Of a stretch of 64,000 nt of DNA, positions 1 to 64,000 are shown in pieces. Positions within the stretch are counted from its first letter, which is position 1, and every line of letters starts with the position of its first letter. The stretch comes from Aquabacterium sp. CECT 9606 (GTDB lineage: Bacteria > Pseudomonadota > Gammaproteobacteria > Burkholderiales > Burkholderiaceae_C): contig NZ_CAKKNB010000005.1 of NCBI RefSeq assembly GCF_918741295.1, forward strand, positions 62,001-126,000, written 5' to 3'. The position numbers and the translations under genes were made by a program. The notes beneath the pieces were generated by a model. The model searched no databases and was not told the origin of the DNA. It saw only the letters and a program-made list of their open reading frames with translations.

Positions 1-2
1 AT

Positions 3-3000
3 GCCCGGCCATTCGAGGTCATCGGCATTCCCATGAACCAGCCCGGCTTCCACGTGGTGGAGGTTGAATCGGCCAAGCTGGGCCAGGCGCTGCTGGACCG
101 CGATGCGCCCATGTTCGTGCGCACCAGCGTGCTGGTCACCAACCTGGGCGTGCATTTCAAGACCAGCACCAACAACTCGCTGGTGTGGGTGACGACGCTG
201 GACAAAGGCAAGCCGGTGGAAGCTGCGCAGGTGCAGATCTCGGATTGCCAGGGCCAAGTGGTGTGGTCTGGGCGCACGGACAAACTGGGCTTGGCCATGG
301 TCAAAAAAGAGTTGCCGCGCCTGACCTGGGAGTATTGCCAGAGCGGTGCTTCGCGCAACGAGAACGAAACAGGCTACTTCGTCAGTGCCCGCAAGACGGA
401 TGCGCACGGCCGTGCCGACATGGCCTTTGTGTGGTCGACTTGGAACCAGGGCATCGAGCCCTGGCGCTTTCATGTGAACACCAGCTGGTCGGACGTGCCA
501 TCGCCCAGCATCTACCACTCGGTGCTGGACCGCACCTTGTTGCGCGCTGGCCAGACCGTGTCCATGCAGCACCACGCCCGTCTTGAGAAGCTGACGGGCC
601 TGGGCCTGGTCGACCCCCGTGAGCTGCCGCCCACGCTGACCATCGTGCACGAGGGCACGGGCCAGGAGTTCTCGCAAGCACTGAGCTGGCGCGGCCGCCA
701 TGCCGAATCCAGCTTCGCCATCCCCGAAGACGCCAAGCTGGGTGTCTACAACATCCAGTTGGTCCGCGATGGCCAGCGTGTGAGCACGGGCAGCTTCCGC
801 GTCGAGGAGTTCCGCCTGCCGGTGATGACCGGCCGCATCATCCCGCCCAAGGCCGCGCTGATCCAGCCCAAGGACGTGAGCCTGGGTTTGCAGATCAACT
901 ACGGCAATGGCGGCGGCGCGGCGGGTTTGCCGGTGCGCGTGTCGGCCCAATGGCGTGATGCGAACCTGGAGTCGGCTTTGCGCACCGAGCGCTATCCCGG
1001 CTTCCGCTTCAACCCACCACGCGAGCCACGCGATCCCAATGCCAAGTCTTTCTTCTCGGAAGACTATGTGGACGAGGGCGATGAGGAGTCGTCGGTCTAC
1101 ACGCCTGAAGAGCGCGCCAAGCTGGTGGCCGACAAGCTGCCCGTGACGTTGGACAAGAATGGTGCTGGCAATGTGCTGCTGCCCAAGCTGCCCGCCACCA
1201 AGGTGCCGCGCGAGATGCTGGTGCAGGCCACCTACGCCGACCCCAATGGCGAGGTGCAGACCTTGAGCCAGACCGTGCCCGTGTGGCCCGCCGGCCTGGC
1301 GCTGGGCGTGCGCACCGAGGAATGGGTGTCGGTGAAGCAGAAGGTGGCCACGCAAGTGGTGGTGCTGGACACCGCTGGCCAGCCCAAGGCGGGCGTGAGC
1401 GTTAGTGTGCGCGCCGTCGCCCATCGCACCAACTCCACCCGCAAGCGCCTGGTGGGCGGCTTCTATGCCTATGACAATCAGAATGCCGATGAAGACCTGG
1501 GTCAGGTGTGCAGCGGCACCAGCGATGCGCGCGGCCTGGTGCTGTGCGAGGGCACGCTGAAGTCCGCTGGCGAGGTTGAACTGATCGCGCAAGCCAATGA
1601 CGCCGCCGGCAACACCGCGCGCTCGGCTGCCTCTGTTTGGGTAACGCGCCAGGGTGAACTGTGGTTCGGTGGCGAGAACCAGGATCGCATGGACGTGATC
1701 CCCGAGCAGCGCAGCTACGAGCCGGGCCAGACCGCGAAGTTCCAGGTGCGCAGCCCCTTCCGCCATGCCACGGCGCTGGTCGCCATCGAGCGCAACGGCA
1801 TCATCGAGACCCGCACGCTCGAACTCAACGGCAAGGACCCGACCATCTCTCTGGACGTGAAGGCCGAGTGGGGCCCTAATGTGTTCGTGTCCGTGCTGGC
1901 CGTGCGTGGCCGCGTGCACGAGGTGCCCTGGTACAGCTTCTTCACCTGGGGCTGGCGCTCGCCCACTGAATGGTGGAAGGCCTTCAATGACGATGGCCGC
2001 GACTACCAAATGCCCACCGCGATGGTCGATCTGTCCAAGCCGGCCTTCAAGTACGGCATCGCCGAGATCGAGGTGGGCACGGCGGGGCACCGCTTGAAGG
2101 TCGAGGTGCAGCCAGACAAGGCGCGTTACCCGATCCGCGCGACCAGCCAGGTGCGCGTGAAGGTCAGCTTGCCGAACGGCCAACCCGCGCCTGCCGGCAC
2201 CGAAGTGGCCCTGGCCGCCGTGGACGAAGCCTTGCTGGAACTCAGCCCCAACGACAGCTGGGATCTGCTGGGCGCCATGGTGCGCAAGCGCGGCTATGGC
2301 GTGGACACCGCCACCGCGCAGATGCAGATCATCGGCAAGCGGCACTTCGGCAAGAAGGCCGCGCCACCGGGTGGTGGGGGCGGGCAGTTCCCCACGCGCG
2401 AGTTGTTCGACACCTTGCTGTTGTGGAACCCGCGCGTGGTGCTCGATGCCAAGGGTGAGGCGGTCGTCAAGGTGCCCTTGAACGATTCGCTCACGTCCTT
2501 CCGCATCGTCGTCATCGCGGATGCGGTGCAGGGCGCCAACGCGGGTTTGTTCGGCACAGGGCGCGCCAGCATCGCTGCCACGCAGGATCTGCAGATCGTC
2601 TCGGGCGTGCCGCCGCTGGTGCGCGAGGGTGACCGCTATCGGGCCATGTTCACCTTGCGCAATACCACGGCCCAGGCCATGGAGGCCTCGTTCACCGCGC
2701 AGGTCGGCACTGATACCTTGCCCGCGCAGCGCATTCGCATCGAACCCAACGCTGCTGCCGAAGCGGGTTGGGACGTGACCGTGCCCTTCAATGTCAAGCA
2801 GCAGGAATGGACGGTGTCGGCCGAATCGGGCGCCGTGCGTGACCGCATGAAGGTGACGCAGAAGGTGGCCGAAGCCGTGCCCGTGACGGTGCAGCAAGCC
2901 ACCTTGATGCAACTGGACAAAGGCAGCGTCAGCATCCCCATCGGTATGCCCGCCACGGCCCTGGCCGATGCGCAAGGCGTGCCCCGCGGCGGCATCGAAG

Positions 3001-4505
3001 TCGCCTTCAAGCCCAAGCTGTCTGACGGCCTGCCCGGTGTGCGTGACTTCTTCGAGCGTTACCTGTGGGATTGCCTGGAGCAACGCGCCTCCATCGCCAT
3101 CGGCCTGCGCGATGTCGAGGCTTGGCGCAGCCTGGCCAGCCGCATCCCGCTGTACCTGGATGACGATGGCCTGGCGCATTACTTCCCGCCTTCGGCCAGT
3201 TCGGGCCGCACCGGCAGCGACAGCCTGACCGCTTACCTGCTGGCCATCAGCGATGAAGCCAGCAAGCTGGGTTACGACTTCAGCCTGCCCGACGACACGC
3301 GCCTGCGCATGGAGCGCGGTTTGGCTGCTTTTGTCGAAGGCCGCATCAAGCGCGACTTCTGGGTGCCGGCCTTTCTGAAGAACGGTGATTTGGACGTGCG
3401 CAAGCTGGCCGCGATCGAGGCGCTGTCGCGCACGGGCAAAGTGCAAGCGCGCATGCTGGACTCGGTGCAGATCCTGCCCAACCAGTGGCCGACCAGCGCC
3501 GTCATCGATTGGCTGTCCATCCTGGATCGTGTGAAGGACATCCCCGAGCGCGACAAGCGCATGCTGGAGGCCGAGCAGATCCTGCGTGCGCGTTTGAACG
3601 TGCAGGGCACGCGCCTGGGCTTCTCGACCGAGCGCGATGACAGTTGGTGGTGGCTGATGGCCAATGGCGACGTCAACAGCGTGCGCATGATCTTGGCCAC
3701 TTTGCCCAAGGCCGCCTGGAAAGACGACCTGCCGCGCCTAGTCACCGGCACCTTGCAACGCCAGCAGCGCGGCCGTTGGTCCACCACGGTGTCCAACGCC
3801 TGGGGTTCGGTCGCCATCGAGGCCTTCTCGAAACGCTTTGAGCGCGATCCGGTCACCGGTACGTCGAAGGTTGGCTTCGAGCCCGGGCCGGCGCCACAGA
3901 ACTTTTCGTGGAGCCAATCGCCCGATGGCGGCAAGGTGGCGCTGGGCTGGCCCAAGCCCGTGGCTGGCAGTGCATCAAGCCCGGCAGGCAGCAACGTCAA
4001 GGTCACGCACGAAGGCACGGGCAAGCCATGGCTTACCTTCACCAGCAAGGCCGCCATCCGCCTGACCACGCCTTTCAGCAGCGGTTACCGCATCACCAAG
4101 ACCATCACGCCGGTGGAGCAGAAGGTGAAGGGCCAATACAGCCGGGGCGACGTGCTGCGCGTGCACCTGCAGATTGACGCGCAGGCCGACATGACCTGGG
4201 TGGTGGTCAACGACCCTATCCCTGGTGGTTCGACCTTGCTGGGCTCGGGGCTGGGCCGCGACGATGCCATGAGCACAACCGATGAGCGGCAGGACAGCCG
4301 TGGTTGGCTGGCCTACCAGGAGCGCAGCTTCGAAGCCTTCCGTTCCTACTACCGCTACCTGCCCAAGGGCCCGTTGGTGCTGGAATACACGGTGCGCTTG
4401 AACAACCCCGGCACCTTCGGCCTGCCGCAAACGCGCGTCGAGGCCATGTACGCGCCCGAGATGTTCGGCGAGTTCCCCAACGCGCCCGTGGCGGTGGGGC
4501 CTTGA
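3..4505 (+). CDS. Bacterial alpha-2-macroglobulin family protein (5' end outside window)
   Basis: This is the C-terminal 1,500 residues or so of a periplasmic alpha-2-macroglobulin-like protease trap (YfhM/ECAM type). The frame is open from the first bases of the window, so the true start and lipoprotein signal lie upstream. MG-type beta domains are followed by the A2M core (LLLWNPRVVLDAKGEAVVKV near nt 2420-2480). The intact thioester motif CLEQ sits at nt 3072-3083 and is followed by the alpha-helical thioester domain and a receptor-binding-like C-terminus. Family knowledge: a protease cutting the bait region exposes the thioester, which covalently traps the protease. The stop is 4 bases before pbpC, the usual partner gene, which suggests that the pair guards the cell wall after envelope damage. 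Identification is firm; the bait region cannot be located by eye. Confidence 0.93.
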   Translation, partial: ARPFEVIGIPMNQPGFHVVEVESAKLGQALLDRDAPMFVRTSVLVTNLGVHFKTSTNNSLVWVTTLDKGKPVEAAQVQISDCQGQVVWSGRTDKLGLAMVKKELPRLTWEYCQSGASRNENETGYFVSARKTDAHGRADMAFVWSTWNQGIEPWRFHVNTSWSDVPSPSIYHSVLDRTLLRAGQTVSMQHHARLEKLTGLGLVDPRELPPTLTIVHEGTGQEFSQALSWRGRHAESSFAIPEDAKLGVYNIQLVRDGQRVSTGSFRVEEFRLPVMTGRIIPPKAALIQPKDVSLGLQINYGNGGGAAGLPVRVSAQWRDANLESALRTERYPGFRFNPPREPRDPNAKSFFSEDYVDEGDEESSVYTPEERAKLVADKLPVTLDKNGAGNVLLPKLPATKVPREMLVQATYADPNGEVQTLSQTVPVWPAGLALGVRTEEWVSVKQKVATQVVVLDTAGQPKAGVSVSVRAVAHRTNSTRKRLVGGFYAYDNQNADEDLGQVCSGTSDARGLVLCEGTLKSAGEVELIAQANDAAGNTARSAASVWVTRQGELWFGGENQDRMDVIPEQRSYEPGQTAKFQVRSPFRHATALVAIERNGIIETRTLELNGKDPTISLDVKAEWGPNVFVSVLAVRGRVHEVPWYSFFTWGWRSPTEWWKAFNDDGRDYQMPTAMVDLSKPAFKYGIAEIEVGTAGHRLKVEVQPDKARYPIRATSQVRVKVSLPNGQPAPAGTEVALAAVDEALLELSPNDSWDLLGAMVRKRGYGVDTATAQMQIIGKRHFGKKAAPPGGGGGQFPTRELFDTLLLWNPRVVLDAKGEAVVKVPLNDSLTSFRIVVIADAVQGANAGLFGTGRASIAATQDLQIVSGVPPLVREGDRYRAMFTLRNTTAQAMEASFTAQVGTDTLPAQRIRIEPNAAAEAGWDVTVPFNVKQQEWTVSAESGAVRDRMKVTQKVAEAVPVTVQQATLMQLDKGSVSIPIGMPATALADAQGVPRGGIEVAFKPKLSDGLPGVRDFFERYLWDCLEQRASIAIGLRDVEAWRSLASRIPLYLDDDGLAHYFPPSASSGRTGSDSLTAYLLAISDEASKLGYDFSLPDDTRLRMERGLAAFVEGRIKRDFWVPAFLKNGDLDVRKLAAIEALSRTGKVQARMLDSVQILPNQWPTSAVIDWLSILDRVKDIPERDKRMLEAEQILRARLNVQGTRLGFSTERDDSWWWLMANGDVNSVRMILATLPKAAWKDDLPRLVTGTLQRQQRGRWSTTVSNAWGSVAIEAFSKRFERDPVTGTSKVGFEPGPAPQNFSWSQSPDGGKVALGWPKPVAGSASSPAGSNVKVTHEGTGKPWLTFTSKAAIRLTTPFSSGYRITKTITPVEQKVKGQYSRGDVLRVHLQIDAQADMTWVVVNDPIPGGSTLLGSGLGRDDAMSTTDERQDSRGWLAYQERSFEAFRSYYRYLPKGPLVLEYTVRLNNPGTFGLPQTRVEAMYAPEMFGEFPNAPVAVGP

Positions 4506-4509
4506 GGCC

Positions 4510-6747
4510 ATGATGGGCAGCACTTGGCGTTCATGGTGTGTGCTGGCGGCTGGGGCCATGGCCTGCACCGCCGCGCTGGCCTTGCCCAGCTTCGAGCAGG
4601 TCAAGGCGCGGTACCGGTCGTCGGATGCCGTGCTGCTGGACCGCCATGGCGAGCCCGTTCAGCAGCTGCGCGCCGACACACGCGCCCAGCGGTCGGATTG
4701 GGTGCCCTTGGCGCAGGTGTCGCCCGCTTTCCGGCAGGCCTTGCTGTTCTCGGAAGACAAGCGCTTCTACGAGCACGGTGGCGTTGATTGGTCTTCCGTC
4801 GGTGCTGCCGCGTGGGCCAACCTGTGGAACACCCGCACGCGCGGCGCCTCTACCGTGACCATGCAACTGGCCGGCCTGCTGGACGCCGAACTGGCCACGC
4901 CCAAGGGCGGCCGGTCGCTGAGCGCGAAAGTGGGCCAGGTCAGCACCGCCTGGCAGTTGGAACGCCAATGGCGCAAGGACCAGATCCTGGAGGCCTACGT
5001 CAACCTCGTCGGCTTCAGGGGCGAGTTGGTCGGCATTGGGGCCATGTCAGCCCGCTTGTTCCAGAAGTACCCGAGTGGCCTGAACGCCCAGGAGGCGGCC
5101 ATTGCCGCAGCCTTGGTGCGCGCCCCCAACGCCAAGCCCCTGGCCGTGTCCAGCCGCGCTTGCGGCATCCTCACCGCGCAAGGCCGGGCCAAGGCGTGCG
5201 TGTTCTTGTCCACCTACACGGAACAGGTCCTGGCCAGCCGCCCCGCTGAACGTCTGGACGCTGACCGCCAGATCGCGCCTCATCTGGCACGCCGGCTGTT
5301 GGCCTTGAATGCAGCCACCGCAAGCGCGGCCAAGCCAGTCTCTCTCAAGAGCACCTTGGATGCGCGTCTGCAGCGCTTCACCCGAGACACCTTGCGCCAG
5401 CACCTGGCAGGCCTGCAAGAGCGCCATGTGGAAGACGGCGCCGTCATCGTCATCGACAACGCCTCGGGCGATGTGCTGGCCTGGGTGGGCTCCAGCGGCG
5501 GCGGCCTGTCGCAAGCGGCCGAGGTCGATGGGGTGATGGCCTTGCGTCAGGCGGGTTCCACGCTCAAACCCTTTCTGTATGAGATGGCCATGGAGCAGCG
5601 CTGGATGACCGCCGCCTCCATCCTGCACGACTCGCCGGTGGACTTGTCGACACCCGGCGGCCTCTACATTCCGCAAAACTACGATCGCCACTTCAAGGGA
5701 CCGGTGTCAGTGCGCACTGCCTTGGCCGCCTCGCTCAACGTGCCGGCCGTGCGCACCCTGGTCATGGTCACGCCCGAACGTTTCGCGCAGCGCTTGAAAG
5801 CCCTGGGCCTGCCTCTTAAACGCAATGGCGATTACTACGGTTACAGCCTGGCCTTGGGCTCGGCCGAGGTCACCCTGGCCGACCTGAGCAACGCTTACAG
5901 GTCCCTGGCCAATGGCGGCGTTCACACGCCACTGCGCATGCGCGCCACGGACCCGGCGCTGGCCCCGAAAGCCGTGATGGACTCCGGCGCCAGCTTCATC
6001 GTCAGTGACATCCTGGCCGACCGCGAAGCCCGTGTGCCCACCTTTGGCCTGGACAACGCCCTGGCCGCGCGCTACTGGGTGGCCGCCAAAACCGGCACCA
6101 GCAAGGACATGCGCGACAACTGGTGCATTGGTTTTTCAAAGCGCTACACCGTGGGGGTTTGGGTGGGCAATGCGAGCGGCGAACCCATGTGGGATGTGTC
6201 GGGCGTAAGCGGCGCTGCGCCGGTGTGGCGCACGGTGATGGACGAGCTTGAGCGCCGGGCCGGGCCCTTGCTGCCACAGGCATCGGGTGCACCCGCCAGC
6301 GTCGTTCAAACCGCGGTGAGCTTCGATCGGCAACTGGAGCCTCCGCGCCAGGAGTGGTTTTTGGAGGGTACGCAACAAAGCCACATCCAGCTGGCCAGCC
6401 TGTCGGGCTCGGCCCGCTCACTGATCACTGCCCCGGCTGACCGCACCGTCATCGCGCTGGACCCCGACATCCCGCCCCGGTCGCAGCGCTTGACTTTGAG
6501 CGCCGCGCCGGGCGTGCCCTCTCAATGGGCCTGGCGCCTCGACGGCAAGCGCCTTGGCCCCGCCAAACCGATGCTGTGGACCATGTGGCCAGGTCGGCAC
6601 CATCTGGCCTTGATTGATGCGCAGGGCCAGACCATGGCCGAGGTGAAGTTCGAGGTGCGCGGTGCCGGGCTCAAGCCCGACAAGCCGGGGCAAAGGTTGG
6701 CGGCCAGTTCAAGGCAGGTCCGGCCCCAAAGCCCGGGCACGTTCTAG
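4510..6747 (+). CDS. pbpC: Penicillin-binding protein 1C
   Basis: Bifunctional class A PBP of 745 residues that polymerises and cross-links peptidoglycan in the periplasm. A signal/anchor segment covers residues 8-25. The GT51 glycosyltransferase domain has its catalytic Glu at about residue 82 (SEDKRFYEHGG) and the GASTVTMQLA motif. The transpeptidase domain carries STLK (Ser350), SLN and KTGTS (Lys527). Residues 650-735 form the PBP1C-specific C-terminal domain. Start ATG 4510 is 4 bases after the alpha-2-macroglobulin stop, with a second ATG at 4513, so the two genes are translationally linked. The last 39 bases overlap the 3' end of the convergent sigma factor gene. Confidence 0.95.
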   Translation: MMGSTWRSWCVLAAGAMACTAALALPSFEQVKARYRSSDAVLLDRHGEPVQQLRADTRAQRSDWVPLAQVSPAFRQALLFSEDKRFYEHGGVDWSSVGAAAWANLWNTRTRGASTVTMQLAGLLDAELATPKGGRSLSAKVGQVSTAWQLERQWRKDQILEAYVNLVGFRGELVGIGAMSARLFQKYPSGLNAQEAAIAAALVRAPNAKPLAVSSRACGILTAQGRAKACVFLSTYTEQVLASRPAERLDADRQIAPHLARRLLALNAATASAAKPVSLKSTLDARLQRFTRDTLRQHLAGLQERHVEDGAVIVIDNASGDVLAWVGSSGGGLSQAAEVDGVMALRQAGSTLKPFLYEMAMEQRWMTAASILHDSPVDLSTPGGLYIPQNYDRHFKGPVSVRTALAASLNVPAVRTLVMVTPERFAQRLKALGLPLKRNGDYYGYSLALGSAEVTLADLSNAYRSLANGGVHTPLRMRATDPALAPKAVMDSGASFIVSDILADREARVPTFGLDNALAARYWVAAKTGTSKDMRDNWCIGFSKRYTVGVWVGNASGEPMWDVSGVSGAAPVWRTVMDELERRAGPLLPQASGAPASVVQTAVSFDRQLEPPRQEWFLEGTQQSHIQLASLSGSARSLITAPADRTVIALDPDIPPRSQRLTLSAAPGVPSQWAWRLDGKRLGPAKPMLWTMWPGRHHLALIDAQGQTMAEVKFEVRGAGLKPDKPGQRLAASSRQVRPQSPGTF

Positions 6748-8001
6748 CAGTAACTCACGCTCGCGCGCATTGCCCGCCAGTTCGGCCGCGCGCTCGAACT
6801 CTGCGCGGGCTTCCAGCGTGCGGCCCAGCTTGGCCAGCAAGTCGCCACGCACGCTGGGCAGCCATTGGTAGCCTTGCAGTGAGGGATCCTGGCGCAACTC
6901 ATCCACGATCTGCAGGCCCGCGGCCGGCCCGAAGGCCATGCCCACCGCCACCGCCCGGTTCAGCTCCACCACGGGTGAGGGCGCGGCCTGGGCCAGGGCG
7001 TCGTACAAAGCGGCGATGCGCGTCCAATCGGTCGCATCGCCGGTGCGGGCCCGACCATGGCAGGCCGCGATCGAGGCTTGAAGGGCGTAGGCGCCCAGCG
7101 CTTGCCCCGTTGATTCGGCCAGCGCTTCGGCACGGGCCAGCGCGTTCAGCCCGCGCCGGATCAGCAGGTGGTCCCAACGGGTGCGATCCTGGTCCAGCAG
7201 CAAGACCGGCTTGCCCGATGCATCCACCCGGGCGGCCACCCGCGATGCCTGCAATTCCATCAAGGCGATCAGTCCATGCGCCTCGGCCTCGTGGGGGGCA
7301 AGCTCCGCCAGCATGCGGCCCAGCCGCAAGGCTTCATCGCACAGGGCTGGGCGCATCCAGTCTTCGCCGCTGGTGGCGGTGTAGCCCTCGTTGAAGATCA
7401 GGTAAACCACCTCCAGGACGGAGGCCAGGCGTTGCGCCAGGTCTTCGCCGCGTGGCACTTCGAAAGGCACCTTGGCCGCCGTCAGCGTGCGCTTGGCGCG
7501 GACGATGCGTTGCGCGATCGTGGGTTCGGACACCAAAAAGGCCCGGGCAATCTCCTCGGTCGTCAGCCCGCCCAGCAGCTTCAAGGTCAGTGCCGCGCGC
7601 GCCTGCGTGGACAACAGCGGGTGGCAGGCAGTGAAGATCAGCCGCAGCAGATCGTCGCCGATTTCGTCGGCCCGGGCAGCATCCAGCGCTTCCACGAAAT
7701 CAGGCACGATCAAGGCCTCCTGGGCTTGCAGATCATGGCCAAGCTCTTGCAGCTTGCCCTCGATCATCTTGGCTCGCCGCAAACGGTCAAGGGCCCGGTT
7801 CTTGGCTGTGGTCATGAGCCAGGCGCCCGGGTTGTCCGGAACACCTGAGCTGGGCCAGTGCTCCAGTGCCGTGACCAGGGCATCCTGGGCAAGCTCTTCA
7901 GCCAGGCCGATGTCGCGCACCATGCGCGCGATCCCCGCGATGATCTTGGCCGATTCGATGCGCCAGACCGCCTCGATGGCTTGGTGCGTGGCCGTTGCCA
8001 T
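6709..8001 (-). CDS. ECF42-type RNA polymerase sigma factor with C-terminal extension (DUF6596/TPR-like)
   Basis: A 430-residue ECF sigma factor. Sigma region 2 lies at about residues 15-75 (EELAQDALVTALEHWP) and region 4 at about 125-175 (LGGLTTEEIARAFLVSEPTI). The remaining 250 residues are a helical extension that includes FNEGYTATSGEDW and TPR-like repeats near the end. Most ECF factors are about 180 residues and paired with an anti-sigma factor; this length and the linked DGPF (YCII) genes identify the ECF42 group, in which the extension is reported to be needed for activity. No anti-sigma gene is present. The start overlaps the VOC gene stop (TGATG), making it the last gene of a coupled operon. 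The 3' end overlaps pbpC by 39 bases on opposite strands. Confidence 0.9.
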   Translation of the reverse strand: MATATHQAIEAVWRIESAKIIAGIARMVRDIGLAEELAQDALVTALEHWPSSGVPDNPGAWLMTTAKNRALDRLRRAKMIEGKLQELGHDLQAQEALIVPDFVEALDAARADEIGDDLLRLIFTACHPLLSTQARAALTLKLLGGLTTEEIARAFLVSEPTIAQRIVRAKRTLTAAKVPFEVPRGEDLAQRLASVLEVVYLIFNEGYTATSGEDWMRPALCDEALRLGRMLAELAPHEAEAHGLIALMELQASRVAARVDASGKPVLLLDQDRTRWDHLLIRRGLNALARAEALAESTGQALGAYALQASIAACHGRARTGDATDWTRIAALYDALAQAAPSPVVELNRAVAVGMAFGPAAGLQIVDELRQDPSLQGYQWLPSVRGDLLAKLGRTLEARAEFERAAELAGNARERELLLERARALGPDLP

Positions 8002-8414
8002 CAGAACTGGGGCGGCGCGGCACTCAGGTCCATGTGCATCACCTCCCAGAGGTGGCCGTCCAGGTCTTCAAAGCCATGCTCGTACATGAAACCGTGGTCC
8101 TTCGCCTCCTTGGACGCCTTGCCACCGGCGGCGATGGCCTTCGCCACCATCTCATCGACCTCGGCACGGCTGTCGCACGACAAGCACATCAGCACCTCGG
8201 TGCTTTGGTGGGCATCGGCCACCGCCTTGCGGATGAAGCTCTTGAAGAAGTCCTCGACCAGCAACATCACGTAGCTGTGGTCTTCCGAGATGACCATGCA
8301 GGCCGCTTTCTCGTTGGTGAACTGCTGGTTGAAGCCAAAGCCCAGGCTGCTGAAAAATGCCTTGGTCTTGTCCAGGTCGCGGACGGGCAGGTTGACGAAG
8401 ATTTGACGGCTCAT
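8001..8414 (-). CDS. VOC superfamily (glyoxalase/bleomycin-resistance-like) protein
   Basis: A 137-residue single-domain protein of the vicinal-oxygen-chelate fold. It starts with the typical beta strand and turn (IFVNLPVRDLDKTKAFFSSL) and ends with the strand GFEDLDGHLWEVMHMD, which carries a conserved Asp/His/Glu pattern. This subfamily is close to PhnB-like proteins of unknown substrate. ATG 8414 overlaps the SRPBCC stop as ATGA and its own stop overlaps the sigma factor start, so translation is coupled across the operon. VOC genes are frequent cargo of ECF41/ECF42 loci. The substrate cannot be read from sequence. Confidence 0.85.
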   Translation of the reverse strand: MSRQIFVNLPVRDLDKTKAFFSSLGFGFNQQFTNEKAACMVISEDHSYVMLLVEDFFKSFIRKAVADAHQSTEVLMCLSCDSRAEVDEMVAKAIAAGGKASKEAKDHGFMYEHGFEDLDGHLWEVMHMDLSAAPPQF

Positions 8415-8959
8415 GATGTTTGCTCCGCTTTGGTTTTCAGATTGGCCAGGCCGGTCTCGAAATCACGGCCCACCATCTGGTCCATGTTGATGAAGATGCC
8501 CACCAGCTTGTACATGAAGGGCGCGGCGCCGCGCATGGCCCAGGTCACCTGGGCGCCATCGGCAACCGGCGCGAGCGTGAACTCGACCTGGTTGTGGCCT
8601 TCGAAGGGTTCGATCATGTCCAGCCGCATCGAGACCTTGTCGGGCGCCGAGGCGGTGATTTCAATGCTCCCTTTGCCGACGTCCTTGTTGCCCTCGAAGT
8701 AGTAGTGCGCGCCGGGCCCCGCCGCCGGCCCGCGGTAGGCGCCCTTGATGGCGGGATCCTTCAGGTTGTAGGGGTTCCAGGTGTTGAACTGGTGCAGGTC
8801 GTTGATGAGCGGATGCAGCTTGGTGGCTGGCGCCTTGATGCTGACGCTGCGCTGGATGGTGAAGGTGTCGGGCTTGCTAGCTGCGTAAACCAGCAGGCCG
8901 GCCACGCCCACGGCCGCCACGATGAGGATGGTCTTGACCACGTCGTGCTCCTTGTTCAT
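8411..8959 (-). CDS. SRPBCC family protein (polyketide cyclase/START-like) with N-terminal membrane anchor
   Basis: A 182-residue protein with one N-terminal hydrophobic segment (residues 8-25, TILIVAAVGVAGLLVYAAS), then a START/SRPBCC ligand-binding fold from about residue 33 (FTIQRSVSIKAPATKLHPLI) to the C-terminal helix (FETGLANLKTKAEQ). I chose ATG 8959 because it overlaps the upstream YCII stop as ATGA; a longer in-frame start (9034) would add a low-complexity extension antisense to nothing useful and lies inside the neighbouring gene. It is probably a membrane-tethered small-ligand binder. The gene belongs to the ECF42 operon and its product has no assignable enzyme activity. Confidence 0.83.
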   Translation of the reverse strand: MNKEHDVVKTILIVAAVGVAGLLVYAASKPDTFTIQRSVSIKAPATKLHPLINDLHQFNTWNPYNLKDPAIKGAYRGPAAGPGAHYYFEGNKDVGKGSIEITASAPDKVSMRLDMIEPFEGHNQVEFTLAPVADGAQVTWAMRGAAPFMYKLVGIFINMDQMVGRDFETGLANLKTKAEQTS

Positions 8960-9315
8960 TGTTCGTGCAGCTGGCGGGCCTCGATCTCGGCCCCCATGCC
9001 CTCGCCCGCGGGGGCTGGAAACCGACGCGACCATTCCAGTGCTTCGGCGCGCGAGCGCACCTGGATCAGCGCATAGCCAGCCAACAGCGTTTGGTGGCCG
9101 GTGGACGACGGGCCATCAAGCACCGTGCCTTGTCCGCTGGCGCCGTAGCGCACCTGCCAGCCCGTGGATGAAGGCTGCAAACCCGATGCGTCCAGGAGCA
9201 CGCCGGCCTTGGCCAGTTGCTCGTGGTACTGGGCCATCGAGGCGAGCATGGCCGCGTCGGATGTGACGCAGTCCCCACTGTCGGACGTCGATTTCACCAT
9301 GATCATGAATCGCAT
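8956..9315 (-). CDS. YCII-related (DGPF) family protein, second copy
   Basis: A 119-residue ferredoxin-like dimeric alpha/beta barrel protein of the YCII/DGPF family, the signature partner of ECF42 sigma factors. It begins MRFMIMVKST, has the long helix around ASMAQYHEQLAKAGVLLDA, and a degenerate signature LDGPSSTG where the family normally reads DGPF. The C-terminal AEIEARQL strand is typical. The stop overlaps the SRPBCC start by 4 bases. A TGTCGA box lies upstream at 9394-9399. The function of the family is unknown; a role in oxidative or chemical stress is only inferred from regulon membership. Confidence 0.85.
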   Translation of the reverse strand: MRFMIMVKSTSDSGDCVTSDAAMLASMAQYHEQLAKAGVLLDASGLQPSSTGWQVRYGASGQGTVLDGPSSTGHQTLLAGYALIQVRSRAEALEWSRRFPAPAGEGMGAEIEARQLHEQ

Positions 9316-9372
9316 CTGGATGCTCCTGGTTTGCCGTGAATCCCTCAGGCCACTTCAGCCCTTCATCCACAC

Positions 9373-9399
9373 GACGAACCAGGCGACGCGGTTTCGACA
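9373..9399 (-). promoter_or_regulatory. Candidate ECF42-type promoter before the second DGPF gene
   Basis: On the minus strand TGTCGA (9399-9394) is followed after 17 bases by CGTC (9376-9373). The published ECF42 consensus is TGTCGA with a CG(A/T)C -10 element. The spacer is 2 bases longer than at the other site of this locus (9858-9882), so this one is less certain. It would start transcripts about 50 bases before ATG 9315. Confidence 0.45.
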
Positions 9400-9416
9400 C
9401 CCGCCTCGCTCATTTT

Positions 9417-9773
9417 TTAATCTTGGTAACAGGGGGCAAGGGCGCGCACTTCGATCTCGCACCATTCGGCCGCCGGGCATTGCGCGGCAATCGCGATGGC
9501 TTCATCGCGGGTCTGGCAATCCAGCAAGAAGAAACCGCCGATCATCTCCTTGGCTTCGGCGAAGGGGCCATCCAACACGCGGCGCTGGCCACCTCGCACG
9601 GCCACGCGCGCGGCGCCATTCTGCGATTGCAGGGATTCGCTGGCCAGCAGCAGCCCACGCTCCTTCAAGTCGGCGCCAAAGCGAACCATGCTGGCATACG
9701 CTTCGCGGCCTTCGGCTTCCGTGCGGGTGAGCCGTTGTCCAACGGGCTCAACGATCAGCAACATGTAGGGCAT
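9417..9773 (-). CDS. YCII-related (DGPF) family protein, first gene of the ECF42 operon
   Basis: A 118-residue YCII/DGPF protein starting MPYMLLIVEPVGQR and carrying the exact signature LDGPFAEAKEMIGGFFLLD at about residues 62-80. ATG 9773 gives the standard family length; a start further upstream at 9902 would run through the promoter. It is separated from the next gene (8956-9315) by about 100 bases that carry a second TGTCGA box, so the operon may have an internal promoter. Family knowledge: DGPF genes are the conserved targets of ECF42 sigma factors. The biochemical role is unknown. Confidence 0.88.
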   Translation of the reverse strand: MPYMLLIVEPVGQRLTRTEAEGREAYASMVRFGADLKERGLLLASESLQSQNGAARVAVRGGQRRVLDGPFAEAKEMIGGFFLLDCQTRDEAIAIAAQCPAAEWCEIEVRALAPCYQD

Positions 9774-9857
9774 GGCGGTGTCCAGAAATGGGGTTGAAGA
9801 AAGGCAGATCAAGCTGCCCGGAATGATATCGCCCAACCCCCTGTGAGGCCTTGTCTT

Positions 9858-9882
9858 GACGGTCCGGGCGAAAAGGTCGACA
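9858..9882 (-). promoter_or_regulatory. Candidate ECF42 autoregulated promoter
   Basis: Minus-strand TGTCGA (9882-9877), a 15-base spacer, then CGTC (9861-9858). This matches the -35 and -10 elements reported for ECF42 sigma factors and lies about 85-110 bases before the first DGPF gene (ATG 9773). It indicates that the sigma factor encoded at the operon end switches on its own operon. Confidence 0.65.
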
Positions 9883-9939
9883 AGGAAAGTCCAGCACGCC
9901 AAAAGCGTTTTTGATACTCAACCCAGAAGGAGCAAGACC

Positions 9940-10152
9940 ATGACCATTGGTTCAGAAGTCCATGTGAATGTCCGTGACCTCGCGGGCCCGCAATGTGTGC
10001 AAAAGGTGACCCAGGCCATCCAGAAGCTCGACCCGACTGCCCTGGTGCAGTTCGATTTGCAACAAGGGTTTGTGGACGTGGTCACCACGCAACCCGAGAA
10101 AGCCGTCCTGATGGCCATTCAGGAACAAGGATTTCATCCACAGCTGTCTTGA
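9940..10152 (+). CDS. Small heavy-metal-associated (HMA)-like domain protein lacking the CXXC motif
   Basis: A 70-residue protein whose beta-alpha-beta-beta-alpha-beta pattern resembles HMA/copper-chaperone domains (strand VHVNVRDL, helix CVQKVTQAIQKL, strands VQFDLQQGFVDVVT, final AIQEQGFHPQLS). The metal site MxCxxC is replaced by LAGPQC, leaving a single Cys, so classical Cu(I) binding is doubtful. ATG 9940 is chosen because AAGGAG (9927-9932) sits 7 bases before it; the frame is open further upstream but without such a site. It stands alone, divergent from the ECF42 operon. A degenerate chaperone or simply an HMA-fold protein of other function are both possible. Confidence 0.6.
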   Translation: MTIGSEVHVNVRDLAGPQCVQKVTQAIQKLDPTALVQFDLQQGFVDVVTTQPEKAVLMAIQEQGFHPQLS

Positions 10153-10167
10153 CGGCCATCGAATAAA

Positions 10168-10211
10168 TTTACCCGGGTTTAATTGACAAAGTTGTTTTAT
10201 CCGGGTAATAT
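10168..10211 (+). promoter_or_regulatory. Strong sigma70 promoter with two operator-like palindromes, possibly leaderless
   Basis: TTGACA (10183-10188) and TAATAT (10206-10211) are 17 bases apart. Two related 12-base near-palindromes flank or cover them: TTACCCGGGTTT (10169-10180) and TTATCCGGGTAA (10197-10208), centres 28 bases apart, the second overlapping the -10 box. This is the geometry of a repressor-controlled promoter. The predicted transcription start (about 10218) coincides with ATG 10219, so the mRNA may be leaderless. Confidence 0.6.
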
Positions 10212-10218
10212 TCCTTGC

Positions 10219-10827
10219 ATGGAACATTCATCACACAATTTGGCCACCGCCTTCGTAGGGCACCGCCTGCTGGCCACCGGCTCACTTCCTGAGGTCGCAC
10301 TCGCTGTGAAAGCAGCGGGCGACACAGTCGATTCGATCCTGGTGTTCAAGGACGCCACGGGCGCGCTCGTCGATCTGGACCTTCGTGGTTCTGAGCAAGA
10401 CATCTTGCGGCGCCTGGAACCAGCGCCGAGCGCGCCGCCCTTCGGGGCTGACGAAGCGGCTACCGTGGAGCCCCGTGGCCGCGGACGGCCGCGTTTGGGC
10501 GTGGTGGCGCGCGAGGTGACCTTGCTGCCCCGCCATTGGGAATGGCTCAACGCCCAGCGGGGCGGTGCCTCCGTGGCCCTGCGCAAGCTGGTGGAAGAGG
10601 CGCGGCGCGCATTGCCTGATCAGGAGCGCAAGCGCCAGTCGCAAGAGGCCGCTTACCGGGCGATGTCTGCCTTGGCAGGCGATCTGCCCAATTTCGAAGA
10701 GGCCAGCCGCGCCTTGTTCGCCGATGACGCCGCACGACTGGCTGATTTGGCACAGGCCTGGCCTGACGACATCCGTCGCTACGTTCTGCGCCTGGCAGGG
10801 CAGCAGGACGAACATTCATTTGCCTGA
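10219..10827 (+). CDS. DUF2239 family protein
   Basis: A 202-residue cytoplasmic protein of the DUF2239 family. The family features seen are the N-terminal AFVGHRLLATGSLPEVALAV, the strand VDLDLRGSEQDILRRL, then RGRGRPRLGVVAREVTLLPR and WLNAQRGGASVALRKLVEEA, followed by a helical C-terminus. The GRGRPKLG-type basic patch resembles an AT-hook, so nucleic-acid contact is possible but unproven. ATG 10219 is chosen over the in-frame ATG 10183 because the latter overlaps the -35 box. No ribosome binding site is visible upstream, in line with a leaderless message. Function unknown. Confidence 0.8.
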   Translation: MEHSSHNLATAFVGHRLLATGSLPEVALAVKAAGDTVDSILVFKDATGALVDLDLRGSEQDILRRLEPAPSAPPFGADEAATVEPRGRGRPRLGVVAREVTLLPRHWEWLNAQRGGASVALRKLVEEARRALPDQERKRQSQEAAYRAMSALAGDLPNFEEASRALFADDAARLADLAQAWPDDIRRYVLRLAGQQDEHSFA

Positions 10828-10843
10828 GTCATGCTTTGATGGA

Positions 10844-10859
10844 TATGATGACCATCATA
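10844..10859. promoter_or_regulatory. Probable TetR operator, tetR copy
   Basis: TATGATGACCATCATA is a 16-base palindrome with one central mismatch, 20 bases before the tetR start. It matches the perfect palindrome at 11495-11510, and both are followed by AATTGT. The pairing implies autorepression by the TetR protein encoded next to it. Confidence 0.72.
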
Positions 10860-10879
10860 AATTGTGCTAGCATGGTGAC

Positions 10880-11467
10880 ATGGACGCTAAACCCAGCCGC
10901 CGCGAAGTTACCCACGATCGCATAGTCGAAACCGCCTCACGGGCCATCCGGCGTGCGGGTTACCAGGGTGTGGGCGTGGCCGACATCATGAAAGAAGCCG
11001 GCCTCACGCACGGTGGCTTCTACGCCCACTTCGCCTCTCGCAACGCCTTGCTGGTCGAGGCGCTGGAACGCGCGGGCCAAGATGGCGCGGCCCACATGAG
11101 GCGCCGCATGGCCGAGCGTCAGGCCCAGGGCGCCAGTGAGTTCCGTGCCCTGGTCGAATCCTATTTGTCAGATGCCCACCTGGGCGGTGCAGAGCATGGC
11201 TGCCCGGTGGCGGCCTTGTGCTCCGAAATGCCCCGGCAGGCGCCCGAGGTGCGCGAGGCCTCGGCGCAGCGCGTGCAAGGCATGGTCAGTTTGGTGAAAA
11301 AGGCACTGCCCGCCAACACCCCTGCCAGCACGGCCATGGTGGTTGCCAGCACCATGGTGGGCGCCTTGCAAATGGCCCGCGCTTTGGGCGACAACGCTCA
11401 AGGCAAGGCGCTGCTCAAGGCCAACCGCCAAAGTTTGATCACGCAGTACGAGCCGTCCGGTGGATAA
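10880..11467 (+). CDS. TetR/AcrR family transcriptional regulator
   Basis: A 195-residue regulator. The N-terminal helix-turn-helix spans about residues 10-55 (GVGVADIMKEAGLTHGGFYAHFASRNAL). The ligand-binding half includes HGCPVAALCSEMPRQ, a Cys-containing motif common to one TetR subgroup. It probably represses itself and the downstream SDR gene, because the same palindrome lies before both. It forms a unit with the SDR oxidoreductase and MFS pump that follow, an arrangement typical of sensing and disposing of a reactive or toxic compound. The ligand is unknown. Confidence 0.9.
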   Translation: MDAKPSRREVTHDRIVETASRAIRRAGYQGVGVADIMKEAGLTHGGFYAHFASRNALLVEALERAGQDGAAHMRRRMAERQAQGASEFRALVESYLSDAHLGGAEHGCPVAALCSEMPRQAPEVREASAQRVQGMVSLVKKALPANTPASTAMVVASTMVGALQMARALGDNAQGKALLKANRQSLITQYEPSGG

Positions 11468-11484
11468 GCCGGTGGCTTTTTTTT
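11466..11484 (+). terminator. Small hairpin with T-run after tetR
   Basis: AAGCC (11466-11470), loop GGT, GGCTT (11474-11478), running into a run of eight T (11477-11484). The stem is only 5 bp, so termination is probably partial. It would separate tetR from the SDR promoter. Confidence 0.45.
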
Positions 11485-11494
11485 AACCCGAAAA

Positions 11495-11510
11495 TATGAT
11501 GATCATCATA
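11495..11510. promoter_or_regulatory. Probable TetR operator, SDR copy
   Basis: TATGATGATCATCATA is a perfect 16-base palindrome 19 bases before the SDR start codon. It also contains a TATGAT hexamer that could serve as a -10 box. It is the ideal form of the site before tetR at 10844-10859. Confidence 0.75.
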
Positions 11511-11529
11511 AATTGTTAAGGACATCACC

Positions 11530-12237
11530 ATGAAACTCGACAACGCTGTGGTTCTCGTCACCGGTGCCAACCGGGGCCTGGGGTTGGCATTCGCCAAAGA
11601 GGCGCTCGCCCGTGGCGCCCGCAAGGTGTACGCCGGTGCGCGTGACCCTTTGTCGGTCACCCTGCCTGGCGTCATCCCTGTGAAGCTGGACGTGACCAAC
11701 CCCGCCGATGTGGCCCGGGTGGCCGCCGAATTGGGCGACGTCACCTTGCTGGTCAACAACGCGGGCATTGCCAACTTGGGCGGCTTTTTGGCGGCCAACA
11801 GCGTGGCATCCGCCAGGGCACACATGGAGACCAACTTCTTTGGCCCCTTGATGTTGAGCCAGGCTTTCGCGGGCGTTCTGGCCGCCAACGGCGGTGGCGC
11901 CATCGTGAACGTGCTGTCCGTGGTCAGCTGGATCAACTCGCCGGTGCTGGGTGTTTACAGCGCCAGCAAATCAGCAGCATGGGGGTTGACCAATGGCTTG
12001 CGCCACGAGTTGCGTCAGCAGAAAACGCAGGTGCTGGGCTTGCACGTGGGCTTCATCGACACCGACATGACGGCCGGGTTTGACGCGCCCAAGACACCCC
12101 CTGGTGTGGTGGTGGCGCGCACCTTCGATGCGCTGGAAGCCGGTGCCGACGAAGTGTTGGCCGATGAGTTCACCCAACAGGTCAAGCAAGGCTTGTCGGC
12201 CGAACCGGGCGTGTACCTGGCTCCGGCCGACGCTTGA
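11530..12237 (+). CDS. SDR family NAD(P)-dependent oxidoreductase
   Basis: A 235-residue classical short-chain dehydrogenase/reductase. The Rossmann glycine motif TGANRGLG is at residues 11-18, NNAG near residue 75, a catalytic Ser in VLSVVSW, and YSASK supplies the Tyr/Lys pair around residue 140. The substrate is not predictable. TAAGGA (11517-11522) precedes ATG 11530 at good spacing. The TetR palindrome directly upstream implies induction by the TetR ligand. It is followed after 30 bases by the MFS gene, probably in one transcript. Confidence 0.92.
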   Translation: MKLDNAVVLVTGANRGLGLAFAKEALARGARKVYAGARDPLSVTLPGVIPVKLDVTNPADVARVAAELGDVTLLVNNAGIANLGGFLAANSVASARAHMETNFFGPLMLSQAFAGVLAANGGGAIVNVLSVVSWINSPVLGVYSASKSAAWGLTNGLRHELRQQKTQVLGLHVGFIDTDMTAGFDAPKTPPGVVVARTFDALEAGADEVLADEFTQQVKQGLSAEPGVYLAPADA

Positions 12238-12267
12238 CCACAACACCACCCTGACAGGACCGCCGCC

Positions 12268-13692
12268 ATGCGCTCAGCAGCCAGCCACCTCGCCATCCAT
12301 GTGGTACCGCCACACCCGCCAGCCCCGGCAGCCTCACCTTGGCCGGCCTTCTGGATCGCCAGCGTGGCGGTGTTCCTGGTCTCGCTGGACAGCACCATGC
12401 TGTTCGCGGCATTTGGCGCCCTGCGCAACGCCTTCCCGCAGGCCTCGGCTGCGGACATGTCGTGGGTGCTCAATGCCTACACCGTGGTCTACGCCGCCAT
12501 GTTGATCCCCGCGGGTGGGCTGGCCGACGCCCACGGGCGCAAGCGCGTGTTCATGTTCGGCGTGGTGCTGTTCCTGGCCGCCTCGGCGGCCTGCGGCTTG
12601 TCGGGCAGCGTGGGCTGGCTGATCGCGGCGCGCGTGTTGCAGGCCATCGGCGCGGCCTTGCTGACGCCCGCCTCCTTGTCCATTGTGTTGGCGGCGTTTC
12701 CACAAGACAAGCGCGCCGTGGCCATCAGCCTGTGGGGAGCGGTGGGTGGCCTGGCGGCGGCCATCGGGCCCAGCCTGGGCTCCTTCGTGGTGGATGCCGT
12801 GGGTTGGCAGTGGGCCTTCTACCTGAACCTGCCCCTGGGCGCGATCGCGTTGTGGCGTGGCGCCTCCAGGCTGACCGAATCGGTTCGTCCAGACACCCGG
12901 CGCCGCGTTGACATGGTGGGAGTGGGCCTGCTGATCGTGGCGGTGGGCACGATTGCCTTGAGCATCGTGCAGTCGGATGCGCCCAGCTGGCACCGGACCG
13001 ATCTGGTGATGACCTTTGCCACGGGCGTGATCGCCTTCATTGGCTTCATTGCCTGGGCCCGCTTCACGCCCGCGCCGTTGGTGGATCTGGGTCTGTTCAG
13101 GCACCGCACCTACAGCTACGTCAACCTGGCGACGCTGGCGTTTGGCATCGCGTTTTCAATGATGTTCTTCGCCTTCTTTTTCTACATGACCGGTGTGTGG
13201 CACTACACCTTGCCACGCGCGGGTCTGGCCATCACCCCGGGGCCTTTGCTGGTCATGCCGGTGGCGATCATCACGGGGCGGCTGGCAGGGCGCCTGGGGC
13301 ATCGGCCTTTCCTGGTGGGGGGCGGCTTGGTCTATGCGGCGAGCGGCTTGTGGTTCTTGCTCGTGCCAGGCGAGACGGTGAACTACCTGCGTGATTGGTT
13401 GCCGGGCTTGCTGCTCAGTGGCGTGGGTGTGGGCATGGTGTTGCCTTCATTGTCGGCCGCGGCCGTGAACAAGCTGCCGCCGCAGCACTATGCGGTGGGC
13501 AGCGCCGTCAACCAGGCAACGCGCCAGATCGGCTCGGTGCTGGGGGTGGCGATCACGGTGGTGTTGATCGGCCATGGCAGTGCGCAGCATGCCGACTTCC
13601 AGCCGGTGTACATCATCCACGTGGCTTTGGCCTTGATCACGGCGGCGCTGTGCTGGCCCGTCAACACGCGGCCCGAGCCGCCCAAGCCTTGA
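12268..13692 (+). CDS. MFS transporter, DHA2 (14-TMS drug:H+ antiporter) type
   Basis: A 474-residue inner-membrane exporter of the EmrB/QacA class. A proline-rich cytoplasmic N-terminus leads into TM1 with LVSLDSTMLFAA, the motif A loop GGLADAHGRKRVF follows TM2, and about 14 hydrophobic segments can be counted. It most likely expels a compound sensed by the upstream TetR protein, with the SDR enzyme acting on the same or a related molecule. It lies 30 bases after the SDR stop. There is no membrane-fusion partner nearby, so export would be to the periplasm. Confidence 0.9.
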   Translation: MRSAASHLAIHVVPPHPPAPAASPWPAFWIASVAVFLVSLDSTMLFAAFGALRNAFPQASAADMSWVLNAYTVVYAAMLIPAGGLADAHGRKRVFMFGVVLFLAASAACGLSGSVGWLIAARVLQAIGAALLTPASLSIVLAAFPQDKRAVAISLWGAVGGLAAAIGPSLGSFVVDAVGWQWAFYLNLPLGAIALWRGASRLTESVRPDTRRRVDMVGVGLLIVAVGTIALSIVQSDAPSWHRTDLVMTFATGVIAFIGFIAWARFTPAPLVDLGLFRHRTYSYVNLATLAFGIAFSMMFFAFFFYMTGVWHYTLPRAGLAITPGPLLVMPVAIITGRLAGRLGHRPFLVGGGLVYAASGLWFLLVPGETVNYLRDWLPGLLLSGVGVGMVLPSLSAAAVNKLPPQHYAVGSAVNQATRQIGSVLGVAITVVLIGHGSAQHADFQPVYIIHVALALITAALCWPVNTRPEPPKP

Positions 13693-13821
13693 CGCGCAGC
13701 TTTTACAGGCGCGCACGACAGGATTACACGCGAGTCCCCCAGAGTTTCCAGTTTTACGCCATGGAATAAATGGGCACGCCAATTGCCCCAGTAGGTCATC
13801 GATCTACAAGGACTTTTGGCC

Positions 13822-13863
13822 ATGACTGCAAACCCTAACCTGACTCAGCGGAGGCTGCCATGA
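13822..13863 (+). CDS. 13-codon leader ORF overlapping the glgC start
   Basis: ATG 13822 opens a 13-residue frame, [13 protein letters not shown], whose TGA (13861-13863) overlaps the glgC ATG as ATGA. AAGGA at 13808-13812 is a plausible ribosome binding site, while GGAGG at 13850-13854 lies inside the ORF and serves glgC. The same ATGA geometry links most genes of this operon. It may couple or attenuate translation of glgC; it contains no run of regulatory codons. A chance ORF cannot be excluded. Confidence 0.4.
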
Positions 13864-15113
13864 TTGCTGGCAAAAACGTGCTGGCTTTCGTGATGGCAGG
13901 CGGGGAGGGCACGCGCCTGCACTCGCTGACCGCCGATCGGTGCAAGCCCTCCGTGCCGTTCAACGGCAAGCATCGAATCGTGGATTTCGTGCTCAGCAAC
14001 CTGGTCAACTCCGAGATCTATTCGGTGTACCTGCTGGTGCAGTACAAATCGCAGTCGCTGATCGAGCACGTTCGGCAGTCGTGGACCATGAGCCGGTTCA
14101 TCCCCAACCATTTCATCACCGTCGTGCCGCCGCAGATGCATTCGGGCAAGGAGTGGTTTCAGGGCACGGCCGACGCCATCTTTCAAAACATCCATTTGAT
14201 TGAAAGCGCCCAGCCCGACCTGGTGGCGGTGTTTGGGGCCGACCACATCTACCGCATGGATGTGCGCCAGATGGTGGAGTTCCACCTCAAGACCCAGGCC
14301 GATGTGAGCGTGGCGACCTTGCCGGTGCCCCTGTCGCAAAGCCCATCGTTTGGCATCGTCGAGACGGATGACGAGCACCGGGTAGTCGATTTCATTGAAA
14401 AGCCGCCTACCGCCAAGTCCATGCCGGGACGCCCCGGGCATGCGCTGGCCTCAATGGGCAACTACATCTTCAAAGCCGACGTGTTGCTGAAAGAGTTGAA
14501 GCGTGCCAAAGAGCTGGGGGAAAGCGATTTTGGCAAGCACATCCTGCCGCGCATGATGAAGACGCACAAATTGGTGGCCTACGACTTTGCCACCAACGAG
14601 ATCCCTGGCACCCAGCCTTATGAAGAGGCGGCCTATTGGCGAGACGTCGGCACCATCGATGCGTACTTTGAAGCCCATTTCGACACCCTCGGCGCCAAGC
14701 CGCGCTTTCGCATGAGCAACCCTCAGTGGCCCATTTATTCAAGCAACGATTCCGCTGAGTCGGCCCAGATCGAAAACGGCATGATCAACCGGTCTGTGGT
14801 GGGGTCGGGCAGCGTGATCAATGGTGCCCGACTTGACCATGCCATGCTGCGCCGTTCGGTCATCGTCGAACCCGATGCGCAGCTGGAGCATTGCATCGTG
14901 ATGGAGCGCTCGGTGATCAGTGCTGGTGCCCGCATCAAGCGCGCGATCATCGACCAGAACAACCACATTCCGCCCGGCGAGTTGATCGGGCATGACCTGG
15001 AGAAAGACCGCCAACGCTTTCATGTCAGTGAAGGCGGGGTGGTCGTGGTGCCCCGAGGGTACTTTTCGGGCACGGTTCCCGTGGAGCGAGAACTCACCAG
15101 CCGGCACGCCTGA
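13860..15113 (+). CDS. glgC: Glucose-1-phosphate adenylyltransferase (ADP-glucose pyrophosphorylase)
   Basis: Makes ADP-glucose from ATP and glucose-1-phosphate, the committed step of bacterial glycogen synthesis. The 417 residues have the nucleotide-binding signature AGGEGTRL (13-20) with the following KPSVPF, the catalytic GAD (126-128) in GADHIYRMD, and a C-terminal left-handed beta-helix from about residue 300 ([20 protein letters not shown]). GGAGG (13850-13854) precedes ATG. First enzyme gene of the operon, 3 bases before glgX. Regulation in this family is allosteric; the effector is not readable here. Confidence 0.96.
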
Positions 15114-15116
15114 GCA

Positions 15117-17273
15117 ATGAAAAAATCTTCGGGAGACAAGAAGGCAGCCAAGGCGGCGCATGGGTGGCACCTGGAGGCTGGTCAAGCCTATCCGCTGGGG
15201 GCCACCTTCGATGGCAGTGGTACCAACTTCGCGCTTTACGCCAGCACGGCCGACCGGGTCGAGTTGTGCTTCCACGCGCCTGATGGCCACGAAATCCACC
15301 GTGTTGAGCTGACGCGCAAGCTGCACCATGTCTGGCACGGCTATGTGCGCGGTTGCCCTGCAGGCACCCTTTATGGCTACCGGGTGCATGGTCCGCACCG
15401 GCTTGAAGAGGGGTTGCGCTTCAACCCCAGCAAGTTGCTCATCGATCCCTACGCCAAGGCCATCGTCGGGCCGGTGAATTGGTCTCCTGCCCACTACGAC
15501 TACGAACTGGACGCGGTCGACGAAGACCTGGCGCAGAACAACGACGACAGCGCGCCAGGCATGCCGAAGTCGCAGGTGGTGGACGAATCATTCGACTGGG
15601 GCGATGACCGATCTCCGCAAGTGCCTTGGCGTGACACCATCTTCTATGAGGTTCACGTCAAGGGCCTGAGCCAGCGGCACCCTGACGTGCCCGAGGCCCA
15701 TCGGGGCACCTACGCGGGCCTGTCATCACCCGCAGTGATTGACCACTTGAAGAAGCTGGGCGTGACCTCGATCGAGTTGCTGCCAGTGCACGCCTTCATC
15801 GACGACCAGCGCCTGGTCGAGTCCGGCCTGCGCAACTACTGGGGCTACAACACCATCGGCTTTTTCGCACCCGAGATGCGCTACAGCGCCACCGGCTCGA
15901 TCAACGAGTTCAAGCAGATGGTCAAGGACCTGCACGCCGCAGGCCTGGAGGTGATCCTGGACGTGGTCTACAACCACACGGCCGAGGGCAATCACCTGGG
16001 CCCCACGCTGTGCTTCAAGGGCATCGACAACGCAACTTACTACCGCCTCAGCCCCGAGGACCCGCGCTACTACGTGGACTACACCGGCACCGGCAACACC
16101 CTCAACAGCCACCACCCGGTGGTGTTGCGCCTGATCATGGACAGCCTGCGCTATTGGGTGACGCAGATGCACGTGGATGGTTTCCGGTTTGACCTGGCGA
16201 CCACACTGGGCCGCAGCGCATCGGCCTTTGACCACCACAGCAGCTTCTTCGCGGCTCTGGCGCAAGACCCGGTGCTGTCGCGCGTCAAGCTGATCGCCGA
16301 GCCCTGGGATCTGGGCGACAACGGCTACCAGGTGGGTGGGTTTCCGCCAGGTTGGGTCGAGTGGAACGGCCTGTACCGCGATGCCGTGCGCGATTTCTGG
16401 CGTGGCCAGGAGCACACCGTGGCCGAACTCTCGCGCCGCATGTGCGGCTCCAGTGACCTGTACGAGCACCGGGGCCGCTGCCCCACTGACAGCGTCAACC
16501 TGATCACTGTGCACGATGGCTTCACCCTGCGAGACCTCGTTAGCTACAACGACAAGCACAACGATGCCAATGGCGAAGACAACCGCGATGGCGAAAGCCA
16601 CAACCGCAGCTGGAACTGCGGTGCCGAGGGCGACACCGACGATGAAACGGTTCGCGCCTTGCGCCTGCAGCAGCAACGCAACCTGCTGACCACCTTGTTC
16701 CTTTCGCAAGGCACGCCCTTGCTGCTGGGTGGCGATGAAATGGGGCGCTCGCAAGGGGGCAACAACAACGGGTATTGCCAGGACAGCGAGATCAGCTGGT
16801 TTGACTGGAACCTCACGCCAGAGCAACAAGGCCTGCTGTCCTACGTGCAGCGCCTGATCGAGTTCCGCAAAGCCCAGCCCGGCTTGCGCCGCACCGATTT
16901 CCTGGACGGGCACATTGACGAAGACGGCCACCGCGACGTCACCTGGTTCGATGCCGAGGGCCGCGAGATGACCACCGAGGCCTGGGAACAACCAGAGGCC
17001 CGCACCGTGGCGTCCATGTTCTGCGGCCGACACACCGGTGAGTACGATGAGCACGGCCGGCGCGCCAATGCCGAGACGCTGTTGATGCTGATCAACGGGC
17101 ACCACGAGGACGTGCCATTCATCCTGCCCGCGCACTACGAGCAAAAGGACTGGACCGCGCGCTTTGACACCAGCCACGACAGCGGGCAACCCGACCAATT
17201 GGCCTGGCGGGCGGGCGATACCTATCCCTTGGCCGCCCGGTCCATGGTCGTGTTCACGCAGGAACCCGGATGA
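15117..17273 (+). CDS. glgX: Glycogen debranching enzyme GlgX (isoamylase type, GH13)
   Basis: Hydrolyses alpha-1,6 branches of glycogen or limit dextrins to free linear malto-oligosaccharides. The 718 residues comprise an N-terminal CBM48-like domain (about 25-130), the GH13 barrel with nucleophile Asp359 (GFRFDLATTLGR), acid/base Glu395 (KLIAEPWDLG) and the third Asp at 467 (TVHDGFTLRDL), then a C-terminal beta domain. It follows glgC by 3 bases and its stop overlaps the treZ start (ATGA). Its linear products are the natural substrates of the TreY and TreZ activities encoded next. Confidence 0.95.
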   Translation: MKKSSGDKKAAKAAHGWHLEAGQAYPLGATFDGSGTNFALYASTADRVELCFHAPDGHEIHRVELTRKLHHVWHGYVRGCPAGTLYGYRVHGPHRLEEGLRFNPSKLLIDPYAKAIVGPVNWSPAHYDYELDAVDEDLAQNNDDSAPGMPKSQVVDESFDWGDDRSPQVPWRDTIFYEVHVKGLSQRHPDVPEAHRGTYAGLSSPAVIDHLKKLGVTSIELLPVHAFIDDQRLVESGLRNYWGYNTIGFFAPEMRYSATGSINEFKQMVKDLHAAGLEVILDVVYNHTAEGNHLGPTLCFKGIDNATYYRLSPEDPRYYVDYTGTGNTLNSHHPVVLRLIMDSLRYWVTQMHVDGFRFDLATTLGRSASAFDHHSSFFAALAQDPVLSRVKLIAEPWDLGDNGYQVGGFPPGWVEWNGLYRDAVRDFWRGQEHTVAELSRRMCGSSDLYEHRGRCPTDSVNLITVHDGFTLRDLVSYNDKHNDANGEDNRDGESHNRSWNCGAEGDTDDETVRALRLQQQRNLLTTLFLSQGTPLLLGGDEMGRSQGGNNNGYCQDSEISWFDWNLTPEQQGLLSYVQRLIEFRKAQPGLRRTDFLDGHIDEDGHRDVTWFDAEGREMTTEAWEQPEARTVASMFCGRHTGEYDEHGRRANAETLLMLINGHHEDVPFILPAHYEQKDWTARFDTSHDSGQPDQLAWRAGDTYPLAARSMVVFTQEPG

Positions 17274-19144
17274 GCACCCGCCATGCCCATGCCATGCGCT
17301 TTGGCGCCCAAGTGCGCGAAGGTGGCGGCGTTGATTTTCGCCTCTGGGCACCCGGTGCCAAGCGTGTCGAACTGGTCCTGAAAATCCTGGTGGCCGAAGG
17401 TGACGAGGCGCGCTTCATCGAAGCCCATGGCAATGCCTGCCAAGGCGATGAAGATCCCGCCCGGGAGTGGTACGAGTTGCATGTGCCCGAAGCCACGGCG
17501 GGTAGCCGTTACCGTTGGCGCATCGATGGCGAGCTGGACGTGCCAGACCCGGCATCGCGCAACAATCCCGATGGCGTGCATGACTTCAGCGAGGTCGTTG
17601 ATCCGCTGAGTTTCGAGTGGGCCCACTCGCAGGGCTGGCAAGGCGTGCCCTGGCACGAGGCCGTGATGTACGAGATGCACGTGGGCGCCTTCACGCCCGA
17701 AGGCACTTATGCGGCGGCCCAGGCGCGCTTGCCTGAACTGGCCCAACTGGGCATCACCACCGTGCAGTTGATGCCGCAGGCCAGCTACCCCGGGCGCTTT
17801 GGCTGGGGTTACGACGGCGTGCTGTTGTTCGCGCCGCAATGCAGCCATGGCAGCCCCGACGACCTGAAGCGCTTCATCGACGCGGCCCACGGCCTGGGCC
17901 TGATGGTGATGCTGGACGTGGTCTACAACCACTTTGGTCCGGATGGCAACTACCTGTCCCGTTACGCGCCCGGCTTCTTCTCGGAGCGACACCACACGGC
18001 GTGGGGCGCGGCCATCAACTTCGACGGGCCGGGCAGCGCCACGGTGCGCGACTTCTTCATCGACAACGCCCTGTATTGGCTGGAAGAGTACCGCTTCGAC
18101 GGACTGCGTTTCGATGCCGTGCACGCCATGCTGGACGACTCTCGGCTTGACATCATGGCGGCCTTGTCAGTCAGGGTGCGCCAGGCCTTTCCGCAGCGCC
18201 ACATTCACCTGGTTCTTGAGAACGACAGCAACGATGCCTCGCGCTTAGACAAGCCCGGCACACCCGGCCGGTTCGAAGGGCAGTGGAACGGCGATTTTCA
18301 CCATCCCGTGCATGTGCTGTTGACCGGCGAGCGGGATGGCTATTACGCCGAATACGCGGACGACACCCTGGGCCAACTGGCCACCAGCCTGACAGATGGC
18401 TTGGTCTGGCAGGGCGGCCCCCACAACTGGGAGCATGCTCAGCCCAGGCGGCGAACGACCTCGCCTCAGCCCTTGATGAACATGGTCAACTTTTTGCAGA
18501 ACCACGACCAGGTGGGCAACCGGGCCATGGGCGATCGCCTTGGCCAGTTGGTCAGTGAACCCGCCTTGCGCCTGGTCACCGCCATGCACTTGCTCAATCC
18601 CGCGCCGCCCTTGCTGTTCATGGGTGAAGAATTTGGCGCGGCCACGCCGTTTCTGTACTTCAGCGATTGGAGTGGCGAGCTGCGCCAGGCCGTGACCGAA
18701 GGCCGGCGCAAGGAGTTCGCGCAGTTCCCTCAGTTCTCGGATGCGCGAACGCAGGCCTTGATCCCCGACCCCTGCGATGAGGGTACCTTCCAACGCAGCA
18801 AACTGGATTGGGCTGCCGCAAGCCAGCCGCAAGGTCAACGCTGGCAGAGCTTTTACCGTGAGCTGCTGGCCTGGCGCCGCCTCCATGTCGCGCCTCACAC
18901 GACCACGCTGCTGACCGGCGAGCACCATGCGGAGCGCATCGGTGAGCGGGCGCTTTCGGTGCGGTGGGCGCTGGGAGATGGGGCTGCGTTGCGCATGGCG
19001 GTCAACCTGTCCGAGCAGGCGATGAGCTGGCCTGCTGCCGCGCCCACCTTACCGGCGTCTGGTGCAGTGGTGGAGGGCGAAGTGTCTGCCCGTGGGCTTG
19101 GACCGTGGGCGGGTGTTTGGTGGATCGATCGGACCGCAAACTGA
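17270..19144 (+). CDS. treZ: Malto-oligosyltrehalose trehalohydrolase
   Basis: Releases trehalose from malto-oligosyltrehalose, the second step of the TreY-TreZ route. The 624 residues have an N-terminal beta domain (FRLWAPGAKRVELVL), a GH13 barrel with LDVVYNHFGPDGNYL, nucleophile Asp282 (GLRFDAVHAM), acid/base Glu317 (HLVLENDSN) and Asp413 (NFLQNHDQVGNRA). The sequence YNHFGPDGNYL and the LEND motif separate TreZ from the branching enzyme GlgB, which it otherwise resembles. ATG overlaps the glgX stop by 4 bases and its stop overlaps the next ATG by one base. Confidence 0.94.
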   Translation: MSTRHAHAMRFGAQVREGGGVDFRLWAPGAKRVELVLKILVAEGDEARFIEAHGNACQGDEDPAREWYELHVPEATAGSRYRWRIDGELDVPDPASRNNPDGVHDFSEVVDPLSFEWAHSQGWQGVPWHEAVMYEMHVGAFTPEGTYAAAQARLPELAQLGITTVQLMPQASYPGRFGWGYDGVLLFAPQCSHGSPDDLKRFIDAAHGLGLMVMLDVVYNHFGPDGNYLSRYAPGFFSERHHTAWGAAINFDGPGSATVRDFFIDNALYWLEEYRFDGLRFDAVHAMLDDSRLDIMAALSVRVRQAFPQRHIHLVLENDSNDASRLDKPGTPGRFEGQWNGDFHHPVHVLLTGERDGYYAEYADDTLGQLATSLTDGLVWQGGPHNWEHAQPRRRTTSPQPLMNMVNFLQNHDQVGNRAMGDRLGQLVSEPALRLVTAMHLLNPAPPLLFMGEEFGAATPFLYFSDWSGELRQAVTEGRRKEFAQFPQFSDARTQALIPDPCDEGTFQRSKLDWAAASQPQGQRWQSFYRELLAWRRLHVAPHTTTLLTGEHHAERIGERALSVRWALGDGAALRMAVNLSEQAMSWPAAAPTLPASGAVVEGEVSARGLGPWAGVWWIDRTAN

Positions 19145-22100
19145 TGGACAACGCGTCAATCTCCCCAGGCCTTGAGGCACTGTGCGCACATGTCGGGTTG
19201 GCCACCCGCTATGACGATTTTTGGGGTCAGGCGCGCCAAGTGCCCGAAGCTTCGCTGCGCAAACTGTTGAAGGCCATGGGCCTGGAGGCCGACAGCGACG
19301 AAGCGGCGCACAACACCTTGCTCAAGCTGAAGGGCAGCGAGGAACAACGGATCCTGCCTTCGACCCTGGTGCTGCGCCAGGGCCAGCCCGCCAGCATCGC
19401 GGTCACGCTGCCAAGGCAGCCCCAGTTTGGCAACTCGGACAAGCGCTACACCTGGGCGTTGGAGTGCGAGAACGCCGAACGTTTTGGCGGCCTGATGTTT
19501 GCTTCCCTCGATGGCAATCCCGAGGCGATCCATCTGCAGATTGACCTGCCTCAGGCTCTGCCATTGGGGTACCACCAACTCACCCTGAGATCGGCCGCGC
19601 AAGCGTCTGGCGATTTGGCACGCACGCGGGTCATCGTGTGCCCGCCGCGGTGCCACGAACCCAAGGTGCTCAAGCAGGGCGAGCGCCTGTGGGGGCCGAG
19701 CATCCAGCTTTATGCCCTGCGGTCGAACGACAACTGGGGCATTGGCGATTTCTCCGACCTGAAACGGTTGCTGGAGATCGTGGCCGGGCAGGGCGCGTCC
19801 TTTGTGGGGTTGAACCCCTTGCACGCCTTGTTCCCGCACGAGCCCGAGCGGGCCAGCCCCTACAGCCCGTCCAGCCGCAACGCCATGAACGTGCTGTACA
19901 TCGACGTGACGGCCGTGCCTGATTATGCCGAGTGCCGTTTCGCGAGCGACCTGGTCAACAGCGTGGTGTTTCAGCAGCGCTTGCAGGCTTTGCGCGAACC
20001 AGAGATCGTTGATTACCAAGCGGTGGCTGCGGCCAAATTCGAGGTGCTGGAGATGCTGTTCAAGCACTTCCATTTGCGCCATTTGTCGGGTGACACCCGC
20101 CGCGGTCGCGCATTCAGGGCCTACCAGAAAGAGCGCGGTGGTGAGCTGCGCCGCCAAGCCTTGTTCGAGACCTTGCAAGCGCATTTCCACGCGCAGGATG
20201 CGTCGGTGTGGGGGTGGTCTCTGTGGCCACCAGCCTACCGCGATCCCAACTCGCCCGAGGTGGCCGAGTTTGAGCGCGAGCACGAGGCGCATGTCGAGTT
20301 CTTCGAGTACCTTCAATGGCAGGCCGAGGTGCAGCTTCAGTCTGCCCAGGCGCGGGCCGAGTCGCTGGGCATGGCCATCGGCCTGTACCGTGACCTGGCC
20401 GTGGGCGTGAACGAGGGTGGGGCGGAAACCTGGTCCAGGCGCAGTCTGTACGCCATGGCGCTGCACGTCGGCGCGCCGCCTGAAGAGTACAACCTGGCAG
20501 GCCAGGATTGGGGCCTGCCGCCGATGATCCCATCGCGTTTGCGCGAGCAGGATTTTCAGCCCTTCATCGACACCTTGCGTGCCAACATGCGATGCGCGGG
20601 CGCTTTGCGCATCGACCATGTGATGGCCCTGATGCGCTTGTTCTGGATCCACCCTGAAGACGGTGCCAAGTCGGGCGCCTACATGAACTATCCCTTCGAC
20701 GAGATGATGGGCATCCTGGCGCTGGAAAGCCATCGCCACCACTGCCTGGTCATTGGCGAAGACCTGGGCACCGTGCCACCGCGCATGCGCGAGGCCATGC
20801 GCGAGCAGTACCTGCTGTCTTACTGCCCTCTGTTCTTCGAGCGGACGCACGACGGTCGTTTCAAGCGGCCCGCGGAGTGGTCACCCCATGCCCTGGCCGT
20901 GGTCAGCACCCACGACCTGCCCACGCTGCGTGGCTTCTGGAACGGCAAGGATGTGGACCTGCGGACCGAGCTGGGTCTGTTTCCCAATGACGAGGTGAGG
21001 GCCCAGCAGGTGGTGGGCCGCGCGCAAGACCGGGCCCAATTGCTGCTGGCTCTGGAACAAGAAGGCCTCATCCCCGAGGATGGCAGCGTGCATCCTTCTA
21101 TGACGGACGACACCTCGCCGGCGTTCACCGACGCGGTTTACAGTTTCCTGGGTCGCACGCCCGCTCAGCTGGTGGGCGTACAACTGGAAGACGTCACCCA
21201 ACAGCTCATCCAGGTCAACATCCCGGGCACCAGCGAATCGCAATTCCCCAACTGGCGGCGCAAGCTGGCCGTCACCCTGGAGACGTTGGCCAGCGATCCT
21301 CGCCTGCAGTCGGTCAGCGAAGCCCTGCGCAAAGCGCGGCCCAGCGATGTGGCGCCTCACGGCTTGCAGGACGAGTTGCCGCCGATGTCGACCGCGGTGA
21401 TCCCTCGCGCCACCTACCGGGTGCAATTGCACAAGGACTTTCGCTTCAGCGACGCCACGGACATCGTGCCTTACCTGGACGCCTTGGGAATCAGCCATCT
21501 CTACACATCGCCCTACCTGCGGGCCAGGGCGGGCAGCACGCACGGCTACGACATCATCGACCACAGTGCGCTCAACCCCGAGATTGGCGACGAAGCCGAT
21601 TTTGAGCAACTGTGCGTCTGCCTGGCCCGCCATGGCATGCACCAGTTGATCGACATCGTGCCCAACCACATGGGCGTGCTTCAGGCCGACAACGCCTGGT
21701 GGCTGGACGTGCTGGAAAGCGGCCCCGCCTCCCTGCATGCGGAGACCTTCGACATCGAGTGGAACCCGCCCGCGCCCGAACTGTCAGGCCAGGTGCTGGT
21801 GCCGGTATTGGGTGACCACTATGGCAAGGTGCTGGAGGCTGGCGAGCTCAAGCTCTCATTCGATGTCACGGCCGGCGAGTTCTGGATCCACTATTACGAC
21901 CATCGCTTCCCCATCGACCCGCGCCACTATGCCGACATCATGGCCATGGCGCCTGCCCCGGCACCTGCTGACGAGTCGGCCGGCGAAGAGGTTCAGATTG
22001 TTCAGTCGCTCTTGCACGCCCTGGCCAGCCTGCCGCAGCGAGATGATCTGACGCCCTCGCAACGGGCGGTACGCCACCGTGACAAGGGCATCCACAAGAA

Positions 22101-24309
22101 GCGATTGGCCCAGTTGGCTGGCCGATTCAATTGGCTGGCGCCTTGGGCAGAGGCGTGCCTGGCCGTCATCAATGGCACGCCGGGCGATGCCGCCAGCTTC
22201 GACGCTCTTGATGCGCTGATCCAGAAGCAAGCCTACCGCCTGGCCTTCTGGCGGGTGGCGGGTGATGACATCAACTACCGCCGCTTCTTCGACATCAACA
22301 CGCTGGCCGCCGTGCGCATGGAGCGCGAAGCCGTGTTCGAGGCCACGCACCACACCATCTTCCAGTGGTTGCAGGCACGCAAGGTGGCGGGCCTGCGCAT
22401 TGACCACCCGGACGGCCTGTGCGACCCGAAGGGCTATTTCACCCGGCTGCAATCGCGCTACCTCAGCACCATGAGGGCCGCCGATGAACCGGATGAGGCG
22501 CCCAGGGCCTTGTTCCTGGCCGTGGAAAAAATCCTGGCCGACCATGAGCGTTTGCCGCCCGACTGGCCCGTGCATGGCGGCACGGGCTACCGGTTCTCCA
22601 ACCTGGTCAACGGGCTGTTCGTGGATGGCGAGCACGAAGAGGATTTCGACCGCCTTTACACCGATTTCATCGGGCACAAGCTGGTGTTCGATGAGGTCTT
22701 GTACCAAGCCAAACTCGACATCATCGCCACCTCCCTGTCCAGTGACCTGGAGGTGCTGACCGAGGCCTTGCACCGCATCGCCCTGGGCGACCGGCGCACT
22801 TGCGACTTCACCCGCAACCGATTGCGCGTGGCCCTGCGCGCCGTCGCTGCGGCTTTTCCCGTTTACCGCACCTACATTGGCGAGCGCGGCTTCAGCGACG
22901 CCGATCGCCAGCACATCGACTGGGCCACGGCCGCCGCCAAGCGCCGCAGCCGGGCTTCGGAGGTCAGTGTCATCGACTACCTGCGCGACGTCATGCTGGG
23001 CGCGCCCACCGAGCCGAATCCTGATCGCCGACAAGCCATGCTGAATCTGGTCTACCGGTGGCAGCAGTTCACCGCGCCGGTCATGGCCAAGTCCATGGAG
23101 GACACGGCGTTCTACCGCTACCACCGCCTGGCGTCGCTCAACGATGTGGGTGGTGACCCGCGCCACTTCGGCCTGTCGGTCAGCGCTTTCCATGCGGCCA
23201 ACCAGCACCGGGCCCGCTTCACGCCGCACAACATGTTGGCCACCTCAACGCATGACACCAAGCGTTCCGAAGACGTGCGCACCCGCATCGATGTGCTGTC
23301 GGAAATGCCAGATGTGTGGCAAGGCGCCATCGAGCGGTGGCAAGCCATGAACCACAAGCGCACGGCCCGCATCGAGGGCGTCCTCGCCCCGACGCGCAAC
23401 GACGAGTACCTGCTGTACCAGACCCTGGTGGGCATGTGGCCGCTGGAGCCGGTCACGCGCGAGTCGCTGGCCGACCTGTGCCAGCGCGTGCAGGCCTACA
23501 TGCTCAAAGCGGTGCGCGAGGCCAAGGAGCAGACCAGTTGGATCAACCCCAACCAGGAGTACGAAGCAGCCCTGGCGCGTTTCATCGACGCGCTGCTGGG
23601 GCAGCTCGAGCCCAATCCCTTCTTGAAGGACCTGCAATCACTCGTGGACCAGATCACCCCGTTTGGCGCGCTGAACAGCCTGGGTCTGGTGACCTTCAAA
23701 TTGACCGCACCGGGTGTGCCAGACATCTACCAAGGCTGCGAAACCTGGAACTTCAGCCTGGTGGATCCCGACAACCGCCGCTCCGTGGACTTCAAGGCCT
23801 TGAAAGCTCGGCACGCTCAGGTGCAATCGCTGTTCGCCGGTGGCCAGGCCGATGAGCGCGCCTTGAATGAGCTGCGCGAGAACTGGCGCGATGGTGGCCC
23901 CAAGATGCTGTTCACCTGGCGGCTGTTGCAGTTGCGCGCGCGCCATCCGGATTTGTTCAGCCGAGGCACTTACCAGACATTGCCCGTGACCGGCGCGGCC
24001 GCGCCCCACGTGGTCGCCTATGCCAGGGCGCTGGATGGCCAGCAATGCCTCACCGTGGTGGGCCGTTTGCTGTATTCGTTGGCCCAGGGCGATGTCTGTG
24101 CCTTGCGGCAGACCGAATGCTGGGGCGATGCGCGCCTTGGCTTGCCGGTCGATGCCCCGCTCCGGTGGCGGGATGTCCTCACAGGCCGGGTCATCGGGGT
24201 CACCGATGGGCCGTCTGGCGGCTTGCCCTTGGCTGATCTGTTTGCCCATTGGCCAGCTGCCGTGCTGGTCCCTGCCGACCAGGCGCCGGCCGAGTCATCC
24301 CTGTCATGA
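19144..24309 (+). CDS. Fused 4-alpha-glucanotransferase (MalQ) / malto-oligosyltrehalose synthase (TreY)
   Basis: A single 1,721-residue frame holds two enzymes. Residues 1-735 are amylomaltase: NPLHALFP, nucleophile Asp491 (LRIDHVMALMRLFW), Glu539 (VIGEDLGTVPPRMR) and Asp591 (STHDLPTLRGFW). After a short linker, residues 748-1721 are TreY: HGYDIIDHSALNPEIG, VPNHMG, Asp1087 (GLRIDHPDGLCDPKG), Glu1128 and STHDTKRSEDVRTRI. MalQ lengthens or reshuffles malto-oligosaccharides and TreY converts the reducing end into a trehalose unit, so fusion would channel chains of the right length. ATG 19144 is set by one-base overlap with the treZ stop. As I recall, fusions of this kind occur in other Burkholderiales. 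Both catalytic sets look intact. Confidence 0.93.
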   Translation: MDNASISPGLEALCAHVGLATRYDDFWGQARQVPEASLRKLLKAMGLEADSDEAAHNTLLKLKGSEEQRILPSTLVLRQGQPASIAVTLPRQPQFGNSDKRYTWALECENAERFGGLMFASLDGNPEAIHLQIDLPQALPLGYHQLTLRSAAQASGDLARTRVIVCPPRCHEPKVLKQGERLWGPSIQLYALRSNDNWGIGDFSDLKRLLEIVAGQGASFVGLNPLHALFPHEPERASPYSPSSRNAMNVLYIDVTAVPDYAECRFASDLVNSVVFQQRLQALREPEIVDYQAVAAAKFEVLEMLFKHFHLRHLSGDTRRGRAFRAYQKERGGELRRQALFETLQAHFHAQDASVWGWSLWPPAYRDPNSPEVAEFEREHEAHVEFFEYLQWQAEVQLQSAQARAESLGMAIGLYRDLAVGVNEGGAETWSRRSLYAMALHVGAPPEEYNLAGQDWGLPPMIPSRLREQDFQPFIDTLRANMRCAGALRIDHVMALMRLFWIHPEDGAKSGAYMNYPFDEMMGILALESHRHHCLVIGEDLGTVPPRMREAMREQYLLSYCPLFFERTHDGRFKRPAEWSPHALAVVSTHDLPTLRGFWNGKDVDLRTELGLFPNDEVRAQQVVGRAQDRAQLLLALEQEGLIPEDGSVHPSMTDDTSPAFTDAVYSFLGRTPAQLVGVQLEDVTQQLIQVNIPGTSESQFPNWRRKLAVTLETLASDPRLQSVSEALRKARPSDVAPHGLQDELPPMSTAVIPRATYRVQLHKDFRFSDATDIVPYLDALGISHLYTSPYLRARAGSTHGYDIIDHSALNPEIGDEADFEQLCVCLARHGMHQLIDIVPNHMGVLQADNAWWLDVLESGPASLHAETFDIEWNPPAPELSGQVLVPVLGDHYGKVLEAGELKLSFDVTAGEFWIHYYDHRFPIDPRHYADIMAMAPAPAPADESAGEEVQIVQSLLHALASLPQRDDLTPSQRAVRHRDKGIHKKRLAQLAGRFNWLAPWAEACLAVINGTPGDAASFDALDALIQKQAYRLAFWRVAGDDINYRRFFDINTLAAVRMEREAVFEATHHTIFQWLQARKVAGLRIDHPDGLCDPKGYFTRLQSRYLSTMRAADEPDEAPRALFLAVEKILADHERLPPDWPVHGGTGYRFSNLVNGLFVDGEHEEDFDRLYTDFIGHKLVFDEVLYQAKLDIIATSLSSDLEVLTEALHRIALGDRRTCDFTRNRLRVALRAVAAAFPVYRTYIGERGFSDADRQHIDWATAAAKRRSRASEVSVIDYLRDVMLGAPTEPNPDRRQAMLNLVYRWQQFTAPVMAKSMEDTAFYRYHRLASLNDVGGDPRHFGLSVSAFHAANQHRARFTPHNMLATSTHDTKRSEDVRTRIDVLSEMPDVWQGAIERWQAMNHKRTARIEGVLAPTRNDEYLLYQTLVGMWPLEPVTRESLADLCQRVQAYMLKAVREAKEQTSWINPNQEYEAALARFIDALLGQLEPNPFLKDLQSLVDQITPFGALNSLGLVTFKLTAPGVPDIYQGCETWNFSLVDPDNRRSVDFKALKARHAQVQSLFAGGQADERALNELRENWRDGGPKMLFTWRLLQLRARHPDLFSRGTYQTLPVTGAAAPHVVAYARALDGQQCLTVVGRLLYSLAQGDVCALRQTECWGDARLGLPVDAPLRWRDVLTGRVIGVTDGPSGGLPLADLFAHWPAAVLVPADQAPAESSLS

Positions 24310-25748
24310 AAATCTTGTTCGTCACCCCTGAATGCGCCCCCTGGATCAAGACTGGCGGCTTGGGCGAGGTGTCTGCAGCCTTGCCCAAGGCGCTCGCCGA
24401 ACGCGGTTTGGACGTCAAGGTGCTGATGCCTGCCTACACCGCTTTGCGCCAATTGGTGGACGAGGGCCAGGTGCTGGCCAACATACCCGCCCAGGGCGTT
24501 TGGCCCGCGGCGCGATTGGTGCAGGCCGCGCCCGCCGTGAACCAGGCCGCCGGCTTCACACTGTGGCTGCTGAACTGCCCGGAGTTGTATGAGCTGGCCG
24601 GCGGCCCCTACCAGAACGAAAGCAGCCAGGACCACACCACCAATGCCGTTCGCTTTGCCTGGCTCAGCCAGGTGGCGGCACGCCTGGGCAGCCAGCTCAG
24701 CCCCGTGCCTGGCTGGCAAGCAGACATCGTTCATTGCAACGACTGGCCCACGGGTCTGGCGCCCGCTTACCTGGGCCGCCTGCCGGGCCGGGCCGCCAGC
24801 ATCATGACCATCCACAACCTGGCTTTCCAAGGGCTGTTCCCGCTGGATGAGGCACACAAGCTGGACCTGCCCGATGAATGGCTGTCGGTCAGTGGCCTGG
24901 AGTACTGGTCGCAGCTGTCCTTCATGAAAGGGGGGCTGCAGTTCGCCGATGCGATCACCACCGTCAGCCCCACCTATGCCCGTGAGATCCAGGAAGAGTC
25001 GCTGGGCTTTGGCCTGCAAGGCGTGCTGCGCGACCACGCCGATCGGCTGCACGGCATCCTCAACGGCATTGACACCGAGGTCTGGAATCCAGCCTCGGAC
25101 ACCTTCATCCCGCAGCGCTACGACGCCGCGACAGTGAAAGCCGGCAAGCGGGCGAACAAGGCCGCGCTGCAAAGCCGCTGCCAGCTGCCCCCCGATCCCG
25201 ATGCGATGCTGTTCGGCGTCGTCAGCCGCTTGACGCAGCAAAAAGGCAGCGATCTGATCCTGCAGGCCGTGCCCCAAGTCATCAGCGAAGGCGGTCAGCT
25301 GGTCATGCTGGGCAAGGGCGACGCGGGTCTGGAGGATGCCCTGCGGGCCATGGCCCAGCAGCACCCCGGGCGCGTCCACGTGAGCATCGGTTTCGACGAA
25401 AGCCTGGCCCACCTGATCGAGGCGGGCGCCGACTGTTTTTTGATGCCGTCACGGTTTGAGCCTTGTGGCCTGAACCAACTCTACAGCCTGGTCTACGGCA
25501 CCCCGCCCATCGTGCATGCCACGGGCGGCCTGGCCGATTCCGTGGTGGACGACGCCACCGGATTCGTCTTTGCCCCACCCACGGCCGATGCGCTCAGCGC
25601 GGTCATCGAGCGCGCCTTCAGCCGCTACCGCGATCCGCCTGCCTGGGAGCGCCTGATTCAGAGCGGCATGGCGCAGTCGCTTGGCTGGGCTGGCAGCGCC
25701 GCTCGTTACGAATCCGTCTACCGGATCGCGCGCTTGAGGGTAATTTGA
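24306..25748 (+). CDS. glgA: Glycogen synthase (ADP-glucose type, GT5)
   Basis: Extends alpha-1,4-glucan from ADP-glucose. The 480 residues begin MKILFVTPECAPWIKTGGLGE with the ADP-glucose-binding KTGGL at 15-19; the C-terminal Rossmann domain contains the catalytic Glu385 in SRFEPCGLNQLYSL and GTPPIVHATGGLADSV. ATG 24306 overlaps the preceding stop as ATGA and fits the family start; an in-frame ATG at 24249 would add a non-homologous prefix. Last gene of the operon. With glgC it makes linear glucan that glgX, malQ-treY and treZ can turn into trehalose. Confidence 0.96.
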   Translation: MKILFVTPECAPWIKTGGLGEVSAALPKALAERGLDVKVLMPAYTALRQLVDEGQVLANIPAQGVWPAARLVQAAPAVNQAAGFTLWLLNCPELYELAGGPYQNESSQDHTTNAVRFAWLSQVAARLGSQLSPVPGWQADIVHCNDWPTGLAPAYLGRLPGRAASIMTIHNLAFQGLFPLDEAHKLDLPDEWLSVSGLEYWSQLSFMKGGLQFADAITTVSPTYAREIQEESLGFGLQGVLRDHADRLHGILNGIDTEVWNPASDTFIPQRYDAATVKAGKRANKAALQSRCQLPPDPDAMLFGVVSRLTQQKGSDLILQAVPQVISEGGQLVMLGKGDAGLEDALRAMAQQHPGRVHVSIGFDESLAHLIEAGADCFLMPSRFEPCGLNQLYSLVYGTPPIVHATGGLADSVVDDATGFVFAPPTADALSAVIERAFSRYRDPPAWERLIQSGMAQSLGWAGSAARYESVYRIARLRVI

Positions 25749-25915
25749 GCAAGGGGCCGTTGCGCCCAACACACATCGTGCGGTGCAACACCAAAGAAGC
25801 GGGAAAGCCACAGCCATTTTTAATGATGAAAAAGGCCGATCCGCTTTATGCTGGATTTCGCGAATTGCCCGTATTGGCCGCTCGCCAGCGGCCTGTTTTC
25901 CCAGCTGAGTGACCC

Positions 25916-28900
25916 TTGACCGATTCTCAACCCAAGTCCCCCCGAATACTGGCGCGGCTGCTCATCGGCGGCGTCGTGGTGCTTGTCATCGCGGCGGCCG
26001 CGTATTTCGTTTCAGACGAAGTGCAAACTTCGCGCTTGCAAGCGCGTTACCTGAGTGGCCTGGCCCAGGGCCTGACCTACAAGGTGGAGCCAGGACCGAG
26101 TAGCGCACTCAGTTTTCCTCAGCCAGGGCCTTATGACGACCGGCTTGGCTACAGCCACATTCCCGATTTTGTGAAACGCCTGGGCGTGCAGGGCTACCAG
26201 GTCAGCGCGCAGGCGCGCATGTCGGCCGACTTGCTGCGCGTGACCGACAAGGGCATTTTCACGGCCTACCACGAGCCATCTCAAGCCGGCCTGCAGATCC
26301 TGGATTGCAGCGGTCAGGCCATGTACGCGGTGCGTTTTCCCGAGCGTGTCTATCCCCGCTTCGAGGCCATCCCCGATCCCCTGGTCGATGCCTTGTTGTT
26401 CATCGAGAACCGCGAACTGCTCGATGCCACTTACCCGACCCACAACCCGGCCATCGAGTGGAGCCGCCTGGGCAAGGCCGTGATCACCCAGGTGGCCCGG
26501 CACGTCAGCGATGCACAGGGGTCGGCAGGTGGCAGCACCTTGGCCACGCAGATCGAGAAATACCGGCATTCGCCCGACGGCCGCACTTCGTCCATGAAAG
26601 AGAAGCTGCGCCAGGTGGCCTCGGCCTCCGTGCGCGCTTACCTGGATGGCGAAGACACCCGCCCCGCGCGCCGCCGCATCGTCCTCGACTATGTCAACTC
26701 CGTGCCTTTGTCGGCCAAACCGGGCGTGGGCGAAGTCCATGGCGTGGGCGATGGACTGTGGGCCTGGTACGGCCGCGATTTCGCCGAGGTCAACGCTTTG
26801 CTGAACGCCGCCGTCAAATCGCCGGCAGCCTCCGGTCCCGAATTGCAGCGCCAGGCCGAGGCCTACAAGCAAGTGCTGTCGCTGTTCATTGCCCAGCGAC
26901 GTCCTTCGTACTACCTGGTGGATGGCCACGAAGACCTGCAAAGGCTGGCCGACAGCCACCTGCGCCTGCTGGCCAGCGTCAACCTGATCCCCATCGCCCT
27001 GCGCGATGCGGCCTTGCCCATCAAGCTCAAGCTGCACCCCGTGCAGCCCACCGAGCGGCCAGTTTCTTTCGTGGACCGCAAGGCCATCACGGCGATGCGC
27101 TCCACGCTGTCCACCATGCTCAAGGTGCCGAGGCTGTATGACCTGGACCGCCTGGACCTGAAAACCAACAGCACGCTGGATGGCGAGTTGCAGCGCACGG
27201 CCACCCGCCTGCTCAGTGACCTCAAGGACCCCAAGCTGGCCAAGGCGCAAGGCCTCTATGGCTTCCACATGCTGCAAGAGGGCGATGACCCCAGCAAGCT
27301 CACCTTGAGCTTCACCTTGTTCGAGCGCAGCGGCCAGGCCAATCTGTTGCGCGTGCAAAGCGACAACCTGGACCAGCCCTTCGACATCAACGAAGGTGCC
27401 AAGCTCGACCTGGGCTCCACCGCCAAGCTGCGCACGCTGATTTCCTACCTCAAGGTCATCGCCGATCTGCATGGGCAGTACAGCCCCATGAGTGAAGAGG
27501 ACCTTAGCGCGGTGACCGTGCAGCGCAAGGATGTGCTGCGCCGCTGGGCGCGCGACTACCTGCTGGATGCCAAGGACAAGAGCCTGCCAACCATGCTGGA
27601 AGCCGCCATGGACCGCCGGTATTCGGCCAGTCCGGGCGAGACCTTCTTCACAGGTGGCGGCGCGCACCACTTCAACAACTTCGAATCCGAAGAAGATGGC
27701 CGGGTGATGGACCTGCGCGAGGCCTTCCAGCATTCCGTCAACCTGGTGTTCATCCGCCTGATGCGTGACGTGATCTACACCTACATGGCCAACAACAGCA
27801 AGGCCGACAGCGACTTGCTGGAAGACCCGGACGACCCGCGCCGCCAAGAGTATCTGGCCCGTTTTGCCGACAGCGAAGGCCGCGAGTTCCTGCGCCGTTT
27901 CTACAAGAAATACAAGGGCAAGTCACCTGACGAAGCGCGCGCCCAGCTCATCAAGCGCGCCAACTTTGCCCCGTCACGTTTGGCTGCCACATACCGGGGC
28001 ATCGACCCGCAGGCCACCTTGGCCGAGTTCACGGCCTTCATGAATGAACAGTTGCCCGAGAAGGATTTGGGCGAGGCCAAGCTCCTGCGTCTGTACGACG
28101 ACTACGCGCCCGACAAGTTCTCCCTGGCCGACCGGGGCTACATCGCCCGCGTTCACCCGCTTGACCTCTGGCTGGTGGGCTACTTGAAAGCACACCCCAC
28201 GGCCAGCTTGACGGAGGTGATGGAAGCCAGCCGCGACCAGCGGCAGGAGGTCTACGTCTGGCTGTTCAAGACCCGCCACAAGACCGCGCAAGACTCCCGC
28301 ATCCGCAATCTGCTCGAGCGCGATGCCTTCACCGACCTCAACCGCGACTGGCGTCGTTTGGGTTACCCGTTTTCCAGCTTGACGCCGTCTTACGCCACCG
28401 CCCTGGGCGCATCGGGCGATCGCCCGGCCGCCTTGGCTGAGCTGATGGGCATCATCGTCAACCGGGGCATGCGCATGCCGGTCAGCAAGCTGCAGCGCCT
28501 GGAGTTCGGCGCGGGCACGCCCTTCGAAACCCGGCTTGAACAAACCACCGCCAAAGCCGAACGCGTCTTGCCCGAAGAGGTGGCCGACGTGGTGCGCCGC
28601 ACCTTGCTGATCGTTGTGGAGGGCGGCACGGCCAAGCGCCTCAAAGGGGCATTTGTGCGGCCCGATGGCAGTGTGATCGACGTGGGCGGAAAAACTGGCA
28701 CGGGCGATCACCGCTTTGATGTCCACGGACCCGGTGGTGCTCTCATCTCATCGCGCGTGGTCAACCGCTCGGCCACCTTCGTCTTCCTGATTGGCGACCG
28801 TTTTTTTGGCACCTTGACCGCCTATGTGCATGAGCCCTACGCGGCCAAGTACACCTTCACCAGTGCACTGTCGGCCCAGGTCCTCAAGTCACTTGCACCG

Positions 28901-28987
28901 GCCCTGATGCCCCTGGTGCAAGAGAAGGCTCCCGATGGCCCAGGCAGCTGCCGTAAAAAAGAGCCCTTGGTCGCCTCCGGGCGCTGA
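25916..28987 (+). CDS. Large class A penicillin-binding protein (transglycosylase/transpeptidase), TTG start
   Basis: A 1,023-residue membrane-anchored peptidoglycan synthase. TM anchor at residues 11-33. The GT51 domain shows LLFIENRELLD (catalytic Glu) and GGSTLATQIEKYRH. The transpeptidase motifs are STAK (Ser501), SVN (607) and KTGTG (Lys926). The spacing SVN to KTG is about 320 residues, far above the 120-190 of common PBP1a/1b, so an insertion of charged helical sequence lies in between. A stop codon sits just upstream in frame, leaving TTG 25916 as the earliest start; a later start would remove the anchor. It is separated from glgA by 168 bases and converges with the antiporter gene. 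Confidence 0.85.
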   Translation: MTDSQPKSPRILARLLIGGVVVLVIAAAAYFVSDEVQTSRLQARYLSGLAQGLTYKVEPGPSSALSFPQPGPYDDRLGYSHIPDFVKRLGVQGYQVSAQARMSADLLRVTDKGIFTAYHEPSQAGLQILDCSGQAMYAVRFPERVYPRFEAIPDPLVDALLFIENRELLDATYPTHNPAIEWSRLGKAVITQVARHVSDAQGSAGGSTLATQIEKYRHSPDGRTSSMKEKLRQVASASVRAYLDGEDTRPARRRIVLDYVNSVPLSAKPGVGEVHGVGDGLWAWYGRDFAEVNALLNAAVKSPAASGPELQRQAEAYKQVLSLFIAQRRPSYYLVDGHEDLQRLADSHLRLLASVNLIPIALRDAALPIKLKLHPVQPTERPVSFVDRKAITAMRSTLSTMLKVPRLYDLDRLDLKTNSTLDGELQRTATRLLSDLKDPKLAKAQGLYGFHMLQEGDDPSKLTLSFTLFERSGQANLLRVQSDNLDQPFDINEGAKLDLGSTAKLRTLISYLKVIADLHGQYSPMSEEDLSAVTVQRKDVLRRWARDYLLDAKDKSLPTMLEAAMDRRYSASPGETFFTGGGAHHFNNFESEEDGRVMDLREAFQHSVNLVFIRLMRDVIYTYMANNSKADSDLLEDPDDPRRQEYLARFADSEGREFLRRFYKKYKGKSPDEARAQLIKRANFAPSRLAATYRGIDPQATLAEFTAFMNEQLPEKDLGEAKLLRLYDDYAPDKFSLADRGYIARVHPLDLWLVGYLKAHPTASLTEVMEASRDQRQEVYVWLFKTRHKTAQDSRIRNLLERDAFTDLNRDWRRLGYPFSSLTPSYATALGASGDRPAALAELMGIIVNRGMRMPVSKLQRLEFGAGTPFETRLEQTTAKAERVLPEEVADVVRRTLLIVVEGGTAKRLKGAFVRPDGSVIDVGGKTGTGDHRFDVHGPGGALISSRVVNRSATFVFLIGDRFFGTLTAYVHEPYAAKYTFTSALSAQVLKSLAPALMPLVQEKAPDGPGSCRKKEPLVASGR

Positions 28988-28990
28988 AGC

Positions 28991-30253
28991 TCAGCTGCTG
29001 CCTGACTTGGGCTGGCGCCTTCTGAGGCGCATATAGCGGCTCATCAGGGGTGTGGCGGTGATGCCGTGGGCCAGGATCGATGTGAATATCGTGATCATGA
29101 CCGCGCTGGTCAAAGTGCGCGCGACAGTGCCGTCGATGCCATGGTTGATGGCGTAAGCCAGGTAGTACACCGATCCCACCCCCCGGATGCCAAACCAGGC
29201 CACCAATCGCCGCTGCGGTTGGTCGATCAGGCGCAAAGGCACTGTGGCCAGAACCGACACCGGGCGTGCCACCACCATCACCAGCAGCGCGAACGCCACC
29301 GTGGCCCAATGCCAGTCGACCGATGCCAGTGAGGCCCCGATGATCAACACGATGGCCACCTCGGCCAAGTGCTCGCTTTGCGCGCTGAAGTGGATCAGGC
29401 GGGACGAGTGCGCCCCATCCTGGTGGGGAACAGGAATTTTGTCGGCCCGCAAGGCGCGCTCGCAATAAGACAGCGCAGCGCCCGCCGCGAACACGGCCAG
29501 GAAGCCATAGGCATGGATTGCCAATGCGGCGCCGTACACCAGCGCGATCACCCCAAAGGCCAGGAATTCCTCTGCCTCCAGCGCATGCCCGCTTTGCCGC
29601 AAGGCATGGACGGATCTGCCCACGGCATAGCCGCACAACCAGCCCAACAGCAGGCTGGAAGACACTGCCCACACCACATCGATCGCCAGCCAACGCCAGC
29701 CCATATCGCCGATCTCATGCAAGCCCATCAAACCCAGCGCCAGCATGACGCCCGGGAACGCCATCCCATCGTTGAGCCCCCCTTCGGCGGTCAGCGAAAA
29801 TCGCAAACCATCGCGGTCATCGGGGTGCCGTATCTGCACCTCGGAGGCCAGCACCGGGTCGGTGGGTGACAGGATGGCTCCCAGCAACAGCAAGGCGGGC
29901 CAAGGCAAATCCAGCAGTAGCCAACCGGTCAAGGCGATGCAGGCCGTGGTGATGACCATGCCCGCCGTGGCCAGGCGCAAGGGCACCGCCCACGCTGACA
30001 GCGAAAAAGGCACGCGCAAACGCATGCCCACGGTGAACAGGGTGATCAGCACGGCCACTTCCGTGAGCAGTTCAAGCCAGGGCATGCTGTCCTGTGGCGA
30101 CAAATCCAACATGCGGGCGCCCAGCGGGCCGACCAGGGCGCCAACGCCGAGGTAAAGGATGGCTGGAGACAGAGGCAGTCGCTTGACCAGGTGGCCGGAA
30201 AAAGCCATGGCAATCAGAACGGTGCCCACGAGCACGAACCAGGCAATGTGCAT
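28991..30253 (-). CDS. Cation:proton antiporter (CPA family, NhaP-like)
   Basis: A 420-residue inner-membrane antiporter with about 12 TM segments. The CPA signature GAILSPTDPVLASEV includes the exchanger TDP motif, followed by LTAEGGLNDGMAFP, where the acidic Asp of the second discontinuous helix sits. There is no C-terminal RCK/TrkA domain, which favours an NhaP-type Na+(K+)/H+ exchanger over KefB/C. It lies tail-to-tail with the PBP gene (3 bases apart) and head-to-head with eutB across about 106 bases. Ion specificity is not predictable. Confidence 0.88.
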   Translation of the reverse strand: MHIAWFVLVGTVLIAMAFSGHLVKRLPLSPAILYLGVGALVGPLGARMLDLSPQDSMPWLELLTEVAVLITLFTVGMRLRVPFSLSAWAVPLRLATAGMVITTACIALTGWLLLDLPWPALLLLGAILSPTDPVLASEVQIRHPDDRDGLRFSLTAEGGLNDGMAFPGVMLALGLMGLHEIGDMGWRWLAIDVVWAVSSSLLLGWLCGYAVGRSVHALRQSGHALEAEEFLAFGVIALVYGAALAIHAYGFLAVFAAGAALSYCERALRADKIPVPHQDGAHSSRLIHFSAQSEHLAEVAIVLIIGASLASVDWHWATVAFALLVMVVARPVSVLATVPLRLIDQPQRRLVAWFGIRGVGSVYYLAYAINHGIDGTVARTLTSAVMITIFTSILAHGITATPLMSRYMRLRRRQPKSGSS

Positions 30254-30359
30254 GTGGAATACGACCCATGAATCGGTGGAGCATGCAGACCAGCAAAGCG
30301 GGTGCCGCCTCGCGCAAAATCAGGCAGACTGTGGCGGTCTGGGTTGAATTTGTCTCGCC

Positions 30360-31721
30360 ATGACTGCATTTCGCGACCTCAAGGACCTGATGGCCAAGGC
30401 CACGCCCGCGCGATCGGGCGACCTGTTGGCGGGCATTGCCGCGCAAACGGCACAAGAGCGGGTGGAGGCACAGATGGCCCTGGCCGATTTGCCCTTGCGC
30501 ACTTTCTTGAGCCAGGCGCTGATTCCTTACGAGGACGACGAGGTCACGCGCCTGATCATCGACACCCACGATGCCCAGGCCTTTGCCCCGATTTCCCACC
30601 TCACGGTGGGAGATTTCCGGAACTGGCTGTTGCAAGACGAGACTGACTGTGAGACCTTGGCTGCGGTGGCGCCCGGCATCACACCCGAGATGGCAGCGGC
30701 CGTTTGCAAGATCATGCGCAACCAGGATCTGATTCTGGTGGGCCAGAAGTGCCGGGTGGTCACGGCTTTTCGCAACACCATCGGGTTGAGAGGCCGGCTG
30801 GCCACCCGCCTGCAGCCCAATCATCCCACCGACGACGCCAGTGGCATCGCGGCCAGCCTGATCGATGGCTTGCTGTATGGCAGCGGTGATGCCGTGATCG
30901 GCATCAACCCAGCCACCGACAACGTGCCTCAGGTCATCAAATTGGTGGCGATGATGGCCGAGCTCATTGACCAATATGCCATCCCCACCCAATCCTGCGT
31001 GCTCACTCACGTCACCAACACCCTGGCGGCCATGGAGCGCGGCGCGCCGGTGGACCTGGTGTTCCAGTCCATTGGCGGGACCGAAGCCACCAACCGCAGT
31101 TTTGGCATCGACCTGGCTTTGCTGGGCCAGGCGCAAGAGGCTGCGCTGGCCTTGAAGCGCGGCACGGTGGGCCACAACGTCATGTACTTCGAGACTGGCC
31201 AGGGCAGCGCCTTGTCGGCCAACGGTCACCACGGTGTGGACCAGCAAACCTGCGAAGCACGCGCCTACGCGGTGGCACGGCACTTCAAGCCATTGCTGGT
31301 GAACACGGTGGTCGGCTTCATTGGCCCCGAGTATCTGTACGACGGCAAACAGATCATCCGCGCCGGGCTGGAGGACCATTTTTGCGGCAAGTTGCTGGGC
31401 TTGCCCATGGGCTGCGATGTTTGCTACACCAACCATGCCGAAGCCGACCAGGACGACATGGACGTGCTGCTCACTTTGCTGGCCACGGCGGGCTGCACCT
31501 TTGTGATGGGTGTGCCTGGTTCGGACGACATCATGCTCAACTACCAGAGCACCTCTTTCCATGATGCGCTGTATGTGCGCCGGGTGCTGGGCTTGCGGCC
31601 GGCCCCCGAGTTCGAGGCCTGGCTGCAGCGCATGCAGATCATGCGGGGCGAGGGCGCGGGCTTTCGGCTGTTGGATGAGTTGCCGCCCGGTTTTCAGCAT
31701 GCCTTGCTGGGTGCGCCATGA
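30360..31721 (+). CDS. eutB: Ethanolamine ammonia-lyase large subunit
   Basis: Catalytic TIM-barrel subunit (453 residues) of adenosylcobalamin-dependent ethanolamine ammonia-lyase, which splits ethanolamine into acetaldehyde and ammonia. Family segments seen include [41 protein letters not shown], the ethanolamine-site stretch [20 protein letters not shown] and [20 protein letters not shown]. Stop overlaps the eutC start (ATGA). No eut microcompartment, reactivase (eutA) or permease gene is in the window, so this is the short eutBC type used for nitrogen supply; that fits the urea genes nearby. Confidence 0.95.
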
Positions 31722-32551
31722 GCCAGCCTCCTGTCACCCACAACCCTTGGCTGGCGCTGCGCCGGTTTACCCAGGCGCGCATCGCCCTGGGTCGGGCCGG
31801 TGTGAGCTTGCCGACTGCGCCGCAGTTGGCGTTTCAGTTGGCGCATGCGAAGGCGCGCGACGCAGTGCACTTGGCGCTGGACGTGGTCGCGCTCCAATCA
31901 GCGCTGAGCGTCCTGGGCCAGGAGACGTTGGTGTTGCACAGCGCGGCTGCCGACCGGGACACTTATCTGAAGCGACCCGACCTGGGGCGAAGGCTGGACG
32001 CTTCATCGAGGCGAGCGCTGCTGGACCGCGCGAAAGGTACAAAGCCCGATGGCTCACAGGCAGACAGGCGCTCACATGACGTTGTTTTCATGATTGCTGA
32101 TGGGCTGTCGGCGCTGGCGGTGGGCTTGCATTCCTTGCCCTTGCTCGACCGTGTGTTGCCTTCGCTCAGGGCCGAGGGTTGGTCCATGGCACCCTTGGTC
32201 ATCATTGAGCAGGGCCGGGTTGCCATTCAAGACGAGGTCGGCGAGTTGTTCGGCGCGCGTTTGGCCGTGATCCTGATCGGTGAGCGGCCTGGCTTGAGTT
32301 CGCCCGACAGCATGGGCCTTTACATGACGTGGATGCCGCGCCCTGGTTTGACCGATGCCGACCGCAATTGCATCTCAAATGTGAGGCCGGAAGGACTGCC
32401 ATGCGAGCAGGCCGCTGAGAAGCTGCTCCACTTGCTGCGCGAGTCAAGGCGATTGAACATGTCGGGTGTTGGCTTGAAGGACGAGCACCCATCTTTGACA
32501 GCGAGCCCTTCACCGCTGCTTGGCCCTGGTCAGATGGTCCCCCCGCCATGA
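31718..32551 (+). CDS. eutC: Ethanolamine ammonia-lyase small subunit
   Basis: The B12-binding small subunit (277 residues). Recognisable segments are [46 protein letters not shown] and [20 protein letters not shown] with [21 protein letters not shown], typical of EutC. ATG overlaps the eutB stop. The last six codons and the stop lie antisense to the 3' part of a tRNA-Arg gene (32535-32609), so the C-terminus GQMVPPP is dictated by tRNA sequence. The core domain is complete and the enzyme is presumably active. Confidence 0.93.
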
Positions 32552-32609
32552 ATCGAACATGGATCTGACCCTTAGGAGGGGCCCGTACTATCCGTTGTAC
32601 TACGGAGGG
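32535..32609 (-). tRNA. tRNA-Arg (anticodon CCU)
   Basis: Read by eye on the minus strand: 7-bp acceptor stem CCCTCCG/CGGGGGG with one U-G pair, TA at positions 8-9, D stem GTAC/GTAC with loop AACGGATA, anticodon stem GGCCC/GGGTC with loop CTCCTAA (anticodon at 32574-32576), variable loop AGAT, T stem CCATG/CATGG with loop TTCGATT, discriminator A and an encoded CCA. Total 75 nt with every stem paired. The C1-G72 pair is unusual for tRNA-Arg. It decodes the codon AGG. Its 3' 17 bases overlap the end of eutC on the other strand. Confidence 0.93.
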
Positions 32610-32626
32610 TGACCAAGCCTGCTAGT

Positions 32627-33847
32627 TTACCTTTTGTTCGCAGCGGTTTTGCCCAGGTGTGCATGTGCCGTGCCTTTAAGCCGGGGCTCCTGGGCATCGC
32701 CATCTCTTTTGAACAACGAGGCTAAATTGGCCCTGATGCTGTTGGTGTGGCGTTCGAAACTCAAATAGTTGAGATAGCAATAAAGGTAGAGCGTGGTGGT
32801 CAGGCCTGCAAAATAAACCAGACCTGGAAGGTGAGGTTGCTGTTGGAAATTCAAGCCACTTAACTGGTGCAGCAGTGCCACCAAAAAAACCATCATGGGG
32901 AAATGGCAAAGGTAGGTGGAGTATGAAAAATCGGCCAGGGCAGCATGCAGCTTGACATGGCGGGGAGTCCTTGAAAGCTTGCTTGCACTGACAACGGCAA
33001 GGAGGTAAGCCACTCCCACAAAAATATCACGTGAAAGCGAAGCGGTCAGAGATTCATGATTTTCAAGGTTGTCGACATTGTGGCTGAGGCGAGAGAGCAC
33101 CAATGCCCCGATGAACAAGCTCATTCCCACCAGAGGGTGGGGTATCCATTTCTCGAATTTTATCCAGGCATGAGCAAAAAACCCCAGAATCCATAGGCTG
33201 CCCAAAAGGACGATTTCCTTGGGCAAGACTGCTGTCAATGACAATGCAGCGATTGCATAAGCTATTTTCTTTGTTCCTGTGCCAGTGATCGCGGCGCCTG
33301 CCAAGGCAAAAATGCAGTAATACCACCACTCATAAGACAAACTCCAAAGGGGGCCATTGCTTCCAAAAGGTCCGGTGAGAATTCCCTGGAGGTTGAACAG
33401 ATTTCCAAAAAACGTGGACATGTTCAGCGCATCGTCTATTTTAGTGCTCAGGGAGCTTGTGTTGTAACGGGCTGAGTCGGTGTACAACTCGCTTGAGTTG
33501 ACCCAGTTTGTCCCGATCCAGTCAAGCGCTGCGCCAATCAACAATGCAGGCACCAGTACGGTGTAAATTCGGCTTATGCGAGCGGTAAAGAAGCTCAGCA
33601 TATTGGGCCCGCTGGATTTCCAGCGTTCAAATGTCAAAGCGCCGACCAAATAGCCGCTGATGATGAAGAACATGACCACCGCTTCGTGCCCGAAGCCGGT
33701 GATGAAATAAAATCCTTTGATAAGGATGGTTTTATCAACGACGTCTTTGTAATCAACCAGCAGCAAATGCCTCACGTGGCCAATAACCACCAACAATGCG
33801 GCAACCCATCGAGATAAATTTAGGAAATTCGACAACGCCGGATTCAT
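32627..33847 (-). CDS. Acyltransferase family 3 (OafA/YrhL-like) membrane protein
   Basis: A 406-residue multi-pass membrane protein of the AT3 family that O-acylates cell-surface polysaccharides or similar carbohydrates. The N-terminal SRWVAALLVVIGH holds the conserved Arg and His of the family, followed by FFIISGYLVG and GPLWSLSYEWWYY, with about 10 TM segments. ATG 33847 is chosen because AGGGGG lies 7 bases before it; GTG 33853 lacks room for a binding site. The gene is clearly richer in A/T, and in Lys/Asn/Tyr/Ile codons, than everything around it, which suggests horizontal acquisition. The acceptor is unknown. Confidence 0.88.
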   Translation of the reverse strand: MNPALSNFLNLSRWVAALLVVIGHVRHLLLVDYKDVVDKTILIKGFYFITGFGHEAVVMFFIISGYLVGALTFERWKSSGPNMLSFFTARISRIYTVLVPALLIGAALDWIGTNWVNSSELYTDSARYNTSSLSTKIDDALNMSTFFGNLFNLQGILTGPFGSNGPLWSLSYEWWYYCIFALAGAAITGTGTKKIAYAIAALSLTAVLPKEIVLLGSLWILGFFAHAWIKFEKWIPHPLVGMSLFIGALVLSRLSHNVDNLENHESLTASLSRDIFVGVAYLLAVVSASKLSRTPRHVKLHAALADFSYSTYLCHFPMMVFLVALLHQLSGLNFQQQPHLPGLVYFAGLTTTLYLYCYLNYLSFERHTNSIRANLASLFKRDGDAQEPRLKGTAHAHLGKTAANKR

Positions 33848-33970
33848 GCTCACCCCCTGAATATTTTATTTTCGCATTCTGGCATTCAGGGGCCGGCAGG
33901 TGCATCCCCCGAATCAGGTGAGTCGGCGAATGAAAAATTCAGGGCTGGGGTTTTCCCTGGTTTTGCACAT

Positions 33971-34618
33971 TCAGCTTTTTAGCAAGCCCTTGGTCTCGAT
34001 GAAAGCGATGACTTCATCCAGCCCGGCCTTGGTCTTGAGGTTGCTCATCACAAAGGGCCGCGCTGCGCGCATGCGCTTGGTGTCGGCCTCCATCACCTCC
34101 AGGTTGGCCCCCACGTGCGGCGCCAGGTCGGTCTTGTTGATGACGAACAAATCGCTCTTGGTGATGCCCGGACCACCTTTGCGCGGGATCTTCTCGCCCG
34201 CCGCCACATCGATCACGTAGATGGTCAGGTCGCTGAGCTCCGGGCTGAAGGTGGCGGCCAGGTTGTCACCGCCGGATTCGATGAAGACGATGTCGGCGTT
34301 GGGGTACTTGGCCAGCATGCGGTCGACGGCTTCCAGGTTGATGGAGGCGTCTTCGCGGATGGCGGTGTGCGGGCAACCGCCGGTTTCCACGCCCATGATG
34401 CGGTCGGGTTCCAGGGCGCCGGCCACGGTCAGCAGGCGTTGGTCTTCCTTGGTGTAGATGTCGTTGGTGACGACGACCAGGTCGTAGGTGTCGCGCATCC
34501 CCTTGCAGAGCATTTCAACCAAGGTGGTCTTGCCAGAGCCGACCGGGCCGCCCACGCCCACGCGCAAGGGGGGCAGTTTTTTGGTGCGGTTCGGGATGTT
34601 GTGCAGATTGGTGTTCAT
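33971..34618 (-). CDS. ureG: Urease accessory GTPase UreG
   Basis: SIMIBI-class GTPase (215 residues) that delivers nickel during urease activation. P-loop [10 protein letters not shown] at about residues 23-32, [17 protein letters not shown] with the Cys-Pro-His nickel site, then [17 protein letters not shown] and [12 protein letters not shown] (the NKTD guanine motif). Its start overlaps the ureF stop by 4 bases. Last gene of the ureEFG block. UreG normally works with UreF, UreD(H) and UreE; ureD is not found in the window. Confidence 0.96.
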
Positions 34619-35370
34619 GATCGGAATAGGCGTGAGTATTGGGTTTCATGCTGGCTGCTCAGGATGGCCAGCATGGGTGCAAAGGCTTGGCGCTGGCTGT
34701 CGGGCAAGGCGCAGGCGTGGTCAATGGCCGCGGGGATCTCGTCAATCAGACTTTGCAAGATGCGTTGGCCGGCGCTTTGGCCCAGGGGTACAGATTTGAT
34801 GGCGGCCTGCACCATGTTTTCGGCCCAGCCAAAGGCAAAGCTCAACAAAGTGTCCTTGACGATGTGGCTGTGAGAGGCCGTGCTGCCAGGGGTGTCGGGC
34901 AGGCACTGGGCCACGGCCAAGGCGAAGGCCACGGGCCAGGTGGGCGCGGGTTTCAATCCGGCGCATTGGGCCAGGCGCGGGTCGTTGGGGGCCACGGAGG
35001 CGCCGCGGTTGCGCACCCATTCCATCAGCGAGCGGCCCATCTGTTCGGCCTGCAGTTTCAACTCGGTGGTTTCGCGCGTGTGCGCCACCCAGTCGTTGAG
35101 CTCGGTGACGCGGCCCAGATCGTGGCGCTGCCAGGCGGGCAGGGCCTTGGCCACCACGGCCAAGTCGGCGCGGGCCAAGCTGAGGTGCAGTTGGTCGCGC
35201 AGCCAGGCGCCGGCGGTGGCCTCGTTGGTGACTCGGCCTGATTCGACGGCGGCCTCCAGCACTTCCGAGTAGCTGAAGCCGCCCACGGGCAAGGCGGGCG
35301 AGGCCAGCCACATCAGTTGGAGTCGGGCCGCGGCGCTCAAGGGCGCGGCGGCTGCCAGGACCTTGGGCAT
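34615..35370 (-). CDS. ureF: Urease accessory protein UreF
   Basis: All-helical urease maturation factor (251 residues) that works in the UreD-UreF-UreG activation complex. Family signs are [29 protein letters not shown] near the N-terminus and [30 protein letters not shown] towards the C-terminus. The start overlaps the ureE stop as TGATG and the stop overlaps ureG as ATGA, so the three accessory genes are translationally coupled. Confidence 0.95.
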
Positions 35371-35996
35371 CAGTGATCGTGGCCGTGGTTGCAGCCGGGG
35401 CCGTGAACGTGCGGCGCGGCGGTGGATTTCACGGCGATGCCAATGGGCTTGCCGCGCGCGGGTGCGTCCGGGGCGGCATGGCCGTGGTCGTGATGATCAT
35501 GCGAATGGGCATGGCCTTCATGGCCATGAGCGTGTCCGCCACCGGCCGCATAGGCCCCGCCTTCTGGTTCGAAGGTGGTAGTGGCTTCGACCACGGTGAG
35601 GTGCATGGACCGCAGCATGTCGGCCAGCACATGGTCGGGCTCGATCTTCAGGTGATCCGGCTGCAGTTCGATCTGCACATGGCGGTTGCCCAGGTGGTAG
35701 GCGGCGCGGGTCAGGTCAAAAGCGCTGCCATGCTCCGAGCAGGGCGTGATCACCAGCACCGGCTGAGGCTTGGCGGTGACGCGGATCAGCGAGCCGTCTT
35801 CGGCCACCAGCACGTCACCGCCGCGCACGGCGGTGCCACGGTTCAGAAAAATACCCAGTTGGCGGCCGGCGCTGTCGGTGGCGTCGAAGCGGCTTTTCTG
35901 GCGCACATCCCAGTCCAGCTCGACGGTGTGCGCGCGCTTGAGCAGCGCGTTGGCCAGGCCTTGGCCCTGAGGGAGAAGTTTGTTGACGGTCAGCAT
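35370..35996 (-). CDS. ureE: Urease accessory nickel chaperone UreE
   Basis: Nickel metallochaperone of 208 residues. N-terminal peptide-binding-like domain from [19 protein letters not shown], then the metal-binding domain with [26 protein letters not shown] and [19 protein letters not shown]. Two His-rich stretches close the protein: [19 protein letters not shown] and the final [13 protein letters not shown], which bind extra Ni(II). ATG 35996 fits the family; the frame stays open upstream without homology. It is separated from ureC by the DUF72 gene on the other strand, so it probably needs its own promoter. Confidence 0.94.
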
Positions 35997-36095
35997 GGCG
36001 AGCCCATTCGATACCTGTGCGGAGAGAGGGATAGTGTAAATACGGCAGGCCCTGCGCGCTGGGTGGTCATCATCGACCCTGGTAGTGTTTGGCCC

Positions 36096-36884
36096 ATGAG
36101 GACTGACATGCACGGCGCATGCCACTTTGATGCAGGGCGATGCCACATCGGATGCGCGGGCTGGGCCTTGCCCAAGGACGCGCAGGGCGCGTTCGCGCCT
36201 GAGGGCAGCCACCTGGAGCGTTACGCCAGCCGCTTGAACGCTGTGGAGATCAATTCCAGCTTCTACCGGTCGCACAAGCCGGCCACCTACGCTCGTTGGG
36301 CCGCCAGCGTTCCGCCGGCATTCCGCTTTTCCGTCAAGCTGCCCAAGGCCATCACCCACGAGCGCCGTCTGGGGGATTGCCAAGATCTGCTGGACACCTT
36401 TTTGACAGAGGCCGGGCAATTGGGCGAGAAGCTGGGATGCCTGCTGGTTCAATTGCCACCCAGCCTGGCTTTGCAAACCAAACAGGGCAACACATTCTTC
36501 GCCTCGCTGCGTGAGCGCCATGCGGGCCCCGTGGTGATCGAGCCCCGGCACACCAGTTGGTTCGGGCCGGAGGGCTCGGCACTGTTGTCTCAGCATGGCA
36601 TTGATCTGGTTCTGGCCGATCCGGCCCCCTGCGCTGGCGCGGCCTGGCCCTTGGTGCCCGAAGGCGGCCCATCTTCTCGCGTCGCCTACTATCGTCTGCA
36701 TGGTTCACCGCGCATTTACCACGATGCCTATGGCCAGGCCTATCTGCAGGCCTTGGCGCATCGGTTGCGGGCCGTTGCGCCACACTTTGCATCGGTCTGG
36801 TGCGTGTTCGACAACACTGCCCTGGGCGCGGCGATCTTCAATGCGCTGGAGCTCTTCAGCTCGCTGAACCGAATGCCGCCTTAG
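36096..36884 (+). CDS. DUF72 (YecE-like) family protein
   Basis: A 262-residue TIM-barrel-like protein of the DUF72/YecE family, function unknown. Family motifs are [73 protein letters not shown] and the final [10 protein letters not shown] 36096 is taken as start, with a close alternative at 36108; the frame is open far upstream, antisense to ureE, but without homology. It sits inside the urease cluster on the opposite strand, with its stop overlapping the ureC stop by 4 bases. Confidence 0.88.
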
Positions 36885-38608
36885 AACAAGAAATAGCGCT
36901 GCGCCATCGGCAGCACCGTGGCCGGCTCGCAAGTCAGCAACTGGCCATCGGCGCGCACCTGGTAGGTTTGCGCGTCAATCTCCATCACCGGCAGGTAGTC
37001 GTTGTGGACCATGTCCATCTTCTTGACACTGCGGCAGCCCTTGACGGCGGACACGGTTTTCTTCAAACCATATTGCTCGGGCAGGCCCGCGGCCACACCA
37101 GCCTGGCTCATGAACGTCAAGGAGGTGCGGGGCAGGGCGCCACCATGCGATCCGAACATCGAACGGTAATGCACCGGCTGCGGCGTGGGGATGGAGGCGT
37201 TCGGATCACCCATGGCGGCGGCCGCGATGAAGCCGCCCTTCAGGATGAGCGAAGGCTTGACCCCAAAAAATGCTGGGCGCCACACCACCAGATCGGCCCA
37301 TTTGCCTTCTTCGATGCTACCGACCTCGTGCGAGATGCCGTGCGCCAGCGCCGGGTTGATCGTGTACTTGGCCACATAGCGCTTGATGCGGGCGTTGTCG
37401 TGGCGGTCGGAGTCGCCAGGCAACTTGCCGCGTTGCGACTTCATCTTGTGGGCGGTTTGCCACGTGCGCATGATGACCTCGCCGACGCGGCCCATGGCCT
37501 GCGAGTCGGAACTGAACATGCTGATGGCGCCCAGGTCGTGCAGGATGTCTTCGGCGGCGATGGTTTCGCGGCGGATGCGGCTTTCGGCGAAGGCCAGGTC
37601 TTCGGCGATGGAGGCGTCCAGGTGGTGGCACACCATGAGCATGTCCAGGTGCTCGTCGATGGTGTTGACCGTGAAGGGCCGCGTCGGGTTGGTCGATGAA
37701 GGCAACACATTGGGCTCGCCCACCACCTTCATGATGTCGGGCGCATGCCCGCCGCCAGCGCCCTCCGTGTGGAAGCTGTGGATGGTGCGGCCCTTGAAGG
37801 CGGCCACTGTGTCTTCCACAAAGCCGGATTCGTTCAGGGTGTCCGAGTGGATGGCCACCTGGATGTCGGTCTCTTCGGCCACGCTCAGGCAGGTGTCGAT
37901 GGCAGCGGGCGTGGTGCCCCAGTCTTCATGCAGCTTCAGACCGATCACGCCGGCCTCGACCTGCTGGCGCAGGGCCTCGGGGCGGCTGGCATTGCCCTTG
38001 CCCAAAAAGCCCAGGTTCATGGGGAAGGCGTCGCCAGCCTGCATCATCAGCTTGATGTTCTCGGGGCCGGGCGTGCAGGTGGTGGCGAAGGTGCCGGTGG
38101 CCGGGCCAGTGCCGCCGCCGATCATGGTGGTCACCCCGCTCATCAGCGCTTCTTCGATCTGCTGTGGGCAGATGAAGTGGATGTGCGTGTCGATGCCACC
38201 AGCGGTCACGATCATGCCTTCAGCCGCGATGACCTCGGTGCCGGGGCCGACGACGATGTCCACGCCCGGTTGCACGTCGGGGTTGCCGGCCTTGCCGATC
38301 TTGAAGATGCGTCCGCTGCGCAGGCCGATGTCGGCCTTGACGATGCCCCAGTGGTCCAGGATCAAGGCATTGGTGAGCACGCAATCGACCGCGTCCATGG
38401 GGCCGGGGCCGTTGATGCGCTGGCTCTGGCCCATGCCGTCGCGGATGGTCTTGCCGCCGCCGAACTTGACTTCTTCGCCATAGCCGCCAGCGCGCAAGGT
38501 CAGGTCTTGTTCCACCTCGATGACCAAGTCGGTGTCGGCCAGGCGCAAGCGGTCACCCACGGTGGGGCCGAACATTTCAGCGTAGGCACGCCGTTGGATG
38601 GTTGCCAT
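36881..38608 (-). CDS. ureC: Urease alpha subunit
   Basis: Catalytic subunit (575 residues) with the bi-nickel centre. [14 protein letters not shown] gives the first two His ligands, Lys225 in [12 protein letters not shown] is the residue carbamylated to bridge the nickels, and [20 protein letters not shown] is the mobile flap with its conserved Cys-His-His; [13 protein letters not shown] supplies the Asp ligand region. All active-site residues I can check are present. It follows ureB by 22 bases. Its 3' end overlaps the convergent DUF72 gene, which interrupts the operon before ureEFG. Confidence 0.97.
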
Positions 38609-38630
38609 CAGAAAAAGTCCTTCGCCAAAA

Positions 38631-38936
38631 TCAGAGGGGGCCTTGGGTCAGGCCACGGAATCCATAGACGATGCGGTCGCCGGCGTAATCGACCAGTTCA
38701 ACGGTGCGCTGCTGGCCGGGCTCGAAGCGCACGGCGGTGCCCGAGGCGATGTTCAGGCGCATGCCATGGGCAGCGCCCCGGTCAAATCGCAGGCCGGCGT
38801 TGGTTTCGCTGAAGTGGTAGTGCGAGCCGACCTGGATGGGGCGGTCGCCCGTGTTTTCAACGACCAGGGTGATGGTGCGCCGGCCGGGATTGATGTCGTG
38901 GTCAGGGCCGTCGGTGATCAGTTCGCCAGGGATCAT
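38631..38936 (-). CDS. ureB: Urease beta subunit
   Basis: Structural subunit of 101 residues with the family start [20 protein letters not shown] and core [18 protein letters not shown] and [21 protein letters not shown]. Separate beta and gamma subunits are the bacterial pattern. It lies between ureJ (11 bases before) and ureC. Confidence 0.96.
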
Positions 38937-38947
38937 GGTGGGCTCCT

Positions 38948-39586
38948 TCAGAACACGACAGCGATAGCGGGGCTCAGGAGACCAAGGCCGAAGGTGGCGA
39001 CACCGATGCCTGCGACGCGGGGCAACCAGCGGCTGTGTTGGCGCAAAGCCAGCCCGAGGCCGATGCCGGCTGCGTGCAGGACCAGGGTGCTCAAGACCAT
39101 GCCGGTGAGCGCGGTGCCGGCCTGGCCGCCCAGCTCCTGGCCGTGCGCCAGCCCGTGGAAGAGGGCGAAACCGGCCACCAGTGCGGCGCCGATGCCGGTT
39201 GGCAGCTCGATGCGCGCGGCCACCAGCAGCCCCAGCGCCAGCAGCGAGGCGGCAATCATGGGTTCAACACCGGGCAATGCGACGCCGTTCAGGGCCATCA
39301 AAGCGCCCAACAACAAGGTGGTGGCAAACGCCAGTGGCACGGACAAAAGGCGCCCCGGACCACCCATTGACGATGTCTTGCCGCCCAGGCTCAAGGCACT
39401 CCACAAGCCCACACTGACCATGGCGGCTAAGTGGTCCAGGCCCGTCAGGGGGTGGGCGATGCCGACCATGAAGCTGCCCAAGGTGTCATGGGCGTGGCTC
39501 AATCCATCAGCCCCCATGTGCGCTTCGGCGGTAGACGCCAAAAAAGCAGTGGCCAAGATGGTGCGGTGAGCAAGGTGTTTGAGCAT
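38948..39586 (-). CDS. ureJ: HupE/UreJ family membrane protein
   Basis: A 212-residue protein with an N-terminal signal-like segment ending at AEAH, then about 6 TM helices. The signature [19 protein letters not shown] and the later [13 protein letters not shown] carry the His residues proposed to bind nickel. HupE/UreJ proteins are nickel permeases or metal-delivery proteins tied to urease and hydrogenase. ATG 39586 gives a normal signal peptide; 39640 would add a non-homologous stretch. Placement between ureA and ureB is common in Burkholderiales. Confidence 0.9.
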
Positions 39587-39659
39587 GTCGTTGATCCGGG
39601 GCTGAAACAGGGATGGCCTGATTGCACTTAAATGGTGCAAAAAGATGATTGAAAGGCGC

Positions 39660-39962
39660 TTAGGCGATAGGTTGGTGCACTGTCACCAATTTGGTGCCAT
39701 CGGGGAAGGTCGCTTCCACCTGTATTTCAGGCACCATGTCGGCCACGCCGTCCATGACGTCATGGCGGCTCAGCACGGTTTTGCCTTCGCTCATCAAGGT
39801 GGCCACGGTTTTGCCGTCGCGGGCGCCTTCCATGATGGCGGCGGTGATCAAGGCCACAGCTTCCGGGTAATTCAGCTTGAGACCTCGGGCCTTGCGCCGC
39901 TCGGCCAGCAAGGCTGCCGTGAAGATCAGCAGCTTGTCTTTCTCTCGTGGGGTCAGTTCCAT
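39660..39962 (-). CDS. ureA: Urease gamma subunit
   Basis: Structural subunit of exactly 100 residues, [20 protein letters not shown] through [21 protein letters not shown] to VTVHQPIA, a near-textbook UreA. First gene of ureAJBC. In most Burkholderiales ureD lies just upstream; here the upstream neighbour is the divergent sensor kinase gene, only 52 bases away, so both promoters must share that short gap or lie within the genes. Confidence 0.97.
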
Positions 39963-39971
39963 TGTTGTTCT

Positions 39972-39987
39972 CGGCACCGAAATTGCG
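39972..39987 (+). promoter_or_regulatory. Candidate sigma-54 promoter for the sensor kinase
   Basis: CGGCACCGAAATTGC places GG (39973-39974) and GC (39985-39986) at the exact sigma-54 spacing, with CAC and TTGC matching the consensus TGGCAC-N5-TTGC except for the first T. Transcription would start about 17 bases before ATG 40015. Nitrogen-related genes often use sigma-54. No activator site was seen, and one such match can arise by chance in GC-rich DNA. Confidence 0.35.
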
Positions 39988-40014
39988 GCAGCGGCCGTTG
40001 ATGAAGTGCCCACT

Positions 40015-43000
40015 ATGCAAGACACACGCCAAATGAGTCCAGCCGCCGAACGGCGTATTGATGAACTGCCCGCCGCCGAAGAGGAGTCTTCCGCCGATTT
40101 GCTGGGAGACCAGGCCCTGCAACGCGTGGTCAAGGTGCGGCGCGACTACAACACCTGGGTTGGCAGCGAGACGCTGGAAGACTACGCCCTGCGCTTCACC
40201 CCCCGGTCTTTCCGGAAATGGAGCGAATGGCGGGTGGCCAACACCGCCTTTGGCGCGGCGTCCTTTCTGGTGCTGGAGGCCGTTGGCGCGACTCTGATGG
40301 TGGAGCACGGCTTCATCAACGCCTTGTGGGCCATCCTGGCCACGGGCTTGATCATCTTGCTGGCCGGCTGGCCGATCAGTGTTTACGCGGCCCGTCACGG
40401 CGTGGACATGGACCTGCTGACGCGCGGTGCGGGCTTTGGCTACATCGGCTCCACCATCACCTCGCTGATCTACGCCACCTTCACCTTCATCTTCTTCGCG
40501 CTGGAGGCCGCGATCATGGCCTACGCGCTGGAGTTGGCCTTCGACATCCCACCCGCCTGGGGCTACCTGATCTGCGCGGTGGTGGTGGTGCCGCTGGTCA
40601 CGCACGGGGTCACGGTCATCAGCCGATTGCAGGTGTGGACGCAACCGCTGTGGTTGGTGATGCTGGTGCTGCCTTACATCTACGTGTTCAAGGCGAACCC
40701 GCATGTGTTGAGCGACCTGGTGGGCTATGGCGGAGCGCAGGGGCAGGCGCCGGGTTTCAACCTCATGTCGTTTGGCGCGGCCATGACGGTGGGTGTGGCC
40801 CTGATCACGCAAATGGGCGAGCAGGCCGACTACCTGCGCTTCATGCCCGAGCGGCAGGCCCAGCACAAGGCGCGCTGGTGGTTCAGTGTGTTCATGGGCG
40901 GGCCGGGTTGGGTGATTCCGGGCGTGCTCAAGATGCTGGGGGGCACGGTGCTGGCCTACCTGGCTTTGAGCATGTCGGTACCGGCCGACCGCGCGGTCGA
41001 TCCCAATCAGATGTACCTTTTGGCCTACGAGTCGATGTTCTCGAATCTGAGCTGGGCGGTGGCCGCCACCTGCCTGTTCGTGGTCATCTCGCAGCTCAAG
41101 ATCAACGTTACCAACGCCTATGCCGGCTCGCTGGCCTGGTCCAACTTCTTCGCGCGCATCACGCACAGCCACCCGGGGCGCGTGGTCTGGGTGGTGTTCA
41201 ACACCATGATCGCCTTGATGCTGATGGAGCTGAACGTGTTCCAGGCCCTGGGGCGCGTGCTGGGGCTGTATTCCAACATCGCCATCGCCTGGATGATGGC
41301 CGTGGTGGCCGACCTGGTGATCAACAAGCCCATGGGTTGGTCGCCCAAAGGCATCGAGTTCAAACGGGCTTATCTGTATGACGTGAACCCGGTGGGCGTG
41401 GGCGCCATGAGCGCGGCGTCCATCCTGTCGGTGACGGCCTACCTGGGCTGGCTGGGGCCGATGGCGCAGGCCTTCTCCGCCTTGATCGCGCTGGTCACGG
41501 CTTTGGTCACTTCGCCGCTGATCGCCTGGTTCACCCAGGGGCGTTACTACATCGCCCGCCAAGCCGAACTCAAGGCACCCGGTTGCGAAACCTGTCCGTC
41601 CCGGCAAGGCACCAAGGGCGTTTACCGCTGCACGGTGTGCGAGCGCGAGTATGAAGGCGAGGACATGGCCCATTGCCCGGCCTACCAGGGCTTCATCTGC
41701 TCGCTGTGCTGCTCGCTGGATGCGCGCTGCCATGATCTGTGCAAACCGGAAGCGCGCTGGTCGGTGCAGTGGCGGGCCGTGGGGGAAAAGCTGCTGCCGG
41801 CCTTTGTCTGGCAACGTCTGGACACCGAGCTTGGCCATTTCATGCTGTTGATGGGTGGCTTGGTGCCCGCGCTGGCGCTGCTGTTCGCCCTGATCTTCAA
41901 CCACGAGTTGCGCGCTTTGGACCAACCGGCTACTGCAGGCTTGACCGATGCGCTGCAGAGCGGTTTCCTCAAGGTGTTTGCCGTGCTGTTGGTGATCTCG
42001 GGGGTGGTGGGCTGGTGGCTGGTGCTGGCGCACAAAAGCCGCAAGGTGGCGCAAGAAGAGTCCAACCGCCAGACTCACCTGCTGGTGCGCGAGGTGGAGC
42101 TGCACCGACGCACCGACGAAAAACTGCAGCAGGCCAAGCGCACCGCCGAGCAGGCCAATCAGGCCAAGAGCCGCTACATCTCGACCATCAGCCACGAGCT
42201 GCGCACACCGCTCAACAGCATCCTGGGCTACGCGCAGTTGCTGGACGAGGACCAGCGCCTGCCCGAGCACGCCAGGCATGGGGTGGAGGTGATCAAGCGC
42301 GGAGGAGACCATTTGCTGTCCTTGATTGAGGGCACCCTGGACATCGCCCGCATCGAAAGTGGCAAGCTGACGCTGGACGTCAAGCCCATGCGCCTGTTCG
42401 AGTCCCTGCAACAGATCATCAACATGCTGCAACCTCAGGCCTTGAGCAAGGGCCTGAGCTTTGAAGTGGAGCTGGACGCGGCCTTGCCTGAGGTGGTGCG
42501 GGCGGACGAGCGCCGCGTGCGCCAGATCCTGTTCAATGTGCTGGGCAACGCGGTGAAGTTCACCTCGCAAGGCGGCGTGAAATTCCGTGTCAGCTATGCG
42601 CGCGAGATTGCCTTGGTCGAGGTCATCGACACCGGGCCGGGCATCCCCATCGACGAGCTGGAGCGGGTCTTCGAGCCTTTTGCTCGTGGATCTTCCGTGG
42701 CGGGCTCATCGGTGGCGGGCACCGGCCTGGGGCTGACCATCAGCAAGATGCTCACCGACCTGATGGGCGGCGAGATGAAGGTCAGCAGTGTGGAGGGGCA
42801 GGGCACGGTGTTCCGCATTCGCCTGTTCCTGCCGCAGGTGCGGCTCACGCAGGCCGACCGCTCGGTGCCCTTGGGCGTGCGCACCGGCTATGTGGGCGAC
42901 CGCCGCCGCGTCTGGGTGGTGGACAATGAAGAGGCCGACCGTGGCTTGCTGGTGCGCATCCTGGAGCCTTTGGGCTTTGACGTCACCCCGCTTGCCTCCG

Positions 43001-43578
43001 GTGTCGAGTGCTTGGCCCTGTTGCGCAGTTGCCCGCAGGCGCAAGAGCCCCATGCGGTGCTGATGGACCTCGCCATGCCGGGCATCGACGGCTGGACCAC
43101 GATCCGCACGATCAAGCAGGAAGGCTTGAGCCGCGCGCCGATCGCCATCGTGTCGGCCAATGCCTTTGACAAGGGCATGGACAATGACGTGGGCATCGCC
43201 TTCGAAGATTTCATCGTCAAGCCCGTGCGCAAGGCGGAATTGCTGGATTGGCTGGGCCGGCGGCTGACTCTGCAATGGATCGAAGCGCAGCGCCCCACCA
43301 TTGGCACGCCCATGCTGGAGGCGGCTGCACAAAGTGCCGCGGGCGATGGCATGCAGGTGCTGCCATCGCTCAAGGCCTTGCAAAGCCTGGAAGAACTGAT
43401 CGACGCGGGCTACGTGCGCGGTGTGCACAAAACACTGGACCAGATCGCGGCGGCCGAACCCCAATGCGAAGCCTTTGTTCAAAACATGCGCCACCTGGCC
43501 AGACAGTTCCAGCTGGACGCCTTGGCCGATGCCGTCAAGCGGGCGCTGGTGCAGTTCCATGCACAATCGCGCCCATGA
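40015..43578 (+). CDS. NCS1-transporter-like hybrid sensor histidine kinase/response regulator with Cys-rich module
   Basis: A 1,187-residue membrane sensor. Residues about 60-520 form a 12-TM NCS1 (cytosine/purine/hydantoin) permease-like domain ([35 protein letters not shown]). Residues 524-577 hold ten cysteines: C-x2-C, x11, C-x2-C, x11, then C-x7-C-x2-CC-x5-C-x3-C, a probable metal-binding module. Two more TM helices (about 605-690) and a coiled coil lead to the HisKA domain with His727 ([19 protein letters not shown]), HATPase_c ([29 protein letters not shown]) and a receiver domain with Asp1018. ATG 40015 is 52 bases from divergent ureA. The stop overlaps the next gene (ATGA). Its place between urease and urea transport genes suggests it senses urea, a purine-breakdown product, or nitrogen flux. 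Confidence 0.9.
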
Positions 43579-44534
43579 TCCCGATGCTTGACCGACTCGA
43601 CCGCAGCCGCACCGACGTCGTGCTCATCGTCGATGACGTGCCCGACAACCTCTCGCTCTTGCACGACGCGCTGGACGAGGCGGGCTACACGGTGCTGGTG
43701 GCCACGCATGGCGAAGCGGCCTTGCAGCGCGCCAGCCAGTCGGTGCCCGACATCATCCTGCTGGACGCCCTGATGCCCGGCATGGACGGTTTTGAAGTGG
43801 CGCGCCGCCTGAAGGCGCAGCCCGAAACCAGCCACATCCCCATCGTCTTCATGACTGGCCTCACCGAGACCGAGCACGTGGTGGCCGCCTTCGACGCTGG
43901 TGGCGTGGACTACGTCACCAAGCCGATCCGGCCTCGAGAAGTGCTGGCACGCATCGTTTCTCACATGGCCAGCGCCCGGCAGGCGCGCCAGGCCCGCAAT
44001 GCCCTGGACGCTTTTGGCCACGCATCGATGACGGTGCGCTTGTCTGATGGCCGCGTGATGTGGCAGACGCCCTTGGCGCGCAAGCTCTTGCAGCAGTACT
44101 TCGAGACGCCCGAGACCGTGGCGCCCGATGAGCTGGTGGCGTGGCTGCGCCAGGTCACGCCCAGCGCTTTGGCCGACATGGCCACGGGCAAGCCGCCACC
44201 ATCCTGGCTGGTGCAGCAAGGTGGCCGGCGCCTGAGCTTTGCCTTGCACGAACCCACGGGCGACGACAACTGGTTGCTGGTGATGCGAGAGACTTCAGAC
44301 GAAGCGGCGATTGAGGCCTTGACCCAGGAGCTCAAACTCACGGCCCGCGAAGGCGAGGTGCTTTATTGGGTGGTCAAAGGCAAGACCAACCGCGACATCG
44401 GCGACATCCTGGGCACCAGCCCGGCCACGGTCAAAAAGCAGCTGGAACACGTGTTCGCCAAGCTCGGCGTTGAGACCCGCACCGCGGCGGCTGGCCTCGC
44501 CATGAGCCGCGTGGGCCAACTGAAAATGCGCTGA
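43575..44534 (+). CDS. Response regulator with receiver and LuxR-type HTH domains
   Basis: A 319-residue regulator: receiver domain at 14-135 (acidic pair Asp20/21, phospho-acceptor Asp64 in LLDALMPGMDGFE, Lys in YVTKPIRP), a middle section of about 100 residues that looks PAS-like and unassigned, then a C-terminal LuxR/NarL HTH at 253-315 (LTAREGEVLYWVVKGKTNRDIGDILGTSPATVKKQL). ATG 43575 overlaps the kinase stop, so the two proteins are made together and form a phosphorelay. The palindrome before urtA (47052-47069) is a candidate target. Confidence 0.92.
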   Translation: MIPMLDRLDRSRTDVVLIVDDVPDNLSLLHDALDEAGYTVLVATHGEAALQRASQSVPDIILLDALMPGMDGFEVARRLKAQPETSHIPIVFMTGLTETEHVVAAFDAGGVDYVTKPIRPREVLARIVSHMASARQARQARNALDAFGHASMTVRLSDGRVMWQTPLARKLLQQYFETPETVAPDELVAWLRQVTPSALADMATGKPPPSWLVQQGGRRLSFALHEPTGDDNWLLVMRETSDEAAIEALTQELKLTAREGEVLYWVVKGKTNRDIGDILGTSPATVKKQLEHVFAKLGVETRTAAAGLAMSRVGQLKMR

Positions 44535-44668
44535 GCGCCCCTCATGCGCAGGCAAGTCGTGATCAATTGACCGCAGAAGGGTCTTTCTGCTACGGCCAGT
44601 TCAACTCTGCTGGCTACACTGATCTGCACTGACGCCTGGGACCTCGTCCCGACTGGAAAGGGCTGCGG

Positions 44669-46270
44669 ATGTCGGGTTTTCCCGGTGTTGATCTGATCGA
44701 AGCCAAAGGGCAACTCTGGTTGCACCACCGGCCTATGCCTGACCGTCCCGCTTTGACCGTCGAGGTGGCCAGGGATTTGATCAGCCAAGCCGGGCATGCT
44801 CACTGGTTCTTGCTGGGCGATCAACTGCAGCAGGCCGCGAGCCGCTCCGCCAGCGAGGAGACCTTCCAACTCCCTGTCGCCGAGCCGCGAGACGCCCGTT
44901 TCGAGCTGGAGATAGCGCCCGATGCCATGAGCGCCTGGGTGACGGTCACGCCGGCACAAGGCGGCAGCCCTCTGAACGTGAGCGACATGGTCCAGGCCCT
45001 GGCCCAGGGTGGCGTGCTGTTTGGCGTTGACGATGCCGCCTTGCAACAAGCCTGTGCGTCGGCCGAAGTCAGCCGGGTGTTGGTGGCCCAAGGCAAACCC
45101 GCCCGCAATGGCGAAGACGCCCGCTTCGAGATGCTGGTCGATGTCACGCGCGATCGCAGCCCGAAGGTGGGCGAGAACGGCTTGATCGACTTCCGGGAGC
45201 TGGGCGACATCCCGGTGGTCGAGGCCGACCAGGCCTTGATGAGGATCATCCCCGAGACCGTGGGGTTTCTGGGGCGCAACATCCGCGCCGAAGTGCTGGA
45301 GCCGGCGCGTGGCCAACCGGTGGCTTTTGCGGCCGACCTGCCTGGCGCGCAAGTCGATGCCCAAGACCCGAGGCTGCTGCGCGCGGTGTTCAAGGGGCAG
45401 CCGGTGCGCGTCGGTGATGGCGTCATGGTCGAGAAGGTGGTGTTTTTCAAAGGTGCCAGCATGGCGTCGGGCAACATCGCTTTCGACGGCACGGTGCATG
45501 TCGAAGGCGACGTGCTCACCGGCATGAAAGTGCAGGCCAGCGGCGACATCATCGTGACCGGGACTGTGGACGGTGGGCACCTGGAGGCCGGTGGCAGCAT
45601 CAAGGTGGGGGGCGGCATCATCGCCCTGGCCAGCGCGCGTGCAGGCGATTCGGTCTCGGCCCGGTTTGTAGAGCATGCCAGCGTGGATGCCGGTGTCGGC
45701 ATCGCCATCGACAGCATGGCGCTGCAAAGCCAGTTGCAGGCCGGCAACCAGATCATCGTGGGCACGCAATCACCGCAGCGTGGGCGCCTGGTGGGCGGCT
45801 CTGCCCGCGCCATGATGCTGATCAGGGTGCCCCTGCTGGGTGATCCTGCCAGCATGGTCACCCAGGTGCTGGTGGGCGTCAACCCGGTGCTGGAGGCCCA
45901 GTACCAGGAGGTGTTGGGCCTGATCGCCAAGCAAAACCAGGAGGAAGAAAACCTCAGCAAACTCGTTCAGCACCTGACCCGCCAAGGCGACAAGACCGGG
46001 GTGCTGGAGAGGGTGCGGTCCACCTGGGCGCAGGCTTTGCAGGCGCTGGGTTTGCTGCTCGTGCGCAAAGACGAGCTGGAAAAGCAAATGGCTTTGTTCG
46101 GCAACGCACGTGTCGAGATTGGCGCGGGTCTGTCGGGCGCGGTGGACCTGGCTTTTGGCAAGACGCAGCGCCGGCTTCGCCGCTCTTATGACATCGGTTA
46201 TTTCTCGGTGGACAAGGGCGTGGTCCTGTTCACCCCACCGGATGGCGAACCCATGGTGGTGGACGGCTGA
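44669..46270 (+). CDS. DUF342 (FapA-like) protein
   Basis: A 533-residue cytoplasmic protein of the DUF342/FapA family. The middle section (about 255-390) is a right-handed beta-helix with repeating glycine turns (GNIAFDGTVHVEGDVLTG, GDIIVTGTVDGGHLEAGGSI), preceded by an alpha/beta N-domain and followed by a coiled coil (about 420-480). Family members have been tied to polymer or flagellar placement and cell polarity, but function here is unknown. AAAGGG lies before ATG 44669. It is 135 bases after the response regulator and tail-to-tail with the next gene. Confidence 0.85.
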   Translation: MSGFPGVDLIEAKGQLWLHHRPMPDRPALTVEVARDLISQAGHAHWFLLGDQLQQAASRSASEETFQLPVAEPRDARFELEIAPDAMSAWVTVTPAQGGSPLNVSDMVQALAQGGVLFGVDDAALQQACASAEVSRVLVAQGKPARNGEDARFEMLVDVTRDRSPKVGENGLIDFRELGDIPVVEADQALMRIIPETVGFLGRNIRAEVLEPARGQPVAFAADLPGAQVDAQDPRLLRAVFKGQPVRVGDGVMVEKVVFFKGASMASGNIAFDGTVHVEGDVLTGMKVQASGDIIVTGTVDGGHLEAGGSIKVGGGIIALASARAGDSVSARFVEHASVDAGVGIAIDSMALQSQLQAGNQIIVGTQSPQRGRLVGGSARAMMLIRVPLLGDPASMVTQVLVGVNPVLEAQYQEVLGLIAKQNQEEENLSKLVQHLTRQGDKTGVLERVRSTWAQALQALGLLLVRKDELEKQMALFGNARVEIGAGLSGAVDLAFGKTQRRLRRSYDIGYFSVDKGVVLFTPPDGEPMVVDG

Positions 46271-46271
46271 G

Positions 46272-47012
46272 TCAGGCCACCGGATACCGTTTGATCAGCG
46301 CGCGCTCGATGCGCGTGGAGCACGCGCCCAGGGTTTTCTGATGGGCTGGTGACAACGATGCCCAGCATTGCTCAAATGCCCTGGCGGTGCGGGCCAAGGC
46401 CGTGCCCGAGCCGGCCAGCACCACGCGGTTGTCGCCATCGTCGGTGGCCACCGAGACCGCGTGGCCGCCAAAACAGCGCTCAATGCGCTGGGTCAATTCG
46501 CCACAGCGCGGCATCTCGGCGTGCAGGTTGACCACCAACAGGCCTTCATCGGTCAACGCCGCCCTGCAGGCGTCATAGAAGGCGCGTGAGCACAAGGCTT
46601 CGGGCTGGCCTTCGCCCGTGAAGCCATCCACCATCAGCACGTCATGGCACTGCGTGGCCTGGGCCACAAAAGCCGCCCCATCGGCGCAGATCACCCTGAA
46701 GCGCTCGCTGTCTGCCGGGATCATGAACTCATCGCGCAGGGCGATCACCTCTGCGCTGATCTCGACCGTGGTGATGTCGGTGTCCGGCAGGTGCTGGTGG
46801 CAATACTTGGGCACTGATCCCCCGCCCAAGCCAATCATCAAGATGGAGCGTGGGCTTGGGTTGAACGGCAGGAATCCCATCATGGCGCGGGTGTAATCCA
46901 GGATCAGCGCGGTCGGGTCATCGCGGCGCATGCAGCTCTGGAGCAGGGGCGAGTCCAGGCTCAGCGACAGCGTTTGCCTGTTCTTGTGGAGGGAGGGGGA
47001 CTGCTTCGACAC
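46272..47012 (-). CDS. Spermidine synthase-like methyltransferase-fold protein
   Basis: A 246-residue Rossmann protein of the spermidine synthase (SpeE-like) superfamily. ILMIGLGGGSVPKY is the AdoMet/dcAdoMet-binding loop, followed by ITTVEISAEVIALRDEF, VICADGAAFV and HDVLMVDGFTGEG. It lacks the N-terminal beta-hairpin domain of true SpeE, and the gatekeeper region is not clearly conserved, so aminopropyl transfer is uncertain; similar proteins are annotated only as spermidine-synthase-like. It is divergent from urtA and convergent with the DUF342 gene, one base apart. Confidence 0.75.
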   Translation of the reverse strand: MSKQSPSLHKNRQTLSLSLDSPLLQSCMRRDDPTALILDYTRAMMGFLPFNPSPRSILMIGLGGGSVPKYCHQHLPDTDITTVEISAEVIALRDEFMIPADSERFRVICADGAAFVAQATQCHDVLMVDGFTGEGQPEALCSRAFYDACRAALTDEGLLVVNLHAEMPRCGELTQRIERCFGGHAVSVATDDGDNRVVLAGSGTALARTARAFEQCWASLSPAHQKTLGACSTRIERALIKRYPVA

Positions 47013-47051
47013 GGTGCGGGCAGTCTCTCACACGCCACGATCTGGCCGCCG

Positions 47052-47069
47052 ATACGCCATGTGGCGTAT
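47052..47069. promoter_or_regulatory. Palindromic operator candidate upstream of urtA
   Basis: ATACGCCA-TG-TGGCGTAT is a perfect 8-bp inverted repeat with a 2-base centre, 77 bases before the urtA ATG and 39 bases before the divergent spermidine-synthase-like gene. The size suits a LuxR/NarL-type dimer, so the response regulator at 43575-44534 is a natural candidate. No second copy was seen near ureA. Confidence 0.55.
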
Positions 47070-47146
47070 TCCTGGAAAACAGGCGGCTCGGCACACTGGG
47101 TTCACTGATTTCCTAACCCCACTTGTGTCTACCAGGAGCTTCATCC

Positions 47147-48424
47147 ATGAACATCTCTCGTCGCAATGCCACCCAATCGCTGACGGCCGTCGCTTTGGGC
47201 GTGGCCGGCCTGCTCGTCGGTTCCCTGGCCCATGCCGCCGACACGATCAAGGTCGGTGTGCTGCATTCGCTGTCGGGCACCATGGCCATCTCGGAAACCG
47301 TCCTGAAGGACGTCGCCCTGATGACCATCGATGAAATCAACGCCAAGGGCGGCCTGCTGGGCAAGAAGCTGGAACCCGTGGTCGTTGACCCTGCGTCCAA
47401 CTGGCCCCTGTTCGCCGAAAAGGCCAAGCAACTGATCAGCCAGGACAAGGTTGCCGTGACCTTCGGCTGCTGGACCTCGGTGAGCCGCAAGTCGGTGCTG
47501 CCAGTGTTCAAGGAACTCAACAGCGTGCTGTTCTACCCCGTGCAGTACGAGGGTGAAGAGCTGGAAAAGAACGTGTTCTACACCGGCGCTGCGCCCAACC
47601 AGCAAGCCATTCCCGCCGTTGAATACCTGATGAGCAAGGACGGCGGCAGCGCCAAGCGCTTCGTGCTGCTGGGCACCGACTACGTCTATCCCCGCACCAC
47701 GAACAAGATCCTGCGCGCCTTCCTGAAATCCAAGGGCGTGAAGGACGAGGACATCATGGAGGAGTACACCCCCTTCGGTCACTCGGACTACCAGACCATC
47801 ATCGCCAACATCAAGAAGTTCGCCTCCAGCGGCAAGAAGACGGCCGTGGTCTCGACCATCAATGGCGATTCGAACGTGCCTTTCTACAAGGAGCTGGGCA
47901 ACCAGGGCCTGAAGGCGTCGGACGTGCCCGTCGTGGCCTTCTCGGTCGGTGAAGAAGAACTGCGCGGCGTGGACACCAAGCCCCTGGTCGGCCACCTGGC
48001 CGCCTGGAACTACTTCATGAGCATCAAGAACCCGACCAACGCCGAGTTCATCAAGAAGTGGTCCGCCTACGCCAAGGCCAAGAACATCGCTGGCCACAAG
48101 GACAAGCCCCTGACGAATGACCCGATGGAAGCCACCTACATCGGCATCAACATGTGGGCCCAGGCCGTCAAGAAGGCCGGCAGCACGGACACCGACAAGG
48201 TCATCGCCGCCATGGCCGGCCAGACCTTCAAGGCGCCCGGTGGCTTCACCTCCACGATGGACGCCAAGAACCACCACTTGCACAAGCCCGTGTTCATCGG
48301 TGAAATCAAGGCCGACGGCCAGTTCAAGGTGGTCTGGAAGACCCCTGGCCCGATCAAGGCCCAACCCTGGAGCCCCTACATCGCCGGCAACGACGTGAAG
48401 AAGGACGAGCCAGAAACCAAGTGA
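47147..48424 (+). CDS. urtA: Urea ABC transporter substrate-binding protein
   Basis: Periplasmic urea-binding protein (425 residues). A signal peptide runs from MNISRRNATQSLT to AHA-AD around residue 29. The mature protein has the branched-chain-amino-acid-type binding fold, beginning IKVGVLHSLSGTMAISE with TFGCWTSVSRKSVLPVF and LFYPVQYEGEE, typical of UrtA. AGGAG (47134-47138) precedes ATG 47147. A strong hairpin follows it (48480-48509), which would make urtA the most abundant product of the operon, as binding proteins need to be. Confidence 0.96.
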   Translation: MNISRRNATQSLTAVALGVAGLLVGSLAHAADTIKVGVLHSLSGTMAISETVLKDVALMTIDEINAKGGLLGKKLEPVVVDPASNWPLFAEKAKQLISQDKVAVTFGCWTSVSRKSVLPVFKELNSVLFYPVQYEGEELEKNVFYTGAAPNQQAIPAVEYLMSKDGGSAKRFVLLGTDYVYPRTTNKILRAFLKSKGVKDEDIMEEYTPFGHSDYQTIIANIKKFASSGKKTAVVSTINGDSNVPFYKELGNQGLKASDVPVVAFSVGEEELRGVDTKPLVGHLAAWNYFMSIKNPTNAEFIKKWSAYAKAKNIAGHKDKPLTNDPMEATYIGINMWAQAVKKAGSTDTDKVIAAMAGQTFKAPGGFTSTMDAKNHHLHKPVFIGEIKADGQFKVVWKTPGPIKAQPWSPYIAGNDVKKDEPETK

Positions 48425-48479
48425 TCCTTGGTTCCGCCATTCATGCGGATGGCGGGTTGATTTTCGAAGCAGAGCGGTT

Positions 48480-48516
48480 CGCCCCGTTGGGGGGTCACCC
48501 AACGGGGCGCTTTTAT
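48480..48516 (+). terminator. Rho-independent terminator between urtA and urtB
   Basis: A perfect 12-bp stem, CGCCCCGTTGGG (48480-48491) with CCCAACGGGGCG (48498-48509), loop GGGTCA, then CTTTTATT. Lying within the urt operon, it probably acts as a partial terminator or mRNA stabiliser that raises urtA over urtBCDE. Confidence 0.8.
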
Positions 48517-48553
48517 TGGCCGCACCTTACTCAAAAAACGACTGGAACACGCT

Positions 48554-50155
48554 GTGAAACGATTCGACGCAGCACGCACGCTGAGCCTGGCCATGCTGGT
48601 CACCCTCGGCTGCCTGACAAGCCCGGCGCACGCCTTGACGCCGGAAGAAGCCCACGCGGTCTCGGCTGGCGACAACGACGCCCGCATCCAGGCCTTGCAA
48701 AAGCTGATCCCCAAGAACGACGCGCGCCTGCCCATCCTGGTCCAGGCGCTTTTGAACGACAGCGTCAAGGTTTCGGGCGACAAAACCTACATCCTCGAAG
48801 ACGACAAGGTGCTGGACGCCGCCACCGGCCAGCCCACTACCTTGCCCGAAGATGCTGAAGACGTCACCAACAATGGCCGCATGAGCGGCGAGCTGGAAGC
48901 GGTGCTGGCCGTGGGCAAGCTGCTCTCGCCAGACGTGGCCGTGCGCGCTGAGGCCATCAAGACCATCGCGCAGAGCGTAGACGAGGCCAAGCTGCCGATG
49001 ATCGACAAGGCCTTGGCTTCGGAGTCCGATCCCCAACTCAAGACGCAGCTGCAGAACCTGCGCGCCAAGGCACTGCTCAGTGGCACTGATGCCGCCAAGC
49101 GCATCGAAGCCGCGCAGGAACTGGCTGCCAGCGCCGATCCTGAAACCAAGGCCCTGCTGATGGAGCGCCTGCAAGACGGCGTCGAAACCGATCCTCAGGT
49201 CAAGATTGAGGTGCAGAAGTCGCTCGACTCCATCGCCAGCCGCCTGGCCTGGGGCGACCGCGCTGGCGTGCTCTTCACCGGCATCAGCCTGGGTTCGATC
49301 CTGCTGCTGGCCGCGCTGGGCCTGGCCATCACCTATGGCCTGATGGGTGTGATCAACATGGCCCACGGCGAGCTGATGATGATCGGCGCTTATGCCACCT
49401 ACGCCGTGCAGAACCTGTTTCGCAGCCACCTGCCGGGCGCCTTCGACTGGTACATCCTGGCCGCCATCCCCGCATCCTTCATGGCCGCGGCCCTGGTGGG
49501 CGCGGTGCTGGAGCGCACCGTGATCCGCTTCCTCTACGGCCGCCCGCTGGAAACGCTGCTGGCCACCTGGGGCATCAGCCTGGTGCTGATGCAAGCGGTG
49601 CGCGGCCTGTTTGGCGCACAGAACGTGCAGGTCGAGAACCCGGCCTGGATGTCGGGCGGCTTCAACGTGCTGAGCAACCTCACGCTGCCCTACAACCGCC
49701 TCGCCATCATCGCCTTTGCAGGCCTGGTGTTGCTGGGCATGACCTTGCTGATCGCCAGGACGCGCATGGGCCTCTTTGTGCGCAGCGTGACGCAGAACCG
49801 TCCGATGGCCGCCTGCGTGGGCGTCAACACCGCCCGCATCGACACCATGGCCTTCTCGTTGGGCGCGGGCATCGCCGGCCTGGCGGGTTGCGCGCTGTCG
49901 CAGGTGGGCAATGTGGGCCCGGACCTCGGCCAGAACTACATCGTGGACTCGTTCATGGTGGTGGTGCTGGGCGGCGTCGGCCAGATCGCAGGCACTGTGT
50001 ACGCCGCGATGGGCCTGGGCATCTTCAACAAGCTGCTGGAAGGCTGGGCCGGTGCGGTGCTGGCCAAGATCATGGTCCTGATGTTCATCGTCGTCTTCAT
50101 CCAGAAGCGTCCCCAAGGTTTGTTTGCCATGAAGGGCCGGAGCGCCGAAGCATGA
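48554..50155 (+). CDS. urtB: Urea ABC transporter permease UrtB
   Basis: Inner-membrane permease of 533 residues. It has a signal-like N-terminus and an extra-cytoplasmic helical region up to about residue 230, with HEAT-like helices, and then the LivH-type permease domain (LGLAITYGLMGVINMAHGELMMIGAYA, RPLETLLATWGISLVLMQ, VVVLGGVGQIAGTVYAA). The long N-terminal region is a normal UrtB feature. It starts at GTG 48554 with a GGAACA site upstream. Its stop overlaps urtC as ATGA. Confidence 0.95.
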   Translation: MKRFDAARTLSLAMLVTLGCLTSPAHALTPEEAHAVSAGDNDARIQALQKLIPKNDARLPILVQALLNDSVKVSGDKTYILEDDKVLDAATGQPTTLPEDAEDVTNNGRMSGELEAVLAVGKLLSPDVAVRAEAIKTIAQSVDEAKLPMIDKALASESDPQLKTQLQNLRAKALLSGTDAAKRIEAAQELAASADPETKALLMERLQDGVETDPQVKIEVQKSLDSIASRLAWGDRAGVLFTGISLGSILLLAALGLAITYGLMGVINMAHGELMMIGAYATYAVQNLFRSHLPGAFDWYILAAIPASFMAAALVGAVLERTVIRFLYGRPLETLLATWGISLVLMQAVRGLFGAQNVQVENPAWMSGGFNVLSNLTLPYNRLAIIAFAGLVLLGMTLLIARTRMGLFVRSVTQNRPMAACVGVNTARIDTMAFSLGAGIAGLAGCALSQVGNVGPDLGQNYIVDSFMVVVLGGVGQIAGTVYAAMGLGIFNKLLEGWAGAVLAKIMVLMFIVVFIQKRPQGLFAMKGRSAEA

Positions 50156-51291
50156 GTGCCGTTCTTACATCCCCCAAGCTGTCGCAGATCACCGTGCCCC
50201 ACAGCGCCCTGGGCGCCAAAGGCTGGAGCGGCGTCATGCTGGCCATCATCGTGGTCTGCCTGCTGGTGCCCGTGCTCAACCTGATGGTGCCGGTCGATTC
50301 GGCCTTCCACCTGTCGGATTACGCCGTGGGCCTGGTCGCCAAGATCATGTGCTACGCCATCTGTGCGCTGGCCATGGATTTGATCTGGGGTTACACCGGC
50401 ATCCTGTCGCTGGGCCACGGTTTGTTCTTTGCGCTGGGCGGCTATGCCATGGGCATGTACCTGATGCGCCAGATCGGCCGCGACGGCAGCTACAAGTCTG
50501 ATCTGCCCGACTTCATGGTCTTCCTGGACTGGAAGGAAGTGCCCTGGCACTGGGCCTGGAGCGAGTCTTTCATCGGCCAGATGCTGCTGGTGATCCTGGT
50601 GCCAGGCCTGCTGGCCTTCATCTTCGGCTTCTTCGCCTTCCGCTCGCGCATCAAGGGGGTGTACTTTTCGATCATCACCCAGGCGATGACCTACGCGGCC
50701 ATGCTGCTGTTCTTCCGCAATGAAACTGGTTTTGGTGGCAACAACGGCTTCACCGATTTCAAGCGCATCCTGAACATCCCCCTGCAGCAACCCTCGACAC
50801 GCATGGTGCTGTTCATCATCACGGGCTTGACGCTGGTCGGCTTCTACCTGATGGCTCGATGGCTGGTGAACACCAAGTTCGGCCGTGTGCTGCAGGCCAT
50901 CCGCGATGCCGAGAACCGGGTCATGTTCTGCGGCTACAACCCGCTGGCCTACAAGCTCGCCATCTGGACGTTGTCGGCCGTGATGTGCGGCATCGCAGGC
51001 GCCTTGTACGTGCCACAGGTCGGCATCATCAACCCGGGTGAAATGTCGGCCGCGGCGGGCATCGAGATGGCCATCTGGACGGCCGTGGGCGGGCGTGCCT
51101 CGCTGATCGGCCCCATCGTTGGCGCCTTCTTCGTCAACGGCGCCAAGAGCTGGCTGACGGTCGCTTACCCCGAGTTCTGGCTGTACTTCCTGGGCCTGCT
51201 GTTCATCCTGGTCACGCTGCTGTTGCCGCAAGGCATCGTTGGCGGCCTGAAGAAGTTGTTCAACAAAAACGCACCGGAGACCAAGGCATGA
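50152..51291 (+). CDS. urtC: Urea ABC transporter permease UrtC
   Basis: Second permease subunit, LivM-type, 379 residues with about 9 TM helices. ALAMDLIWGYTGILSLGHGLFFALGGYAMGMY and FRNETGFGGNNGFTDF are typical UrtC stretches, as is AIWTAVGGRASLIGPIVGAF near the end. ATG 50152 overlaps the urtB stop and the stop overlaps urtD, so subunits are translationally coupled. Confidence 0.95.
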   Translation: MSAVLTSPKLSQITVPHSALGAKGWSGVMLAIIVVCLLVPVLNLMVPVDSAFHLSDYAVGLVAKIMCYAICALAMDLIWGYTGILSLGHGLFFALGGYAMGMYLMRQIGRDGSYKSDLPDFMVFLDWKEVPWHWAWSESFIGQMLLVILVPGLLAFIFGFFAFRSRIKGVYFSIITQAMTYAAMLLFFRNETGFGGNNGFTDFKRILNIPLQQPSTRMVLFIITGLTLVGFYLMARWLVNTKFGRVLQAIRDAENRVMFCGYNPLAYKLAIWTLSAVMCGIAGALYVPQVGIINPGEMSAAAGIEMAIWTAVGGRASLIGPIVGAFFVNGAKSWLTVAYPEFWLYFLGLLFILVTLLLPQGIVGGLKKLFNKNAPETKA

Positions 51292-52187
51292 CGCCCGATC
51301 TGATGGAAGCCGGGGTGCAAACCCTGAACAAGGCCAAGGGCCTGCCCGTGGCGAGCGAGTCGGGTGGCCGCGAGGCCAGCTATGGCCGCGTCCACACGCC
51401 CGGCGAGCTGGACCTGGCCCACGGCTCGATCCTCTACGTGGACGACATCACCGTCAGCTTCGATGGCTTCCGTGCGCTGAACAAGCTGTGCCTGAACATC
51501 GCGGCCGGCGAGATGCGCTGCATCATCGGCCCCAACGGCGCGGGCAAGACCACGATGATGGACGTGATCACCGGCAAGACCAAGCCAGACGCCGGCACGG
51601 CCTATTTCGGTTCAACCATCGACCTGCTGGCCATGCGCGAGAACGAGATCGCCCGCATCGGCATCGGCCGCAAGTTCCAGAAGCCCACGGTGTTCGAGCA
51701 ACTCAGCGTGTTCGAGAACCTGGAGCTGGCCCTGAAGGCCGACCGCCGCGCGCGCTCGTCGGTGTTCTTCAAGCTGAACAGCGAACAGCTCGACCGCATC
51801 GGCGAGATGCTCAAGCTGATCCACCTGCGCGAGCAGGCCCAGCGCACGGCCGGCCTGCTGTCGCACGGTCAGAAGCAATGGCTGGAGATCGGCATGTTGC
51901 TGATGCAGGACCCCAAGCTGCTGCTGCTCGATGAGCCTGTGGCCGGCATGACCGACGAGGAAACCGAACGCACCGCCGAACTCTTCCTGTCGCTGGAAGA
52001 AGAAGGCTCGCACTCGCTCGTGGTTGTGGAGCACGACATGAAGTTCATCAACGAACTGACCACGCAAGGCAAGAACGCCGCCAAGAAGAAGGTGACGGTG
52101 CTGCACGAGGGTTCGGTGCTGGCCGAAGGCACGCTGGCCGATGTGCAGGCCAATGACAAAGTCGTTGAAGTCTATTTGGGTCGCTGA
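51288..52187 (+). CDS. urtD: Urea ABC transporter ATP-binding protein UrtD
   Basis: ATPase subunit (299 residues). After an N-terminal extension of about 45 residues come Walker A GPNGAGKTT, the signature LSHGQKQWLEIGMLLMQ, Walker B LLLLDEPVAGM and the switch VVEHDM. The signature is LSHGQ rather than LSGGQ, which is usual for UrtD. It overlaps urtC by 4 bases and lies 6 bases before urtE. Confidence 0.95.
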   Translation: MTPDLMEAGVQTLNKAKGLPVASESGGREASYGRVHTPGELDLAHGSILYVDDITVSFDGFRALNKLCLNIAAGEMRCIIGPNGAGKTTMMDVITGKTKPDAGTAYFGSTIDLLAMRENEIARIGIGRKFQKPTVFEQLSVFENLELALKADRRARSSVFFKLNSEQLDRIGEMLKLIHLREQAQRTAGLLSHGQKQWLEIGMLLMQDPKLLLLDEPVAGMTDEETERTAELFLSLEEEGSHSLVVVEHDMKFINELTTQGKNAAKKKVTVLHEGSVLAEGTLADVQANDKVVEVYLGR

Positions 52188-52193
52188 TCAATC

Positions 52194-52898
52194 ATGCTGA
52201 ACGTCGAACAAGTCAATCAATACTACGGCGGCTCCCACATCCTGCGCGGCCTGGGCTTCGAGGCCAAGCTGGGCGAGGTCACTGTGGTGCTGGGCCGCAA
52301 TGGTGTGGGCAAGACCACCTTGCTGAAAAGCCTGATGGGCGTGGTGTCCATCAAGTCCGGCTCGATCAAGCTGGACGGCCAGCCCATCGACAAGCTCAAG
52401 CCCTACGAGCGCGTGCGCCTGGGCGTGGGCTATGTGCCGCAAGGCCGCGAAATCTTTGGCCGCCTCACGGTCGAGGAAAACCTGCAGATGGGCCTGGCCA
52501 GCAAATCCGGCGGCACGCCTTTGCCCGAGCAATTGTTCGAACTCTTCCCGGTGCTCAAGCAGATGCTGCACCGCCGTGGCGGTGACCTGTCCGGTGGCCA
52601 GCAGCAGCAATTGGCCATCGCCCGCGCTTTGGCGGCCGGCCCCAAGCTGCTGATCCTGGACGAGCCCACCGAAGGCATCCAGCCCAGCATCATCAAGGAC
52701 ATCGGCCGCGCCATCCGCAAGCTGGCCGACGAAGGCCTGAACGGCCAGAAGATGGCCGTGGTGCTGGTGGAGCAGTTTTACGATTTCGCGGCGGAGCTGG
52801 CCGACCAGTACCTGGTCATGGAAAGGGGCGAAATCATCAAGCGCGGCCGGGGCGCCGACATGGAAGCCGATGGTGTGCGCCAATTGATGTCCATTTGA
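52194..52898 (+). CDS. urtE: Urea ABC transporter ATP-binding protein UrtE
   Basis: Second ATPase subunit (234 residues) with Walker A GRNGVGKTT, signature LSGGQQQQLAIARAL, Walker B LLILDEPTEGIQPSII and VLVEQF. Starts MLNVEQVNQYYGGSHILRG as is typical for UrtE. It closes the urt operon. In many relatives ureD follows here, but the next gene is a PEP-CTERM protein 138 bases on. Confidence 0.95.
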   Translation: MLNVEQVNQYYGGSHILRGLGFEAKLGEVTVVLGRNGVGKTTLLKSLMGVVSIKSGSIKLDGQPIDKLKPYERVRLGVGYVPQGREIFGRLTVEENLQMGLASKSGGTPLPEQLFELFPVLKQMLHRRGGDLSGGQQQQLAIARALAAGPKLLILDEPTEGIQPSIIKDIGRAIRKLADEGLNGQKMAVVLVEQFYDFAAELADQYLVMERGEIIKRGRGADMEADGVRQLMSI

Positions 52899-53035
52899 CA
52901 ACCCCTAAAAGCGAACTTCTTTTTGGCGGGGAGGCTGAAGCACAATGCAAAACCACGGCGTTCTTATTGTATTGTGTAGAAAAATGCAGCTTAAGCGGCA
53001 TTAATCGCCGTGAAGCGCCAAATTAGGAAGTGGAA

Positions 53036-54145
53036 ATGAAACGTTTGAGTCCAGCCGCAGCATGTTTGTCGATGGCCCTGACACTGGGGGCCGGTTCCGC
53101 TCATGCGCTGAAATACACCTTGACCGACCTTGGAACCTTGCCCGGCGGGTTCTCAAGCCACGGAAGCGCCATCAATAACCAAGGACAAGTCACGGGCTGG
53201 TCCGAGGTGTCCATTGGCGAGCACGCATTCATGCAATCCACCAGTGGTTTGGTCGATCTGGGCACCTTGCCCGGTGGCTACAGCTACAGCCATGGCATTT
53301 CCATCAATGACCAGGGCGATGTGGTTGGCTTTTCCAACAAGGATTTCGGTGAGGCGCGTGCGTTCTTGTACCGCAATGGACAACTCACCAATTTGGGCGT
53401 TTTGCCTGGTGGAATCGACAGCCATGCGCGCGCCATCAACAATTCGGGCCAGGTGGTGGGCCACGCTTCCAATGCGGCAGGAAAGCAGCGTGCTTTCATT
53501 TCCAATGGCAGCGGCCTGACCGAACTGGGCGTTTTGCCCGGCGGTGATTCCAGCATCGCGAACGACATCAGCAATAACGGAAAGATCACCGGCTTTGGCA
53601 CGGACGCTTTGGGCGACAACCACGCGTTCATCTACAGCAACGGCAACATGGTCGACTTGGGCACGCTGCCTGGCGGTCGCAACAGCTATGGCTATGCGAT
53701 CAACGAAGCCGGGCAAGTGGCCGGCACGGCCACCAACGCCCTGGGCGAGTACCGCTCCTTCATTTCAACGGCTGGTGGTCTGCTTGATCTGGGCACATTG
53801 GCCGGCGGCAACACCAGCGGCGCGGCCGCCATCAATGAGTTCGGTCATGTGGTCGGTTCGGCCAACATCGGCACGGGTGCCGTGCACGCCTTCTTGTACA
53901 AAGATGGCGTCATGCTGGATTTGAACGACCTGATCGACCCCGCCGACGCCCAAGGCTGGGTGCTGGGCGATGCCACGGGCATCAATGACAGCGGCCAGAT
54001 CATTGGCCATGGCCGGATCTTTGGCGAATTCCACGCCTTCATCCTCACCCCGTCGGCAGTCCCTGAGCCTGAAACCGTGGCGTTGTTGTTGGCTGGCTTG
54101 GGTGTGGTGGGCTGGAATGTTCGACGTCGTCCGATGAATGGCTGA
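53036..54145 (+). CDS. HAF-repeat PEP-CTERM exported protein
   Basis: A 369-residue secreted protein. Signal peptide MKRLSPAAACLSMALTLG to SAHA, then six to seven repeats of about 50 residues of the HAF type, each with DLGTLPGG-like and AINN-GQVVG-like segments, forming a probable beta-propeller-like fold. The C-terminus has the PEP-CTERM sorting signal VPEPETVALLLAGLGVVGW followed by RRRP, cut by an exosortase and linked to exopolysaccharide export. ATG 53036 is preceded by AGGAAG; GTG 53030 overlaps that site. Cargo or partner unknown; exosortase genes are not in the window. Confidence 0.9.
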   Translation: MKRLSPAAACLSMALTLGAGSAHALKYTLTDLGTLPGGFSSHGSAINNQGQVTGWSEVSIGEHAFMQSTSGLVDLGTLPGGYSYSHGISINDQGDVVGFSNKDFGEARAFLYRNGQLTNLGVLPGGIDSHARAINNSGQVVGHASNAAGKQRAFISNGSGLTELGVLPGGDSSIANDISNNGKITGFGTDALGDNHAFIYSNGNMVDLGTLPGGRNSYGYAINEAGQVAGTATNALGEYRSFISTAGGLLDLGTLAGGNTSGAAAINEFGHVVGSANIGTGAVHAFLYKDGVMLDLNDLIDPADAQGWVLGDATGINDSGQIIGHGRIFGEFHAFILTPSAVPEPETVALLLAGLGVVGWNVRRRPMNG

Positions 54146-54215
54146 TTTCGCCTTGTTGGCTTGGTAGACTAGCTCCCCTGTTTGCTCATCTACCCTGACC
54201 TGGAAGGACTCTGCC

Positions 54216-54563
54216 ATGCCCACGACCGCATCCGGCCTGCAATATGAAGACACCGTTGAAGGCGAGGGCGCAGTTGCTCAGGCCGGTACCTACGTTTCCG
54301 TGCATTACACGGGTTGGTTGTACGAAGGCGGCGTCAAGGGCGCCAAGTTCGATTCCAGCAAGGATCGCAACGATCCTTTCGAGTTCCCCCTCGGCGCAGG
54401 CCATGTGATCCGTGGCTGGGACGAGGGCGTGCAAGGCATGAAGGTGGGCGGCACGCGCACCTTGGTCATCCCGCCTGAACTGGGCTATGGTGCCCGCGGC
54501 GCAGGTGGTGTGATCCCGCCCAATGCGACCTTGCTGTTCGAGGTCGATCTGTTGGCCGTTTGA
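54216..54563 (+). CDS. FKBP-type peptidyl-prolyl cis-trans isomerase
   Basis: A 115-residue single-domain FKBP with no signal peptide, so cytoplasmic. VSVHYTGWLYEG, FDSSKDRNDPFEFPLGAGHV, IRGWDEGVQGMKVGGTRTLV and IPPELGYGARG include the Tyr, Phe, Asp, Val-Ile and Trp residues lining the active site of FKBP12-like enzymes. It is 16 bases before the DUF1841 gene, probably in one transcript. General protein-folding role. Confidence 0.95.
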   Translation: MPTTASGLQYEDTVEGEGAVAQAGTYVSVHYTGWLYEGGVKGAKFDSSKDRNDPFEFPLGAGHVIRGWDEGVQGMKVGGTRTLVIPPELGYGARGAGGVIPPNATLLFEVDLLAV

Positions 54564-54579
54564 TCAGGTCTGACCCATC

Positions 54580-55011
54580 ATGTTCGCCCCTAGTCAGGAC
54601 CAGGTCCGTCGGTTTTTCTGCGAGGCTTGGGCCAAGCAGCAGGCGGGGCAGGTTCTGACCCCTATCGAGGTGCAGGCCACCGACTGGGTGGCCCAGCATC
54701 CTGAATACCACGCCGACCTGGCAGACGCCGAAGCGGCGGTCAAGGCGGTGTACGCGGTGGAAGGCGGTCGGACCAATCCTTTTCTGCACTTGTCCATGCA
54801 CCTGTCCATCACCGAGCAGGTGAGCATCGACCAACCGCCGGGCATCCGCGCGGCTGTGCAGCGCTTGTCACAACGGCGCAATTCCCTGCACGATGCTCAA
54901 CACGAGGTCATGGAGGCCTTGGGCGAAATGGTCTGGACTTCCCAGCGAACCGGCCTGCCGTTTGACGGCGCTGCCTACATTGACCGGGTGTTGACGCTCG
55001 CCAGTCGCTGA
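54580..55011 (+). CDS. DUF1841 family protein
   Basis: A 143-residue cytoplasmic protein of the DUF1841 family, found in beta- and gammaproteobacteria. Recognisable stretches are VRRFFCEAWAKQQAGQVLTPIE, NPFLHLSMHLSITEQVSIDQP and HDAQHEVMEALGEMVWTSQR. It is largely helical. Function unknown; its closeness to the FKBP gene suggests co-expression only. Confidence 0.85.
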   Translation: MFAPSQDQVRRFFCEAWAKQQAGQVLTPIEVQATDWVAQHPEYHADLADAEAAVKAVYAVEGGRTNPFLHLSMHLSITEQVSIDQPPGIRAAVQRLSQRRNSLHDAQHEVMEALGEMVWTSQRTGLPFDGAAYIDRVLTLASR

Positions 55012-55034
55012 CGTCTGCGCTCAAATGTGCCGAC

Positions 55035-55091
55035 TAAGTCACGGAATCGTTCTGCCTTATTGCCTTAAATAGGCCGGCCATTTGTGACTTA
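55035..55091. promoter_or_regulatory. Separated inverted repeat upstream of the giant adhesin
   Basis: TAAGTCAC (55035-55042) and GTGACTTA (55084-55091) are perfect inverted 8-mers separated by 41 bases, 90-146 bases before the adhesin start. They could be two half-sites for a regulator that loops or spans the promoter. No further support. Confidence 0.3.
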
Positions 55092-55180
55092 TGCCGCCCA
55101 AATCGAGGGTCAGGCGTCGTTAAGCGCGCAGCCTGCGCCGGTACACTTGAACTGTTACTAACTGTTCAATTGGGCTGGTC

Positions 55181-58100
55181 ATGCCGATCTTGAGTAAATC
55201 TGCCGGTACCGTCATCGCTGTGTGGGGCAAGGCGTTCTACCACCTGCCCAATGGCAAATTGGTGCCAGTCAAGGTGGGCGACCACATTGAAGGTGGTGAA
55301 GCAATCCTGACCAGCCAGGACGGTATCGTCAAAATCGCGGCCAGCGATGGCCCCACCGTTTTGTTGAAAGCCAAATTGGCGGCCAGCGATACTGACAAGG
55401 TCATCGAGGGCCTCAATAACGACGAACTGGATTTCAATACCGCGGCGGGCCTGCAAGGCGGCGGCGGTGGCGGGTTGCTGCCCGGCTTGCGTGTCGATCG
55501 GGTTTCTGAATCCGTGACTGGCCAGGAATACCAATACGGCACCGAGCGCGCAGCGCCCACGGTGCCGTTTGCGGCTGTTGAACAGCCCTTGTATCCGGCG
55601 GCCGAGGTCGAGGCGCCTCTCGTGCCCATATTGCGTGTCTTGAGCGATCCGGTGGTGGAAGGGCAGGACGCGGTGTTCTCCGTGCAATTGAACGTGGCGT
55701 CTGCCGAGTCGATCACGTTTTCGCTGAGCCTGCGGCCCGGTCTTGATCCCGCCACATCGGCGACTTTGTCGGGCGACGACGCGGATATCGGTGAAGTTCA
55801 GTATTTCAACAGCGCCACAAATCAGTGGGTCACCTATGTGGCTGGCAGTGAGCTCACCTTCAAACCCGGTGAGACCGAGATTCTGGTGCGTGTGGTCACC
55901 AACGACGACAGTGTCCGCGAGTCGCTTGAATACTTCATCCTGAATGCGCACGTGACCAGCGGAACGGTCCAGAACGTTGATGACCTGGGTCAAGCGGACG
56001 CTTCCAATGAGATCACGCTGATCGACAACGAGGCACCTCCGTTGACGGCGCAGTTGGACCCCGGCTCTGACAGCGGCACCAAGGGTGATGGCATTACCAA
56101 CGATTCCACGCCGACGATCCGTGGCACGGGCGAGCCTGGCAACGAAATCATCGTCGTCATGCCTGGCACAGGTGAGACGCTGACGTCCACTGTCCAGCCT
56201 GATGGCAGTTGGAGCGTCACACCGCTCACGGAGCTCCCCAACGGCACCAGCGGCACGGCTCAGGTCACTGCGACGGACTCGGCAGGCGACAGCACCACGG
56301 TCACGGTGCCATTGAGCATTGACAACGCGCCTCCAGCGGTGTTGACGGCCCAGCTCGATCCGTCGTCCGACAGCGGCGTTCAAGGGGATGGCATCACCAG
56401 CGACACCACCCCCACGATCAGCGGCACGGGCGATCCGGGGGCGCAAATCAAGGTGACCATGCCCGGCACTGGCGAAGCTTTGACCACGGTGGTTCAGCCC
56501 GATGGCAGCTGGAGCGTTACGCCTGCGCAGGCCATTCCCAATGGCACGACGGGCCAGGTTCAGGTCACCGAGACCGATGCCGCGGGCAATGCAACGCAAA
56601 CCACGGTTCCCTTGAGTGTTGACACAGGCGCGCCCAACAGTGGCGTTGCCCCATTGGTCACCATCACAGAAGATGCCAACAACGATGGCTTCGTTAATCG
56701 AGGCGAGTTGAAGGGCGATGTGGACGTCAAAGTGACGTTCAACCCGTCGCAAGTGAGCCTGGGCGACGTGGTCAAGATCACTTCCGGTGGCGTCACCAAC
56801 GACGTGACGATCGGGGAAGTGGACTTGGCCAACGGCTTTGTCAGCACCACCTTCCTGGCCCCGGCCAACGGCACGACGATGACGGCGAGCGCCTTCATCA
56901 TGGATGCCGCTGGTAATGCAAGCGCCTCGGGCGTTGACGTTGCCAAGCTGGATCTGAGTACGCTCAGTGGTTTGAGCGTTGGCATCATCACCGATGCGAA
57001 CGACGATGGGTTCATCAACCAGAGCGAACTGGCGGGCGGGCAGACGGCTGTTGCTCAGGTCAAGCTCCCACCTGACGCCGTGGCTGGCGATTTGCTGACC
57101 ATCACCAGCACAGGCAGTTCGACCCAAACCATCACACTGACGCAGTCGCACATCGATGCCGGGCAGTTGCAGGTGAGCGTTCCTGTTCCGGCCAGTGGCG
57201 CGGAACTCAAGGTCACCGCGCAAGTGAGTGATGCGGCAGGCAACCAGTCCGCCGTGGCCACCGACCAGGCTGTTGTCGCGACGGATGATATTTTGGCGCC
57301 CAAGGTCACGATCGGTGAAGACGCCAACAACGATGGCTTCATCAACAAGGCCGAACTGAACGGCAACATCGACGTGTCGGTGGCCCTGCCTGCCACGGTC
57401 AAGGCGGGCGACAGCCTGCTGGTCAGTGCCAATGGCGCCTCCCAAGCCCCCATCGTGCTGACACAAGCCGACATCGACAAGGGCAGCGTGGCCATTCCTG
57501 GCATCAGCAGCCCAGGTGAGGGCAGTATCTTGACGGTGACCGCCCAAGTCAAGGATGTGGCGGGCAACCTGGGTGCCATCGGCAGCGACAGCGCCAAGGT
57601 GGACACCACGGCGCCTGCGATCCTGACGGCGCAATTGGACCCGGCTTCAGACAGCGGCACCCAAGGCGATGGCATCACCAACGATGCCACGCCCACCATC
57701 AGCGGCACGGGCGATGCTGGCGCACACATCAAGGTGACCATGCCCGGCACCGGCGAAGTGCTGACAACCACAGTGCAATCCAATGGCACCTGGACGGTCA
57801 CGCCCACGCAAGACATTGCCAACGGCACAGTGGGCCAAGCCCAGGTCACCGAGACCGATGCTGCTGGCAACACGACGCAAACCACGGTCTCGCTGAACAT
57901 CGACACGGGTGTGCCCAACAACGGCGCAGCACCGACCGTGACGATCACGGAAGACGCCAACAACGATGGCTTCATCAACAAGGCCGAGCTGAACGGCAAT
58001 GTGGACGTGAAGGTGGCGTTCACGCCAGCACAAGTGAGCATTGGTGATGTGGTCAAGGTCACCTCTGGTGGCGTGACCAAAGACATCGTCATCACATTGA

Positions 58101-61100
58101 CCGACCAAGCCAATGGTTTCGTCACCACGACTTTCGCCGCGCCTGCCAATGGCACGACGATGACGGTGAGCTCGCACATTGAAGATTCGGCGGGCAACGT
58201 CAGCGCCACAGGCACAGACAGCGCCAAACTGGACCTCAGCACCTTGAGCGGCCTGGGCATCACCCTCAGCACCGATGCCAACAACGATGGCTTCATCAAC
58301 AAGGCCGAGTTGGCCGGTGGTAGCCAAGTGTTGGCGCAAGTCAAGTTGCCGGCCGATGCCGCCGCAGGCGATGCATTGAGCATCACGGCGACGGGCAATG
58401 CACCCCAATCCATCATCCTGACGCAGGCGCAAATCGACGCCGGCCAGGTTCAGGTCAGCCTGACGGCACCGGCCAGCGGCACCGACCTGGTGGCCACGGC
58501 GCAAGTGAGCGATGCGGCGGGCAATCAGTCTGCAGTCGTCAGCGACCACGCCATCATCGCCACCGATGACATCTCGGCCCCCAAGGTGACCATCACCACG
58601 GACGCCAACAACGACGGCTACATCAACCAAGCTGAACAAGGCGCCAACGCCACCATCGGCGTGCAGATCGATCTGCCTGGCACGGCAAAAGCCGGTGACA
58701 GCTTGCTGGTAAACATCAATGGTGCAAGCAAGGCGCCGATTGTTCTGACGCAGGCTGACATCGACAACCACAGCGTGGCCATTCCTGGCGTGACCAGCCC
58801 GGGCGATGGCAGCACTTTGACGGTGACCGCCCAAGTCAAGGATGTGGCCGGCAACCTGGGTGCCACCGGCACTGACAGCGCCAAGATCGACACCACCACC
58901 TACACCGGCCTGGGCGTCAGCATCACCACGGACGGCAACAACGACGGCTACATCAGCAAGGCCGAGCTGACCGACAACACCATCGGTGTTCGGGTGACCT
59001 TGCCCGCTGGGGTTGCCGCAGGCGACACCTTGAGCGTGATGGGCTCGGGCAATGTGGCCCAAGTGCTCACCTTGACGACGGCCCAACTGACAGCCGGCTT
59101 TGTTGACCTGAAGTTCAACCCCACCGCCGACAACACCGATTTTGTCGCCACGGCCAGCATCGTGGATGCAGCCGGCAACAGCGCAGGCCCGGTCAGCGAT
59201 GCGGCCCGGCTGCAGCTGGGCGTGCCCGGCGCCCCCATCGTCACGATTGGCGAAGACGCCAACAACGACGGCTTCATCAACAAAGCCGAGCTGAGCGGCA
59301 ACATCGACGTGTCGGTGGCCCTGCCTGCCACGGCCAAGGCGGGCGACAGCCTGCTGGTCAGCGCCAATGGCGCCTCCCAAGCGCCCATCGTGCTGACGCA
59401 AGCCGACATCGACAAGGGCAGCGTGGCCATCCCTGGCATCAGCAGCCCAGGTGAGGGCAGCACCTTGACGGTGACCGCCCAAGTCAAGGACGTGGCAGGC
59501 AACCTGGGGGCCATCGGCAGCGACAGCGCCAAGGTGGACACCACGGCGCCTGCGATCCTGACCGCGCAACTGGATTCTGCTTCGGACAGCGGCACCAAGG
59601 GCGATGGCATCACCAACGACGCCACACCCACGATCAGCGGCACGGGCGACCCCGGCGCGCAGATCAAGGTGACCATGCCCGGCACCGGCGAGGTGCTGAC
59701 AACCACCGTGCAATCCAACGGCACGTGGACAGTCACGCCCACGCAAGACATTGCCAACGGCACCACGGGCCCAGCCCAGGTCACCGAGACCGATGCTGCA
59801 GGCAACACAACGCAAACCACGGTCTCGCTGAACATCGACACGGGTGTGCCCAACAACGGCGCAGCCCCGACCGTGACGATCACGGAAGACGCCAACAACG
59901 ACGGCTTCATCAACAAGGCCGAGTTGAACGGTAGTGTGGACGTGAAGGTGGCGTTCACGCCAGCACAAGTGAGCATCGGCGATGTGGTCAAGGTTACCTC
60001 TGGTGGCGTGACCAAGGACGTGACCATCACGGCGCAAGACCAGACCAACGGCTTCGTGAGCACCAGCTTCACGCCAGCCTCTGAAGGCACGACCATGACG
60101 GTCAGCGCCGTCATCGTGGACGCTGCCGGCAACACCAGCGCCACCGGCACTGACAGCGCCAAGATCGACACCACCACCTACGCCGGCCTGGGCGTCAGCA
60201 TCACCACGGATGGCAACAACGACGGCTACATCAGCAAGGCCGAGCTGACTGACAACACCATCGGTGTTCGGGTGACCTTGCCCGCTGGGGCTGCCGCAGG
60301 CGACACCTTGAGCGTGATGGGCTCGGGCAATGTGGCCCAAGTGCTCACCTTGACGACGGCCCAACTGACGGCCGGCTTCGTTGACCTGAAGTTCAACCCC
60401 ACCGCCGACAACACCGATTTTGTGGCCACGGCCAGCATCGTGGATGCAGCCGGCAACAGCGCAGGCCCGGTCAGCGATGCGGCCCGGCTGCAGCTGGGCG
60501 TGCCCGGCGCCCCCATCGTCACGATTGGCGAAGACGCCAACAACGACGGCTTCATCAACAAGGCCGAGCTGAGCGGCAACATCGACGTGTCGGTGGCCCT
60601 GCCTGCCACGGCCAAGGCGGGCGACAGCCTGCTGGTCAGCGCCAATGGCGCCTCCCAAGCGCCCATCGTGCTGACGCAGGCCGACATCGACAAGGGCAGC
60701 GTGGCCATCCCTGGCATCAGCAGCCCAGGTGAGGGCAGCACCTTGACGGTGACCGCCCAAGTCAAGGACGTGGCAGGCAACCTGGGGGCCACCGGCAGCG
60801 ACAGCGCCAAGGTGGACACCACGGCACCTGCGATCCTGACCGCGCAATTGGACCCGGCTTCAGACAGCGGCACCCAAGGCGATGGCATCACCAACGATGC
60901 CACGCCCACCATCAGCGGCACGGGTGACCCCGGCGCACACATCAAGGTGACCATGCCCGGCACTGGCGAAGTGCTGACAACCACAGTGCAATCCAATGGC
61001 ACCTGGACGGTCATGCCCACGCAAGACATTGACAACGGCACAGTGGGCCAAGCCCAGGTCACCGAGACCGATGCTGCTGGCAACACGACGCAAACCACGG

Positions 61101-64000
61101 TCTCGCTGAACATCGACACGGGCATGCCCAACAACGGCGCAGCACCGACCGTGACGATCACGGAAGACGCCAACAACGACGGCTTCATCAACAAGGCCGA
61201 GTTGAACGGCAATGTGGATGTGAAGGTGGCGTTCACGCCAGCACAAGTGAGCATCGGCGATGTGGTCAAGGTCACCTCCGGTGGCGTGACCAAAGACATC
61301 GTCATCACATCGACCGACCAAGCCAATGGCTTCGTCACCACGACGTTCGCCGCGCCCGCCAATGGCACGACGATGACGGTGAGCTCGCACATTGAAGATT
61401 CGGCGGGCAACGTCAGCGCCACAGGCACAGACAGCGCCAAACTGGACCTCAGCACCTTGAGCGGCCTGGGCATCACCCTCAGCACCGATGCCAACAATGA
61501 TGGCTTCATCAACAAGGCAGAACTGGGTGGCAGTCAAACCGTTCAAGCGCTGGTCAAGCTACCTGTGGACGCTGCCGCCGGCGATATCCTGAATGTCACA
61601 GCCACGGGCAATGCCGCGCAAGCCATCACCCTGACGCAGGCGCAAATCGACGCCGGCCAGGTTCAGGTCAGCCTGACGGCACCGGCCAGCGGCACCGACC
61701 TGGTGGCCACGGCGCAAGTGAGCGATGCGGCGGGCAATCAATCCGCAATCGTCAGCGACCACGCCATCATCGCCACTGACGACATCTCGGCCCCCAAGGT
61801 GACCATCACCACGGACGCCAACAACGACGGTTTCGTCAACAAGGCCGAGCTGGGCGCGGGCAACACCATCGCGGTATCGGTCGAGTTGCCTACGACGGCC
61901 AAGGCGGGTGACAGCCTGCTGGTCAGCGTCAACGGCGCGGAACAGTCCCCCATCTTGCTGACGCAGGCGAACATCGACAGTCACAGTGTGTCCATTCCTG
62001 GCCTGGTCAATCCGGGCGAAGGGGCCAACCTGTTGGTCACCGCGCAGATCAAGGATCTGGCCGGCAACCTGGGTGCCACCGGCACTGACAGTGCCAAGAT
62101 CGACACCACCACCTACACCGGCCTGGGCGTCAGCATCACCACGGATGGCAACAACGACGGCTACATCAGCAAGGCTGAGCTGACCGACAACACCATCGGT
62201 GTTCGGGTGGCCTTGCCCGCTGGGGCTGCAGCAGGCGACACTTTGAGCGTGATGGGCTCGGGCAATGTGGCCCAAGTGATCACTTTGACAACGGCCCAAC
62301 TGACGGCCGGCTTTGTTGACCTGAAGTTCAACCCCACCGCCGACAACACCGATTTTGTTGCCACAGCCAGCATCTTGGATGCAGCCGGCAACAGTGCAGG
62401 CCCGGTCAGCGATGCGGCCCGATTGCAGCTGGGCGTGCCCGGCGCCCCCATCGTCACGATTGGCGAAGACGCCAACAACGACGGCTTCATCAACAAGGCC
62501 GAGCTGAGCGGCAACATCGACGTGTCGGTGGCCCTGCCTGCCACGGCCAAGGCGGGCGACAGCCTGCTGGTCAGCGCCAACAGCACGGCACAAGCCCCGA
62601 TCGTGCTGACGCAAGCCGACATTGACAAGGGCAGTGTGTCCGTGCCCGGCATCACCAACCCTGGCGAAGGCAGCACCTTGACGGTGACGGCCCAAGTCAA
62701 GGACGTGGCGGGCAACCTGGGGGCCACCGGCACCGACAGCGCCATCATCGACACCACACCTCCGTCAGTCCTGACAGCGCAGCTGGACCCAGCCTCCGAC
62801 AGCGGCACCAAAGGCGATGGCATCACCAACGACGCCACGCCCACCATCAGCGGCACGGGCGATGCTGGCGCACACATCAAGGTGACCATGCCCGGCACCG
62901 GCGAAGTGCTGATCACCACGGTCCTGCAGAACGGCACCTGGACAGTCACGCCCACGCAAGACATCCCCAACGGCACCATGGGCCAAGCCCAGGTCACCGA
63001 GACCGATGCTGCTGGCAACACGACGCAAACCACGGTCTCGCTGAACATCGACACGGGTGTGCCCAACAACGGCGCAGCACCGACCGTGACGATCACGGAA
63101 GACGCCAACAACGACGGCTTCATCAACAAGGCCGAGTTGAACGGCAATGTGGACGTGAAGGTGGCGTTCAACCCAGCACAAGTGAGTATTGGTGATGTGG
63201 TCAAGGTCACCTCTGGTAGCGTGACCAAGGACGTGATCATCACGGCGCAAGACCAGACCAACGGCTTCGTGAGCACCAGCTTCACACCAGCCGCTGAAGG
63301 CACAACCATGACGGTCAGCGCCGTCATCGTGGACGCTGCCGGCAACACCAGTGTCCCCGGCACTGACAGCGCCAAGATCGACACCAGCCCCGCAATGCTT
63401 GACCTGGACGCTGATAACTCCAGCGGCATCACCGGCACCGGCTATGCCACCAGCTACACCGAAGGTGCGGCGCCGGTTCGTTTGTCGGACGTGGACATCA
63501 GCCTGTCCAGCTCGCACCCCATGCAGCTGACGGGTGCCACCATCAAGCTCACCAACGCGCAAGCTGGTGACGTACTGTCGGTGGTTGATGCCTTGCCTTC
63601 TGGCATCACGGCCACCGTGGCAGGCACCACGGTCACCCTGAGCGGCACGGCTTCCCTGGCCGATTACCAGGCGGCGATCCGCGACATTGGCTTCTCCAGC
63701 ACTTCGCACAACCCGTCCACCGTGAATCGCACGGTGGAAGTCATCGTGACCGATGGGACCAGTCTGAGCAACACCGCGCAGGCCGTTGTGCAGGTCATCG
63801 CCGTGAATGATGCGCCCGTGGTCGGCAATGCCGTCGGCCAATTGTCGGAAGAGGGGCTGCCTGGTGGCCTGAAGGACAGTGCCGGCTCGGGTGATGACAC
63901 CGACAGCGCCACCATCAGCGGCCAGATCACCATGAGTGATGCCGATTCGACCATCACCTCGGTGACCTTGACCGCACCCACCGACCCTGTCCTGACCACC
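55181..64000 (+). CDS. Giant LapA-type retention-module adhesin (3' end outside window)
   Basis: The first 2,940 residues of a biofilm adhesin whose frame has no stop in the window. Residues 1-95 match the N-terminal retention module (FYHLPNGKLVPVKVGDHIEGGEAIL) that anchors such proteins in the outer membrane during type I secretion, with the LapG protease site TAAG at residues 87-90 and a glycine run after it. There is no Sec signal, as expected. A Calx-beta-like domain covers about 145-280. From about 284 to 2737 lie 23 Ig-like repeats of about 107 residues, and then a cadherin/VCBS-like part begins. A C-terminal RTX secretion signal is expected outside the window. The antisense strand is also open for long stretches here, an effect of composition. 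Confidence 0.93.
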   Translation, partial: MPILSKSAGTVIAVWGKAFYHLPNGKLVPVKVGDHIEGGEAILTSQDGIVKIAASDGPTVLLKAKLAASDTDKVIEGLNNDELDFNTAAGLQGGGGGGLLPGLRVDRVSESVTGQEYQYGTERAAPTVPFAAVEQPLYPAAEVEAPLVPILRVLSDPVVEGQDAVFSVQLNVASAESITFSLSLRPGLDPATSATLSGDDADIGEVQYFNSATNQWVTYVAGSELTFKPGETEILVRVVTNDDSVRESLEYFILNAHVTSGTVQNVDDLGQADASNEITLIDNEAPPLTAQLDPGSDSGTKGDGITNDSTPTIRGTGEPGNEIIVVMPGTGETLTSTVQPDGSWSVTPLTELPNGTSGTAQVTATDSAGDSTTVTVPLSIDNAPPAVLTAQLDPSSDSGVQGDGITSDTTPTISGTGDPGAQIKVTMPGTGEALTTVVQPDGSWSVTPAQAIPNGTTGQVQVTETDAAGNATQTTVPLSVDTGAPNSGVAPLVTITEDANNDGFVNRGELKGDVDVKVTFNPSQVSLGDVVKITSGGVTNDVTIGEVDLANGFVSTTFLAPANGTTMTASAFIMDAAGNASASGVDVAKLDLSTLSGLSVGIITDANDDGFINQSELAGGQTAVAQVKLPPDAVAGDLLTITSTGSSTQTITLTQSHIDAGQLQVSVPVPASGAELKVTAQVSDAAGNQSAVATDQAVVATDDILAPKVTIGEDANNDGFINKAELNGNIDVSVALPATVKAGDSLLVSANGASQAPIVLTQADIDKGSVAIPGISSPGEGSILTVTAQVKDVAGNLGAIGSDSAKVDTTAPAILTAQLDPASDSGTQGDGITNDATPTISGTGDAGAHIKVTMPGTGEVLTTTVQSNGTWTVTPTQDIANGTVGQAQVTETDAAGNTTQTTVSLNIDTGVPNNGAAPTVTITEDANNDGFINKAELNGNVDVKVAFTPAQVSIGDVVKVTSGGVTKDIVITLTDQANGFVTTTFAAPANGTTMTVSSHIEDSAGNVSATGTDSAKLDLSTLSGLGITLSTDANNDGFINKAELAGGSQVLAQVKLPADAAAGDALSITATGNAPQSIILTQAQIDAGQVQVSLTAPASGTDLVATAQVSDAAGNQSAVVSDHAIIATDDISAPKVTITTDANNDGYINQAEQGANATIGVQIDLPGTAKAGDSLLVNINGASKAPIVLTQADIDNHSVAIPGVTSPGDGSTLTVTAQVKDVAGNLGATGTDSAKIDTTTYTGLGVSITTDGNNDGYISKAELTDNTIGVRVTLPAGVAAGDTLSVMGSGNVAQVLTLTTAQLTAGFVDLKFNPTADNTDFVATASIVDAAGNSAGPVSDAARLQLGVPGAPIVTIGEDANNDGFINKAELSGNIDVSVALPATAKAGDSLLVSANGASQAPIVLTQADIDKGSVAIPGISSPGEGSTLTVTAQVKDVAGNLGAIGSDSAKVDTTAPAILTAQLDSASDSGTKGDGITNDATPTISGTGDPGAQIKVTMPGTGEVLTTTVQSNGTWTVTPTQDIANGTTGPAQVTETDAAGNTTQTTVSLNIDTGVPNNGAAPTVTITEDANNDGFINKAELNGSVDVKVAFTPAQVSIGDVVKVTSGGVTKDVTITAQDQTNGFVSTSFTPASEGTTMTVSAVIVDAAGNTSATGTDSAKIDTTTYAGLGVSITTDGNNDGYISKAELTDNTIGVRVTLPAGAAAGDTLSVMGSGNVAQVLTLTTAQLTAGFVDLKFNPTADNTDFVATASIVDAAGNSAGPVSDAARLQLGVPGAPIVTIGEDANNDGFINKAELSGNIDVSVALPATAKAGDSLLVSANGASQAPIVLTQADIDKGSVAIPGISSPGEGSTLTVTAQVKDVAGNLGATGSDSAKVDTTAPAILTAQLDPASDSGTQGDGITNDATPTISGTGDPGAHIKVTMPGTGEVLTTTVQSNGTWTVMPTQDIDNGTVGQAQVTETDAAGNTTQTTVSLNIDTGMPNNGAAPTVTITEDANNDGFINKAELNGNVDVKVAFTPAQVSIGDVVKVTSGGVTKDIVITSTDQANGFVTTTFAAPANGTTMTVSSHIEDSAGNVSATGTDSAKLDLSTLSGLGITLSTDANNDGFINKAELGGSQTVQALVKLPVDAAAGDILNVTATGNAAQAITLTQAQIDAGQVQVSLTAPASGTDLVATAQVSDAAGNQSAIVSDHAIIATDDISAPKVTITTDANNDGFVNKAELGAGNTIAVSVELPTTAKAGDSLLVSVNGAEQSPILLTQANIDSHSVSIPGLVNPGEGANLLVTAQIKDLAGNLGATGTDSAKIDTTTYTGLGVSITTDGNNDGYISKAELTDNTIGVRVALPAGAAAGDTLSVMGSGNVAQVITLTTAQLTAGFVDLKFNPTADNTDFVATASILDAAGNSAGPVSDAARLQLGVPGAPIVTIGEDANNDGFINKAELSGNIDVSVALPATAKAGDSLLVSANSTAQAPIVLTQADIDKGSVSVPGITNPGEGSTLTVTAQVKDVAGNLGATGTDSAIIDTTPPSVLTAQLDPASDSGTKGDGITNDATPTISGTGDAGAHIKVTMPGTGEVLITTVLQNGTWTVTPTQDIPNGTMGQAQVTETDAAGNTTQTTVSLNIDTGVPNNGAAPTVTITEDANNDGFINKAELNGNVDVKVAFNPAQVSIGDVVKVTSGSVTKDVIITAQDQTNGFVSTSFTPAAEGTTMTVSAVIVDAAGNTSVPGTDSAKIDTSPAMLDLDADNSSGITGTGYATSYTEGAAPVRLSDVDISLSSSHPMQLTGATIKLTNAQAGDVLSVVDALPSGITATVAGTTVTLSGTASLADYQAAIRDIGFSSTSHNPSTVNRTVEVIVTDGTSLSNTAQAVVQVIAVNDAPVVGNAVGQLSEEGLPGGLKDSAGSGDDTDSATISGQITMSDADSTITSVTLTAPTDPVLTT
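56031..63393 (+). repeat. Mosaic of 23 coding repeats (five types) in the adhesin
   Basis: Five unit types of about 320 bp alternate: A (starts TAQLDPASDSGT), B (ITEDANNDGF...VDVKVAF), C (LSTDANNDGF...QVKLP), D (IGEDANNDGF...VSVALP) and E (ITTDGNNDGYISK). Order: A A B C D A B C D E D A B E D A B C D E D A B. The E-D-A-B block of about 1,275 bp occurs three times, at 58909, 60184 and 62119, nearly identical in DNA, which shows recent duplication or gene conversion. Boundaries are approximate. Confidence 0.88.

Follow-up and report, generated by a model that had tools for sequence, protein, structure and literature searches.

The locus described here raises the question of what a histidine kinase built on a permease-shaped sensor detects, and what it controls, when its gene lies between the genes for urease and those for a urea importer. 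We addressed this computationally in a 64,000-nucleotide stretch of Aquabacterium sp. CECT 9606 (contig NZ_CAKKNB010000005.1, positions 62,001 to 126,000 of the forward strand; hereafter the window). Our preferred reading, to which we give a probability of roughly 0.6, is that the protein is a urea/amide receptor kinase with a former NCS1 permease as its sensor, and that its regulator switches on urt. The features concerned are as follows, in window positions.

33971 to 39586, minus strand: ureG, ureF, ureE, ureC, ureB and HupE/UreJ
39660 to 39962, minus strand: ureA (Pfam Urease_gamma), divergent from the kinase gene
39972 to 39987, plus strand: weaker sigma-54-like box pointing to the kinase gene (2 mismatches)
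40016 to 40031, minus strand: sigma-54-like -24/-12 box TGGCGTGTGTCTTGCA pointing to ureA (0 mismatches), overlapping the kinase start
40015 to 43578, plus strand: ORF of 1187 aa, NCS1-like transporter-fused hybrid histidine kinase (alternative in-frame ATG start at 40033)
40120 to 41559, plus strand: NCS1-like 12-TM domain (residues 36-515)
41629 to 41742, plus strand: Cys8 module (C539, C542, C554, C562, C565, C566, C572, C576)
41827 to 42147, plus strand: two extra helices, the second continuing as a long helix before HisKA (structure model, residues ~605-634 and ~641-711)
42163 to 42363, plus strand: HisKA (Pfam, residues 717-783) with phospho-acceptor His727
42505 to 42831, plus strand: HATPase_c (Pfam, residues 831-939)
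42910 to 43248, plus strand: receiver domain (Pfam Response_reg, residues 966-1078) with Asp1018
43575 to 44534, plus strand: LuxR/NarL-type response regulator of 319 aa (Pfam receiver and LuxR (GerE) HTH)
47053 to 47068, plus strand: palindromic box TACGCCATGTGGCGTA upstream of urtA, a likely regulator binding site predicted from a sequence match
47147 to 48424, plus strand: urtA (TIGR03407, above cut-off)
48593 to 52898, plus strand: urtB, urtC, urtD and urtE

The ORF, the Pfam matches and the structure model bear out the fused architecture proposed in the first-pass annotation, namely a 12-TM domain, a Cys cluster, two helices, a HisKA/HATPase core and a receiver. The gene order it gave was likewise found: translational coupling to the LuxR-type regulator is seen as a 4-base overlap (ATGA at 43575-43578), ureA diverges from the kinase gene across 52 bases (39963-40014), and 2612 bases separate the regulator stop from the urtA start, matching the 2.6 kb stated for urtABCDE, all five of which pass NCBIfam cut-offs. 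With its HisKA and His, HATPase_c, receiver and Asp, and adjoining LuxR-type regulator, the protein is a hybrid kinase; His727 is His in all 102 aligned kinases (window protein included), and Asp1018 is conserved in 97 of 99 rows from groups A and B, with a gap at this position in the remaining 2.

Kinase relatives were present in 52 of 398 sampled Pseudomonadota genomes; three free-standing permeases (G065, G029 and G340:C40) and a 94-aa fragment (G380) were not counted as kinases. The window's own genome encodes a second kinase, a paralogue divergent from an operon for a UrtA-type importer and formamidase. Homologues without linkage to urea or purine genes had been named as one outcome that would speak against the original proposal, and linkage held far beyond this genome: at 111 of 136 kinase places the gene is divergent from ureA or a UrtA-type importer within 3 kb, and at 4 neither was seen in the stretch read. 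These arrangement counts were made by tblastn, codon-model gene calls were unreliable at L266, L276, L284 and largely at L273, and loci L100 and L279 overlap. The linkage control in the window's genome was read off by hand; there, of 118 places that match the kinase, the only ones within the two operon regions are the two kinases, their partner regulators (two) and a single additional regulator (C4:198436, in L039). None of 22 pattern matches in viral contigs encodes a relative.

The NCS1 label given to the membrane domain stood on fold and on sequence bridges but not on Pfam. PF02133 (NCS1) matched 0 of 30 family members at E<=1, the window protein among them; residues 1-542 of the latter matched no Pfam family at E<=10, the window protein itself matched no NCBIfam model, and no SLC5 (SSS) domain was found in the kinase. 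Searches of the PDB returned chance rows only, that is, a Fab light chain (E 0.31) by phmmer, and 2ibo_A (E 1.5) and CWC24 (E 3.3) by profile search. On the other hand, the best fold matches of the AlphaFold model were the NCS1 permeases CodB and Mhp1, ahead of other LeuT-fold families, and hhalign gave statistically supported homology to the free-standing relatives L282 (2.3e-33) and L276 (7.6e-14), which, like L275, pass the PF02133 cut-off. The paralogue matched the NCBIfam cytosine permease model at E 1e-6, with 27.8 bits, far below the 326-bit cut-off. Across 60 family genomes PF02133 was matched in 17, with no match in the window's genome. Fold and bridges thus support an NCS1-like domain, which differs from Mhp1 and CodB in lacking a PF02133 match and in carrying a C-terminal signalling module.

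Whether this domain still transports is a separate matter. It could be importer and sensor at once, a true transceptor in which transport flux rather than simple binding is the signal, and we regard this as possible, if doubtful. The 12-TM core is retained whole. In an alignment of 137 rows, 108 columns show a single residue throughout, gaps aside; 94 of these columns precede the Cys module, and the stretch N-x-x-N-A-Y-x-G-S-x-A belongs to the invariant set. Such conservation, however, fits binding and transport alike. A C-N hydrolase gene follows that of the related free-standing permease L282. As for known transporter-kinases, histidine is transported by CbrA according to the accessible part of PMC7918813, whereas the transporter domain of Ks-Amt5 binds without translocating, according to that of PMC5764959.

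What the kinase controls is suggested by the palindrome TACGCCANNTGGCGTA upstream of urtA, of which a sister version lies upstream of the formamidase-linked importer. In the window, TACGCCATGTGGCGTA is the sole match at <=1 mismatch, and none of 100 shuffles gave one. With a group A kinase present, 48 urtA genes out of 68 are preceded by the exact box and 20 lack it; elsewhere the count is 3 of 36. This contrast is inflated, because the box was first spotted by eye in the same set and its exact form was fitted to the urtA genes linked to a kinase; the genomes compared are also related to one another, which makes the p-value nominal. The three exceptions are the genomes G062, G040 (74% complete) and G027, none of which has a group A kinase; a close homologue of the regulator (52%) occurs in G062 alone, and nothing matching the kinase's NCS1 part was found there. 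Genome-wide enrichment was rejected: at <=1 mismatch, box and reversed control are equally frequent in the genome of the window, and in a set of 150 genomes, 69 of them with a match, many, such as G096 and G143, show more control than box matches. The box is special in its placement only, not in its genome-wide number. Judged from this placement, the partner regulator probably turns on the high-affinity urea importer through the conserved box.

The first-pass annotation suggested that this system may set both urease and Urt expression; control of urt is probable, whereas the case for direct control of urease is weaker. That the regulator also acts on urease from the shared kinase-ureA region seems to us unlikely. 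The divergent arrangement of kinase and ureA recurs in 59 places, and upstream of ureA the palindrome (<=2 mismatches) turns up in 14 regions of 125, where shuffling gives 0.4 on average. However, 111 of the 125 lack it, the best match upstream of the window's ureA has 4 mismatches, and sigma-54-like boxes (<=1 mismatch) on the ureA strand dominate, with 89 of 125 versus 5 shuffled. The upstream sets (63/125/47) include 80 additional loci that partly repeat species, family-only counts exclude those loci, and five shuffles were made per set by a segment-swap routine. In the window, the perfect box pointing to ureA is of a kind also found in 58 of 100 whole-window shuffles (about one per window expected by chance); kinase-directed boxes match better in relatives than in the window.

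Regarding the signal, we consider it improbable that the kinase reads ammonium, general nitrogen state or occupancy of the ABC importer rather than urea itself. The sensor cores are near-identical across branches despite different neighbours, as such a signal would allow, but two paralogues in one genome, beside different amide operons, would be redundant for a single signal. Between ure-linked and formamidase-linked sensor domains, consistent differences occur at 7 positions only, all fairly conservative, and thus the pockets of the two branches may share one ligand or may read some other signal. Quite improbable, too, is a sensor of purine, hydantoin or allantoin with the urea genes as downstream targets. 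Kinship with NCS1 favours it; against it, the neighbours looked for at kinase loci, namely urease, a urea/amide importer and formamidase, were found, and the paralogue adjoins formamidase, which lies outside purine breakdown. The family looks more like sensors of urea and short amides than of purines because one branch, that of the paralogue, goes with formamidase and a UrtA-type importer. Near the kinase of G001, an NCS1 gene (L098:13484-14770) was considered and dropped; it precedes genes that presumably, by their resemblance, serve thiamine biosynthesis.

The window protein has ten cysteines (524, 527, 539, 542, 554, 562, 565, 566, 572 and 576), within the span of the ten-Cys metal module originally described (524-577), but we reduce that module to eight: those from 539 to 576 are Cys in all 102 aligned kinases, window included, whereas among the 70 group A rows only the window protein has a cysteine at 524 and 527, and none of the 32 others has one. 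Fold matches are weak (E 0.18 or worse) and mostly to structural zinc fingers (RING, PHD, FYVE and LIM), which the conserved Cys8 may resemble. A module that senses nickel, zinc or redox state and matches urease to metal supply is very unlikely: the eight Cys are conserved and, in 28 genomes searched, confined to this kinase family, but the formamidase-linked branch keeps the identical module, formamidase is to our knowledge not described as a nickel enzyme, and the weak fold matches are mostly to structural fingers, so the nickel/metal sensing suggested earlier is not upheld.

For the urea/amide receptor kinase we infer the following route. Urea would be bound in the transporter pocket of the former NCS1 permease, with formamide or another short amide bound instead in the paralogous branch, and the sensor domain possibly still moves its ligand. 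Binding would change the conformation, which would pass through the cytoplasmic Cys8 module, probably holding two zinc ions, and the two-helix hairpin to HisKA/HATPase; phosphate would then travel from His727 to the internal receiver and on to the LuxR-type regulator encoded in the same transcript. Once phosphorylated, the regulator would bind TACGCCANNTGGCGTA within the urtA -40 region and activate, rather than repress, the high-affinity urea importer. Opposed sigma-54-type promoters may serve the kinase operon and ureA, so that nitrogen limitation would supply the machinery and urea would be the trigger.

Among known systems, the kinase is best read as an NCS1-type addition to the transporter-fused kinases CbrA, CrbS and Ks-Amt5. 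The SLC5/STAC kinases (CbrA, CrbS/MxtR and RpuS) likewise fuse a LeuT-fold transporter domain to a histidine kinase; in the parts of PMC7918813, PMC5715377 and PMC9100948 available to us, CrbS is a hybrid kinase whose LuxR-family regulator acts via an imperfect inverted repeat, and RpuS/R controls an importer gene, and the available part of PMC13022988 concerns the structure of CbrA. The present family differs in having an NCS1-like instead of an SLC5 domain, a Cys8 module and two helices where those have STAC and PAS, and linkage to urea and formamide genes. Ks-Amt5, as far as the portion of PMC5764959 consulted goes, also reuses a nitrogen-compound transporter as a kinase sensor, but from another family (Amt). 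Methylophilus fmdCABDEF, encoding formamidase and a short-amide/urea importer, is induced by formamide and urea, and the consulted portion of PMC10781810 mentions a putative positive regulator; neither histidine kinase nor two-component appears as a term in the main text of this review. Ectopseudomonas guguanensis G3 has HK and LuxR genes beside urtABCDE/fmdA, a similar gene order going by the printed annotation, and the accessible part of PMC13296017 makes no statement on transporter domain, ligand, box or function. Our searches of open-access papers turned up no account of how urea is sensed before its high-affinity uptake by Urt in such bacteria.

More broadly, and at somewhat less than even odds, these proteins may form a phylum-wide set of NCS1-derived transceptors for carboxamides such as urea and formamide, in which duplicated LuxR regulators, sister palindromes (TACGCCA-N2-TGGCGTA and TACGTCA-N2-TGACGTA) and sigma-54 nitrogen gating would provide a separate importer switch for every amide, with the Cys8 zinc module as a coupler replacing STAC/PAS. 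Now that kinase, regulator, DNA box and paralogue pair have been named, the question of urea sensing is directly testable. Furthermore, NCS1 becomes one more LeuT-fold family observed in fusion with kinases, and therefore coupling from pocket to kinase becomes comparable across families.

The kinase and its regulator are encoded by two large open reading frames of the window, both coding by codon score:

40015-43578, hybrid histidine kinase
43575-44534, LuxR-type regulator, its start having ATGA in common with the kinase end

In the kinase, HisKA, HATPase_c and receiver domains were found by Pfam, and His727 and Asp1018 are conserved among relatives. The first-pass annotation had described kinase-regulator coupling, a 52-base divergence from ureA and urt genes 2.6 kb beyond, all of which were confirmed: the ATGA overlap is present, ureA is divergent with a 52-base gap, and the start of urtA lies 2612 bases past the regulator end, with FapA-like and spermidine-synthase-like genes between them. 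About 115 residues of the ure-linked regulator between receiver and HTH (residues about 129-243; window 43959-44303) are without a family match. UrtB (48593-50155) has an N-terminal extension of ~230 residues with a HEAT_2 match (E 2.9e-7) preceding the permease domain, and a very long open frame (55181-64000; 2940 aa or more) continues past the window end.

The sensor part was matched in 85 of 150 family genomes and in 53 of 398 Pseudomonadota genomes; after exclusion of 2 genomes with free-standing permeases only and 1 with a fragment only, respectively, 83 and 52 contained kinase-type matches. A second kinase copy, 51% identical across residues 34-1175, exists in the genome that the window comes from. 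It is divergent from genes for a UrtA-type substrate-binding protein (SBP; exceeding the TIGR03407 cut-off), UrtB, further importer components and a formamidase (exceeding the NF045496 cut-off). The regulator linked to formamidase is 202 aa, too short to hold the ~115-residue middle region. In a Curvibacter genome, both paralogues occur in one locus (L147, 2245-5619 and 9998-13441), ~4.4 kb apart.

We examined neighbours by tblastn at 136 kinase places in 137 loci, the window being excluded. Linkage to urea/amide genes was kept among these homologues: ureA was divergent within 3 kb at 59 places and a urea/amide SBP gene at 52; 18 had such genes elsewhere in the locus, 3 lay at a contig edge, and at 4 (L041, L062, L074, L094) neither ureA nor SBP genes were found in the locus. 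Outside the family, several searches combined by hand gave 45 places. Urease, urt or formamidase-type genes lay no more than 8 kb away at 41 of them and 10 kb away at 1; 2 places were at contig edges, and for 1 (genome G344) no such gene was found nearby. Neighbour labels required 18 changes on the FastTree tree versus 62.3 in shuffles (as low in 0/200).

The assignment of the membrane domain to NCS1 failed by Pfam: residues 1-542 gave zero matches even at E<=10, and PF02133 was matched by 0/30 alignment members, so that the label was unsafe on this sequence evidence. However, a free-standing 497-aa permease at locus L282 exceeds the PF02133 cut-off, matches NCBIfam ncs1 at 2.5e-16, yet under cut-off, and aligns with the kinase profile over 445 columns (2.3e-33); the own-genome paralogue matches the NCBIfam cytosine permease model at 1e-6, below cut-off. 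Furthermore, for an AlphaFold model of residues 36-712 (62 sequences, pLDDT 79.4, pTM 0.81), Foldseek ranks 1-5 were Mhp1 and CodB, which also took the top four VIA Z scores (29.7 to 24.0), with all others at 22.9 or less (Nramp about 22, CHT1 20.9, urea carrier DUR3 20.7). The bridging permease, the paralogue match and the fold thus rescue the label, and the domain is NCS1-like. Among the free-standing permeases found, that of L282 is most closely related to the sensor domain; a C-N (carbon-nitrogen) hydrolase gene directly follows it (L282:2449-5668), which hints at an amide-type substrate for that NCS1 branch.

Transporter-fused kinases are already known, namely CbrA, CrbS/MxtR and RpuS with SLC5/STAC (PMC7918813, PMC5715377, PMC9100948, PMC13022988) and Ks-Amt5 (PMC5764959). 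No paper on an NCS1-type kinase turned up in searches of an open-access library that lacks most subscription journals; the NCS1-type protein would therefore be a new form among such kinases. A hybrid kinase and LuxR regulator are listed beside urtABCDE and fmdA in one genome paper, with no role assigned in its accessible part (PMC13296017). The LuxR-family regulator CrbR requires an imperfect inverted repeat, a close working parallel to the regulator and its candidate palindrome here.

This palindrome emerged on reading of upstream regions: one version stands ahead of urtA, and a sister version ahead of the SBP gene linked to formamidase. At <=2 mismatches, TACGYCANNTGRCGTA precedes 59/63 urtA, 41/47 SBP and 14/125 ureA genes (shuffled means 0.6, 0 and 0.4); with family loci and the window alone, the counts were 26/28, 24/26 and 9/63. 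In the urtA set, a CTAGCAT-like -10 follows the box at near-constant spacing, the usual seat of an activator. The window's box (47053-47068) is perfect and unique. Across the 150 genomes, 51 of 84 places of the exact pattern TACGCCANNNNGCGTA precede urtA; it lies within 400 bases upstream of 48/68 urtA genes with a group A kinase (the group that includes the window's kinase) in the genome and of 3/36 without. Given the relatedness of the genomes and a pattern fitted to kinase-linked genes, the p-value of 4.5e-10 is only indicative. Regulator homologues at 52-53% identity also occur in genomes without an NCS1 kinase (G062:C3:4795-5676, G084:C58:40313-41266), and in G062 the exact box is nonetheless present upstream of urtA.

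A third, smaller kinase branch (L136-L138, L277, L278) has a formamidase-like gene of 52-55% identity nearby, and the gene tables list no regulator next to the kinase. The L136-L138 kinases (878-914 aa) keep the membrane and Cys parts and miss the receiver region; that of L137 shows HATPase_c alone in Pfam.

Between the ure-linked and formamidase-linked branches (63 and 50 rows), 7 positions differ at >=90% agreement each, all mildly. Such near-identity would fit a pocket that recognises the carboxamide group common to urea and formamide, and one common signal sensed by both branches fits equally.

Control of both urease and Urt by the kinase had been proposed. The box distribution favours the urt part; for urease, ureA instead mostly carries sigma-54-like boxes. 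With TGGCRYNNNNNTTGCW, which we take to be a sigma-54-like consensus, matches at <=1 mismatch were found upstream of ureA in 89/125 cases on the ureA strand and 62/125 on the opposite strand (shuffled 5), in contrast to 3/63 urtA and 1/47 SBP genes (shuffled 1.4 and 1.0). A perfect box of this type lies at 40016-40031 in the window, where about one is expected by chance. These motif counts lead us to assign urease, together with the kinase operon, to putative nitrogen control, and urt to putative control by the kinase.
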